Shown: positions 1 through 41,646 of the stretch, in pieces
How the letters are laid out: every line of letters begins with the position of its first letter
How positions within the stretch are numbered: position 1 is the first letter of the stretch
NCBI GenBank assembly: GCA_016792685.1
Contig: JAEULQ010000035.1
Location: 1-41,646 of the forward strand
DNA: 41,646 nucleotides
Source of the DNA: Tabrizicola sp.
GTDB taxonomy: Bacteria; Pseudomonadota; Alphaproteobacteria; Rhodobacterales; Rhodobacteraceae
Reading direction: 5' to 3'
Made by a program: the position numbers and the translations under genes
Notes under the pieces: generated by a model
What the model was told of the DNA's origin: nothing
Database searches by the model: none
What the model saw: the letters and a program-made list of their open reading frames with translations, nothing else

Positions 1-59
1 CAAAGACTCCGCAGGGCCCCAGCCGCCACGGTGAAGAGGAGGAAGTTCCGACCCGTGCT

Positions 60-90
60 ACACTATTGGATAGGCGTTCCGATAGTTGTG
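60..90. promoter_or_regulatory. Imperfect inverted repeat upstream of the PatB-like gene
   Basis: The arms ACACTATTGGA (60-70) and TCCGATAGTTGTG (78-90) are near-complementary around a 7-nt spacer, about 40-70 nt before the predicted start codon. The form fits an operator for a dimeric repressor or activator. No regulator gene lies beside it in the window, so this is only a candidate. Confidence 0.3.
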
Positions 91-131
91 TAAAATTAGG
101 GATGACTTCCCGATAAGGATCGAATAATCGG

Positions 132-1334
132 ATGAAAATCCCAATGCATGAGCCCACAGACATGACCTTCGACACTCCGATCTCGCGCGCTGGTACCCAC
201 TGTCAGAAGTGGGACATGCTGGAACCGCTCTTTGGCCTGACGCCCGATGAGGGCCTCGCCATGTGGGTGGCAGACATGGAGTTCCGGCCGCCGCAGGTCG
301 TTCAGACCGCGCTGGAAAAGATGCTGGAGCACGGTGTCTACGGCTATTTCGGTGACGATAAGGCCTATCTGGATGCCATCCGCTGGTGGATGAAGACCCG
401 CCACGGCTGGGATGTCGCGCCCGAGTGGATCTTCACCACCCACGGCCTGGTGAACGGCACGGCGCTTTGCATCGACGCGTTCACCAAGCCGGGTGACGGC
501 GTGATCCTGATGACGCCCGTCTACCACGCCTTCGCGCGCATCATCAAAGCGGCCGGCCGCGAGGTGGTGGAATGTCCGCTTGCCCTGCGCGACGGTCGGG
601 CCGAGCTGGACATTGCGGGCTGGGAGAAGCGCTTGACGGGCCGCGAGCGGATGCTGATCCTCTGCTCGCCGCACAATCCGGGCGGGCGGGTCTGGACAGT
701 GGACGAGCTTCGCCAGATCGCGGCCTTCTGCGTGGCGCATGACCTGATCCTTGTCTCGGACGAAATCCACCATGACCTGGTCTACCCGGGCCAGAAGCAC
801 ACGGTCATGGCCAACGCCGCGCCCGAAATCGCCGACCGGCTGGTGATCATGACTGCGACGACCAAGACCTTCAACATCGCAGGCGCCCATATCGGCAATG
901 TCATCATCGCCGACCCCACTCTTCGCAAGCAGTTTGCCGGCAGGATGAATGCGTTGGGCATCTCTCCCAATTCGTTCGGAATGCACATGGCGACGGCCGC
1001 CTACAGCCCTGAAGGCGCGGCTTGGGTCGACGATCTGATGCGCTATCTGGACGGAAACCGCGCGCTGTTCGACGAGGGGGTAAACCACATCCCTGGCCTG
1101 CGCTCGGCCCGGCTCGAAGCGACCTATCTTGCCTGGGTCGACTTCTCGGGGACCGGCATGGCCCCGGCCGAGTTCATCGAGCGGGTTCAGAAGGTCGCGA
1201 AGATCGCCACCAACCATGGCGCCAGTTTCGGGCTTGGCGGAGAGAGCTATCTGCGCTTCAACCTGGCCTGCCCGCGCGCCCTGGTGGCCGAGGCCGTGTC
1301 GCGGTTGCAGAGGGCCTTTTCCGACCTGCAATGA
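132..1334 (+). CDS. MalY/PatB-family PLP-dependent C-S lyase (cystathionine beta-lyase type)
   Basis: This is a fold-type I PLP enzyme expected to cleave the C-S bond of cystathionine or related cysteine S-conjugates, giving a thiol, pyruvate and ammonia in the cytoplasm. At 400 aa it has the usual family length. Visible signatures are AMWVADMEF near residue 43, SPHNPGGRVW (Asn182 region), SDEIHHDLVYPG (Asp210, contacting the PLP ring nitrogen) and TATTKTFNIAG with the probable Schiff-base Lys245. The start is uncertain: Met1, Met5 (144) and Met11 (162) are all in frame and none has a strong ribosome binding site. The next gene begins within its stop codon, so the two are probably co-transcribed. 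Aminotransferase activity cannot be excluded by eye, but the DEIHHDL motif favours the MalY/PatB group. Confidence 0.85.
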   Translation: MKIPMHEPTDMTFDTPISRAGTHCQKWDMLEPLFGLTPDEGLAMWVADMEFRPPQVVQTALEKMLEHGVYGYFGDDKAYLDAIRWWMKTRHGWDVAPEWIFTTHGLVNGTALCIDAFTKPGDGVILMTPVYHAFARIIKAAGREVVECPLALRDGRAELDIAGWEKRLTGRERMLILCSPHNPGGRVWTVDELRQIAAFCVAHDLILVSDEIHHDLVYPGQKHTVMANAAPEIADRLVIMTATTKTFNIAGAHIGNVIIADPTLRKQFAGRMNALGISPNSFGMHMATAAYSPEGAAWVDDLMRYLDGNRALFDEGVNHIPGLRSARLEATYLAWVDFSGTGMAPAEFIERVQKVAKIATNHGASFGLGGESYLRFNLACPRALVAEAVSRLQRAFSDLQ

Positions 1335-1864
1335 CCCGCTTCCTGCGCCTTCTGGTCTATCTCTTCCTTCTGGTCGGCCTGGGGTTCATCGCGGCATCGC
1401 TTTACAGCCCGATGCAGCCGCTGCCGCCACCACCGCCGCTGACAGGCGCGGTGGACAGGATCGTGATCGAGAAGGCCGCACGCCGCATGCAGCTTTTTCA
1501 GGATGGCCAGCCCGTCAGGACCTACCAGATCTCGCTGGGCTTCGCCCCCGAGGGCGACAAGGAACGGCAGGGTGACGGGAAGACGCCGGAAGGGGAATTC
1601 ACCATCGACCGCCGCAATGCCGACAGCGCGTTTCACTTGTCGGTCGGTCTGGATTACCCGAGACCGAAGGATCGCGAGCGCGCGGCCAAGGCGGGCTACA
1701 GTCCTGGCGGTGACATCTTCATCCATGGCCAGCCGAATGCCCTGCCTGAGGGGCTGAAGCTCAAGGGGGATTGGACCGCGGGCTGCATCGCCGTGACCAA
1801 CACCGAGATGCGCGAGATCTGGGCAGTGACGCCCGTCGGCACGAAGGTGGAAATCCTTCCCTAG
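1331..1864 (+). CDS. L,D-transpeptidase (YkuD domain), membrane-anchored
   Basis: The predicted 177-aa protein belongs to the ErfK/YbiS/YkuD family, which forms 3-3 peptidoglycan cross-links or attaches proteins to peptidoglycan in the periplasm. The N-terminus carries one hydrophobic segment (about residues 4-25) that can act as signal anchor, then a proline-rich stretch. The catalytic domain spans about 42-177, with IFIHGQ (His132) and the nucleophile motif DWTAGCIAVTN (Cys152). The TPEGEF motif near 85 is also typical. The ATG overlaps the stop of the PatB-like gene (ATGA), showing translational coupling and fixing the start. A stack of hairpins follows directly after the stop. Confidence 0.88.
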   Translation: MTRFLRLLVYLFLLVGLGFIAASLYSPMQPLPPPPPLTGAVDRIVIEKAARRMQLFQDGQPVRTYQISLGFAPEGDKERQGDGKTPEGEFTIDRRNADSAFHLSVGLDYPRPKDRERAAKAGYSPGGDIFIHGQPNALPEGLKLKGDWTAGCIAVTNTEMREIWAVTPVGTKVEILP

Positions 1865-1875
1865 GTTTCGGGCCA

Positions 1876-1946
1876 CCGGAATTTTGAAGGAAAATTCCGG
1901 ACCGGAGCCTTCAAAGGCTCCGACGCGATTTCTTCGAAGAAATCGC
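1876..1946. terminator. Three stacked hairpins between convergent genes (bidirectional terminator or repeat element)
   Basis: Three perfect inverted repeats lie in tandem. 1876-1900 has 10-bp arms around GAAGG. 1903-1922 has 8-bp arms around TCAA. 1925-1946 is a 22-nt perfect palindrome, GCGATTTCTTC plus its complement. They fill the gap between the ends of the L,D-transpeptidase gene (+) and the gene at 1960-2313 (-). The position suits bidirectional termination. The density of stems also resembles the dispersed intergenic palindromes of Rhodobacterales. Confidence 0.65.
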
Positions 1947-1959
1947 CCGGGCGTTCGGG

Positions 1960-2313
1960 TCAGGCCTTGGGCAGGTAGGCCACCGGTGCGTTTTCGTTGC
2001 GCCAGAAGTCCAGCGGCGCGCGGTCGGTCACGGCCGTGGCCCGCTTGAAGTCGCAGACCAGTTCGCCATTCTCGATCGACGAAGCCACGATCAGGCATTG
2101 GAAGACATGCCGCGAACCGTCGTAGACATCGACCAGCCCGCGCAGCTTTCCAGGCGAGAGATCCGCGTCGAGCGCAAATCCATCGTGCCAGAAGCGCAGC
2201 ACCGGATAGACGGCATTGCCGACTTCGACCCGAAGACGCGACTTGCGCTTCAGTTCTTTTTTGCGGGCGGCTTCAAGCCCCTCGCGGACGTCTTTCGGCA
2301 GAAACTCAAGCAT
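1960..2313 (-). CDS. Small conserved-looking protein, possibly PilZ-like
   Basis: The predicted 117-aa soluble protein starts MLEFLPKDVREGLEAARKK, with a basic N-terminal helix followed by alternating beta-like stretches (RLRVEVGNAVYPVLRF, GLVDVYDGSRHVFQC, ENGELVCDFKRAT) and ends in LPKA. The basic RKSRLRV run followed by short beta strands is reminiscent of PilZ domains, which bind cyclic di-GMP, but the diagnostic RxxxR and D/NxSxxG motifs are not clear. I do not assign a function. It is convergent with the L,D-transpeptidase gene and divergent from cobD, so it is probably a single-gene unit. Confidence 0.6.
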   Translation of the reverse strand: MLEFLPKDVREGLEAARKKELKRKSRLRVEVGNAVYPVLRFWHDGFALDADLSPGKLRGLVDVYDGSRHVFQCLIVASSIENGELVCDFKRATAVTDRAPLDFWRNENAPVAYLPKA

Positions 2314-2536
2314 GGCAGCCTCGTACGCACCTTGGTTCGAATTCTGTAACGGACCGGCAGAAAATCAAGCTACCACAAGGGTATTGCGCAATTGTAAAGC
2401 CTGCATGTGGCCAAAAGCGCATTTCTCGGCAACCCGGGGTTGAGGCGCGCCTTTCCGCCGATGTCATCAGGCGCAGGGCCACCCTTTCCACGGCTGGCGG
2501 CTTGCGAATCAGCGGCCGTGGGGAAATAGCCGGGGC

Positions 2537-3436
2537 ATGATCCTGATCGCCGCCCTTCTCCTCGACGCAGCCTTTGGCGAACCCCGCCAGATCTGGGACC
2601 GCATACCGCATCCGGCGGTTCTCATGGGCCGCCTTGTGGCCTTCGCCGACCAGCGGTTCAACTGTGGCGCCGAGCGACGCCTGCGGGGCAGTCTGGTGAC
2701 GATGGGCCTTCTGGCCACGGGGCTCGCGACAGGATGGTTGATCCATGCCCTGCCCGACCACGGCGTGCTGGAGGCCCTGGCGGTCGCAATTCTTGTCGCC
2801 CAGAAAAGCCTGGTCGATCATGTCCGCGCCGTGGCAGTCGGATTGCGCCGGTCGGTGCTTGAGGGACGTCGCGCCGTCGCGATGATCGTGGGGCGCGATA
2901 CCGCCGAGATGACCGGCCCTGACATCGCCCGGGCCGCAATCGAAAGCGCTGCCGAAAACCTCTCCGATGGCGTGGTGGCCCCGGTCTTCTGGTACATGGT
3001 TCTGGGGCTGCCCGGCATCGTCGCCTACAAGCTGATCAATACCGCTGACAGCATGATCGGCCACATGACGCCCAGATATCGTGAATTCGGCTGGGCCGCC
3101 GCACGCCTCGACGATCTCTTGAACCTGGTTCCCGCCCGCCTGACCGCGCTTGTGATCGGCCTGACGCATGGCTGGGTCGACCCCCGGCCTGTGTTGCGCG
3201 ACGCACCAAAGCACCGCAGCCCCAATGCGGGCTGGCCCGAATCTGCCCTTGCCCCGGTGCTGAACGTCGCGCTCTCTGGCCCGCGCAGCTATAACGGCGT
3301 GCGCAAGGACTATCCCTGGGTCTGGCCCGAGGGTCGCCGCGACCCCGGTCCGGATGACATCGATGCTGCTGCCAATGCCCTCTGGCGCGTCTGGGCGGTG
3401 CTCCTGGCGGTTGCCGTTGTGCTGGCGCTCACCTAG
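2537..3436 (+). CDS. cobD: Adenosylcobinamide-phosphate synthase CobD/CbiB
   Basis: This is an integral membrane enzyme of cobalamin biosynthesis that attaches the aminopropanol (or its phosphate) arm to adenosylcobyric acid. The 299-aa length fits the family. Signatures include AFGEPRQIWDRIPHPAVLMGR near the N-terminus, VGRDTAEMTG, IESAAENLSDGVVAPVFWY and KLINTADSMIGH. Several hydrophobic segments are visible (about 50-70, 78-95, 150-170, 200-210 and the C-terminal 280-299). The next gene begins 25 nt downstream, so an operon with the lytic transglycosylase gene is possible. No other cobalamin gene is in the window. Confidence 0.92.
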   Translation: MILIAALLLDAAFGEPRQIWDRIPHPAVLMGRLVAFADQRFNCGAERRLRGSLVTMGLLATGLATGWLIHALPDHGVLEALAVAILVAQKSLVDHVRAVAVGLRRSVLEGRRAVAMIVGRDTAEMTGPDIARAAIESAAENLSDGVVAPVFWYMVLGLPGIVAYKLINTADSMIGHMTPRYREFGWAAARLDDLLNLVPARLTALVIGLTHGWVDPRPVLRDAPKHRSPNAGWPESALAPVLNVALSGPRSYNGVRKDYPWVWPEGRRDPGPDDIDAAANALWRVWAVLLAVAVVLALT

Positions 3437-3461
3437 GTTCTTCAAAACCCTGGGAGAGTCC

Positions 3462-4622
3462 ATGCGCGCCGTCATTCTTGCCCTCTGCCTCGCGACACCC
3501 ACCGCCGCAGCTGTCCCCTGTGGCGGTGACTTCAACGCCTTCCTGACGGCAATAAAGGCCGAAGCCGTCGCGGCGGGTGTTCCGGCGGACAAGGCGGAAG
3601 AGTTCTTTGCGGGCGCAAGCCAGGACCCGAAGGTGCTGAAGGCCGATCGCAGCCAGGGCGTCTTCCGCAAGACCTTTCTCGACTTCTCGCAATCGCTGAT
3701 CTCGAAGCAGCGGCTTTCGACGGCACGGGCGAAATCGGAAAGCCTGAACAGCATCTTCAGCCGCGCCGAAACGGAATACGGCGTCTCGCGCGGGATCCTG
3801 CTGGCCTTCTGGGCCTTCGAGACCGACTTCGGACAGGTCCAGGGGGATTTCAACACTCGCAACGCGCTGCTTACCCTGGCACATGACTGCCGGCGACCTG
3901 AACTGTTCCAACCACAGGTCCTTGCCGCGGCCCAGCTGCATGCGCTGGACGAGTTCGATCTCGACACGACCGGAGCCTGGGCGGGCGAGATCGGCATGGT
4001 GCAGATGCTGCCGAAAGACATCCTCGAACGTGGCGTCGACGGGGATGGTGACGGCCTGATTCTGCTCAAGTCTTCCGAGGCGGACGCGATCCTTTCGGGC
4101 GCGCGGATGCTGCAGCACCACGGCTGGCGTGCGGGCGAACCCTGGCTGGCCGAAGTGACCCTTCCCGATGACTTCGACTGGTCGCTGACAGGGCTTGAAA
4201 CCGAATTGCCGACCGAGGACTGGGCCAAGCTTGGGGTTACCCCCCGCAACGGGCCGCTTGCCCCCGGGCTTGCGGCCTCGATCCTGCTGCCGCAGGGCCG
4301 CAAGGGTCCTGCTTTCCTGGCCTATCCGAACTACCGCGTGCTCTTTGAATGGAACAAGAGCTTCGTCTATGTCACCACGGCCGCCTATTTCGCGACCCGG
4401 ATCGAAGGTGCCGCGCCCTACGATGCGGGAAGCCCCGACCCTGCCCTCTCTGCCGAAGACATGACCGCGTTGCAGGAAAAGCTCGCCGCACTTGGCCATG
4501 ATGTCGGAAAGATCGACGGAATCCTTGGGGCCGGGACCAGATCGGCTGTCCAGAAGGAACAGGTTCGCCTTGGCTTGCCGGCCGATGGCTGGCCGACCCG
4601 CGCGCTTCTGGACGGGCTCTGA
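3462..4622 (+). CDS. Lytic murein transglycosylase (MltB-like) with C-terminal peptidoglycan-binding domain
   Basis: This secreted enzyme should cleave the MurNAc-GlcNAc bond of peptidoglycan to 1,6-anhydro products. The start at 3462 is chosen because GGGAGAG lies just upstream and the protein then begins with a signal peptide (MRAVILALCLATPTAAA). It is 386 aa. The SLT_2-type catalytic region spans about 25-310, with AFWAFETDFGQVQG holding the likely catalytic Glu, followed by GEIGMVQMLPKDI and an acidic VDGDGDG stretch. A PG_binding_1-type domain forms the last 65 residues (LQEKLAALGHDVGKIDGILG). The stop overlaps the next start by one base (TGATG). Confidence 0.88.
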   Translation: MRAVILALCLATPTAAAVPCGGDFNAFLTAIKAEAVAAGVPADKAEEFFAGASQDPKVLKADRSQGVFRKTFLDFSQSLISKQRLSTARAKSESLNSIFSRAETEYGVSRGILLAFWAFETDFGQVQGDFNTRNALLTLAHDCRRPELFQPQVLAAAQLHALDEFDLDTTGAWAGEIGMVQMLPKDILERGVDGDGDGLILLKSSEADAILSGARMLQHHGWRAGEPWLAEVTLPDDFDWSLTGLETELPTEDWAKLGVTPRNGPLAPGLAASILLPQGRKGPAFLAYPNYRVLFEWNKSFVYVTTAAYFATRIEGAAPYDAGSPDPALSAEDMTALQEKLAALGHDVGKIDGILGAGTRSAVQKEQVRLGLPADGWPTRALLDGL

Positions 4623-5524
4623 TGGCAAGCTGGAGCATCGTTGCCACGGTCAAGGCTCCAGAGGAAAAGATCCTTGCCTTCACGGCGCACCATCTGGCGA
4701 TTGGCTGCGACCACATCTGGCTCTACTTCGACGATCCCGATGCACCCGTACCAACGGCGCTGGCCAATCATGCCAGGGTTACGGTGACCCTTTGCGGTGA
4801 CGCCTACTGGCAGGCATCAAACAAACGCCCGCCGACGCACCAGAACCGCCAGGCGCGCAATGCACGCAACACCTATCCGCAGGTGACCACGGACTGGCTG
4901 GCCCATATCGACGTCGACGAGTTCATCCACGCGCCACGGCCGCTGGCGGATGTGCTGAACGATGTGCCCGCCGAGACCATCGCCGTGAAGCTGGAGCCTT
5001 TCGAGGCGATGCACGACCCGATGCTGCCCGATGACATCTTCACGGCGCGGGAGTTTCGCGGGGCCCTGCGGCATGAGCACTGGCCCCGGCGCCGCAAGGC
5101 CCTGGGGGATTATCGCAAGGTGATCCGCGATGGCATGCTTAGCCACACGGTCGGGAAGGTGATCTGCCGCGCGGGCATTCCGCGCCTGTTCCCCCGACTG
5201 CATGCGGTGATGCTGGATGGCAGCTTCGTCCCGATCCCGGACTGGCATCCCGAACTCAAACTCCTGCATTTCCACGCCCAGGACCGGAAGGCCTGGCTGG
5301 AAGTCCTGCCTTTCCGCCTGACGAAAGGCGCCTATCAGTTCCGCCCCGAACTGCAGGAATTCCTCAATGCTGCAACGCCTGAAGAAATCGACAAGTTCTA
5401 TCGGCGCACCCAGATCCTGTCGCTTGAGACGGCAGCAGAGCTAGCAGCGGTCGGTCGGGTGCTGATTGTCGATCTGGGCCTGCGTCGGAAGGTCAGTTCA
5501 CTGCTGGCCGGGGACCTTGGTTAG
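4622..5524 (+). CDS. Family 2-type glycosyltransferase (Glyco_tranf_2_4-like)
   Basis: The 300-aa predicted protein begins with an A-type glycosyltransferase beta strand (SWSIVATVKAPEEKILAFTAHH) and has IDVDEF, a DXD-like metal and nucleotide-sugar binding motif, near residue 98. HLAIGCDHIWLYFDDPD is the usual second strand. This pattern is common in rhodobacterial proteins that modify surface polysaccharide, but the substrate cannot be read from sequence. It is translationally coupled to the lytic transglycosylase gene. Its last bases overlap the end of the convergent globin gene (stop codons at 5522-5524 and 5521-5523). Confidence 0.8.
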   Translation: MASWSIVATVKAPEEKILAFTAHHLAIGCDHIWLYFDDPDAPVPTALANHARVTVTLCGDAYWQASNKRPPTHQNRQARNARNTYPQVTTDWLAHIDVDEFIHAPRPLADVLNDVPAETIAVKLEPFEAMHDPMLPDDIFTAREFRGALRHEHWPRRRKALGDYRKVIRDGMLSHTVGKVICRAGIPRLFPRLHAVMLDGSFVPIPDWHPELKLLHFHAQDRKAWLEVLPFRLTKGAYQFRPELQEFLNAATPEEIDKFYRRTQILSLETAAELAAVGRVLIVDLGLRRKVSSLLAGDLG

Positions 5525-5904
5525 GTCACATTGACCAGCATCAGGGCGGCACGACGAAAGGTGGCCATGATCTCGGTCCGCTCCCTCTCGGCGACACCGG
5601 TGTCCGTCATCGCCCTGTCCATCACGGCAAGCCAGTCCTCGGCATCCTGACGGCGGATTTCGACATGGGCGTGGATCTCGCGCAGGTTCATGTGGCCGTG
5701 GCGTTCATGATAGTACCGCCGCCCGCCAAAGAAGCCGCAGAGGAAATCGAACTGCTCGGGTCGGACATGGGACAGCCCGTGCCCGCGTTGGTGCATCGCC
5801 ATGATCGCCGCACCCTGCGGCAGGGTCTCGATCAGGTCGTAGAAGTGATTCACCAGCAACTGGACCTGCGGCTCACCACCAATGCGGTCGATCATCGGCT
5901 CCAT
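5521..5904 (-). CDS. Group II truncated haemoglobin (TrHb2)
   Basis: The 127-aa protein has the features of the 2-on-2 globins: an early IGGEPQVQLLVNHFYD segment, QFDFLCGFFGGRRYYHERHG, a probable proximal haem ligand His78 (LREIHAH) and Trp91 at the position conserved in group II. Such proteins bind O2, NO or peroxide and act in redox protection or O2 chemistry. It starts 4 nt after the tdm stop on the same strand, so it is almost certainly on the tdm transcript. Met4 (5895) has a GGAG just before it and is an alternative start. A role linked to TMAO demethylation is inference from position only. Confidence 0.88.
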   Translation of the reverse strand: MEPMIDRIGGEPQVQLLVNHFYDLIETLPQGAAIMAMHQRGHGLSHVRPEQFDFLCGFFGGRRYYHERHGHMNLREIHAHVEIRRQDAEDWLAVMDRAMTDTGVAERERTEIMATFRRAALMLVNVT

Positions 5905-5908
5905 GACG

Positions 5909-8278
5909 TCAACTCTGCGGCCGGGTCTTCTTGGGGTCGTAATGCGACAGGGGCACGATCACCGCCGGAAGCCGCTTCTGTTGGCCATCAAGCTTGCCCA
6001 CCTCCAGCGCCGTGCCCACCTCGGCATGGGCCAGATCGACCCGCGCCAGCGCGATGTTCTTGCCCAGGATCGGGGACCGCATGGAGGACGTCACCTCCCC
6101 CACCTGCGCGCGCCCCACATGAAGGCAGTCACCGTGGCCCACATCGACGTTCGCGTCGATCTCCAGCCCCACGAACTTGCGGCTCGGATGCTCTTTCCGC
6201 CGGATCAGCGCCTCACGGCCGATGAAGTCGTCGGTTTTGGACTTCAGCGGCACGGTAAAGCCGATCCCTGCCTCGAACGGGTCGGTCTGGTCGCTGAAAT
6301 CATAGCCCGCGAAGATCAGCCCGGCCTCGATCCGGACCATGTCCAGCGCGGCCAAGCCCATCGGCCGCAGCCTCAGCCCCTCGCCGTGCTTCCAGACAGC
6401 ATCATAGACTTCGGTGCCGTCCTTCGGATGGCAAAAGATCTCGAACCCCAACTCTCCGGTATATCCCGTCCGCGACACCACCACCGGTGCGCCCGAGGGG
6501 CCTCCCACCCGCCCAACGGCAAAGCGGAACCAGCCCAGCTCTTCGATCGTCGGCTGATGCGGCGCGGTCCAGATCATCCGCTTGATGATCTCGCGCGAAT
6601 TCGGCCCCTGGACCGCCAGATTGTGCAACTGGTCGGTAGAGCTGCGGACCATGGCCTTCAGCCCCAACTTCTCCGCCTGTTCCCGGATCCAGACCCCGCC
6701 GTAATCATCCCCCCCGATCCAGCGGAACTGATCGCGGCCAAGGCGGAACAGCGTGCCGTCGTCGATCATGCCCCCGTGCTCGTAGCACATCGCCGAATAG
6801 ACGACCTGACCCTGCGAAAGCTTCTTCACATCCCGCGTCAGCACCCATTGCATGAGCGCCTCGGCATCTGGCCCCGTGACCTCCCATTTCCGCAGGGGCG
6901 ACAGGTCCAGGACGACCGCAGCCTGACGGCAGGCCCAGTATTCCTCCAGCGCGCCGTTCGAGGAATAGGCCTGTGGCAACCAGTAGCCCTTGTACTCGAC
7001 ATGGTGGCGCGTCTTCTCGCTGATGCGCGGATGGAAGGCGGTTTCCTTGGTCATCTTCGGCTCCGCATCAGGCGTGGGGCGATAGGCGATGGAACGGGAG
7101 AATTTCTCTGCGCCGGAATAGGTGCGGACATGGATGTCGCTCAGATACCAGCCATTCGCAGGCGAGGTATCGTCCGGGCAGGCAGAATTCACGCAGACGA
7201 TATCGGTCAGCGCGCGGAACAGCACATAGTCGCCGGGCCGCGACCAGGGCTCGTCGCTGATCAGCACCCCATGCGCGTCGATATTGGTGTTGAAGAACAG
7301 GTTCACCGCCATCCAGCCCGGCCTCGGGTCAACACCCCGCCCGGTCAGCGCGGTGTTGAAATTGTCCGAGCAATTCACGTGGCCGGGATAGCCGATGTCG
7401 TCATAATACTTCGACGCGCAAGCCATCGCGAAAGCGTCGTGGCGGCCGACTGTGTCCTGCACCACCTCGACCAGCGGCACCCAATTCTGATCGTAATACT
7501 TCGAATGCAGCCCCGGCATCGAATAGGCATGGCCCATGAAGGTCCGGCTCGTGGTCACGTCCAGCGCATGCTGGATGCCCTTGTCCAGTTTCCGGGCGTC
7601 AAAGCACTGAAAGTCTGTGCACTGCCGCCCGTCCACGTCGAGGATCTGGATGTAATCCCCCGCCTTCACGAAGTAGCTCTCTGCCGTCGCAGACTTGACC
7701 CGCAGGTCCAGCACCGGATCGGCCAAAGGATCGGGCAGGTCATAATGCCCCACCAGCCGCGGCTTGGCCCGGGTCACCAGCACCGTCAGCTGCGTCGCCG
7801 TATCTTGCGCCTCCGGCGCCATCGGCAGACCGGGGGCGGCCACCACCAGCCAGCCGTCGTCCAGCGCCACCAGTTCAGCCCGCGCGCCCGCCGGGGTGTC
7901 CGCCCCGAAAAGTCGCAAGCCTCCCGCCTGGGCCAGATCAATCCCCCGCTGCGCCAACCCCTTGCGCAACCTCGCGAGGCTCGGCTCACCCAGGGCCAGC
8001 ATCGCCTTCAGCCCTTCAGCCGTCGAATTTGCCGCCTGGCCCAGGATGGCCGCGTCGATCCGCCCGTCCTTCGCTGCCGCCACCAGTTCACAGGGCTGCC
8101 CGCCCTCGTCATTGACCAGTACGAAGCGATCCCCGGCCGAGACCTGCAGAAGCAGCGCCCCCGCCCCTGGCACCACATGCCGCTCCTGCCCGTGGTGACG
8201 CGAGAACCCCTGCGGCGTCAGAATCCGGCTTGGCCGGGGTGGACCGGGAAGGACGGAAGGATAGGGAGAATCCAGCAT
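5909..8278 (-). CDS. tdm: Trimethylamine N-oxide demethylase Tdm (DUF1989 + GcvT-like)
   Basis: Tdm converts TMAO to dimethylamine and formaldehyde. The GcvT-like C-terminal part is thought to pass the one-carbon unit to tetrahydrofolate. The start at 8278 is chosen for the AAGGG ribosome binding site and gives 789 aa, beginning MLDSPYPSVLPG. The N-terminal region (about 20-160) looks like a degenerate DUF1989-like half (VNDEGGQPCEL). The DUF1989 core (about 195-400) carries Cys220 and Cys225 (RQCTDFQC), Cys303 (NCSDNF) and Cys362/Cys367 (CVNSAC), candidate metal ligands. The GcvT/aminomethyltransferase domain fills about 415-780 (VVLDLSPLRKWEVTGPDAE, SRTGYTGELGFEIF). It is divergent from a DMT transporter and followed by a globin. 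Confidence rests on the domain pairing and on the surrounding amine genes. Confidence 0.9.
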   Translation of the reverse strand: MLDSPYPSVLPGPPRPSRILTPQGFSRHHGQERHVVPGAGALLLQVSAGDRFVLVNDEGGQPCELVAAAKDGRIDAAILGQAANSTAEGLKAMLALGEPSLARLRKGLAQRGIDLAQAGGLRLFGADTPAGARAELVALDDGWLVVAAPGLPMAPEAQDTATQLTVLVTRAKPRLVGHYDLPDPLADPVLDLRVKSATAESYFVKAGDYIQILDVDGRQCTDFQCFDARKLDKGIQHALDVTTSRTFMGHAYSMPGLHSKYYDQNWVPLVEVVQDTVGRHDAFAMACASKYYDDIGYPGHVNCSDNFNTALTGRGVDPRPGWMAVNLFFNTNIDAHGVLISDEPWSRPGDYVLFRALTDIVCVNSACPDDTSPANGWYLSDIHVRTYSGAEKFSRSIAYRPTPDAEPKMTKETAFHPRISEKTRHHVEYKGYWLPQAYSSNGALEEYWACRQAAVVLDLSPLRKWEVTGPDAEALMQWVLTRDVKKLSQGQVVYSAMCYEHGGMIDDGTLFRLGRDQFRWIGGDDYGGVWIREQAEKLGLKAMVRSSTDQLHNLAVQGPNSREIIKRMIWTAPHQPTIEELGWFRFAVGRVGGPSGAPVVVSRTGYTGELGFEIFCHPKDGTEVYDAVWKHGEGLRLRPMGLAALDMVRIEAGLIFAGYDFSDQTDPFEAGIGFTVPLKSKTDDFIGREALIRRKEHPSRKFVGLEIDANVDVGHGDCLHVGRAQVGEVTSSMRSPILGKNIALARVDLAHAEVGTALEVGKLDGQQKRLPAVIVPLSHYDPKKTRPQS

Positions 8279-8315
8279 CTGCGACCCTTGCCAGCTTGAC
8301 CTACAGCAAACGAAT

Positions 8316-8327
8316 TTTAATGACAGG
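8316..8327 (-). promoter_or_regulatory. Candidate operator half-site in the tdm / DMT transporter divergent region
   Basis: The 12-mer reads CCTGTCATTAAA on the minus strand, 38 nt upstream of the tdm start. It matches 9 of 12 positions of the better-supported element CCTGTCGGGAAA upstream of mgsA. Low information content makes chance likely. It is listed only as part of the shared-motif hypothesis. Confidence 0.22.
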
Positions 8328-8401
8328 AATACCGCCGCTTGCATTCGACCGCAAGCCGCTTGCATGATATCTCCCAGGCAAAGGCGTTGCGAGAGGTGGT
8401 C

Positions 8402-9247
8402 ATGGAATCCTTGATGTTGGGTCTGACAGCGGCCCTGGTTTGGGGAATCCACGACTTTACCGTGCGCCGGGTCACCTCTGCCGCCGATTCTGCCGCGCTT
8501 TACCTTCTGGTGCTTTGCTTCGGCGTGCTCTGGATCCTGCCCTTCGCCGCCTTCTCGTCGGGATGGAGCGCCCTTACCCCGCAGTTGACCGGCTTCACCA
8601 TCCTTGCGGGCCTTGTCTACGGCTTTGGCGTCTATTCGCTTTACCGGGCTTTCGCGATTGGCCCCGTCCGCCTCGTTGCGCCGATCTGCGGCGCCTATCC
8701 GCTGTTGTCGGTCGGCCTTGCGATGGTCCAGGGACGCGAGATCACCGGCCTGATCTGGCTCGCCGCCGTCGCCGTCCTGGGCGGTGTCGCGCTGGTGGCA
8801 CGGGGGGAAGGTGGCGACACGCAGGGCTCAAGACGCGCAGCGATCCTATGGTCAATGTCGGCCGCAACTGGGTTCTTCGCCAGCCTCGGCATGCTGCATT
8901 CCGCCGCCGAACAGGCCGCCGACCTGCCGGTCGCACTGATCGCCCGCCTGGCGGGCTGCCTTGGCATCCTGGCGCTGGTCTTGTGGAAGAGCGTGGCCGT
9001 CCGGCCTGCGCTGAAGGTCTGGCCGACGCTGGCCATGATGGCCGCGCTCGATCTTGGCGGCATGTTCGCGGTCACCGCCGCCGGAAGCTTTGACCGGCCC
9101 GAATTCGCCTCGGTCACTTCCTCCTGCTTCGGCCTCGTCACCGTCCTTCTTGCCTGGCGCTTCCTGGCCGAACCGGTGCGCCCTGCGCAATGGGTGGGCA
9201 TTGCGGTGGTCTTTGCCGGGGTCGCCGTGCTTTCCTCGCAGGGCTGA
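8402..9247 (+). CDS. EamA/DMT-superfamily transporter
   Basis: The predicted protein has 281 aa with about ten hydrophobic helices in two EamA repeats (about 1-135 and 150-280), the usual layout for drug/metabolite exporters. Examples are LMLGLTAALVWGIHDFTVRR and the C-terminal WVGIAVVFAGVAVLSS. The start at 8402 is chosen over an upstream in-frame ATG because AGAGGTGG precedes it and the upstream extension is not membrane-like. It is divergent from tdm with a 123-nt shared region, so joint regulation and export of an amine or metabolite is possible, but no substrate can be inferred. It is convergent with the AraC-type regulator with no intergenic gap. Confidence 0.82.
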   Translation: MESLMLGLTAALVWGIHDFTVRRVTSAADSAALYLLVLCFGVLWILPFAAFSSGWSALTPQLTGFTILAGLVYGFGVYSLYRAFAIGPVRLVAPICGAYPLLSVGLAMVQGREITGLIWLAAVAVLGGVALVARGEGGDTQGSRRAAILWSMSAATGFFASLGMLHSAAEQAADLPVALIARLAGCLGILALVLWKSVAVRPALKVWPTLAMMAALDLGGMFAVTAAGSFDRPEFASVTSSCFGLVTVLLAWRFLAEPVRPAQWVGIAVVFAGVAVLSSQG

Positions 9248-10246
9248 CTATTCCGCCGCCTCGACCCGGACCGGGGCCCGCCGCACACCCTGGGTCAACC
9301 GCCGCTCATCCCGCGGCGAGACGCCGAAAAGTTCCGTATAATGCCGGATCATCGGGCTGGAGGTCATGTAGCCGACCGAGGCCGCGATTTCCCGCAGCGA
9401 GTCGTTTGAATAGAGCACCCGCTGCCGCGCCTTCATCAGCCGCAGGTGATGGTAATAGCGCAAGGGGCTTTGCCCGGTCTCGCGCTTGAACATCCGCTCG
9501 AAATGTCGCCCGGAAATGCCAACCGCGGCCGCGACATCGGGGATGCGCAGCGGGTCCTCGACATGGGTTTCGAAAAGACGGATCGCCTCGCGGATCGCGG
9601 CCGGAAGAGCGTCGGTCGTCCCCCCTGCCCGCGCAACCGGGACCTTCTGGCTGGCATCGGCATCCCGGACGAACGGGTGTTGGAACCAACAGGCGACCTC
9701 GGTCATGCAGTCGCGACCCAGCCGCTCCTCGATCAACCGCAGCATGAGGTCGAACACTGCCCCCGCACCAGAGGCCGTGATCCGCCGCGCCTCGCGCAGG
9801 ATCGTGACCTCTCGTGCCTCGATGCCGGGGAAATCCGCCTTGAAAGCCGCCTCGTAGCACCAATGCACCGAGCACGGTCTCCCTTCCATCAGCCCCGCCC
9901 GGGCAAGGGGAAAGATGCCGCCCGAAAAGGCGCCCAGCGTGACCCCGGTCCGGTCCAGCCAGCGCAACCGCGCCGGGCTGCGTCGCGGGTCGATGAACAC
10001 GGCCGTTGGCGGGGAGAGGAGGTAGAGCTGATCCACCCCCTCCAGCGCTTGCAGCGTCACGTCGGGGTCAAAGCCGATCTCGGCCGAGGATCGTACGGGG
10101 GCGGCAGTTTCCGCGACCAGCGTCCAGACAAACTCCCGCCGCCCGGTGATCTCATTCGCTGCGCGCAAGGGCTCGATTGCCGAGGTCAGACAGGCCATCG
10201 GAAAGCCCGGGAACATCAGGAACCCAAGGCGCAGGGCGGTAGCCAT
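9248..10246 (-). CDS. GlxA-family AraC-type transcriptional regulator (DJ-1/PfpI + AraC HTH)
   Basis: The 332-aa protein has an N-terminal class I glutamine amidotransferase/DJ-1-like sensor domain (about 5-190; LGFLMFPGFPMACLTSAIEPLRAAN, LGAFSGGIFPLARAGLM) and a C-terminal double helix-turn-helix (about 225-315; RIPDVAAAVGISGRHFERMFKRETG, SLREIAASVGYMTSSPMIRHYTELFG). Regulators with this layout commonly control catabolism of quaternary amines, for example GbdR and CdhR. Its ATG overlaps the dmmC stop (TGATG), so it is the last gene of the dmmDABC transcript and probably the local amine-responsive activator. The start at 10246 is preferred over a longer frame for this coupling. Confidence 0.87.
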   Translation of the reverse strand: MATALRLGFLMFPGFPMACLTSAIEPLRAANEITGRREFVWTLVAETAAPVRSSAEIGFDPDVTLQALEGVDQLYLLSPPTAVFIDPRRSPARLRWLDRTGVTLGAFSGGIFPLARAGLMEGRPCSVHWCYEAAFKADFPGIEAREVTILREARRITASGAGAVFDLMLRLIEERLGRDCMTEVACWFQHPFVRDADASQKVPVARAGGTTDALPAAIREAIRLFETHVEDPLRIPDVAAAVGISGRHFERMFKRETGQSPLRYYHHLRLMKARQRVLYSNDSLREIAASVGYMTSSPMIRHYTELFGVSPRDERRLTQGVRRAPVRVEAAE

Positions 10247-11316
10247 CAGTCCTCCGGCCACCAGCCAGGCGAGGTGGGCGCTCCGTCATCGTACTGCGAC
10301 AGCCATTTGGCCATTGCGTCCCGGTTCCGAAGGAAACCCTTGTAAGCCGCAAGATCGGGGTGAAGATCCCGCACCACCCGATGCAGGCGGCGGCCCCACT
10401 TTGGCACCGTCACCAGCTCCTCGAACTTGCCAAGGTAGCAGCGGATGTCAAAGGCGATCGCATTCGACCTGGGCAGACGGTAAAGGGTCTGCAGCTCGAC
10501 CCGCAGATGCATCTTGTGACCCATGTTTTCCTGGGTCAGCGTCGTCCGGTCCGGCCCCCATTTGGGGTAGGTCTCGGGAGCCGTGTCGAGCAGCGGATTG
10601 ACGGTCATCGTCCAGTTGAAGCGCCGGACCGGAGCCCCGTGCTGCAGCTTGAGAAGGAACTTCAGCGCCCGGTCGAAGATACCCTTTTCATGTGCCAACG
10701 GCACCGGAGCGTGCCACTCATGGAAATTCATGCCCACGTCAAAGTCGACCGACCAGTCCGCCTGGCTGGTCGCGATGCCCGCATCCATCCACAGCGTCCC
10801 GTCGCGTTCGTCCTGCAAGGTCCAGTCGCCTTGCGTCTGACGCATGATGTATTCGAACGGCGGATAGGGCAGCGTCGATTCATCCAGGAATGTGAACGAC
10901 TGTTCGATGCCAAGCGGCCGGTTGATCCAATGCCAGCGGTTGCCGTCCTTGGTCAGCGAAAACCACTCCGGATATTCCCGGGCCTTGGTCTCCATGATCA
11001 GTTCCAGCGTATCCCAGCCTGCCAAGGTCATATGCGGCAGCGACTGGCAGCGCAGCGGGTCCTCCGCCAGCACCTTGGCGCGGTCAATCATCTCGGCGAC
11101 GTAGTGCTCGTCCACGTCGAAGGTCTTCTCGAAGACGCTGCCCTTCCGGCCCGGTACATGCGGCTCGAGGTTCACCGCATACATGTACTCGTCGCGGTCG
11201 AACGGAAACGGGAAGCGTCTGATATAATGTGGAGAGTTCCGATAGGTAAAGTCGTCCCGGAAGGTCTCCGTCTTGAAGAAGTCGTTGAAGGCACCTGGGC
11301 GGAAATCAAGGCTCAT
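10246..11316 (-). CDS. dmmC: Dimethylamine monooxygenase subunit DmmC (DUF3445, haem-dependent N-demethylase family)
   Basis: The 356-aa protein is a DUF3445 member, the family of haem-dependent oxidative N-demethylases that accept dimethylamine. It should be the catalytic component that converts dimethylamine to methylamine and formaldehyde using electrons from the adjacent reductase. Recognisable stretches are FRDDFTYRNSPHYIRRFPFPFD at the N-terminus, DGNRWHWINRPLGIEQSFTF and ENMGHKMHLRVELQTLYRLPRS. A GAGGAACC ribosome binding site lies 3-9 nt before the ATG. It follows dmmB by 9 nt and its stop overlaps the regulator start. Subunit letters follow the roseobacter order D-A-B-C, and other naming schemes exist. 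Confidence 0.88.
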   Translation of the reverse strand: MSLDFRPGAFNDFFKTETFRDDFTYRNSPHYIRRFPFPFDRDEYMYAVNLEPHVPGRKGSVFEKTFDVDEHYVAEMIDRAKVLAEDPLRCQSLPHMTLAGWDTLELIMETKAREYPEWFSLTKDGNRWHWINRPLGIEQSFTFLDESTLPYPPFEYIMRQTQGDWTLQDERDGTLWMDAGIATSQADWSVDFDVGMNFHEWHAPVPLAHEKGIFDRALKFLLKLQHGAPVRRFNWTMTVNPLLDTAPETYPKWGPDRTTLTQENMGHKMHLRVELQTLYRLPRSNAIAFDIRCYLGKFEELVTVPKWGRRLHRVVRDLHPDLAAYKGFLRNRDAMAKWLSQYDDGAPTSPGWWPED

Positions 11317-11325
11317 CGGTTCCTC

Positions 11326-12288
11326 CTATCGGTCGATGACGAGGGTCTTGCCCTCGAAGCGGCTGACGCAGGGCATGATCTTCTTGCCCGATGCATGCTC
11401 TTCAGGTGTCAGCCAGTGGTCGCGATGCAGGATCGTGCCGTCGCATTTGTGAACATTCGTTTCGCACTGGCCACAGGCGCCGCCACGACAAAGATAGGGC
11501 GCATCGATACCTGCGGCCTCGATCGCTTCCAGCAGGGACTGCGTCGTGCCCACCGTGATCGTCTTGCCGCTGGCCGCAAGTTCGACCGTGAAGGGCAGGC
11601 CGGTCCCCGGCGCCAGGAACTCCTCATGGTGCAGCGCAAGCTTTGGCCAGCCCATGCGCTCGGCCGTCGAGAGGACCCAGGCGATCATCCCCTTTGGTCC
11701 GCAGACATAGAGGTGCGTGCCAATCGGTTGATTCTTCAGCACTCTTGCCAGGTCGATCTGCTGGCCCTGGTCGTCGTAGTAGCAGTGGACCTGATCCGGG
11801 TGCTCTGCCGTCAGACGGTCCATGTAGGCGCCCAAGGGTTTCGAGCGTGCCGAATAATGCAGTTCGAACCGTCCGCCGAAATGCGCCAGTTGCGAAATCT
11901 GCGCCAGAAATGGCGTGATCCCGATACCGCCCGCGATCATCAGGTGCTTCCGCGCCCGGTTGTCCAGCGGGAAGAGGTTGACCGGATGGCTTATCACCAT
12001 CTCCATACCCGGAGTCACATGGCGATGCATGAAAAGCGAGCCGCCACGACCGACATCGTCCCGACGGACGCTGATCTCATAGCCCGTCCGGTCTTCCGGG
12101 TCGGACATAAGTGAATAAGGGTTCAGTCTGCGCAGCCCGTGATCGTCCATCTCGACGACGGTATGCGCCCCGCCCGAAAAGGCCGGCAAGAGTGACCCGT
12201 CGCGGGATACAAAACGGAACCGCTTGATCAGTTCGTTGACCTCAACGACTTCTGCCACGCGGACCTGAAGCTTCGCGCCGCCACTCAT
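11326..12288 (-). CDS. dmmB: Dimethylamine monooxygenase reductase subunit DmmB (flavin / 2Fe-2S reductase)
   Basis: This 320-aa oxidoreductase is of the phthalate-dioxygenase-reductase type and should pass electrons from NAD(P)H through flavin and a plant-type 2Fe-2S cluster to the haem subunit. Visible elements are a flavin-binding RLNPYSL near 54-60, the nicotinamide-binding GGIGITPFLAQ near 120-130 and VCGPKGM near 195-201, and a C-terminal ferredoxin domain with Cys267, Cys272, Cys275 (CRGGACGQC) and Cys307. The start overlaps the dmmA stop by 4 nt, indicating translational coupling. Confidence 0.9.
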   Translation of the reverse strand: MSGGAKLQVRVAEVVEVNELIKRFRFVSRDGSLLPAFSGGAHTVVEMDDHGLRRLNPYSLMSDPEDRTGYEISVRRDDVGRGGSLFMHRHVTPGMEMVISHPVNLFPLDNRARKHLMIAGGIGITPFLAQISQLAHFGGRFELHYSARSKPLGAYMDRLTAEHPDQVHCYYDDQGQQIDLARVLKNQPIGTHLYVCGPKGMIAWVLSTAERMGWPKLALHHEEFLAPGTGLPFTVELAASGKTITVGTTQSLLEAIEAAGIDAPYLCRGGACGQCETNVHKCDGTILHRDHWLTPEEHASGKKIMPCVSRFEGKTLVIDR

Positions 12289-12911
12289 TTGAACCTCACT
12301 ACGCTTTCCGGCACTTTGCCCGGGTCCTCGGCATCGATGTTCACACCCTGAAAGGCTGCGATCCGGCGGGAATAATGATCCCGGACAAAGAGGTTAAGCC
12401 CGCAGTGGCTGCATTTGAACGGGTCGGTCGCCACGTTTTCGGTGATCCCCTTGCAATGCACGCACTGCACCCGGCGCAGGGTCGATCCCCGGTGTTCCTT
12501 CTGGATCGCGGCATGGGGGAAACCCGTTGCCATGATCTCGCGTTCGGCCTGGCCAATCAGGCTCTCGGTGCCCGCCAGATAGAACTGCGTACCCATGTGG
12601 GCGTCGAGCAGCACCCGTTGCAGCCGCGGCAGGAGCGACGGAATGGTCGGCGCGCGGAAGAACTGCGACGCCTGCAAGCCCTCCAGCGCGCTTGTCTTGT
12701 CCGTCCCGTTCGGCCCGGGAACATACATCACATGCGCTGCTGACAAGATTTCCGAACGATCGTTCGCTTTGGCCAGCATCTCGACCACTGCATCGGCACC
12801 TTCACCGTCAGCGACGATCACATATCGACTGGCTGAACGGGCCTCAAGCGGGGCATAGACGGGTCGGCTTCGGATAGAGGGCGCATCAACGGGGGTAAGA
12901 CTTATCTTCAC
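12285..12911 (-). CDS. dmmA: Dimethylamine monooxygenase subunit DmmA
   Basis: The 208-aa protein starts at GTG (12911) with AAGGA upstream. It has a Rossmann-like middle section (YVIVADGEGADAVVEML, LSAAHVMYVPG, QFYLAGTESLIGQAEREI) and a C-terminal zinc-ribbon-like motif formed by Cys150/Cys153 and Cys167/Cys170 (CVHC and CSHC). The DmmA family is required with DmmB and DmmC for dimethylamine oxidation, but its precise role, either electron transfer or assembly, is not obvious from sequence. The gene is separated from dmmD by a 55-nt gap holding a strong stem-loop, and overlaps dmmB by 4 nt. Confidence 0.85.
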   Translation of the reverse strand: MKISLTPVDAPSIRSRPVYAPLEARSASRYVIVADGEGADAVVEMLAKANDRSEILSAAHVMYVPGPNGTDKTSALEGLQASQFFRAPTIPSLLPRLQRVLLDAHMGTQFYLAGTESLIGQAEREIMATGFPHAAIQKEHRGSTLRRVQCVHCKGITENVATDPFKCSHCGLNLFVRDHYSRRIAAFQGVNIDAEDPGKVPESVVRFK

Positions 12912-12931
12912 GGGTCCAATTCCTTAAGCAA

Positions 12932-12955
12932 GGGGCCCGCACAGGCGCGGGCCCC
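12932..12955 (-). other. Intercistronic stem-loop between dmmD and dmmA
   Basis: Perfect 9-bp GC-only arms GGGGCCCGC and GCGGGCCCC surround a 6-nt loop. No T-tract follows on the minus strand, so it is not a classic intrinsic terminator. It may set a processing or stability boundary, or partial attenuation, between dmmD and dmmABC. Confidence 0.6.
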
Positions 12956-12966
12956 GCAATTCTGCT

Positions 12967-14103
12967 TCAATCCTTGGCGGTACGGCGCTTCTTCTCGACG
13001 TCGTAGAAGGGCAGCGAATGCGACACAGCCTTCAAGGGACCATGCGTCCCGCAGCGCACTTCGACCTCGGTGCCGTTGTTGGCGTACTCGACCGGCATAC
13101 GGGCAATCGCCACGACCCAATCGTTCAGCGGCGAATACATCGGCTGCGTCACGACACCGATCTTCTTGCCGTCCTTGTAGATCGGGGCGTTGCCGGGGAC
13201 CTTCTTGCCCTCGAACTTCAAGCCCGAGATCTTGAACCGCTCCTTGCCCTGCAAACGGTAATGCTCTTCGGCGCCACGGAAGCCAGTCTTGCCCTTGGTC
13301 ACGGTCCAGTCCAGACCCAGCTCCCACAGGGTATCCCCCGGCCCTTCGTTTTCGAACGGATACATCTCGGAATTGTCGAAGGGGAAGAACAGCAGGTAGC
13401 TTTCTGCCCGCAGCATATCCAGCGTCGTGAAGCGGCAGGGGATGATCCCCATGCTCGCGCCCTCTTCCAGGATGCGGTCCCAGATCTCCACCGCGTCCTG
13501 ACCCCGGCAGAAGATTTCATACCCACGCTCGCCGGTATAGCCGGTCCGCGACAGGGTGATGGGCTTGCCGAACAGCATCGCGGGCATGTGGCCCATATAG
13601 GGCAGCGCGCGAACGCCCGGAATGTGCTTTTCCAGATAGGTCACGGCCAGCGGCCCCTGCAGCGACAGGTCGTGCAGGTTGTCGTCAAAGCGGATCGACA
13701 CATCGCGCCCGGTTGCGGCCATGGTCAACTGCTCGTGCCCCTGACCCGACCCATGCACCACGGTGTAGGAGTTCGGCCCCATCCGGTAGATGATGCAATC
13801 GTCGATGAACTTGCCTGCGTCGTTCAGCATGCAGGCATAAAGCGATTTGCCGGGCGCGATCTTTTCCGGGTCCCGCGTCGTGGCACGGTCGATCACATGG
13901 CTGGCGGCATGGCCGGTGATGTGGACCTTCTTCAGGCCTGACACATCCATCAGCCCGGCCTTGGTGCGGATCGCCATGTATTCGGCATTCGCATCGCCCT
14001 TGGAATAGGACCAGGCGGTCCCCATCCCGCTCCAGTCTTCAAGGTTCGAACCGAGCGCGCGGTGGCGGTCCATCAGTGCGGAAAAACGCCAGGAGTTGGT
14101 CAT
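12967..14103 (-). CDS. dmmD: GcvT-like tetrahydrofolate-dependent protein DmmD of the dimethylamine monooxygenase operon
   Basis: The 378-aa aminomethyltransferase-family protein probably captures the formaldehyde equivalent released from dimethylamine as 5,10-methylene-tetrahydrofolate. The N-terminal part reads MTNSWRFSALMDRHRALGSNLEDWSG, followed by folate-domain motifs (AGLMDVSGLKKVHITG, LSRTGYTGERGYEIFC) and a C-terminal barrel (GVVTQPMYSPLNDWVVAIARMP). The start at 14103 is chosen for GGGAG seven bases upstream. It heads the operon dmmD-A-B-C-regulator on the minus strand. It is homologous in fold to the C-terminal part of Tdm, so the island has two such folate modules. Confidence 0.86.
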   Translation of the reverse strand: MTNSWRFSALMDRHRALGSNLEDWSGMGTAWSYSKGDANAEYMAIRTKAGLMDVSGLKKVHITGHAASHVIDRATTRDPEKIAPGKSLYACMLNDAGKFIDDCIIYRMGPNSYTVVHGSGQGHEQLTMAATGRDVSIRFDDNLHDLSLQGPLAVTYLEKHIPGVRALPYMGHMPAMLFGKPITLSRTGYTGERGYEIFCRGQDAVEIWDRILEEGASMGIIPCRFTTLDMLRAESYLLFFPFDNSEMYPFENEGPGDTLWELGLDWTVTKGKTGFRGAEEHYRLQGKERFKISGLKFEGKKVPGNAPIYKDGKKIGVVTQPMYSPLNDWVVAIARMPVEYANNGTEVEVRCGTHGPLKAVSHSLPFYDVEKKRRTAKD

Positions 14104-14149
14104 CTGCAGTCTCCCTGATTGGTAGTTTCTTTGCGCCAAGTGTCAGGCG

Positions 14150-14161
14150 ATTCCCGCCAGA
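14150..14161 (-). promoter_or_regulatory. Candidate operator half-site upstream of dmmD
   Basis: TCTGGCGGGAAT on the minus strand, 47 nt before the dmmD start, matches 9 of 12 positions of the element CCTGTCGGGAAA upstream of mgsA. It lies within a small inverted repeat (GGCG-N5-CGCC). It could be a site for the regulator encoded at the end of this operon, but a single short match is weak evidence. Confidence 0.25.
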
Positions 14162-14212
14162 AAGCAATAATGAAGTGCAACAATCTTTCTTCTGAGCAAA
14201 CATCTTTGAAGC

Positions 14213-14239
14213 AAAAGGCCGCCCTGACGGACGGCCTTT
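14213..14239 (-). terminator. Intrinsic terminator after the tmm-adjacent permease
   Basis: 8-bp arms AAAGGCCG (14214-14221) and CGGCCTTT (14232-14239) are followed on the minus strand by TTTTGC. It sits between the permease stop (14262) and the dmmD start (14103), so dmmD should be transcribed from its own promoter within 14104-14212. Confidence 0.75.
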
Positions 14240-14261
14240 CGCAGTATCTTGTGGCGCCGCC

Positions 14262-16025
14262 TTAGGCTGGCAGGACGAAGAACCAGTTCGACCAGAGTAC
14301 GACCACCGCTCCGGCCGCCAAAGCCAGATAGGGCAGCATCCCCGCCTTCCTCGCACCCCGTTCGCCATAAGGCAGACCAAGGTCGTCATAGGCCTCTTTC
14401 GGGAACTTTCCACCGTCCTGGACATAGTGCCGGAACCAGAACACCGGAACGATCAGCGCCGCGAAGACCAGACCCGACCAGAGCGCGTTCTCATAGCCCC
14501 AGACCTTTGCGCCCGCGCCGAGGAACAGGGCGTTGACGAAGGCAAGAACCGTGTTCACCCCGATCAGCCAGGTCGGCGCTTTCCAGGGACGCTCCATGTG
14601 GGAACTGTCGATGCGGTGGATCCAGCCGGCGTTCAGGTTCAGGAAGTTGAACAGGATGTAGCCGACGTTGGAAATCGCCAGGACGTAGAAGTAGCCGGCG
14701 ATGTCCGAGGCCAGGGCCAGGAGGAACACGTTGAAGGCAAAGTCCGTCCACATCGCCTTGCGCGGCGCGCCATGCGTGTTGACCGAGCCGAGGTACTTCG
14801 GCAGCCAGCCATCGCGCGAGCCCTGGTAGAGCGTGCGCGACGATCCCGCCATTGCCGTCATGATGGCCAGGAACAGCGCCATGATCATCAGGATCACGAA
14901 GATCTGGGTGATCACTGCCCCGCCGCCGATCATGTTGCCAAGCGCCTCGCCGATACCCGAGCCGTCAACGATGCCCGAGGCGAGCATGCCTTCCTGCCCG
15001 AGCACGCCCTGGAAAGAGAACGGGATCAGGAAGAAGAACAGGCAGCAGAGGAGGCCCGAGTAGAAGATGGCCCGGAACGTATCGGTCTTCGGATCCTTGA
15101 GCTCGCGGGTATAGCAGACCGCGGTTTCAAAGCCGTAGGTCGACCAGGCCGCAATGTAGAGACCACCAAGGAAAAGCGTCCAACCGCCGATGTTCCATTC
15201 TCCGTCGACACCCGAATAGGCGGCCGTCGGCGGCACCAGGTTGGTGACGTTCATCCAGTTGATCGACCCGTTGAAGAGCGGCACCAGACCAACCAGCAGC
15301 AGCGGAACAAGCACGATGATCGCCAGCCACTTCTGCGCCGCGGCCGTCGAGGCGATGCCGCGTTCCTGGATCAAGAGGATGACCAGCATCAGCGCCACGC
15401 CGACCACGAAGTAGGAGTTGAAGTGCAGCGTCCCGAGGAGCGGGATCGTGACAGCAGCAAACTCCCAGTTGCGGAAGGCGGGGGTCAGGGCTGCGATGCC
15501 GTCAGCGGTGGCCACGGCCTTGATCGCATCCTCGGCAGCAGTCCCCGCGTTCGCGGCCATGTAGTCGATGACCGACTGCGTCTCCGCCGTATAGCTCGCA
15601 AGGTTGGCCGCCACCCAGTCCACGACCTGCTGGCTTTCGGCCAGGGGGATCGGGAACAGCGCGTTCAGGATGTAGCCCGCCGCGATCACGCAGCCAAGCG
15701 ACAGCACCGGCGACCAGGCGAACCAGTTGCACCAGACCGACAGCGGCGCGATCAGCTTGGAGTAGCGCAGCCATGCGGTCGCGCCATAGACGGACGTTCC
15801 GCCCGACTTGTTGCCGAACATCCCGGCCATTTCGGCATAGGTAAAGCTTTGCAGAAAGCCCATGATCATCGAGATGATCCAGACCACGAAGGCAAGCTTC
15901 CCCGTCGTCCCGGCAATCCCGCCGATCGAGAAAAGCACCAGAGGCGGCACACCGGCCGCGACCCAGAAGGCGCCTTTCCAACTCAGCGCACGGACCATTT
16001 GGCCCGATCCAGTTTCAGTCGTCAT
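14262..16025 (-). CDS. APC-superfamily permease adjacent to tmm, with an inserted hydrophilic loop
   Basis: The 587-aa membrane protein has about 12-14 hydrophobic helices and resembles amino acid/polyamine/organocation permeases (FWVAAGVPPLVLFSIGGIAGTTG in helix 1, YTRELKDPKTDTFRAIFYSG after the central helices, SRTLYQGSRDGWLPKYLGSVNTHGAPRKA). Residues about 128-190 form an unusual Ala-rich hydrophilic insertion with two similar segments (VVDWVAANLASYT and VIDYMAANAGTAA). The start at 16025 is chosen because GGAGAGAGGGA precedes it. Placed between tmm and dmmDABC, it is a candidate importer of a methylated amine or TMAO, filling the place of the absent TmoXWV system. That role is inference. 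Confidence 0.8.
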   Translation of the reverse strand: MTTETGSGQMVRALSWKGAFWVAAGVPPLVLFSIGGIAGTTGKLAFVVWIISMIMGFLQSFTYAEMAGMFGNKSGGTSVYGATAWLRYSKLIAPLSVWCNWFAWSPVLSLGCVIAAGYILNALFPIPLAESQQVVDWVAANLASYTAETQSVIDYMAANAGTAAEDAIKAVATADGIAALTPAFRNWEFAAVTIPLLGTLHFNSYFVVGVALMLVILLIQERGIASTAAAQKWLAIIVLVPLLLVGLVPLFNGSINWMNVTNLVPPTAAYSGVDGEWNIGGWTLFLGGLYIAAWSTYGFETAVCYTRELKDPKTDTFRAIFYSGLLCCLFFFLIPFSFQGVLGQEGMLASGIVDGSGIGEALGNMIGGGAVITQIFVILMIMALFLAIMTAMAGSSRTLYQGSRDGWLPKYLGSVNTHGAPRKAMWTDFAFNVFLLALASDIAGYFYVLAISNVGYILFNFLNLNAGWIHRIDSSHMERPWKAPTWLIGVNTVLAFVNALFLGAGAKVWGYENALWSGLVFAALIVPVFWFRHYVQDGGKFPKEAYDDLGLPYGERGARKAGMLPYLALAAGAVVVLWSNWFFVLPA

Positions 16026-16358
16026 TCCCTCTCTCCTGTCAGACGGCGAGACCGGCACTTGGGCAATTCTTGGCGCTTGCCCTTCCCTCCGGTTCGCCTT
16101 GTTGGGTCTTCGCAGCGGACATGTGCGTGCTTTGTCAGGTCGCAGTCTTCTCCTTTGTCCGGTCCAGAATCGCTCCGCATCTTGTCAGCGGCCGCGACCT
16201 GTTGTCGTGAAAGAAAGCACGCGCGCACATCCAAGGCGAGAAAAAATTGATCCACGCGAAAGTTTGTTTCCCGGAGGTCACATCGGTCACGCTTCCGGGT
16301 GCCCAAAAAGCGTGCGGCGCCGTAACCGGCGCCGAACTGGTCGTCTTGTGGAAGGCGC
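16026..16358 (-). other. Intergenic region between tmm and the permease
   Basis: These 333 nt have no credible gene. They contain the tmm terminator at the upper end, a short GGGAAA element (16267-16278, minus strand) and presumably the permease promoter. I could not identify a convincing -10/-35 pair. No RNA gene was recognised. Confidence 0.55.
16303..16333 (-). terminator. Intrinsic terminator after tmm
   Basis: GGCGCCG and CGGCGCC arms (16316-16333) surround TAAC, and a run of five T follows on the minus strand after GCACGC. It lies 25 nt after the tmm stop, separating tmm from the permease transcript. Confidence 0.78.
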
Positions 16359-17702
16359 TCAGTTGCGCAGATAGCTTTCCATCGAATCCTCAAGCGCGTC
16401 TTTCCACGGTGTGTGGTGAAGCGGCGCCATCGTCCCCGTGATGACCGATTTGTAGGCATTGTCACGGAACTTCATGATGTCCTTCTTCTTGTGGTCCTTC
16501 CACTCGAAGAAGGCCTCGCAGGCCCCGTCCACGTCGAAGGACGGATAGTCGGTCTCGGCGATCAGCTCTTTCACGTAATCGCCCTGATAGTGGATCGCGT
16601 CGTGGGCGTCCTTGCCCTCGTCCTCGTGCTTCACGCGGTCCTCGACGTCCTTCAGCAGCACTTTCTTGTCGGTCGGAATCGCGATTCTTCCCATGATCGC
16701 ATCACGCACCCACCAGGCCTGCGCGTCGAACATGTTGAAGGTGAACCACTGGTCCTGCATGCCGAGGTAGAAGAGCTTGGGGTTATGCACCCAGACCACA
16801 CCCTTGTAGAGGTCCGCCGTCGCCAGCCGGTTTGCCGTCTTCAGCCGCAGGTCATCCGGCAGGAAGGGGAAATGGTGCTTGTAGCCGGTGCACAGGATGA
16901 TCGCGTCGATCTTCTTTGACGTCCCGTCGCCGAAATATGCAGTGTTCTCGTCCACCCGGACAAGCCCCTGCTTTTCCTCCCAGTTGGACGGCCAGTTGAA
17001 GCCCATCGGCGCCCGGCGATAGGTCGAGGTGATCGACTTTGCCCCGTATTTCCAGCACTGCGATCCCACATCCTCGGCCGAGTAGGACGTCCCCATGATC
17101 AACAGGTCCTTGCCGGTGAACTCGCGCGCGTCGCGGAAGTCGTGGGCGTGAAGCACACGCCCGTTGAACTTCGAGAATCCTTCGTACTCCGGCACGTTCG
17201 GAACGCTGAAATGGCCGCTCGCGACGATGACGTTGTCGAACTCCTCGTCATACATCCGGTCCGCCTCCAGATCATGCGCGGTGACCGTGAAGTTGCCTTT
17301 GGCCTCGTTGTACTTGACCATCCGGATCGTGGTCGAGAAGCGGATCCAGTCGCGCACGCCGGCCTTCTTCACCCGGCCTTCGATATAGTCGAACAGCACC
17401 GCGCGGGGCGGGTAGCTGCCGATCTGCTTGCCGAAATGCTCCTCGAAGGAATAGTCGGCGAATTCCAGCCCTTCCTTCGGCCCGTTCGACCAGAGGTAGC
17501 GGTACATCGAGCAGTGCACCGGCTCGCCATGTTCATCCAGGCCCGTACGCCAGGTGTAGTTCCAAAGGCCACCCCAGTCGGACTGCTTTTCAAAGCAGAC
17601 AACCTCGGGGATATCCGCGCCCTTTGCCTTGGCTGACTGGAACGCCCGCAGCTGTGCCAGACCCGATGGACCCGCACCGATCACCGCGACTCTCTTTTTC
17701 AT
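16359..17702 (-). CDS. tmm: Trimethylamine monooxygenase Tmm (flavin-containing monooxygenase)
   Basis: Tmm oxidises trimethylamine to TMAO with NADPH, FAD and O2. The 447-aa length matches bacterial Tmm. The start at 17702 is set by GGAGG six to seven bases upstream. It has the FAD Rossmann motif GAGPSG (9-14), the FMO signature F-x-G-x3-H-x3-F as [11 protein letters not shown], the NADP-binding region [14 protein letters not shown] with the Tyr typical of Tmm, and [11 protein letters not shown] near the second dinucleotide site. [11 protein letters not shown] and [17 protein letters not shown] are also typical. Bacterial FMOs of this group can also oxidise dimethylsulfide and indole. Dedicated amine use is supported by tdm, dmm, gmaS and mgs nearby. 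Confidence 0.94.
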
Positions 17703-17748
17703 CTTCAACCTCCGGATGTTGGATTCGTTGTGCTTTGGGCGCACTGGT

Positions 17749-17809
17749 TTTGTGGGTAACCTAGAGACAAAGTTGCGCCTGTGTCAAATCTTCTTCCTGT
17801 GGGTAAACA
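17749..17809 (-). promoter_or_regulatory. Predicted tmm promoter flanked by GTTACCCACA repeats
   Basis: On the minus strand TTGACA (17787-17782) and TAGGTT (17763-17758) are separated by 18 nt, a plausible sigma-70 promoter about 55 nt before the tmm ATG. Two direct repeats GTTTACCCACA (17809-17799) and GTTACCCACA (17760-17751) flank it, 48-49 bp apart, one upstream of the -35 and one overlapping the -10. They may be operator sites. The upstream copy reads CCTGTGGGTAAA on the plus strand (17796-17807), resembling the element upstream of mgsA at 10 of 12 positions. Confidence 0.45.
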
Positions 17810-17814
17810 TGATT

Positions 17815-17842
17815 GGCCCCGAGGGACTGCGTCCTTCGGGGC
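17815..17842 (-). terminator. Hairpin downstream of the universal stress gene
   Basis: Arms GGCCCCGA and TCGGGGCC are extended internally by GGAC and GTCC, giving a long GC-rich stem. It has no clear T-run on the minus strand, so termination may be partial, leaving some read-through from usp into tmm. Confidence 0.55.
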
Positions 17843-17884
17843 CAGCATCACAACCTCTGCACGAGAGACTAAGCGGATCGGTGG

Positions 17885-18298
17885 TCAGCGGGCAATGGTC
17901 ACCGTGCAATGGGCCCGCGTGGCAACTTCGGCAGCAACCGACCCCAGGACGAGCCGCGTCAAGCCGCGCTTGTCCCCGGTTCCCATCACGATGTGGGAAT
18001 AGCCGTTCTGCTCGGCATAGGCGATGATCGCAGGGGCCGCCTCGCGCGCCACGACCTCGATCGTGCCCACATCTGCAGCGCCTTCGCTGCGTGCCGTTGC
18101 CTCGGCATCGGCCAAAATCTTCGCGACCTCTTCTGCATTCCAGTGGTTAATGGTCGGGCCGCGCGCACCACCATGGGCGATGTTCACCGCACAGATGGTC
18201 AGATGGTGCCCAGTTGCCTTGGCGACCTCGGCCGCAAGAATGACACCGATTGTGCTGTGGTCCGACCCATCGGTCGGGCAAAGGATTTTCTTCGTCAT
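17885..18298 (-). CDS. Universal stress protein, UspA family
   Basis: The 137-aa single-domain Usp starts at 18298, supported by AGAGGAG upstream. The fold pattern is clear: KKILCPTDGSDHS at the N-terminus, HIVMGTGDKRGLTRLVLGSVAAEV carrying the G-x2-G-x9-G-S ATP-binding motif, and CTVTIAR at the end. Such proteins bind ATP or AMP and respond to starvation and oxygen limitation. An FNR-type palindrome lies about 70 nt upstream, suggesting control by oxygen or NO through an FNR/FixK/DNR regulator. A connection to amine metabolism is unproven. Confidence 0.88.
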   Translation of the reverse strand: MTKKILCPTDGSDHSTIGVILAAEVAKATGHHLTICAVNIAHGGARGPTINHWNAEEVAKILADAEATARSEGAADVGTIEVVAREAAPAIIAYAEQNGYSHIVMGTGDKRGLTRLVLGSVAAEVATRAHCTVTIAR

Positions 18299-18359
18299 CA
18301 CGTGACTCCTCTGGTCCATTGACTTCCCAGTCAGACAAGCACGATACTCGCCGCGATGC

Positions 18360-18375
18360 CTTGACCTGGGTCAAG
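18360..18375. promoter_or_regulatory. FNR/FixK/DNR-type palindrome between usp and the cupin gene
   Basis: CTTGACC-TG-GGTCAAG has perfect 7-bp arms and fits the consensus TTGAY-N4-RTCAA of the Crp-FNR superfamily. Its centre is about 70 nt from the usp start and 43 nt from the cupin start, so it could serve either gene. This type of site is a well-known driver of Usp genes under low oxygen in alphaproteobacteria. Confidence 0.7.
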
Positions 18376-18410
18376 ACACTTTACCGATGAGTAAACCGCC
18401 AGGAGTCCGC

Positions 18411-18773
18411 ATGAAGCCGATCGATCCCAAGGACCGCCGCATCGCCAATATCCGCACGGCCGAGTTCAAACCCTTCGTCTACCCGGACGGCCTGGCCCTG
18501 GGGGACACGGTCCTGCAACTCGACGACAGTCAGGAACTTGGGACCGGCTTCCATGTCTATCGCATGCCCGCCGGCATGACGACCCGCGGCCACCGTCACA
18601 ACGGGCACGAACAGTTCCTGATCCTTGAAGGCGAGCTGCACGAAAGCGACGGCACCGTGCTGCGCGCAGGAGACATGGTCTTCTACCGCGACGGGACCGA
18701 GCACAATTCCTATACTCCGAACGGCTGTCTGCTCGCCGTCCACATCGCGGGGCCGGAAATCTCGGTCGAATAG
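18411..18773 (+). CDS. Small single-domain cupin protein
   Basis: The predicted protein is 120 aa, starting at 18411 because AGGAG lies just upstream; an earlier ATG at 18387 is in frame. Cupin motif 1 is GHRHNGHEQFLILEGEL, with two His, one further His and Glu able to bind a metal. Motif 2 is GDMVFYRDGTEHNSYTPNG, with the usual Pro replaced. It resembles ChrR-type cupins. A metal-dependent function or sensor role is plausible, but the substrate is unknown. It is divergent from usp and convergent with gmaS across a strong hairpin. Confidence 0.78.
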   Translation: MKPIDPKDRRIANIRTAEFKPFVYPDGLALGDTVLQLDDSQELGTGFHVYRMPAGMTTRGHRHNGHEQFLILEGELHESDGTVLRAGDMVFYRDGTEHNSYTPNGCLLAVHIAGPEISVE

Positions 18774-18785
18774 CGCAATAACAAA

Positions 18786-18828
18786 GGCCCCGGGGTGACC
18801 CGGGGCCAGTCGCAATCCCCTTGCGGGG
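18786..18828. terminator. Paired hairpins between the convergent cupin gene and gmaS
   Basis: The first hairpin has 9-bp arms GGCCCCGGG/CCCGGGGCC around GTGA (18786-18807). A second short one, CCCC-N4-GGGG, is at about 18817-18828. They fill the gap between the two converging genes, consistent with bidirectional termination. Confidence 0.7.
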
Positions 18829-18864
18829 CTCAGGAAAGTGACTCTCCCGCCAAGTTAGGCGGCG

Positions 18865-20172
18865 TCAGATATCCAGCGTTGTCTGCGTCTCCCAGGCCGA
18901 GAAATGCGAACAGTAGTCGTTCCATTCCTTGTGCTTCAGCTTCAGATAGGCCGAGGAGAACTCATCCCCCATCATCGCCTTCAGCGTCTTGTCCTTGTCA
19001 TACTCGCGCAGCGCATCCAACAGGTTCAGCGGCAGCTTCGGCGCGTTCTTCACCGTATGCCCCATCTGGTACATGTCGATATCATAACGCTTGCCAGGAT
19101 CGGCCTTGGTACGAACCCCGTCCAAACCAGCCGCGATGATCACTGCCTGAAGGAGATACGGGTTCGCCGCACCATCGGGCAGGCGGAGTTCAAACCGCCC
19201 CGGCCCGGGTACGCGGACCATGTGGGTGCGGTTGTTGCCCGTCCAGGTCACCGTGTTCGGCGCCCAGGTCGCGCCCGAAGAGGTCCGGGGGGCATTGATC
19301 CGCTTGTAGCTGTTCACCGTCGGGTTGCAGATCGCCGCCAGCGCCGAGGCGTGTTTCATGATCCCGCCCAGGAAGTTCCGTCCCCGGTCCGAAAGACCCA
19401 GCTCGGCTTTCTTGTCGGCGAAGGCGTTGGTCTTGCCATCCAGCGACCAGACCGAGATATGCGCGTGGCAGCCCGACCCCGTCAGCCCCTTGAACGGCTT
19501 CGGCATGAAAGTCGCGCGGAAGCCGTGCTTTTCAGCCACCGACTTGACCATGAACTTGAAGAAGCTGTGCTTGTCCGCCGTCTGCAGCACGTCGTCATAC
19601 TTCCAGTTCATCTCGAACTGGCCGATCGCGTCTTCGTGGTCGTTCTGGTAGGGCTCCCAGCCCATCTCCAGCATGTAGTCGCAGATTTCCGAGATCACGT
19701 CATAGCGCCGCATCACCGCCTGCTGGTCGTAGCAGGGCTTTTCGGCGGTATCGAAGATGTCCGAAGCTCCCGTGCCTTCTGCGTTCAGGATGAAGAACTC
19801 GGGCTCGACCCCGGTCTTGACCCGCAGCCCATCCTTCGCGGCCTCGGCGATCAGTTTTTCCAGCACGTTGCGCGGTGCCTGGTCGACAAGCTTTTCCTCC
19901 ATCGTCGCCCGCGCCGCGACCCAGGCCACATCCTTCTTCCACGGAAGCTGGATCGCGCTGTCCGGGTCCGGCACCGCCATCAGGTCGGGGTGCGCCGGCG
20001 TCAGGTCCAGCCAGGTGGCAAAGCCCGCAAAGCCCGCACCTTCCACCGCCATGTCGTTGATCGCCTGCGTCGGCACCAGTTTCGCGCGCTGCCCACCGAA
20101 GAGATCGGTGTAGGAGATCATGAAATACTTGACGCCCTTATCCTTCGCCCATTTGGCAAGGTCTTTCGCCAT
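18865..20172 (-). CDS. gmaS: Gamma-glutamylmethylamide synthetase GmaS (glutamine synthetase family)
   Basis: GmaS ligates methylamine to glutamate with ATP, giving gamma-glutamylmethylamide, the entry step of the indirect methylamine pathway. The 435-aa protein has the glutamine synthetase layout: an N-terminal beta-grasp (about 1-105; KYFMISYTDLFGGQRAKLVP) and a catalytic domain with EPEFFIL, NDHEDAIGQFEMNW, GSGCHAHISVW and NRTHMVRVPGPGRFELRLPDGAANPYL. The start at 20172 is chosen for GGGAG upstream and homologous length. It is the last gene of mgsABC-gmaS. True glutamine synthetase activity is unlikely given the linkage with mgsABC. Confidence 0.92.
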   Translation of the reverse strand: MAKDLAKWAKDKGVKYFMISYTDLFGGQRAKLVPTQAINDMAVEGAGFAGFATWLDLTPAHPDLMAVPDPDSAIQLPWKKDVAWVAARATMEEKLVDQAPRNVLEKLIAEAAKDGLRVKTGVEPEFFILNAEGTGASDIFDTAEKPCYDQQAVMRRYDVISEICDYMLEMGWEPYQNDHEDAIGQFEMNWKYDDVLQTADKHSFFKFMVKSVAEKHGFRATFMPKPFKGLTGSGCHAHISVWSLDGKTNAFADKKAELGLSDRGRNFLGGIMKHASALAAICNPTVNSYKRINAPRTSSGATWAPNTVTWTGNNRTHMVRVPGPGRFELRLPDGAANPYLLQAVIIAAGLDGVRTKADPGKRYDIDMYQMGHTVKNAPKLPLNLLDALREYDKDKTLKAMMGDEFSSAYLKLKHKEWNDYCSHFSAWETQTTLDI

Positions 20173-20223
20173 CACTGTAACTCCCTGGTCTTTTCTTAAT
20201 GTTTGCAAAGGGAAACGGCGGCC

Positions 20224-21552
20224 TTACCAGCCGCCGTTCCGTCCCGGTATCCAGTTGGTGCCCGCCAGCGGAACCCCCGCCATCGCCGCCGCCTCGATGG
20301 TCAGCGAGCACAGGTCCTCGGGCTCCAGGTTGTGCAGGTGGTTCTTGCCGCAGGCCCGCGCGATGGTCTGCGCCTCCAGCGTCATCACCTTGAGATAGTT
20401 CTTCAGCCGCCGCCCGCCGAGGACCGGATCGAAGCGCTTGAAAAGCTCCGGGTCCTGGGTGGTGATCCCGGCCGGGTCGCGGCCTTCGTGCCAGTCGTCA
20501 TAGGCATCCGCCGTGGTGCCGAGCTTCTGGTATTCCTCTTCCCATTTCGGGTCGTTGTCGCCGAGCGCGATCAGCGCCGCCGTCCCGATGGCCACGGCAT
20601 CCGCGCCCAGGGCCATCGCCTTGGCCACATCCGCGCCGCTGCGAATACCGCCCGAGACGATCAGCTGCACCTTGCGGTGCATGCCAAGGTCCTGCAGCGC
20701 CTTCACCGCCTGCGGGATGCAAGCCAGGATCGGCATGCCGACATGTTCGATGAAAACATCCTGCGTCGCCGCCGTGCCGCCCTGCATGCCGTCGACCACG
20801 ACGACGTCCGCCCCGGCCTTCACCGCCAGCGCCGTGTCATAATAGGGCCGCGCACCGCCGACCTTCACATAGATCGGCTTTTCCCAATCGGTGATCTCGC
20901 GGAGCTCATGGATCTTGATCTCCAGATCATCCGGGCCGGTCCAGTCCGGATGCCGGCAGGCCGAGCGCTGGTCGATCCCCTTTGGCAGGTTCCGCATGTT
21001 GGCCACGCGATCGCTGATCTTCTGACCCAGAAGCATCCCGCCGCCGCCGGGCTTCGCGCCCTGGCCCACAACCACCTCGATCGCATCGGCGCGACGCAGG
21101 TCGTCGGGGTTCATGCCATAGCGGCTGGGCAGATACTGATAGACCAGCGTCTTGGAATGCCCACGCTCTTCCTCGGTCATGCCGCCGTCGCCGGTCGTCG
21201 TCGACGTCCCGGCCGCCGTGGCCCCGCGCCCCAGGGCCTCCTTGGCCGGACCGGACAGAGCGCCAAAGCTCATGCCGGCGATGGTGATCGGGATATCCAG
21301 ATGGATCGGCTTCTTCGCGTGCCGCGTTCCAAGCCAGACATCCGTCGCGCATTTCTCGCGATAGCCTTCCAGCGGATAGCGGCTGATCGAGGCGCCCAGG
21401 AACAGCAAGTCATCGAAGTGCGGCAGGTGCCGCTTCGTGCCGCCGCCGCGGATGTCGTAGATGCCAGAGGCAGCCGCGCGGCGGATTTCGGCGTTCACTG
21501 CCGGGGTGAAGGTCGCCGAGAAGCGGGGCGGGGTACGTGGAAGGTCGGTCAT
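20224..21552 (-). CDS. mgsC: N-methylglutamate synthase subunit C (glutamate synthase FMN-domain-like)
   Basis: The 442-aa protein corresponds to the FMN-binding synthase domain of glutamate synthase and should be the catalytic core that forms N-methylglutamate from gamma-glutamylmethylamide. Signatures include ITIAGMSFGALSGPAKEALGRGA, STTTGDGGMTEEERGHSKTLVYQ, QGAKPGGGGMLLGQKIS, YVKVGGARPYYDTALAVKAGADVV with GMQGGTAATQ, and VSGGIRSGADVAKAMALGADAVAIGTAA. The start at 21552 has GAGG upstream and follows the mgsB stop by 7 nt. It lies between mgsB and gmaS. Confidence 0.92.
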   Translation of the reverse strand: MTDLPRTPPRFSATFTPAVNAEIRRAAASGIYDIRGGGTKRHLPHFDDLLFLGASISRYPLEGYREKCATDVWLGTRHAKKPIHLDIPITIAGMSFGALSGPAKEALGRGATAAGTSTTTGDGGMTEEERGHSKTLVYQYLPSRYGMNPDDLRRADAIEVVVGQGAKPGGGGMLLGQKISDRVANMRNLPKGIDQRSACRHPDWTGPDDLEIKIHELREITDWEKPIYVKVGGARPYYDTALAVKAGADVVVVDGMQGGTAATQDVFIEHVGMPILACIPQAVKALQDLGMHRKVQLIVSGGIRSGADVAKAMALGADAVAIGTAALIALGDNDPKWEEEYQKLGTTADAYDDWHEGRDPAGITTQDPELFKRFDPVLGGRRLKNYLKVMTLEAQTIARACGKNHLHNLEPEDLCSLTIEAAAMAGVPLAGTNWIPGRNGGW

Positions 21553-21559
21553 TGCTGCC

Positions 21560-22249
21560 TCAGTACGACGACGCGTTGTCGATGTTGAAATTGTACAGTT
21601 TCCGGGCCGAGCCATAACGGCGGAACTCTTCCGGCTTGGCCTTGTGATCGGCCTCACCCCTGCGCAGCAGCTCTTCCAGGATCGCGTAGTGTTCGTCCCG
21701 CATCTCTTTCTCGATGCAGTCTGCCCCCAGCGATTTCACCGTGCCGCGCACGAAAAGCCGCGCTTCGTAGAGCGAGTCGCCCAGCGCCTCACCAGCGTTG
21801 CCCAGCACGACAAGGTTGCCGGACTGCGCCATGAAGGCCGACATGTGGCCGATGTTGCCGTGCACCACGATGTCGATGCCCTTCATCGAGATGCCGCAGC
21901 GGCTGGAGGCATTGCCCTTGATGACCAGAAGTCCCCCGCGCCCCGTCGCGCCTGCATATTGGCTGGCGTCGCCGTCGATGATGACCGTCCCGCTCATCAT
22001 GTTCTCGGCTACGCCGGGGCCAGCCGATCCCTTGATGCGGATCGTCGCCTGCTTGTTCATGCCGGCACAGTAATAGCCCGTCGAACCCCGGACCGTGATG
22101 TCGACCGGGGCGTCCACCCCGGCGGCGATGGCATGCGCACCTTTGGGGTTGATCACCTCCCAGGCGGTCATGTTGGTCTGGCCCTTCAGGGCGTGCAGCG
22201 AGGAGTTCAGGGCGCGCAGGCCCTCTTTCCCCAGGTCGAAGCTCTGCAT
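21560..22249 (-). CDS. mgsB: N-methylglutamate synthase subunit B (GXGXG beta-helix domain)
   Basis: The 229-aa protein corresponds to the C-terminal GXGXG right-handed beta-helix domain of glutamate synthase, a structural part of the MgsABC complex. Repeating beta-helix rungs are visible: DITVRGSTGYYCAGMNKQATIRIKGSAG, VIIDGDASQYAGATGRGGLLVIKGNAS, IDIVVHGNIGHM and NLVVLGNAGEALGDSLYEARLFVRG. The start at 22249 gives MQSFDLGKEGLRALN; a longer upstream frame overlaps mgsA and is not used. The start is 4 nt after the mgsA stop. Confidence 0.91.
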   Translation of the reverse strand: MQSFDLGKEGLRALNSSLHALKGQTNMTAWEVINPKGAHAIAAGVDAPVDITVRGSTGYYCAGMNKQATIRIKGSAGPGVAENMMSGTVIIDGDASQYAGATGRGGLLVIKGNASSRCGISMKGIDIVVHGNIGHMSAFMAQSGNLVVLGNAGEALGDSLYEARLFVRGTVKSLGADCIEKEMRDEHYAILEELLRRGEADHKAKPEEFRRYGSARKLYNFNIDNASSY

Positions 22250-22253
22250 TCTC

Positions 22254-23150
22254 TCAACGCTCCCAGAAGTAGACAGTGGCGGGTTCCGGTTCCCAGACGC
22301 GGGCGTCCTCGATCCCCGGCAGGTTGACCAGCGCCCGGTATTCCGACCCGAAGGCGACATACTGGTCGGTCTCGGCCATGACCGCGGGCTTGCAGGCAAT
22401 GGGGTCGCGTACGACGCCGAAGCCGTTCTTGGTGCCGACGACAAAGGTGAAGAAGCCGTCCAGATCGGTCAGCGTCGCTTCCAGCGCGTTGCCCAGCGTC
22501 TCGCCGGTCTGCAGCTTGTGGCTGATGAAGGCCGCGCCGACCTCGGTGTCATTCTCGGTCTCGAAGGTCATGCCAAGGCGCTTGAGCTCACGCCGCACGC
22601 CGTTGTGGTTCGAGAGCGACCCGTTATGCACCAGGCACTGGTCCGTCCCGGTCGAGAACGGATGCGCGCCCATCGTGGTCACGGCGCTTTCCGTGGCCAT
22701 CCGGGTGTGGCCGATGCCGTGGGTACCCTTCATCTTGGCCACGTCGAACCGCGCAGCCACGTCCTTGGGCAGGCCGACCTCCTTGAAGATCTCGATCGAG
22801 TCACCGGCGCTCATCACCTTCACGGCGGGCCGCAAATGGGCAAGCGCCGAACGGGCCGCCTCCATCTGTGCCAGGGGCACTTCCAGCACAGCGTGCGTGG
22901 ATTTGACCAGCATCGCGACGGGCTGGCCGATGGCGTCATGCAGATCGCCGTCAAGGTCCTTGAAGTCCTTTTCGGGATGCGCCGACTGGATGGTGATCTT
23001 GCCCAAGCCGTCCTTCGCCCCGCCATAGATCGCGATGCCGGCGCTGTCCGGCCCGCGGTCGGTCATGGTGATCAGCATGTCCGTCAGCATGGCGCCAAGC
23101 TTCGGCTCTAGCTTCGGGTCCTTCAGGAACAGCCCAACGATGCCGCACAT
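22254..23150 (-). CDS. mgsA: N-methylglutamate synthase subunit A (class II glutamine amidotransferase)
   Basis: The 298-aa Ntn-type amidotransferase should hydrolyse the amide of gamma-glutamylmethylamide and deliver methylamine to MgsC. The start at 23150 places the catalytic Cys as residue 2 (MCGIVGLF), exposed after Met removal, and AAGGAG precedes it. Other family motifs are TDRGPDSAGIAIYG, GIGHTRMATESAVTTMGAHPF and CLVHNGSLSNHNGVRREL. It is the first gene of mgsABC-gmaS, with a predicted promoter just upstream. N-methylglutamate dehydrogenase genes, usually linked, are absent here. Confidence 0.92.
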   Translation of the reverse strand: MCGIVGLFLKDPKLEPKLGAMLTDMLITMTDRGPDSAGIAIYGGAKDGLGKITIQSAHPEKDFKDLDGDLHDAIGQPVAMLVKSTHAVLEVPLAQMEAARSALAHLRPAVKVMSAGDSIEIFKEVGLPKDVAARFDVAKMKGTHGIGHTRMATESAVTTMGAHPFSTGTDQCLVHNGSLSNHNGVRRELKRLGMTFETENDTEVGAAFISHKLQTGETLGNALEATLTDLDGFFTFVVGTKNGFGVVRDPIACKPAVMAETDQYVAFGSEYRALVNLPGIEDARVWEPEPATVYFWER

Positions 23151-23179
23151 GGATTCGTCTCCTTCGACTGGTTGATCCG

Positions 23180-23208
23180 ACGCTAGCACCGTCCTTTGCG
23201 CCTATCAA
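23180..23208 (-). promoter_or_regulatory. mgsA: Predicted mgsA promoter
   Basis: On the minus strand TTGATA (23208-23203) and TAGCGT (23185-23180) are spaced by exactly 17 nt, about 30 nt before the mgsA ATG. The -10 is weak, as expected for a promoter that needs an activator, and direct repeats abut the -35. Confidence 0.5.
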
Positions 23209-23240
23209 CTGTCGAGAAACTTTTTTCACCTGTCGGGAAA
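23208..23240. promoter_or_regulatory. Direct repeat with 21-bp period at the mgsA -35 (candidate AraC-type operator)
   Basis: ACTGTCGAGAAA (23208-23219) and CCTGTCGGGAAA (23229-23240) are direct repeats 21 bp apart, with 10 of 12 positions identical. On the mgsA strand the nearer copy directly abuts the predicted -35 box. Two direct half-sites 21 bp apart with the proximal one touching -35 is the classical arrangement for AraC-family activators. A third related copy, inverted with one extra base, lies at 23260-23272 near a TTGACA for the divergent permease operon. Confidence 0.5.
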
Positions 23241-23374
23241 AGCGGGCAGAGAAAGCCGGTTTTCCTTGACAGAATGTCGCAGGTGGCTTTCCCTGAGGAA
23301 AAATTCTTGCCGCGAGGGGAAACGACGCCAGGGCCGCGTCACGCGGAGAGCAAACAGGCCCATGGGAGGGAACT

Positions 23375-23662
23375 GTGGGAGACCTTAATCAGCGGATTGA
23401 GGCGATGCACAAACGCGACGTGCAAGTGGCATGGGCGTTCGTGGTCGGCCTCTGGTTTGCGGTGATCTTTGTCGCCATCGCCACCTGGAACCTGGCACCA
23501 AGCGGAGGGGCAAGGACCCTTCTTCTTGTTGGCGGGGCGATCGTCCTGATCTTCAACACCGCCGCGATCCTGGCGATGCTGCGGCATTACCGCGAGGACC
23601 GCGACTTCATGTACGGCCTCGACATCAAGTTTCTTGACGAAGCCAAGGGCAGGAAGGGTTGA
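23375..23662 (+). CDS. Small two-helix membrane protein, first gene of the APC permease operon
   Basis: The 95-aa protein starts at GTG (23375) with GGGAGGG just upstream. Two hydrophobic segments are predicted, about 18-38 (WAFVVGLWFAVIFVAIATW) and 48-68 (TLLLVGGAIVLIFNTAAILAM), then a charged C-terminal tail of about 27 residues. It matches no family I recognise. The stop lies 2 nt before the next start, and four genes run without gaps into an APC permease, so it is probably an accessory subunit or stability factor of that transporter. This is inference from operon structure. Confidence 0.75.
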   Translation: MGDLNQRIEAMHKRDVQVAWAFVVGLWFAVIFVAIATWNLAPSGGARTLLLVGGAIVLIFNTAAILAMLRHYREDRDFMYGLDIKFLDEAKGRKG

Positions 23663-23664
23663 GC

Positions 23665-24045
23665 ATGGCACATTACGATCCCCCGAAGCAGGGCAAGGCC
23701 AGCCAACTGATCGACGTTGTCGTCCTTGTCGTCCTGACAGTCGGCGCGCTGTTCGTGCCGCTTTGGCTTGGCATGGCCGGCGCGGCAAAATCCGTCGCCA
23801 CCCCGGTCGAGAACCCGACCTGGGAGGCGCTTGGCCAGACCCCGGCCCAGGCAGCAAAATATGAGGCCCTGGGCTACGACCCGGCCTCGGCCCATGACCT
23901 GATCCTGGCGCGCTTCGACTACAGCTTCTCGTTCGGTGCGCTGCTGACCATGATCGCGGTCATCCTGCTCTATTACTTCCTGATCCTGCGGTTCTCCGAA
24001 GTGGAGTATCGCGAGGTCATCTCCGAAAAATTCGGCGACAAATAG
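23665..24045 (+). CDS. Small two-helix membrane protein, second gene of the APC permease operon
   Basis: The start at ATG 23665 is preferred to the in-frame TTG at 23659 because AGGAAGGG is 7 nt upstream, giving 126 aa. Hydrophobic segments lie at about 15-38 and 87-108, separated by a soluble stretch of about 48 residues (VATPVENPTWEALGQTPAQ and following) likely on the periplasmic side, then an acidic and basic tail (EVEYREVISEKFGDK). No known domain is recognised. The size and topology suggest a dedicated accessory subunit. The downstream 57-aa gene starts 9 nt later. Confidence 0.75.
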   Translation: MAHYDPPKQGKASQLIDVVVLVVLTVGALFVPLWLGMAGAAKSVATPVENPTWEALGQTPAQAAKYEALGYDPASAHDLILARFDYSFSFGALLTMIAVILLYYFLILRFSEVEYREVISEKFGDK

Positions 24046-24054
24046 GGGGCCGCA

Positions 24055-24228
24055 ATGGATCTGTGGAACTGGCTTGAATACGCGGCCTGGGCGCTGTCAG
24101 TGGCCTTTGGCCTGCACATGCTGCTCGACTGGTTGAAAACCGACAGCAGCTATTCGGAAGACGTCCTGACCTCCTCGCGCGAAGGCGAGCTTGAGGCGAT
24201 GGCGGAAGAGCACAAGGTGAAATCATGA
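24055..24228 (+). CDS. 57-aa single-helix membrane protein, third gene of the APC permease operon
   Basis: A 57-codon gene starts at ATG 24055 with AGGGGGC upstream and ends by overlapping the permease start by 4 nt (ATGA). One hydrophobic segment spans about 5-25 (NWLEYAAWALSVAFGLHMLL), followed by an acidic, soluble tail (EDVLTSSREGELEAMAEEH). It has the same codon use as its neighbours and a good ribosome binding site, so I consider it a real gene. Its coupling to the permease recalls small subunits such as KdpF-type peptides or CydX, although no sequence relation is claimed. Confidence 0.72.
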   Translation: MDLWNWLEYAAWALSVAFGLHMLLDWLKTDSSYSEDVLTSSREGELEAMAEEHKVKS

Positions 24229-25661
24229 CCGATGTCGACATCACCTCGAAAACCATGGACGGCATGGGGCCGCATGGCACCAAGGTCGGCCTCTTGCGGG
24301 TCCTTGGCCCGGCGCATGTCTGGGCGCTTGGCGTCGGCATCGTTCTGGTCGGCGAATACATGGGCTGGAACTTTGCCGTCGGCAAAGGCGGCGCCTATGC
24401 CGCGCTGATCGCCTGCTGGTTTGCGGGCATCCTCTACACCTGCGTCGCCATGATCGACTCGGAGGTCACTTCGACCGTCGCCTCGGCTGGCGGGCAGTAT
24501 ACTCAGGCCAAGCACATCGTCGGGCCGCTCATGGCCTTCAACGTCGGCCTCTATCTCGTCTTCGCCTACACGATGCTGGAAGCGGCCAACGCGATCACGG
24601 CGGGGTACCTCTTCTCGGTCGTGGCGACGATGTCGGGGCACGAGGCGGCGCTGGACCAGCGGCCCTTCATCATCCTGGTCATCATGTTCCTCGCCTGGCT
24701 GAACTATCGGGGCGTGCTGGCGACACTGACCTTCAACCTCGTCATCACAGCCATTGCCTTCGTCGCGATCCTTGTCCTGTTCCTGGCGACCTCCGGTGTG
24801 GTCGGCGGCGGGATCATGGAACATGCCGCCCTCTTCGAAGGCCATGAGATGCCCTATGGCTGGATCGGCGTCCTTGCAGCCATGCACTTCGGCCTTTGGT
24901 ACTACCTTGGGATCGAGGGCACGACCCAGGCTGCCGAAGAGGTACGCTCCCCTGCCCGCGCCCTGCCCTTCGGCACGCTGGCCGGGATCATGACGCTGCT
25001 CATTGCTGCCACCCTCACCTGGTATGTCTGCTCCGGTGCCCTGCCGTGGGAATTCCTTGGCGATGGGGTCAACGGTTCGGTCGCGCCGCTCTTCGACACC
25101 GCACGGCTGTCGGGATCGAACGCGCTGATCTGGCTTCTGGGCATTGGCACGCTCTTCGCAACGCTCGCCAGCGCCAACGGCTGCATCAACGACGCAAGCC
25201 GCGCCTGGTTCGCGATGGGCCGCGACAAGTACCTGCCGGGCTGGTTCGGCGCGGTGCATCCCAAGTACCGCACCCCCTATCGGGCGATCGTGTTCCTTGT
25301 CCCGATCGCGCTGATCTTCGCCCTTGGCGCGCCTCTGGACCAGGTGATCACCTTCTCGATCCTGTCGGGTCTCCTCGGCTATACCTTCATGCCGCTGAAC
25401 ATCATCATGTTCCGGAAGAAGTGGCCGTTGAACTCGATCAAGCGCGGCTATGAACATCCGTTCCACCCGCTGCCTGCCATCACGCTGCTGACGCTGTGCG
25501 CCGTGACCTTCTTTGCGGTCTTCCTGGGCTACGGCACCCAGCTTGTGGCGATGATCGGCTTCTACATCGTCGTGTCGCTCTGGTTCCACTTCTGGCGCTA
25601 CCGCTTCGTGAACCGGGGGGCACAGTTCACCATGCCCTGGCCGAAACCGCAGGGCTACTAA
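24225..25661 (+). CDS. APC-superfamily permease (ethanolamine-permease-like), last gene of the operon
   Basis: The 478-aa protein has about 12 hydrophobic helices. Helix 1 reads LGPAHVWALGVGIVLVGEYMGWNFAVGKGG, close to the ethanolamine/amine permease group of the APC superfamily, with GIEGTTQAAEEVRSPARALPFG in the helix 6 region, SANGCINDASRAWFAMGRDKYLPGWFGAVHPKYRTPYRA in helix 8-9, and a cytoplasmic end FTMPWPKPQGY. It is divergent from mgsABC-gmaS, so methylamine, dimethylamine or a related organic cation is the likeliest substrate. The three tiny membrane genes ahead of it are unusual for this family. Confidence 0.85.
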   Translation: MTDVDITSKTMDGMGPHGTKVGLLRVLGPAHVWALGVGIVLVGEYMGWNFAVGKGGAYAALIACWFAGILYTCVAMIDSEVTSTVASAGGQYTQAKHIVGPLMAFNVGLYLVFAYTMLEAANAITAGYLFSVVATMSGHEAALDQRPFIILVIMFLAWLNYRGVLATLTFNLVITAIAFVAILVLFLATSGVVGGGIMEHAALFEGHEMPYGWIGVLAAMHFGLWYYLGIEGTTQAAEEVRSPARALPFGTLAGIMTLLIAATLTWYVCSGALPWEFLGDGVNGSVAPLFDTARLSGSNALIWLLGIGTLFATLASANGCINDASRAWFAMGRDKYLPGWFGAVHPKYRTPYRAIVFLVPIALIFALGAPLDQVITFSILSGLLGYTFMPLNIIMFRKKWPLNSIKRGYEHPFHPLPAITLLTLCAVTFFAVFLGYGTQLVAMIGFYIVVSLWFHFWRYRFVNRGAQFTMPWPKPQGY

Positions 25662-25668
25662 GGCAAGT

Positions 25669-25696
25669 GGCCCGCCCCTCGGGGCGGGCCTTTTCC
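25669..25696 (+). terminator. Strong intrinsic terminator of the APC permease operon
   Basis: 10-bp arms GGCCCGCCCC and GGGGCGGGCC are separated by two bases, effectively a 9-bp stem with a tetraloop, followed by TTTT. It starts 7 nt after the permease stop. The next predicted gene begins only 2 nt after this element. Confidence 0.85.
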
Positions 25697-25697
25697 A

Positions 25698-26375
25698 ATG
25701 TCCCCACTCATTCCCCTCGGTGCAGCCCTCGCCGCCATCGGCCTTTGGCTGGGCTTTCGTCTCGTGGCCGAGGCCCGCGCCCGCACGACAGCCCGCGCAC
25801 GCTATTTCGACACGGTTCGGCAGCTCTTCGATGGTGGAGAAATCCGCATCCAGCCGACCGGCTTCCCGCGCATGACCGGCCACAGGGCAGATCTCGCCTA
25901 CGACCTGCAGGTCGTCCCGGACACACTCACCTTCCGTAAGCTTCCAGCGCTCTGGGTCCTTGTCACCCTGCCCGAGCCCCTGCCCGTCGCCGCCACACTC
26001 GACCTTCTCGCCCGGCCCTCCGGGAATGAGCCCTTCACCCGTTTTGCCACCCTGCCGCAGTCACTGCCCACGCCCGCCGGCCTGCCAAAGGACATCGCAA
26101 TCCGCAGCGAAGACGCCAGCCGCATCCCGCCCGCTACGCTGATCGAGCGGCACGCCGACCTGTTCGATGATCCGCGCATCAAGGAACTGGTGATCTCGCC
26201 CAAGGGTCTGCGGATCGTCCTTCTGGCGGAAGAGGCAGACCGGGGCCGCTACCTCATCTTCCGCGAGGCCGAGATGGGCATGGCCCCCCTCGCCTCCGAC
26301 CGATTGATACCGGTGCTCGACAGGCTGAAAGCCTTGCGCGAAGATATCCTTGCCCTGCCGAAAGACCCCGGATGA
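25698..26375 (+). CDS. Membrane-anchored protein of unknown function
   Basis: The 225-aa predicted protein has one N-terminal hydrophobic segment (about 3-22, LIPLGAALAAIGLWLGFRLV) and a soluble remainder with a predicted mixed alpha/beta pattern (ADLAYDLQVVPDTLTFRKLPALWVLVTL, IKELVISPKGLRIVLLAEE). I recognise no family. The first ATG at 25698 lies right after the terminator T-run and has no ribosome binding site. It may be leaderless, translated from read-through, or mis-started, although a later start would remove the membrane anchor. Its stop overlaps the next gene by 4 nt. Confidence 0.6.
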   Translation: MSPLIPLGAALAAIGLWLGFRLVAEARARTTARARYFDTVRQLFDGGEIRIQPTGFPRMTGHRADLAYDLQVVPDTLTFRKLPALWVLVTLPEPLPVAATLDLLARPSGNEPFTRFATLPQSLPTPAGLPKDIAIRSEDASRIPPATLIERHADLFDDPRIKELVISPKGLRIVLLAEEADRGRYLIFREAEMGMAPLASDRLIPVLDRLKALREDILALPKDPG

Positions 26376-26650
26376 AACCGCCCCTGAACCCCTATCTCGT
26401 CCTCGCCGTTGCCGTATGTCTGCCAGGTATGGGCCAGGTCCTGAACCGCCAGCCTGTGCGCGGGCTGATCTTCGTCTGTTTCGCGGTGCTTCTTGGCGGG
26501 TTCACGCTGAAGACGGCCGCGCCGGATGTGTCCTTTGTCGGCAAGCTTTCCGGCGCGCTCTTTGTCTGGGCCATGGCGGTCTTCGACGCCTACAAGCTGG
26601 CCCGAATCCGTTACGCGGTCTGGCAGCATCAGTCCAAAACGCCTCGCTGA
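26372..26650 (+). CDS. Small TM2-like membrane protein
   Basis: A 92-aa protein has two to three hydrophobic stretches (about 7-22, 30-48 and 57-74). The segment CLPGMGQVLNRQPVRGLIFVCF resembles the G-x-G-x-x-Y/L...G signature of small TM2-domain or related membrane proteins. Its function is unknown. It is coupled to the preceding gene by an ATGA overlap and converges on the next minus-strand gene. Confidence 0.65.
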   Translation: MKPPLNPYLVLAVAVCLPGMGQVLNRQPVRGLIFVCFAVLLGGFTLKTAAPDVSFVGKLSGALFVWAMAVFDAYKLARIRYAVWQHQSKTPR

Positions 26651-26711
26651 CGTCTTCACGCGTCGCCTCCCGTCCCGCGAGGGGGACGACACAGTCAAAC
26701 GACGCGCTGCC

Positions 26712-27065
26712 TTACTCCTGCCAGAGGGCGCCAAGCATGTCCCGCAGCGCCGCCATAGCCTCGGCTCCGTCCTCGCAGCCGGGCCCAACCCGAACGGCCA
26801 CGGTCGCGGCATAGCCGAAGGCCGCAAGCTTTTCTGGCCGCACCGTCACCTCAAAGCCCTTCGGCCCCGCGATGACCTTCTCGACCGCATCCTCGGCGCC
26901 AAAGGTCTCGTCCCCAACCTCGAACCAGATCGGCCCGCCCCCAAGCGGCTGACGGAAGAGGACATAATTCTCTTCGTCATCCTCGCCCTCGGCGAAACCC
27001 ACGAAGAGGAATCCTTCGTCCTCGACGACCGATCCATAGGCCGCTTTCACCGTGATATCCGCCAT
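26712..27065 (-). CDS. Uncharacterised acidic protein
   Basis: The 117-aa protein starts at 27065 with GGAGG upstream. It is acidic, predicted soluble, with beta-rich segments (ITVKAAYGSVVEDEGFLFVGFAEGEDDEENYVLFRQPLGG, GPKGFEVTVRPEKLAAFGY). I do not recognise a family. It lies 136 nt downstream of hemF on the same strand and could share its transcript. Confidence 0.6.
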   Translation of the reverse strand: MADITVKAAYGSVVEDEGFLFVGFAEGEDDEENYVLFRQPLGGGPIWFEVGDETFGAEDAVEKVIAGPKGFEVTVRPEKLAAFGYAATVAVRVGPGCEDGAEAMAALRDMLGALWQE

Positions 27066-27201
27066 GCCGCCCTCCGATTCGCGCCCAAGGTTAATGACAC
27101 GAAGTGCCAGACAGGTGCCATACACATGCCAGACAGAAAGCAGACGGAAGGCAGACCAGGAAAATCCTTCTGCGCCAATCGGTTAACCTACCGCACGCCC
27201 C

Positions 27202-28065
27202 TCAATGCCATTTCGCGACCGGCGGCAGGCTCATCAGCACCGCATTCGCGTCATGCCCGGTCTCGAGCCCGAACTTGGTGCCCCGGTCATAGACCAGATT
27301 GTATTCCGCATAGAGGCCCCGATGGATCAGTTGCACCTCCCTGTCAGCCTCTGACCAGGGTGTCGACAGGCGCCGTTCGGTTACCGGCAGAAAGGCGGGC
27401 AGGAAGGCTTCACCCACTGCGCGGGTAAAGGCGAAATCGCGGTCCCAATCACCTGTATTCAGGTCATCAAAGAAGATGCCCCCAACCCCCCGCGCTCGGC
27501 CACGATGGGGGATGAAGAAGTACTCATCTGCCCAGGCCTTGAATTTCCCATAATAATCAGGCGAATGCGCGTCGCACGCCCGGCGCATCTCGGCATGGAA
27601 ATGTGCGGTGTCTTCGGCATATTCGATGCAGGGGTTCAGATCCGCCCCGCCCCCGAACCACCAGGCATTGGGGGTCCAGAACATCCGGGTGTTCATGTGG
27701 ACCGCCGGGCAATGCGGATTGGCCATATGCGCCACCAGACTGATGCCCGAAGCCCAGAACCTGGGATCGCTGTCCATCCCCGGCACCCCACGCGCGGCCA
27801 TCGCCCTTTGCGCCTTTTCGCCAAGTACTCCATGGACTTCCGACCAATTCACACCGACCTTTTCGAACACCTCTCCGCCGCGCATCACGCTCATGATGCC
27901 GCCGCCGCCATCATCCGCGCGCCGGGTGGGCGAGACTTCGAACCGGCCGGGGGCGGCCTTGGCGAACCTGTCCTCCAGTCCCTCGAAGGCCAGGACAATC
28001 CGGTCCCGCAAGGTATGGAACCACTGCGAGGCCGCTGCCTTGCGAGCGTCAAACGGATCAGTCAT
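27202..28065 (-). CDS. hemF: Oxygen-dependent coproporphyrinogen III oxidase HemF
   Basis: HemF carries out the oxidative decarboxylation of coproporphyrinogen III to protoporphyrinogen IX in haem synthesis, using O2. The start at 28065 (GGAGA upstream) gives 287 aa and MTDPFDARKAAASQWF; a longer upstream frame lacks family similarity. Recognisable signatures are GGGGIMSVMRGGEVFEKVGVNWSEVHG, GISLVAHMANPHCPAVHMNTRMF, WWFGGGADLNPC, GIFFDDLNTGDWDRDFAF, and the family-typical ending IHRGLYAEYNLVYDRGTKFGLETG. It is divergent from a lipoprotein gene. Confidence 0.95.
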   Translation of the reverse strand: MTDPFDARKAAASQWFHTLRDRIVLAFEGLEDRFAKAAPGRFEVSPTRRADDGGGGIMSVMRGGEVFEKVGVNWSEVHGVLGEKAQRAMAARGVPGMDSDPRFWASGISLVAHMANPHCPAVHMNTRMFWTPNAWWFGGGADLNPCIEYAEDTAHFHAEMRRACDAHSPDYYGKFKAWADEYFFIPHRGRARGVGGIFFDDLNTGDWDRDFAFTRAVGEAFLPAFLPVTERRLSTPWSEADREVQLIHRGLYAEYNLVYDRGTKFGLETGHDANAVLMSLPPVAKWH

Positions 28066-28141
28066 TGTCTGGTCTCCAGGAACGGACGGAGCCATGCCTA
28101 TCACCGCCGGGACCTGCTTTCCACTGCCCGAGGCGAGACAG

Positions 28142-28534
28142 ATGAAACGGTTTACATTTCTTGCCCTTGCCGGGCTTGCGGCCTGTGGCACCCCGCAGGA
28201 GCAGTGCATCAATCGCAACACCCGCGATCTTCGCACCGTTGACCGTCTGATCGCGGAGTCGGAAGGCAACCTTGACCGCGGCTATGCCTTCGAGACCATC
28301 ACGATCTACGAGGACTACTGGACCTATTGCGAGCAGCCCCGACCGCCCGAGGGCGAACCCGTCCCGCCGCCGCGGCTGTGTCTGGAGGAACGGCCCATTT
28401 CAGTCGAGCGGCCAAAAGCCATCGATCTGAAGGAAGAGGCGCGCAAGCTCGACGGGCTCAAGCAGAAGCGACAGGAGCTTGCCCGCAGGGCCGAAGTGGT
28501 CATCGCCCAGTGCAAGGTCGAATTTCCCGAGTGA
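28142..28534 (+). CDS. Small lipoprotein of unknown function
   Basis: The 130-aa protein begins MKRFTFLALAGLAACG, a signal peptide with a clear lipobox (LAGLAAC), so it should be lipidated on Cys15 and processed by signal peptidase II (lspA lies in the window). The mature part has further Cys residues (QEQCINRN, TYCEQP, RLCLEE, IAQCKVE) and a long charged helix (LKEEARKLDGLKQKRQELARRAEVV) that may form a coiled coil. Its function is unknown. It is divergent from hemF and its stop abuts the SDR stop. Confidence 0.75.
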   Translation: MKRFTFLALAGLAACGTPQEQCINRNTRDLRTVDRLIAESEGNLDRGYAFETITIYEDYWTYCEQPRPPEGEPVPPPRLCLEERPISVERPKAIDLKEEARKLDGLKQKRQELARRAEVVIAQCKVEFPE

Positions 28535-29347
28535 TCAGTGTGCGGGTGCGCTGACCACGTCCAGAAGGCCACGACCGCCGTCGACCGTCAGAACCTGACC
28601 GGTGACGAAACCGGCAGCATCAGAGGCCAGAAACTGCACAGCCTCGGCCAATTCCGCGGGCGCGGCGATCCGGCCGAGGGGCGTGGCACCGGCGATCTCA
28701 TCGCGGTAGCCGGGGTTCTCTTTCAGTGCGGTCTGCAGGCTGGCGCTCATCACCGATCCGAAAGCCACCGCGTTTACCCGGATGCCCTTGGGCGCAAGCG
28801 CCACGGCCATGGAGCGGGTCATCTGGTCCATCGCGGCGGCGGCCATCGAATAGGCCAGCAGTTCGGGCCGGGTCGCCTGTGCAGTGATCGAGGACAGGTT
28901 GATGATCGACCCGATCATGGTGCCGGGCTCGATTTCGGCGCGTTGGGCGTGCTGGATCATCCTTTTCGCCGTCATCTGCGAAATTCTCAGCGCCGAAAGG
29001 ACATTGTGGCGCCACAACTCCTCGACGCCATCCCCGTCGGGGTTCAGAAGATCCGAGACGAAGGTCTTTCGGTTGGCATTCACCAGGAAGTCCACCCGAT
29101 CGAAAGCATCAAAGGTGGCCGACAGAAGATTGGCGATTGCAAGCTTCTCGGTCAGATCACCGGCGAACATCCGGATCGGACCCTCGGCCCGCGCTTCCTC
29201 GCCAAGCTCGGCTTCAAGCCGCTCTTCGTCACTGTCGGCAAACATGACATTGGCGCCCTTGTCGACCAGATGCCGCGCGATCGCGAGACCAATGCCCGAG
29301 GCGGCGCCCGTGACGATGGCAGTCTTGCCGGAAACGGAAAAGGACAT
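28535..29347 (-). CDS. SDR-fold protein lacking the catalytic lysine
   Basis: This 270-aa protein has the Rossmann motif TGAASGIG (13-20) and the ending QFLASDAAGFVTGQVLTVDGG typical of classical short-chain dehydrogenases. The catalytic region is odd: Ser152/Ser153 and Tyr166 are present (INLSS, LLAYSMAAAA), but the Lys expected at Tyr+4 is Ala170, and the NNAG motif is changed to VNANR. It may be a degenerate or non-enzymatic SDR, or use another base. It follows the RsmC-like gene with a gap of 18 nt and probably belongs to the clpS operon. Confidence 0.82.
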   Translation of the reverse strand: MSFSVSGKTAIVTGAASGIGLAIARHLVDKGANVMFADSDEERLEAELGEEARAEGPIRMFAGDLTEKLAIANLLSATFDAFDRVDFLVNANRKTFVSDLLNPDGDGVEELWRHNVLSALRISQMTAKRMIQHAQRAEIEPGTMIGSIINLSSITAQATRPELLAYSMAAAAMDQMTRSMAVALAPKGIRVNAVAFGSVMSASLQTALKENPGYRDEIAGATPLGRIAAPAELAEAVQFLASDAAGFVTGQVLTVDGGRGLLDVVSAPAH

Positions 29348-29365
29348 CTGCAGCCTCTTGTCTGA

Positions 29366-30358
29366 TCAGGGATTGGCCCGCAGCGGATCGCGGCGGGGTT
29401 TCTGGGCATGGATCACGCGAAAGGCAGTGTCACCCGCCACATCATGCACTTCCAGGAAGCATTCCTTCAGCACGGCATCATAGGGCAAATGCCGGTTCGC
29501 GACCAACCACAGGCTTCCGCTTGGGGCAAGCATCCGCCGGGCGGCACGAATGAAGCCGAAACCAAGCGCCGGATCCGCTTCGCGCCCGGTGTGGAACGGC
29601 GGGTTCATCACCACGACGTCCAAAAGCGTCTCGGGCCGCCACTTGGTCGCGTCGGCCCAGTGAAACCGCGCCCTCGTGTCCGTTACATTGACCATGGCAC
29701 AGTCCAGCGCATCGGCCTCGGCTTCGACCAGGTCTAGCCGCGCCACGCCGGGACGTTTGAGGATTTCGGCCGCCAGATACCCCCAGCCCGCCCCCAGATC
29801 CGCGACCTTTCCGCCAAGCTTTGCAGGCAGGGCCCCCGCCAGAAGCACTGAACCTCGGTCCGGCCCATCGGCCGAGAAGATCCCGGGCATGGTCTGGAAC
29901 CCATCCGCCTGACGGGGCTTTGCCAGCCAATCCGAAAGATCGGCTCCCGCCTGGAAAGATGCCAGCTTGCCATGCGCTTTCGACAGGCTCTCTGACAGTT
30001 CAACCCGGCCTCGCAGGTCCTTCAGCGCAGTGTCGATCCCGTCGGTCTTCTGGCCGTCAACCGCGATCCAACCACCGGGGGCCACCTCCGCCGCCGCCTG
30101 GGCGATCAGCGCACGGCCCGCTTCGCGCGACCGGGGCAGGCAGACGATCGCCGCGGCGTAGGGCTCGGCTGGCGCCACAGTATAACGCGCGGCAAAATGG
30201 TCATGGTCGGGCTTGAAGCCGGTCAGCACCACCACCCGGTCGCCGGGCAGCGCCGACAGGTCATCGCCCAGACGCGGACGATAGACGGCGATCATCCCGG
30301 CGTCGGGCAGGGTCAGTGCGCCGGTCTCCAGCGCCAGGGAAAGACGTGCGGATCGCAT
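29366..30358 (-). CDS. RsmC-like class I SAM-dependent methyltransferase
   Basis: A 330-aa two-part protein resembles RsmC (16S rRNA m2G1207 methyltransferase): an N-terminal degenerate methyltransferase-like half (about 1-160) and a C-terminal catalytic half with VADLGAGWGYLAAEIL (SAM-binding glycine-rich loop), LDLVEAEADALDCAMVN and the catalytic NPPFHTG motif used for exocyclic amine methylation. Assignment to rRNA is by similarity to the family. It is 46 nt after clpS and 18 nt before the SDR-like gene on the same strand. Confidence 0.85.
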   Translation of the reverse strand: MRSARLSLALETGALTLPDAGMIAVYRPRLGDDLSALPGDRVVVLTGFKPDHDHFAARYTVAPAEPYAAAIVCLPRSREAGRALIAQAAAEVAPGGWIAVDGQKTDGIDTALKDLRGRVELSESLSKAHGKLASFQAGADLSDWLAKPRQADGFQTMPGIFSADGPDRGSVLLAGALPAKLGGKVADLGAGWGYLAAEILKRPGVARLDLVEAEADALDCAMVNVTDTRARFHWADATKWRPETLLDVVVMNPPFHTGREADPALGFGFIRAARRMLAPSGSLWLVANRHLPYDAVLKECFLEVHDVAGDTAFRVIHAQKPRRDPLRANP

Positions 30359-30404
30359 GAGCGGAGGCCTCAGGCCCCCAAACCCCCTCTATGGGCACGC
30401 ACGA

Positions 30405-30725
30405 TCATTCCTTTTCCATCGTGCACTGCAAGGGATGCTGGTGGCGGCGTGCGAAATCCATCACCTGCGCAACCTTGGTCTCAGCCACTTCGAAGCTGAA
30501 GACTCCTACAACCGCCAGCCCCTTCTTGTGAACCGTCAGCATGATTTCAAAGGCTTGAGCATGGTTCAGGCCGAAGAACCGTTCCAGCACATGAACGACG
30601 AACTCCATCGGCGTGTAGTCGTCATTCAGCAGCAGCACCTTGTAGAGTGGCGGCCGCTCGGTCTTGGTCTTTGTCTTGGTCAGGATGGAGGTGTCTTGCC
30701 CGGGTCCATCCGTCTTGTCAGACAT
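30405..30725 (-). CDS. clpS: ATP-dependent Clp protease adaptor ClpS
   Basis: ClpS delivers N-degron substrates to ClpA-ClpP. The protein is 106 aa with a variable N-terminal tail of about 25 residues and the conserved core [29 protein letters not shown], where the N-degron pocket lies, then [21 protein letters not shown] and a C-terminal [10 protein letters not shown]. The start at 30725 is selected for conserved length. It is divergent from the HAD hydrolase gene across about 120 nt. Confidence 0.94.
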
Positions 30726-30846
30726 GCTCAGCGGGCGGATCGACACGACAGGTGGACTCCGTTTGCAGGATTCGGGGGTTGCATCTGATACCCGAAATAT
30801 AGCCTTTTTTGAACGGGCGAAAAGGGGGCCGCGATTTGGGGCTGCA

Positions 30847-31554
30847 ATGCTGACGACGATTGGCTTCGATGCCGACGATACCCTGTGGCAGAACGAGACG
30901 TTCTTCCGCCTCACACAAGAGCGATTCACCCGGCTTCTGGCGGACCATGCCGAGCCTGACCATCTTGCCGAAAGACTGGAGGCCGCAGAGCGACGGAACC
31001 TTGGTCACTATGGGTTCGGCGTCAAAGGTTTCACGCTGTCGATGATCGAAACGGCGATCGAGGTGACCGAGGCACGCGTCCCCGCAGGGGTCATTGCCGA
31101 ACTGATTGCTGCCGGTCGCGAGATGCTCGAACATCCGATCGAGCTTCTGCCCCAGGTCCGAAGCACCGTGACGGCCCTCGCCGCCGAGTACCGCGTGGTA
31201 TTGATCACCAAGGGCGATCTTCTGGACCAGGAACGAAAGCTGGCGCAGTCCGGTCTTGGCGACCTCTTCGACGGAGTCGAGATCGTCAGCCACAAGACGC
31301 CAGACGCCTATCGCGCGATCTTTGCCCGGCATGGAACTGGCGCGGATCAGGCGATGATGGTCGGCAATTCCCTCCGCTCTGACGTGATACCCGCGCTTGA
31401 GGCCGGTTCCTGGGGCGTTCATGTGCCACACGGCCTGACCTGGGCGCTGGAAGCTGCCGAACCGCCACTGGGTCATCGGCGGTTTCATGTGCTTGAGACC
31501 TTGGCAGGCCTTCCTGACTTGATTGGCCAAATCACGGCCCCACGCAACAGCTAG
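30847..31554 (+). CDS. HAD-superfamily hydrolase
   Basis: The 235-aa protein starts at 30847 and has the HAD motif I FDADDTLW (nucleophile Asp8, acid/base Asp10), motif II-like VVLITKGD and motif [18 protein letters not shown] cap domain lies between (about 17-90). Such enzymes are phosphatases or dehalogenases, and the DxDDTLW form often occurs in small-molecule phosphatases. The substrate is unknown. It is divergent from clpS. Confidence 0.82.
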
Positions 31555-31739
31555 CGTGATGGCCATCTAGGCTCGCAAGATGTTGGATCGACGGCGGTCA
31601 GGTGCAGCTTCATTGCAACTACATCAACTCTGACCTCAAACCCTTTGGAATTTTTGGGTTTTCGCACGTGATTGCCTGTGCTAGCCTTCCCCACGAGGCA
31701 GAATAACGGCACCGGAAAATCCGGGCCAGCAGGCAAAGG

Positions 31740-33779
31740 GTGGGCGACGTGGTATCGCTTCTCGGGCGGATTTATCGCGCTATTTTCATGGCATTTGTTG
31801 TCACGACATTCGTTGTGACTGCACCTCTGCAGGCGGCGCCTTTTGCCGCCATCGTCATGGACGGGCGCACGGGCGAGGTTCTTTACGAAAAGAACGCAGA
31901 TACCCGGCTGCACCCGGCATCGCTGACAAAGATGATGACGCTTTACATCGCCTTTCAGGAGATCGAGGCCGGCAGGCTGTCGCTGGACACGAAAGTCACC
32001 GTGAGCAAATACGCGGCCTCGCAGCCGCCTTCGCGACTGGGTCTGAAACCGGGTCAGAAGATCGCCTTGCGCTATCTGATCCGTGCGGCGGCGATCAAGT
32101 CGGCCAATGATGCGGCCTCGGCCATCGGTGACCACATCGGCGGCGACGCGGCCGGGTTTGCCAAGCGGATGACGCGGACGGCCCGCGCGCTGGGGATGCA
32201 CAACACCACGTTCAAGAACGCAAATGGTCTGACTGCCGAAGGTCACCTGTCGACGGCGCGTGACATGAACATTCTTGGCCGCCACCTGTTCTACGACTTC
32301 CCGCAGTACTACCACATCTTCTCGCGCCGGACTGCGGATGCGGGGATTGCCACGGTCGCCAATACCAACAGCCGCTTCCTTGACAGCTACGAAGGCGCTG
32401 ACGGGATCAAGACCGGCTATACCGGTGCCGCCGGTTTCAACCTGACGGCCTCGGCGCATCGCGGCAAGAAGCACATCATCGCGACGGTTTTCGGCGGGAC
32501 CTCGACGGCCAACCGCAATGCCCGCATGGCCGAACTGATGGACATCGGCTTTGGCAAGGCGAAGAACAAGGTCACCGAACAGCCGCCAGAGGCTGCGCCG
32601 TTGCCGGATGACGCATTGATCGCCTCGGTCGAAAACGGCATCGATGAAATCGACGCAGAAGGCGGAGCGGGCAAGATCGTGCGGGTTTCGGGTGAGGTGA
32701 AATCCTCTCCGCGCCCAAGGGCACGCCCGGCGCTGGCAACCGTTTCGGACGAGGTGGCCATAGCCATGGCCGCCGGGATCGAGGGTGCGCTTGCAGAAGC
32801 CACCGCCGAACCTCCGCCCGAAGGGACACTGGAGTTCCAGGCCGGGGCCATGGCCGCCGCCGCTACCGCAGATGAAACTGCGCCTTCCGATCCTGCCCTT
32901 GCTGCAGCGGTCGAAGTTGCTTCGGCCGAAGCCCCTGTCGAAACCGCCCCGGAGGAGATCGCCCTGGCTGCGGTCGAGATGGCAACCACGCCGGCCGCTG
33001 AACCAGGCACGCTTGACGCCCAAGCCGCAGCGCTGGCAGCCGGTTTGCCGCCGGTTGAGACCGAGATTGCCGCCTTGGCGACCGAGGACGCCGCTGCGCT
33101 TCCCCCGACACCCGACCCTGCGCTTGCCGGTTTCAAGCCGAAGGCACGGCCAGAGGCGCTGCCGGAAGTCGCCGTTGCAGCCGCCGAGATCCCTGCGGAA
33201 GTGCCCGTCACCGCAGCGACCGCGGTCGCCGAAGAAGTGCTGGTCGCCGCGACCGAAGTCGAACCGGAACTGGTCGTGACCGACCCGGGGACAAGCCTTG
33301 CCCTCGCCGGACCCCTTGATACGCCTGCGACTTCTGGACCGTCGACCGATCTCTTGGCCGAGATTACCGAGGTTGAAACGGTTGCTGGCGGCGCCCTGCT
33401 GCCACCACAGGACATTGCCCTGGCCAGCGCCTCTGCCGTCGTGCCGATGCCCAAGCGCCAGGCCCCGATCTTCGATGCCGTCGAAGTCGGATCGGCGGAC
33501 GAGGACACACAGGAAGAAGTGGTGGTCGTCATGTCCACCTCGGGCGGGCGGCATTTCGGCGTGAATGTTGGCGAATATCCCTCGCGTTACGAGGCGGAAC
33601 GGGCGCTTCTGAAAACCGCCCTGGCGGAAAGCGCGACGCTGAACGAAGGGCTTCGCAAGACGACCCAGGCCGGGGGCGCCTGGCGTGCGAGCTTCATGGG
33701 CCTGACGGAAGAGCAGGCCGAGCTTGCCTGCCGCCGCCTCTCGGCCCGGGCTATCCCGTGTGAGACGGTTGGGGGCTGA
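31740..33779 (+). CDS. D-alanyl-D-alanine carboxypeptidase (S11) with Ala/Pro/Glu linker and SPOR domain
   Basis: This is a periplasmic penicillin-binding protein, trimming the terminal D-Ala of pentapeptides. It has 679 aa from GTG 31740; GTG 31749 is an alternative start better placed behind AAAGGGTGG. After a signal sequence (about 1-32), the catalytic domain carries Ser61-x-x-Lys64 (PASLTK), SAN (121-123) and KTG (224-226). Residues about 270-590 form a low-complexity Ala/Pro/Glu-rich linker. The last roughly 80 residues (HFGVNVGEYPSRYEAERALLK, ACRRLSARAIPCETV) are SPOR-like, expected to bind denuded glycan at the septum. Confidence 0.92.
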   Translation: MGDVVSLLGRIYRAIFMAFVVTTFVVTAPLQAAPFAAIVMDGRTGEVLYEKNADTRLHPASLTKMMTLYIAFQEIEAGRLSLDTKVTVSKYAASQPPSRLGLKPGQKIALRYLIRAAAIKSANDAASAIGDHIGGDAAGFAKRMTRTARALGMHNTTFKNANGLTAEGHLSTARDMNILGRHLFYDFPQYYHIFSRRTADAGIATVANTNSRFLDSYEGADGIKTGYTGAAGFNLTASAHRGKKHIIATVFGGTSTANRNARMAELMDIGFGKAKNKVTEQPPEAAPLPDDALIASVENGIDEIDAEGGAGKIVRVSGEVKSSPRPRARPALATVSDEVAIAMAAGIEGALAEATAEPPPEGTLEFQAGAMAAAATADETAPSDPALAAAVEVASAEAPVETAPEEIALAAVEMATTPAAEPGTLDAQAAALAAGLPPVETEIAALATEDAAALPPTPDPALAGFKPKARPEALPEVAVAAAEIPAEVPVTAATAVAEEVLVAATEVEPELVVTDPGTSLALAGPLDTPATSGPSTDLLAEITEVETVAGGALLPPQDIALASASAVVPMPKRQAPIFDAVEVGSADEDTQEEVVVVMSTSGGRHFGVNVGEYPSRYEAERALLKTALAESATLNEGLRKTTQAGGAWRASFMGLTEEQAELACRRLSARAIPCETVGG

Positions 33780-33783
33780 CACG

Positions 33784-34461
33784 ATGGTCGCACTGGTTTT
33801 TCCCGCCCTTCCGACCGTCACCCTGGCGGTAACCGGCCGCCCCGAACGGTTCCCCGTCCGGCGCATCTTCTGTGTCGGCCGCAACTATGCCGAACACGCC
33901 CGTGAAATGGGCGCCGACCCCGAGGCCGAACCGCCCTTCTTCTTCACGAAGCCGGCCGATGCCGTTGTCGAAAGCGGCAGCCGCATTCCCTATCCGCCAG
34001 CGACGGCAAACCTGCACCACGAGGGCGAGCTTGTGGTGGCGATCGGGAAGAGCGGCGCGATGGTGGCCGAATCCGACGCCGAAGCGATGATCTGGGGGCA
34101 TGCTGCCGGCAATGATCTGACCCGCCGCGACCTTCAGGCCGAAGCGAAAGCCACGCGCCGCCCTTGGGACATGGCCAAAGGTTTCGACAAATCCGCCGTT
34201 GTGGGCGCGATCCGGCCCGGACCGCTTCCGGACGCGGCGCTGCGCTGCACGGTCAACGGGGCGCCCCGTCAGGAAGCACGTCTCTCCGACATGATCTGGA
34301 CCCCGGCCGCAATCATTTCCGCGCTGTCGCGGATGGTGAGCCTGTCGCCGGGCGATCTGATCTTCACCGGCACTCCGGCTGGGGTTGGTCCGCTTAATCG
34401 CGGCGATACCTGCAAGGTCGAGATCGACGGCCTGCAGTCCGCGACCGTCACCATCGCCTGA
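33784..34461 (+). CDS. Fumarylacetoacetate hydrolase family protein
   Basis: The 225-aa FAH-fold protein carries the metal triad Glu80, Glu82 (HHEGELVVAIG) and Asp111 (GNDLTRRDLQ), with CVGRNYAEHAREMG and FTGTPAGVGPLNRGD also typical. Members hydrolyse or decarboxylate acylpyruvates such as fumarylpyruvate or oxaloacetate. It follows the carboxypeptidase gene by 4 nt, an unusual pairing that may reflect simple operon order. The particular substrate cannot be determined. Confidence 0.88.
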   Translation: MVALVFPALPTVTLAVTGRPERFPVRRIFCVGRNYAEHAREMGADPEAEPPFFFTKPADAVVESGSRIPYPPATANLHHEGELVVAIGKSGAMVAESDAEAMIWGHAAGNDLTRRDLQAEAKATRRPWDMAKGFDKSAVVGAIRPGPLPDAALRCTVNGAPRQEARLSDMIWTPAAIISALSRMVSLSPGDLIFTGTPAGVGPLNRGDTCKVEIDGLQSATVTIA

Positions 34462-34547
34462 CCGAAGCCACGCACAAGACGCGCGCACGCCCTTGACAAT
34501 GGTCCCGGGCGCGACTTCTCGTCAGGCAGTCCTAACGGAGAGAACAC

Positions 34548-35699
34548 ATGACCATCCACTGGTGCGGGACAGGCCTGTCCTCCATTCCCGGTCTTCGGCG
34601 CCTGATCGAAGCGGGGCACCCAGTCACGGTGTGGAACCGCACCGTCGAAAAGGCACGCAAGGAAGTCGGAGACCTGACCACGGACATCCGGCCCTTCAGC
34701 CTCGAGGCATTGGAGAAAGCGCTCAAACCAGGTGACATCGCCGTGTCCATGTTGCCGGCCGACCAGCATGTCGGCATCGCAAAGCTGTGTCTGGCGACCA
34801 AGGCGCATTTCTGCTCGTCCTCTTACATCGCACCTGAGATGCGTGCCCTGGACCAGGCTTTCCGCGAAGCCGGTCTGGTTTCGATCAACGAAGTCGGCCT
34901 CGACCCGGGGATCGACCACCTGATGGCCCATGACCTGGTGGCGCGTTACCGGGCCTCCAAGGCCTACAGCCCCGAGAACGTGCTTTCCTTTACCTCGTAC
35001 TGTGGTGGCGTGCCGAAAGTGGCGAACGCCTTCCGGTACAAGTTCAGCTGGGCCCCAGCCGGGGTGCTCAAGGCGCTGCGCTCTCCCTCCCGGTCGCTGC
35101 GGAACTTCTCGGAGCTTCGGGTCGCACGGCCCTGGGACGCGATATCCAGCTATGATGCTCCGCTTCCCGTGCCCGAGACATTCGAGGTCTACCCGAATCG
35201 CGACAGCTACCCGTTCATGGAGGAATACCGGTTCGAGCCCTACTGGAAGGTCCGCGACTTCGTGCGCGGGACCATCCGCCTGAACGGCTGGGCCGATGCC
35301 TGGGCGCCCATTTTCCGCGAAATCGAAGGGCTTGAAGGAAAGACCGCCGCCGAGATCGATGCCGCGTTGAATGCGCGGGCCGCGGAACTACTGAAGGACA
35401 ACTCCTACAGCGAGGGCGAACCGGACCGCGTTGTCCTATTCGTGTCGCTCAAGGCCGAAAAGGATGGTCGCGCAGTCTATCATGAGACCTGGGCCATGGA
35501 TGCCTGGGGCGATGTGCGCGGGACGGCAATGGGTCGGCTTGTCTCCATTCCGGTGTCCATGGCCATCGAAGCCGTCATGAAGCGCGAGATCCCGGCCGGC
35601 GTTCATGGTGCCCCGCACGATCCGAAGCTTCTGGCGCGCTGGCTGGAGGAAGTCGGCCACCTGGCCCAGGTTCTGCGTCGGATCGACCATTTGGCCTAG
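34548..35699 (+). CDS. Saccharopine dehydrogenase family protein
   Basis: The 383-aa protein has a Rossmann N-terminus (IHWCGTGLSSIPGLRRLIEAGHPVTVWNRT) and the C-terminal domain of saccharopine dehydrogenases (SINEVGLDPGIDHLMAHDLV, YCGGVPKVANAFRYKFSWAPAGVL). Enzymes of this type form or split saccharopine in lysine metabolism, and the length suits the L-glutamate-forming type. The first glycine motif is GTGLSS rather than GxGxxG. GGAGAGAACAC precedes the ATG. No other lysine-catabolism gene is nearby. Confidence 0.83.
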   Translation: MTIHWCGTGLSSIPGLRRLIEAGHPVTVWNRTVEKARKEVGDLTTDIRPFSLEALEKALKPGDIAVSMLPADQHVGIAKLCLATKAHFCSSSYIAPEMRALDQAFREAGLVSINEVGLDPGIDHLMAHDLVARYRASKAYSPENVLSFTSYCGGVPKVANAFRYKFSWAPAGVLKALRSPSRSLRNFSELRVARPWDAISSYDAPLPVPETFEVYPNRDSYPFMEEYRFEPYWKVRDFVRGTIRLNGWADAWAPIFREIEGLEGKTAAEIDAALNARAAELLKDNSYSEGEPDRVVLFVSLKAEKDGRAVYHETWAMDAWGDVRGTAMGRLVSIPVSMAIEAVMKREIPAGVHGAPHDPKLLARWLEEVGHLAQVLRRIDHLA

Positions 35700-35819
35700 G
35701 CTTCTGGGCATGTCGCCCGACCGCAGGCCTGATTGCCGTTTCAGGTGACAGACGCCCCGCCCTGACCTATCATCCCGGCGACGACCCGGACCAACCGGGC
35801 ATGAGCAGCGAGGCAGGGC

Positions 35820-37535
35820 GTGGGCGGCACAGGCAGCACGTCAAAGCATCTTGATCGGCTGGCCGACAGGCTGGCGGTTCTTGCCGCACGGCGATCGCGG
35901 GTTGCCGGCGGGTTCGTATCGCAACCGGAACCGCGATCCATCGGGCTCCCGGCCCGTGGCAAGCAGCTTCTCGCCGGAAACGTGCTTCTGGCGGGTCATC
36001 TGGTCGAAGCGCCGGAACAGCTGCTTTGGGACATCCCCTCGCCCGACCCTGCATTCAGCGCCGAAGCGCAAGGTTTCGGCTGGCTTGATGATCTGGCCGC
36101 ACTTGGCACGAAGGACGCCCGACAGCGCGCTCAGGCTTGGACCTGGTCCTGGATCGACCAGTATGGCACCGGACGCGGCCCCGGTTGGACGCCTGACCTG
36201 ACCGGTCGCAGGATCATCCGCTGGATTCACCATGCGACGCTGCTTCTGAACGGCCGGGATCGCCAGGCCACCGAGGCCTTCTATCGGTCACTGTCGCGTC
36301 AGGCGGGTTATGTGGCGCGCCGCTGGCGGAGCGCAGCCGAAGGCCTGCCTCGGTTCGAGGCCCTGACCGGGCTGATCTATGCAGGCCTGTCGCTGATCGG
36401 CATGGAGGCCCTTGTTGTCCCCGCGGCCACGGCATTGGCGACCGCCTGCGACGCCGATATCGACGCTGAAGGCGGCATCCCCTCACGCAATCCGGAGGAG
36501 CTGCTGGAAGTGCTGACCCTGCTGACATGGTCGGCAAGTGCGATGTCCGAAGTGAACCACCCCGTTCCGGCTTCCCTCAATGCGGCCATCCTCCGCATCG
36601 CGCCGGCCTTGCGGGCCTTGCGGCACGCCGACGGCGAACTGGCCCGGTTCCATGGCGGGGACAAGGGGATCGAAGGCCGCCTGGACCACGCCCTGGCGGC
36701 AACCGGTGTCCGGCCCGGGGCCACGCCGTCGATTGCGATGGGCTTTGCCAGACTTGCCGGTGGACGCACGACGGTCATCGTCGACGCTTCATCCCCCCCG
36801 GGTGGACGGGCGGCGGAAACGGCCCATGCCTCGACTACGGCTTTCGAGCTGACCTCCGGTCGCCGACCGCTGGTGGTCAACTGCGGTTCCGGGACGGCCT
36901 TCGGGACCGCCTGGAGCCAGGCGGCACGAGCGACGGCATCACATTCGGCCTTGGGAATGGAGGGGTCGTCGTCATCGCGTTTCGGACCTTCGGGGCAATC
37001 GCTGGACCATCGCGCCAGGGTCGGGGCCGCACGACTGACGGCCGGAACCGAAGGTGCCGATCTCTATCTTGAGCATGATGGCTGGTTGGCAAGCCACGGC
37101 CTGACCGCAAGTCGCAGTCTGACGTTGGCGCATGATGGGCGAAGGCTGTCCGGGGTCGACGCGCTGACCGCTCTCACCTCCGATGCACGTCGGCGGTTCG
37201 AGGATGTGATGACCGCCACCGCCATGACCGGAGCCCGGTTCTCGATCCGCTTCCATCTTCACCCCGAAGTTGATGCGGCGCTGGACATGAAGGGCTCGGC
37301 CGTGTCGCTGGCCCTTCGCAGCGGCGAGATCTGGATCTTTCGCTTCACCGGAAAGGCCGACCTGGCATTGGAACGCTCGGCCTATCTTGAAAAGGGTCGG
37401 CTCAACCCGCGCCCAAGCACACAAATCGTCCTTCGCGGCGAAGCCCATGGCTTTGAGACACGGATAGGCTGGACCTTGGCGAAGGCAAAGGATACTCCGC
37501 TGGCCATCCGGGACCTGGAGGGCATCGAGCCCTGA
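35820..37535 (+). CDS. Heparinase II/III family protein
   Basis: The 571-aa protein starts at GTG 35820 (AGGCAGGG upstream). It has an alpha-barrel N-terminal part (about 60-270; [54 protein letters not shown]) and a beta-rich heparinase II/III-like C-terminal part ([47 protein letters not shown]). Family members are polysaccharide lyases, but here no true heparin use is implied. This gene commonly precedes purH in Rhodobacteraceae, and it does so here with a 34-nt gap. Confidence 0.85.
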
Positions 37536-37569
37536 AGTGTCCGGGGTCTCGAGCTACAGGGTTTGCCCC

Positions 37570-39156
37570 ATGCCAAATCTCGTTCCCATCGGCCGCGCGC
37601 TGATTTCGGTCTCTGACAAGAGCGGACTTCTGGACCTTGCCCGCGCCTTGGCGGGTTATGGCGTCGAACTGATTTCGACCGGCGGTACCAGCGGAATGCT
37701 GCGCGCAGCAGGTCTGGAGGTGCGGGACGTCAGCGACGTGACCGGATTTCCCGAAATGATGGATGGCCGGGTAAAGACGCTGCACCCGAACGTCCACGGT
37801 GCCTTGCTGGCCTTGCGCGATGACGACGAGCATCTGCTTGCCATGGCCGCGCACGGGATCGAACCGATCGACCTTCTGGTGGTCAACCTCTACCCGTTCG
37901 AGGAAACGGTGGCCAAGGGTGCCGACCACGCGACCTGCATCGAGAACATCGATATCGGCGGTCCGGCCATGATCCGCGCGGCCTCGAAGAATCATCGCTT
38001 CGTGACGGTCGTGACCGACCCTGCGGATTATCCCGCCCTTCTTGACCAGATGCGCGCGCATGACGGGGCGACGACGATGGCGTTCCGGCAGAAGCTTGCC
38101 CTTAACGCCTTCTCGCGCACCGCTGCCTATGACACGGCCGTGTCCACCTGGCTTGCGGGCGAAATCAAGGAGCCGACGCCTCGCTATCGCAGCTTTGCCG
38201 GCAAGCTCGCCCAGCCACTGCGGTACGGCGAAAACCCGCATCAGACGGCGGCATTTTATGTGGACGGTACCCGCCGCCCCGGTGTCGCCACCGCTCGGCA
38301 GTGGCAGGGCAAGGAACTGTCCTACAACAATATCAACGACACTGATGCAGCCTTCGAGCTGGTGGCCGAGTTTGCCGGCGATGCGCCCGCCTGCGCCATC
38401 ATCAAGCATGCCAACCCCTGTGGGGTCGCGCGCGGCGATACGCTCGCCGAAGCCTATGTCCGCGCTTATCAGTGCGATCAGACATCGGCCTTTGGCGGGA
38501 TCATCGCGCTCAACCAGGTTCTGGACGGCGCGACGGCCGAGGAAATCGTGAAGATCTTCACCGAAGTCGTCATTGCCCCCGATGCCAGTGACGAAGCCAA
38601 GGCGATCTTTGCCACCAAGAAGAATCTGCGGCTTCTGACAACCGGCGCCTTGCCCGACCCGAAGGCAAAGGGATTGGCCTTCAAGCAGGTCGCGGGCGGC
38701 TTTCTGGTCCAGGACCGGGACGCGGGCCGGATTTCGGCACACGATCTGAAGGTCGTGACAAAACGCGCGCCCAACCCGGCCGAGTTGAAGGACCTTCTCT
38801 TTGCCTGGACCGTGGCCAAGCATGTGAAGTCGAACGCCATCATCTACGTCAAGGACGGGGCGACTGTCGGGATCGGTGCCGGACAGATGAGCCGGGTCGA
38901 CAGCACCCGCATCGCCGCAACCAAGGCGCGCGACATGGCCGAAGTCCTTGGCCTTGCCTCGCCGCTGACGCAGGGCTCGGTCGTGGCGTCAGATGCCTTC
39001 TTCCCCTTCGCCGACGGTCTGATCACCGCAGCCGAGGCAGGTGCGACGGCAATCATCCAGCCCGGCGGATCGATGCGCGATGACGAAGTCATTGCGGCGG
39101 CGGACGAACGCGGGCTGGCCATGGTCTTCACCGGCCAGCGCCATTTCCGGCACTGA
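37570..39156 (+). CDS. purH: Bifunctional AICAR formyltransferase / IMP cyclohydrolase PurH
   Basis: PurH catalyses the last two steps of IMP synthesis. The 528-aa length is standard. The N-terminal MGS-like cyclohydrolase domain (about 1-150) shows [41 protein letters not shown] and [17 protein letters not shown]. The C-terminal AICAR transformylase domain shows [42 protein letters not shown], and the ending [18 protein letters not shown] and [15 protein letters not shown]. It uses 10-formyl-tetrahydrofolate, so it draws on the same folate pool as the amine pathway. lspA starts 2 nt later. Confidence 0.97.
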
Positions 39157-39158
39157 TC

Positions 39159-39653
39159 ATGCGGCGCTTCTGGATCACTGCAGCCGCAACCTTCGGTCTG
39201 GACCAGCTGACCAAGCTGGCGGTCGTCCATTGGCTTGATCTCATCAACCGGGTCGAGATCGACGTGATCCCCCCCTTCCTCAACTTCAGGATGGCCTGGA
39301 ACTACGGCATAAACTTCGGCCTCCTGTCGCATGGTTCCGACCTTGCACGCTGGGGCCTCGTCGTGATGGCCATGGTGATTTCGGCCTGGGTCGTCTGGTG
39401 GATGCGACGCGAACGGGGAAACTGGAAGGCCGAGCTTGCGGGCGGCCTTCTAGTGGGAGGCGCCCTTGGCAACGTGATCGACCGAATCGCCTATGGCGCA
39501 GTGGCGGACTTCCTGAACATGTCCTGCTGCGGGATCGAGAATCCTTATGCGTTCAACGTTGCCGACATTGCGATCTTTGCAGGCGCATTGGGGCTTGTCG
39601 TCTTCGCAAAGGGTCAGGACGGTGGCGGAAAACCCACCCGCCGATCGCGCTAA
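39159..39653 (+). CDS. lspA: Lipoprotein signal peptidase LspA
   Basis: LspA is the aspartic signal peptidase II that cleaves prolipoproteins at the lipidated Cys. The 164-aa protein has four hydrophobic segments. Catalytic Asp117 (GAVADFL) and Asp136 (FNVADIAI) are present, with the conserved [10 protein letters not shown] and [11 protein letters not shown]. It is tightly linked behind purH and precedes a DUF3035-type lipoprotein, itself a substrate. Confidence 0.95.
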
Positions 39654-39715
39654 ACACCCGTGACGCCAGCATTGCTTTAGGCTAAGACGGGGCAAAGAAG
39701 GGTTCGGAGGCAGGG

Positions 39716-40246
39716 ATGCAGGCAGCGAAAGGCAGGGCGTTCATCGCGATTGCGACGATGATCACGCTTGCGGCCTGCGGCGGCAAGGGCGTGCCGGAGC
39801 TGATGAACCTGCGCTCGGGCCAGGGGCCGGACGAATTTGCAATCGTTCCTCCCAAACCCCTGGAAATGCCCGAGAACCTGGCCGATCTGCCCGAACCCAC
39901 CCTTGGCGGGACGAACCGTACCGACCAGAATCCAGAGGCCGATGCCGTCGTGGCCCTTGGCGGCAAACCCTCTGCAGCCGGCGGAATTCCGGCGAGTGAC
40001 GGCGCGCTTTATGCGCATGCCGGTCGGTTCGGCGTGGATGGCGGGATCCGGGCGACGCTGGCCTCGGAAGACCTGGATTGGCGGCGCGACAACAACGGCC
40101 GCATCCTGGAACGGCTGTTTAACGTCAACGTCTATTACAAAGCCTATCGCAAGCAGCGTCTAGACCAGCAGGCCGAACTCGCCCGTTGGCGTGCGCTTGG
40201 CGTCAGGACGCCCTCGGCTCCGCCGCGCAAACCCAACGAAGAGTAA
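39716..40246 (+). CDS. DUF3035-type lipoprotein
   Basis: The 176-aa protein has a lipoprotein signal ending in LAAC (MITLAACGG). The mature part is rich in Pro and short segments (GQGPDEFAIVPPKPLEMPENLADLPEPTLGG) seen in DUF3035 proteins of Rhodobacterales, with a C-terminal region RILERLFNVNVYYKAYRKQRLDQQAELARWR. DUF3035 proteins are associated with outer-membrane assembly by genomic context; the role is not established here. It is followed by the M16 protease gene after 73 nt, a common neighbour. Confidence 0.8.
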   Translation: MQAAKGRAFIAIATMITLAACGGKGVPELMNLRSGQGPDEFAIVPPKPLEMPENLADLPEPTLGGTNRTDQNPEADAVVALGGKPSAAGGIPASDGALYAHAGRFGVDGGIRATLASEDLDWRRDNNGRILERLFNVNVYYKAYRKQRLDQQAELARWRALGVRTPSAPPRKPNEE

Positions 40247-40319
40247 CAAGCGCGTTTCCCGGGCTTGAAGGTCGGCAACCGACCTGCACTTATCCTTGCA
40301 GCCACATGGGGAGTAGCCG

Positions 40320-41646
40320 ATGCCTGGAAAATATGGCCAAGGTCTTTGCCTGAGCGCCGGTCTCGTCGTTGCCCTCGCTCTGCCCGCGCTTGCCGAACCG
40401 GTGACCAGCTTCACCCTGGACAATGGCCTGAACGTGGTCGTGATCGAGGATCACCGCGCGCCGGTCGTGGTCCAGATGATCTGGTACCGCGTTGGTGCCG
40501 CAGATGAACCTCCCGGGCACTCTGGCATCGCGCATTTCCTGGAACACCTGATGTTCAAGGGCACCGAGAAAGTCGCGCCCAATGCCTTCTCGGGCATCGT
40601 CGAGGCCCAGGGTGGCGATGACAATGCCTTCACCTCCTGGGACTACACGGCCTATTTCCAGCGCATTGCCGCCGACCGGCTTGACCTGGTGATGGAGATG
40701 GAAGCCGACCGGATGCGCAACCTGCGCCTGACAGAAGAAGATGTCGCGACGGAACGCGAAGTGATCCTTGAGGAACGCAGCCAGCGCACCGACAGTGACC
40801 CCGGATCGCTGCTGATCGAACAGATGCGCGCGGCGCAGTACCAGAACCATCCTTATGGCATCCCGGTCATCGGCTGGCGCCATGAGATGGAAGAGCTTTC
40901 CCGCGAAGATGCGCTTTCCTATTACGAACGCTTCTACGCCCCGAACAATGCGACACTGGTCATCGCAGGCGACGTCACGCCGGATGAGGTCAAGGCGCTG
41001 GCCGAAAAGCATTATGGCCCGCTTGCACCCTCCGATGGGATCACGCCTCGCGAACGGCCGCAGGAACCGCCACAACTGGCGGAACGTCGGATCACGCTGG
41101 AAGACGAGCGGGTCTCCGAACCTTACATCTTCCGCACCTATCTTGCGCCCGAGCGCGACCCGGGCGACCAGAAGACCGCTGCTGCGCTGACGGTGCTGGC
41201 CGAGCTTCTGGGCGGAAACGGCCAGACCTCGGTCCTGCCGCGGGCCCTGCAGTTCGACAGCCAGACTGCTGTCTACTCCGCCGCCTTCTATGATGGCGGT
41301 TCGATCGATGACGGGACATTCGGTGTCATCGTGATGCCCTCACCCGGCGTTTCGCTGGGAGAGGCCGAGGCCGAGCTTGATCGGGTTCTGGCCGAATTTC
41401 TGGAAAACGGCCCTGACCCGGCCGCGCTGGAACGAATCCGCACCCAGATCCGTGCCGGCGAGATCTACGCGCGCGACAACGTCGAAAGCCTTGCCCATCG
41501 TTACGGCGAAGGCCTGAGCATCGGTCTGACACTTGCCGACATCGAAGCCTGGGACGATGCGCTTTCGGCGGTGACCGAGGCCGACATCATGACCGCAGCG
41601 CGTGAGGTGCTTGACCGACGGAATGCCGTCACCGGCTGGCTGACCC
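40320..41646 (+). CDS. M16 family zinc metallopeptidase (partial, runs off window end)
   Basis: The gene starts at ATG 40320 with GGGGAG upstream and is open to the end, 442 codons seen. A signal peptide (about 1-25, ending ALAE) suggests periplasmic location. The inverted zinc motif HFLEH (His72, Glu75, His76) and downstream LEERSQR (third ligand Glu151 or Glu152) show the N-terminal half is catalytically complete. A second, inactive M16 domain follows in the visible portion (RITLEDERVSEPYIFRTYLAPE and beyond). Many rhodobacterial genomes carry a second M16 gene next to it; whether that holds here is beyond the window. Confidence 0.93.
   Translation, partial: MPGKYGQGLCLSAGLVVALALPALAEPVTSFTLDNGLNVVVIEDHRAPVVVQMIWYRVGAADEPPGHSGIAHFLEHLMFKGTEKVAPNAFSGIVEAQGGDDNAFTSWDYTAYFQRIAADRLDLVMEMEADRMRNLRLTEEDVATEREVILEERSQRTDSDPGSLLIEQMRAAQYQNHPYGIPVIGWRHEMEELSREDALSYYERFYAPNNATLVIAGDVTPDEVKALAEKHYGPLAPSDGITPRERPQEPPQLAERRITLEDERVSEPYIFRTYLAPERDPGDQKTAAALTVLAELLGGNGQTSVLPRALQFDSQTAVYSAAFYDGGSIDDGTFGVIVMPSPGVSLGEAEAELDRVLAEFLENGPDPAALERIRTQIRAGEIYARDNVESLAHRYGEGLSIGLTLADIEAWDDALSAVTEADIMTAAREVLDRRNAVTGWLT

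Follow-up and report, generated by a model that had tools for sequence, protein, structure and literature searches.

Does an APC-family permease encoded beside the genes of the N-methylglutamate pathway act alone, or does it act with a dedicated set of small membrane proteins encoded just upstream of it? The question is raised by a Tabrizicola sp. locus lying in a window (the whole stretch of DNA analysed) of 41,646 nt. The relevant features are as follows, S1, S2 and S3 being the three small proteins.

9248-10261: AraC regulator, part of the methylated-amine cluster of the window
10246-14139: GcvT-like, DmmA-like, ferredoxin-reductase-like and HODM_asu-like proteins, matching the dimethylamine monooxygenase set
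14262-16058: second AA_permease_2 protein, part of the same methylated-amine cluster
16359-17744: trimethylamine-monooxygenase-like FMO, part of the same cluster
18865-20172, minus strand: gmaS, 656 bits with TIGR03105 (type III glutamate-ammonia ligase family); the start is the analysts' choice, the longest frame starting at 20208
20224-21552, minus strand: mgsC, used as marker for the N-methylglutamate pathway
21560-22249, minus strand: mgsB, GXGXG family match; the start codon is the analysts' choice
22254-23150, minus strand: mgsA, N-methylglutamate synthase subunit A, divergent neighbour of the cassette
23375-23662, plus strand: S1, 95 aa, GTG start, two predicted TM helices, conserved C-terminal tail HYREDRDFMYGLDIKFLD
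23665-24045, plus strand: S2, 126 aa, 2 nt after S1, two TM helices predicted around a helical loop
24055-24228, plus strand: S3, 57 aa, 9 nt after S2, one weakly predicted TM helix, conserved tail YSEDVLTSSREGELE
24225-25661, plus strand: APC permease (AA_permease_2), ATGA overlap with S3, relative of ethanolamine permeases
25669-25694, plus strand: GC hairpin (25669-25690) followed by four T (25691-25694), between the permease and o25698
25698-26375, plus strand: o25698, 225 aa, soluble domain with a hydrophobic stretch at the N-terminus, fifth cassette gene
26372-26650, plus strand: o26372, 92 aa, small membrane protein with a PGxGQVLNRQPxRGL motif, sixth cassette gene

The names tmm, dmm and mgs follow gene sets in portions of PMC5520151 and PMC4543880 and are assigned by similarity and context. 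By context, gmaS is annotated as encoding gamma-glutamylmethylamide synthetase, and the rest of the cluster is, judging by its predicted products, a methylated-amine locus. A BCCT identity for the product of 14262-16058 was dropped, the protein being an AA_permease_2 member.

The initial annotation described S1, S2, S3 and the permease as a tight operon with gaps of 2 and 9 nt and an ATGA overlap, and this arrangement is confirmed. The median spacings within S1-S2-S3-APC are 2, 9 and 4 nt across 109-110 loci, near-duplicates counted. Divergence of the unit from mgsABC-gmaS, also part of that description, is general: mgsA is divergent, with less than 2 kb between the permease start and the mgsA start, in all 59 loci that have mgsA (80 loci, L010-L089). 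Compared with 11 relatives, all four genes change more often at third codon positions than at other positions, the pattern of protein-coding genes under selection. Together with the conservation of S1-S3, this third-position bias rules out a fortuitous series of small ORFs.

The strong terminator at which the operon had been said to end does not end it. The next gene, o25698, starts at position 25698 and continues the unit, which places the hairpin inside the cassette. The hairpin at 25669-25690 (RNAfold, -24.9 kcal/mol) is not listed by a simple terminator scan. A strong hairpin beginning GGCCCG lies 3' of the permease in 10 of the 15 loci inspected; L119 has a different strong hairpin there, the folds of L114 and L115 contain no GGCCCG-type hairpin 3' of the permease, and the gaps of L122 (13 nt) and L120 (505 nt) were left out of the folding. 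The L120 gap, between the permease and o25698, contains a universal-stress-protein gene. Both o25698 and o26372 follow the permease in 79/80 loci, the exception (L027) ending 150 nt past the permease, and they are present in 11 of 12 far loci, the exception (L117) ending soon after it; the median gaps are 55 nt (permease-o25698) and -4 nt (o25698-o26372). Since these two genes occur in nearly every relative, the unit continues past the hairpin and the cassette is S1-S2-S3-APC-o25698-o26372. The four-gene unit first proposed is therefore right in linking S1-S3 to the permease, but the real unit has six genes. The hairpin may be a partial terminator or an mRNA-stabilising element, through which the first four genes would be expressed in excess. 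No Pfam family matches o25698 at E up to 0.01. A weak resemblance to DUF5683 appears in 10 of 22 o26372 members (best E 5.1e-5); the window copy has no DUF5683 match, and the o26372 alignment has no NCBIfam match.

The first three genes had been read as encoding membrane proteins of no recognised family. S1 and S2 have two clear hydrophobic stretches each, in keeping with this reading, but the single helix of S3 is weakly supported because no stretch rises above the Kyte-Doolittle threshold of 1.6. The lack of a recognised family is upheld. Pfam matches on the three alignments (27 S1, 34 S2 and 25 S3 members, E up to 0.1) are scattered, with best E values of 0.002, 0.007 and 0.01, respectively; the best NCBIfam match on the S2 alignment is 0.00094, in one member, and the window copies of S1-S3 and o25698 have none above cut-off. 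S1, S2 and S3 can thus be assigned to no confident family in Pfam or NCBIfam. DUF485, DUF4212 and DUF3311 are small partners of SSS symporters; all three are absent among the Pfam matches of the same 27, 34 and 25 members (E up to 0.1). Profiles of S1, S2 and S3 give no convincing PDB sequence match. In the AlphaFold2 model of S2 (mean pLDDT 77), the loop is a helical pair (block pLDDT 85 to 93), and a fold comparison of the model with the PDB gives nothing at E up to 0.001.

Conservation within the small proteins is concentrated at particular positions. Residues R7, D15, W27, N61, H71 and Y72 are invariant in S1, and Q9, Q14, D17, P32 and Y103 in S2, which also has a conserved tail, SEvEYREVISEKF. 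The C-terminal tails of S1-S3 are charged and among their best-conserved parts. For S1, the reading is a hairpin with both termini inside (N-in/C-in), and its second predicted helix holds an invariant Asn. By the positive-inside rule, the inter-helix loop of S2 would be periplasmic and the C-terminal tails of S1-S3 would be cytoplasmic. In Sinorhizobium meliloti Ak57, a single open frame covers S3 and the permease, and S2 also lacks its own stop. This natural fusion was rejected as proof of contact, given the missing S2 stop and the separate genes in Sinorhizobium L224, L225 and L226.

The linkage between the small proteins and the permease was examined from both sides. The permease occurs in 8 of 198 family genomes (E up to 1e-60), and S1-S3 lie upstream in all eight, one S1 being cut by the contig start. 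In a scan of named-species genomes, from which the best 80 of 288 related stretches were kept, S1-S3 are all upstream of the permease in 78/80 loci; the two exceptions are at contig starts (L023 without S1 only, L029 without S1-S3). From the small-protein side, surveyed by the S1 profile only, matches occur in 10/292 order genomes and 14/398 phylum genomes (23 distinct genomes; in most genomes searched, the initial candidates were scored only in part, so that misses are possible). S2, S3 and the permease adjoin S1 in the same order in 23/23 of these S1-bearing genomes, the S3 profile for this check being built from matches in those loci, and no S1 homologue appears in them away from the permease. 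Among 200 phylum genomes, 40 contain matches to TIGR00908, from which 30 loci were fetched. With the permease profile, eight exceed 700 bits, each of them accompanied by S1-S3; the other 22 (58 to 142 bits) have no S1, S2 or S3 match at E up to 10 in 1.5-kb flanks.

Plasmids carry the cassette as well. The permease is found on 22 plasmid records, 13 of which were fetched, and S1-S3 are detected by profile in 12/13. In one of these 12, L129, S2 and S3 open into neighbouring frames; the thirteenth, L230, has three small hypothetical genes of matching size. The family, named-species, order, phylum and plasmid surveys overlap in some genomes. Cultured methylotrophs are represented by Paracoccus aminophilus (pAMI6) and Aminobacter niigataensis MD1 (plasmid paAMD1). 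The cassette is clearly conserved from genus to genus, and it also spans families and at least two classes; the idea of a Rhodobacteraceae-only oddity was rejected on its presence in other families and in Betaproteobacteria. As surveyed with S1, S1-S3 are strictly linked to one permease clade, with a sharp boundary.

The permease itself is an APC-family protein (PF13520, E 9.5e-34, 117.5 bits, above the gathering score of 27). In Pfam at E up to 1 it matches only PF13520 and PF00324, and PF00909 (ammonium/methylammonium transporters) is not matched. On TIGR00908, the ethanolamine permease equivalog, it scores 181.5 bits, below the cut-off of 381.75. In a tree of 48 rows, 25 cassette permeases form one clade (support 100/100) on a long branch, outside a second clade (95/86) that holds 16 over-cut-off TIGR00908 ethanolamine permeases and three others; a tmoP-like row has a very long branch, and its position is meaningless. 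The ethanolamine permeases (APC family) are thus the nearest group in the tree and have a TM1 motif in common with the cassette permeases (GIVLVGEYMGWN in the cassette vs GLVISGEYFGWS in the ethanolamine permeases), but they form a separate clade, and none of the 16 fetched loci above the cut-off has S1-S3 within 1.5 kb. The motif includes an acidic residue in 25/25 cassette rows and 15/16 ethanolamine-permease rows; the exception, L142, means that it is no strict mark of amine substrates. As a sequence feature, it would fit a small cationic substrate. Permease identity to the window copy is 63-93% across cassette loci (23 rows), and the permease is less variable than S1, S2 and S3, whose identity drops as low as 32, 35 and 33%. 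The closest PDB sequence match is to the GkApcT-MgtS entries 5OQT/6F34 (E 3e-19). The structure model of the permease is poor (mean pLDDT 56) and was therefore unused; no claim about a binding site or interface is built on it.

A connection with the methylamine pathway, first suggested by the neighbouring genes, is borne out at the genome level. mgsC is present in 14/14 cassette genomes vs 30/384 other genomes of the phylum sample (Fisher p 5e-15) and, counted by genus, in 7/7 vs 24/206 (p 7e-7), kinship being handled through the genus count only; here too the candidates were scored only in part in most genomes, and some mgsC genes may have been missed. It is present in 10/10 cassette genomes of the order survey and in 23/23 surveyed cassette genomes, including G191, G010, G332 and six others beyond the phylum sample. 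In the family sample the figures are 7/8 vs 53/190 (p 0.001). The cassette thus tracks the N-methylglutamate pathway genome-wide, with two exceptions: Paracoccus sp. IB05 (L079, G814) has the cassette without mgsC, and in the family genome G021 (79% complete), which has the cassette, mgsC was not found. Where no mgs gene lies beside the cassette, mgsC is found elsewhere in 19/20 genomes, some contigs ending near the cassette and hiding its neighbours. It is on the cassette contig, about 8 to 20 kb off, in at least five of these 20 (G576, G628, G735, G823 and G824); five of the 20 are among the 23 above, and G811 and G823 are apparently the same genomes as G320 and G010.

Of the 46 loci that extend 9 kb or more on each side, 36 contain all of mgsA, mgsC and gmaS, and 37 contain at least one methylated-amine gene. 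The remaining 9/46 have none, so the cassette is autonomous and could serve a broader substrate. It is also optional, 30 of 44 pathway genomes of the phylum sample being without it. In part of the loci the cassette adjoins tmm, dmm or the second APC gene. Among surveyed cassette genomes, dmm is present in 20/23 and tmm in 20/23; G367 and G735 lack both, which leaves monomethylamine as the substrate that all surveyed cassette genomes have the genes to use.

The distribution of Amt carriers adds to this picture. An Amt gene lies within 10 kb of mgsC in 10/20 cassette-free pathway genomes vs 1/18 cassette genomes (p 0.003), and a low-scoring Amt (up to about 205 bits, the analysts' own line) occurs anywhere in 12/20 vs 3/18 (p 0.007); the 20 come from 53 cassette-free mgsC family genomes, mostly from the top of the list, and some contigs are short. 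Amt genes as such are present in 38/38 genomes compared (Pfam). Mutual exclusion was rejected, since the two are only anti-correlated and G191 has both the cassette and a pathway-linked Amt. The rarity of Amt near mgsC in cassette genomes makes the cassette look like an alternative to pathway-linked Amt. The Amt of methylamine gene clusters likely does the same job, but its protein family (PF00909) is unrelated.

The reading preferred here, with a probability of roughly 0.6, is that the permease of the six-gene cassette imports small protonated amines, most likely methylammonium, and that S1-S3 form a dedicated accessory set. The APC protein would be the transport subunit, feeding methylamine to the N-methylglutamate pathway, and its acidic TM1 residue would fit an amine without a carboxylate as substrate. 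S1, S2 and S3 would be accessory proteins of the membrane whose synthesis is matched to that of the permease by close gene coupling; most likely they pack against it and stabilise or gate it. The products of o25698 and o26372 probably serve in assembly or control. Gene order, conservation, the association of S1-S3 with the permease clade and the genome-wide link to the pathway are direct observations, from which we infer the substrate, the direction of transport, the topology, the physical complex and the roles of the individual small proteins. Polar invariant residues in the predicted helices, strict co-occurrence and near-zero spacing appear to favour S1-S3 as subunits. A stronger version can be put forward only tentatively: an obligate multi-subunit APC transporter, in which the permease needs S1-S3, and perhaps o25698 and o26372, for methylammonium import at low concentration, as an alternative to pathway-linked Amt.

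The gene data also fit a permease that imports methylamine alone, with S1-S3 co-expressed in a regulatory or quality-control role (translational coupling, turnover or signalling) and not as subunits. Two characterised systems give this view substance. CbrX of Pseudomonas, a comparable case, is a small membrane hairpin, translationally coupled to and copurifying with an SLC5-type transporter domain, that of CbrA; unlike the permease, this domain is fused to a histidine kinase, and the one small partner is dispensable for growth (PMC13022988, partial text). A coupled hairpin can thus bind its transporter and still be dispensable for growth, so that co-conservation is no proof of a complex (same portion of PMC13022988). 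GkApcT-MgtS likewise joins an APC transporter to a small protein, the single-TM MgtS, packed on TM5, and GkApcT without MgtS kept a similar initial rate with less total transport (PMC5803215, partial text). In contrast to the cassette proteins, MgtS is no operon partner: it comes from E. coli and was found with a transporter of Geobacillus. GkApcT has one partner where the cassette permease has three to five (PMC5803215, as far as its available text goes). The lone permease is judged unlikely: the locus encodes three proteins with invariant residues, S1 occurs beside one permease clade only, and direct contact fits these facts better.

A different substrate (ethanolamine, DMA, TMA or a betaine-like compound) or amine export, with an indirect link to the pathway through a methylated-amine lifestyle, is improbable. 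The kinship of the permease with ethanolamine permeases, the tmm, dmm or second APC genes that adjoin part of the loci and the 9/46 loci without amine genes nearby are all compatible with it, but mgsC is present in 23/23 surveyed cassette genomes and dmm and tmm each in only 20/23, a pattern better suited to import of methylammonium.

Least probable is a sensor (transceptor): the APC protein would detect an amine and the small proteins would relay this, on the model of germinant receptors or CbrA. In favour of this reading, ligand binding in multi-subunit germinant receptors is attributed to their APC-fold B subunits (PMC13170314, partial text), the conserved C-terminal tails of S1-S3 could serve it, and usp genes lie beside or inside the cassette in L084, L120 and L130. 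Against it, no kinase or other known output domain is recognised among the cassette proteins, and cassette genomes tend to be those without a pathway-linked Amt, as for a transporter. The spore germinant receptors GerA/GerI resemble the cassette in combining an APC-like B subunit with A, C and sometimes small D subunits; they differ in being receptors in spores with other partner types, and the cassette permease matches only PF13520 and PF00324 (PMC13170314, in its available portion).

The initial annotation overstated the novelty of a multi-subunit APC system: germinant receptors are a precedent for APC-fold proteins in such assemblies, and CbrX-CbrA and GkApcT-MgtS are precedents for small proteins bound to transporters of this sort (parts of PMC13170314, PMC13022988 and PMC5803215). 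Secondary transporters that have accessory subunits are a known kind, to which the cassette is assigned; its dedicated set is unusually large. No description of it was found in open-licence PubMed Central full text; a subscription paper could hold one. The mgsABC-gmaS genes of pAMI6, which the cassette adjoins, are described in PMC4543880, and the gene numbers and permease terms of the cassette are absent from the available main text of that paper. Amino-acid permeases are reportedly induced by methylamine in Methyloversatilis; these permeases are not listed in section 3.1 or Table 3 of PMC5023235, and within those sections there is no tie to the cassette.

This row of six genes possibly encodes a small-amine importer that has yet to be described. 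To our knowledge, methylamine uptake has been little studied outside Amt-type carriers. The cassette provides a testable uptake candidate in cultured methylotrophs and suggests what five protein families that lack a confident annotation may do. Should the small proteins prove to be true subunits, an APC-family transporter of this architecture would be unusual.

A second AA_permease_2 protein is encoded in the window, adjoining the tmm-like flavin monooxygenase gene:

14262-16058, (-) strand, AA_permease_2 protein of 598 aa

It differs greatly from the cassette permease, and by genomic context it is a candidate TMAO permease (tmoP, a name used in legends of PMC4543880 and PMC5520151). Of the 46 cassette loci with at least 9 kb on both sides, 18 have a relative close to the cassette.

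Among the genomes tested, only Paracoccus sp. IB05 (L079/G814) and the incomplete G021 carry the cassette without the N-methylglutamate pathway marker mgsC, which was not found in the former at E up to 1e-80. In Pararhizobium qamdonense (L228), the following gene precedes the cassette:

L228 5470-6822, glutamine-synthetase-like gene

Its product is only about 26% identical to gmaS, hinting that other gamma-glutamylated amines may be substrates.

Three cassette loci distant from methylamine genes have universal stress protein genes within the cassette or immediately 5' of it; this protein is possibly a seventh cassette partner:

L120 5258-5692, universal stress protein gene
L084 8424-8882, universal stress protein gene
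L130 8370-8783, universal stress protein gene

In two further loci the frames run as follows:

L129 9391-11359, Sinorhizobium meliloti Ak57, S3 and permease in a single open frame
L227 5494-7393, Rhizobium sp. RCAM05350, permease split over two frames

S2 of Ak57 also lacks its own stop; neither feature was found in three other Sinorhizobium loci examined. The small cassette genes of RCAM05350 are intact despite the split permease.

Finally, an Amt subtype scoring low against PF00909 (about 170-200 bits) adjoins mgsC in several surveyed genomes and tmm/dmm in G332 and G784; it is likely a dedicated methylammonium channel.
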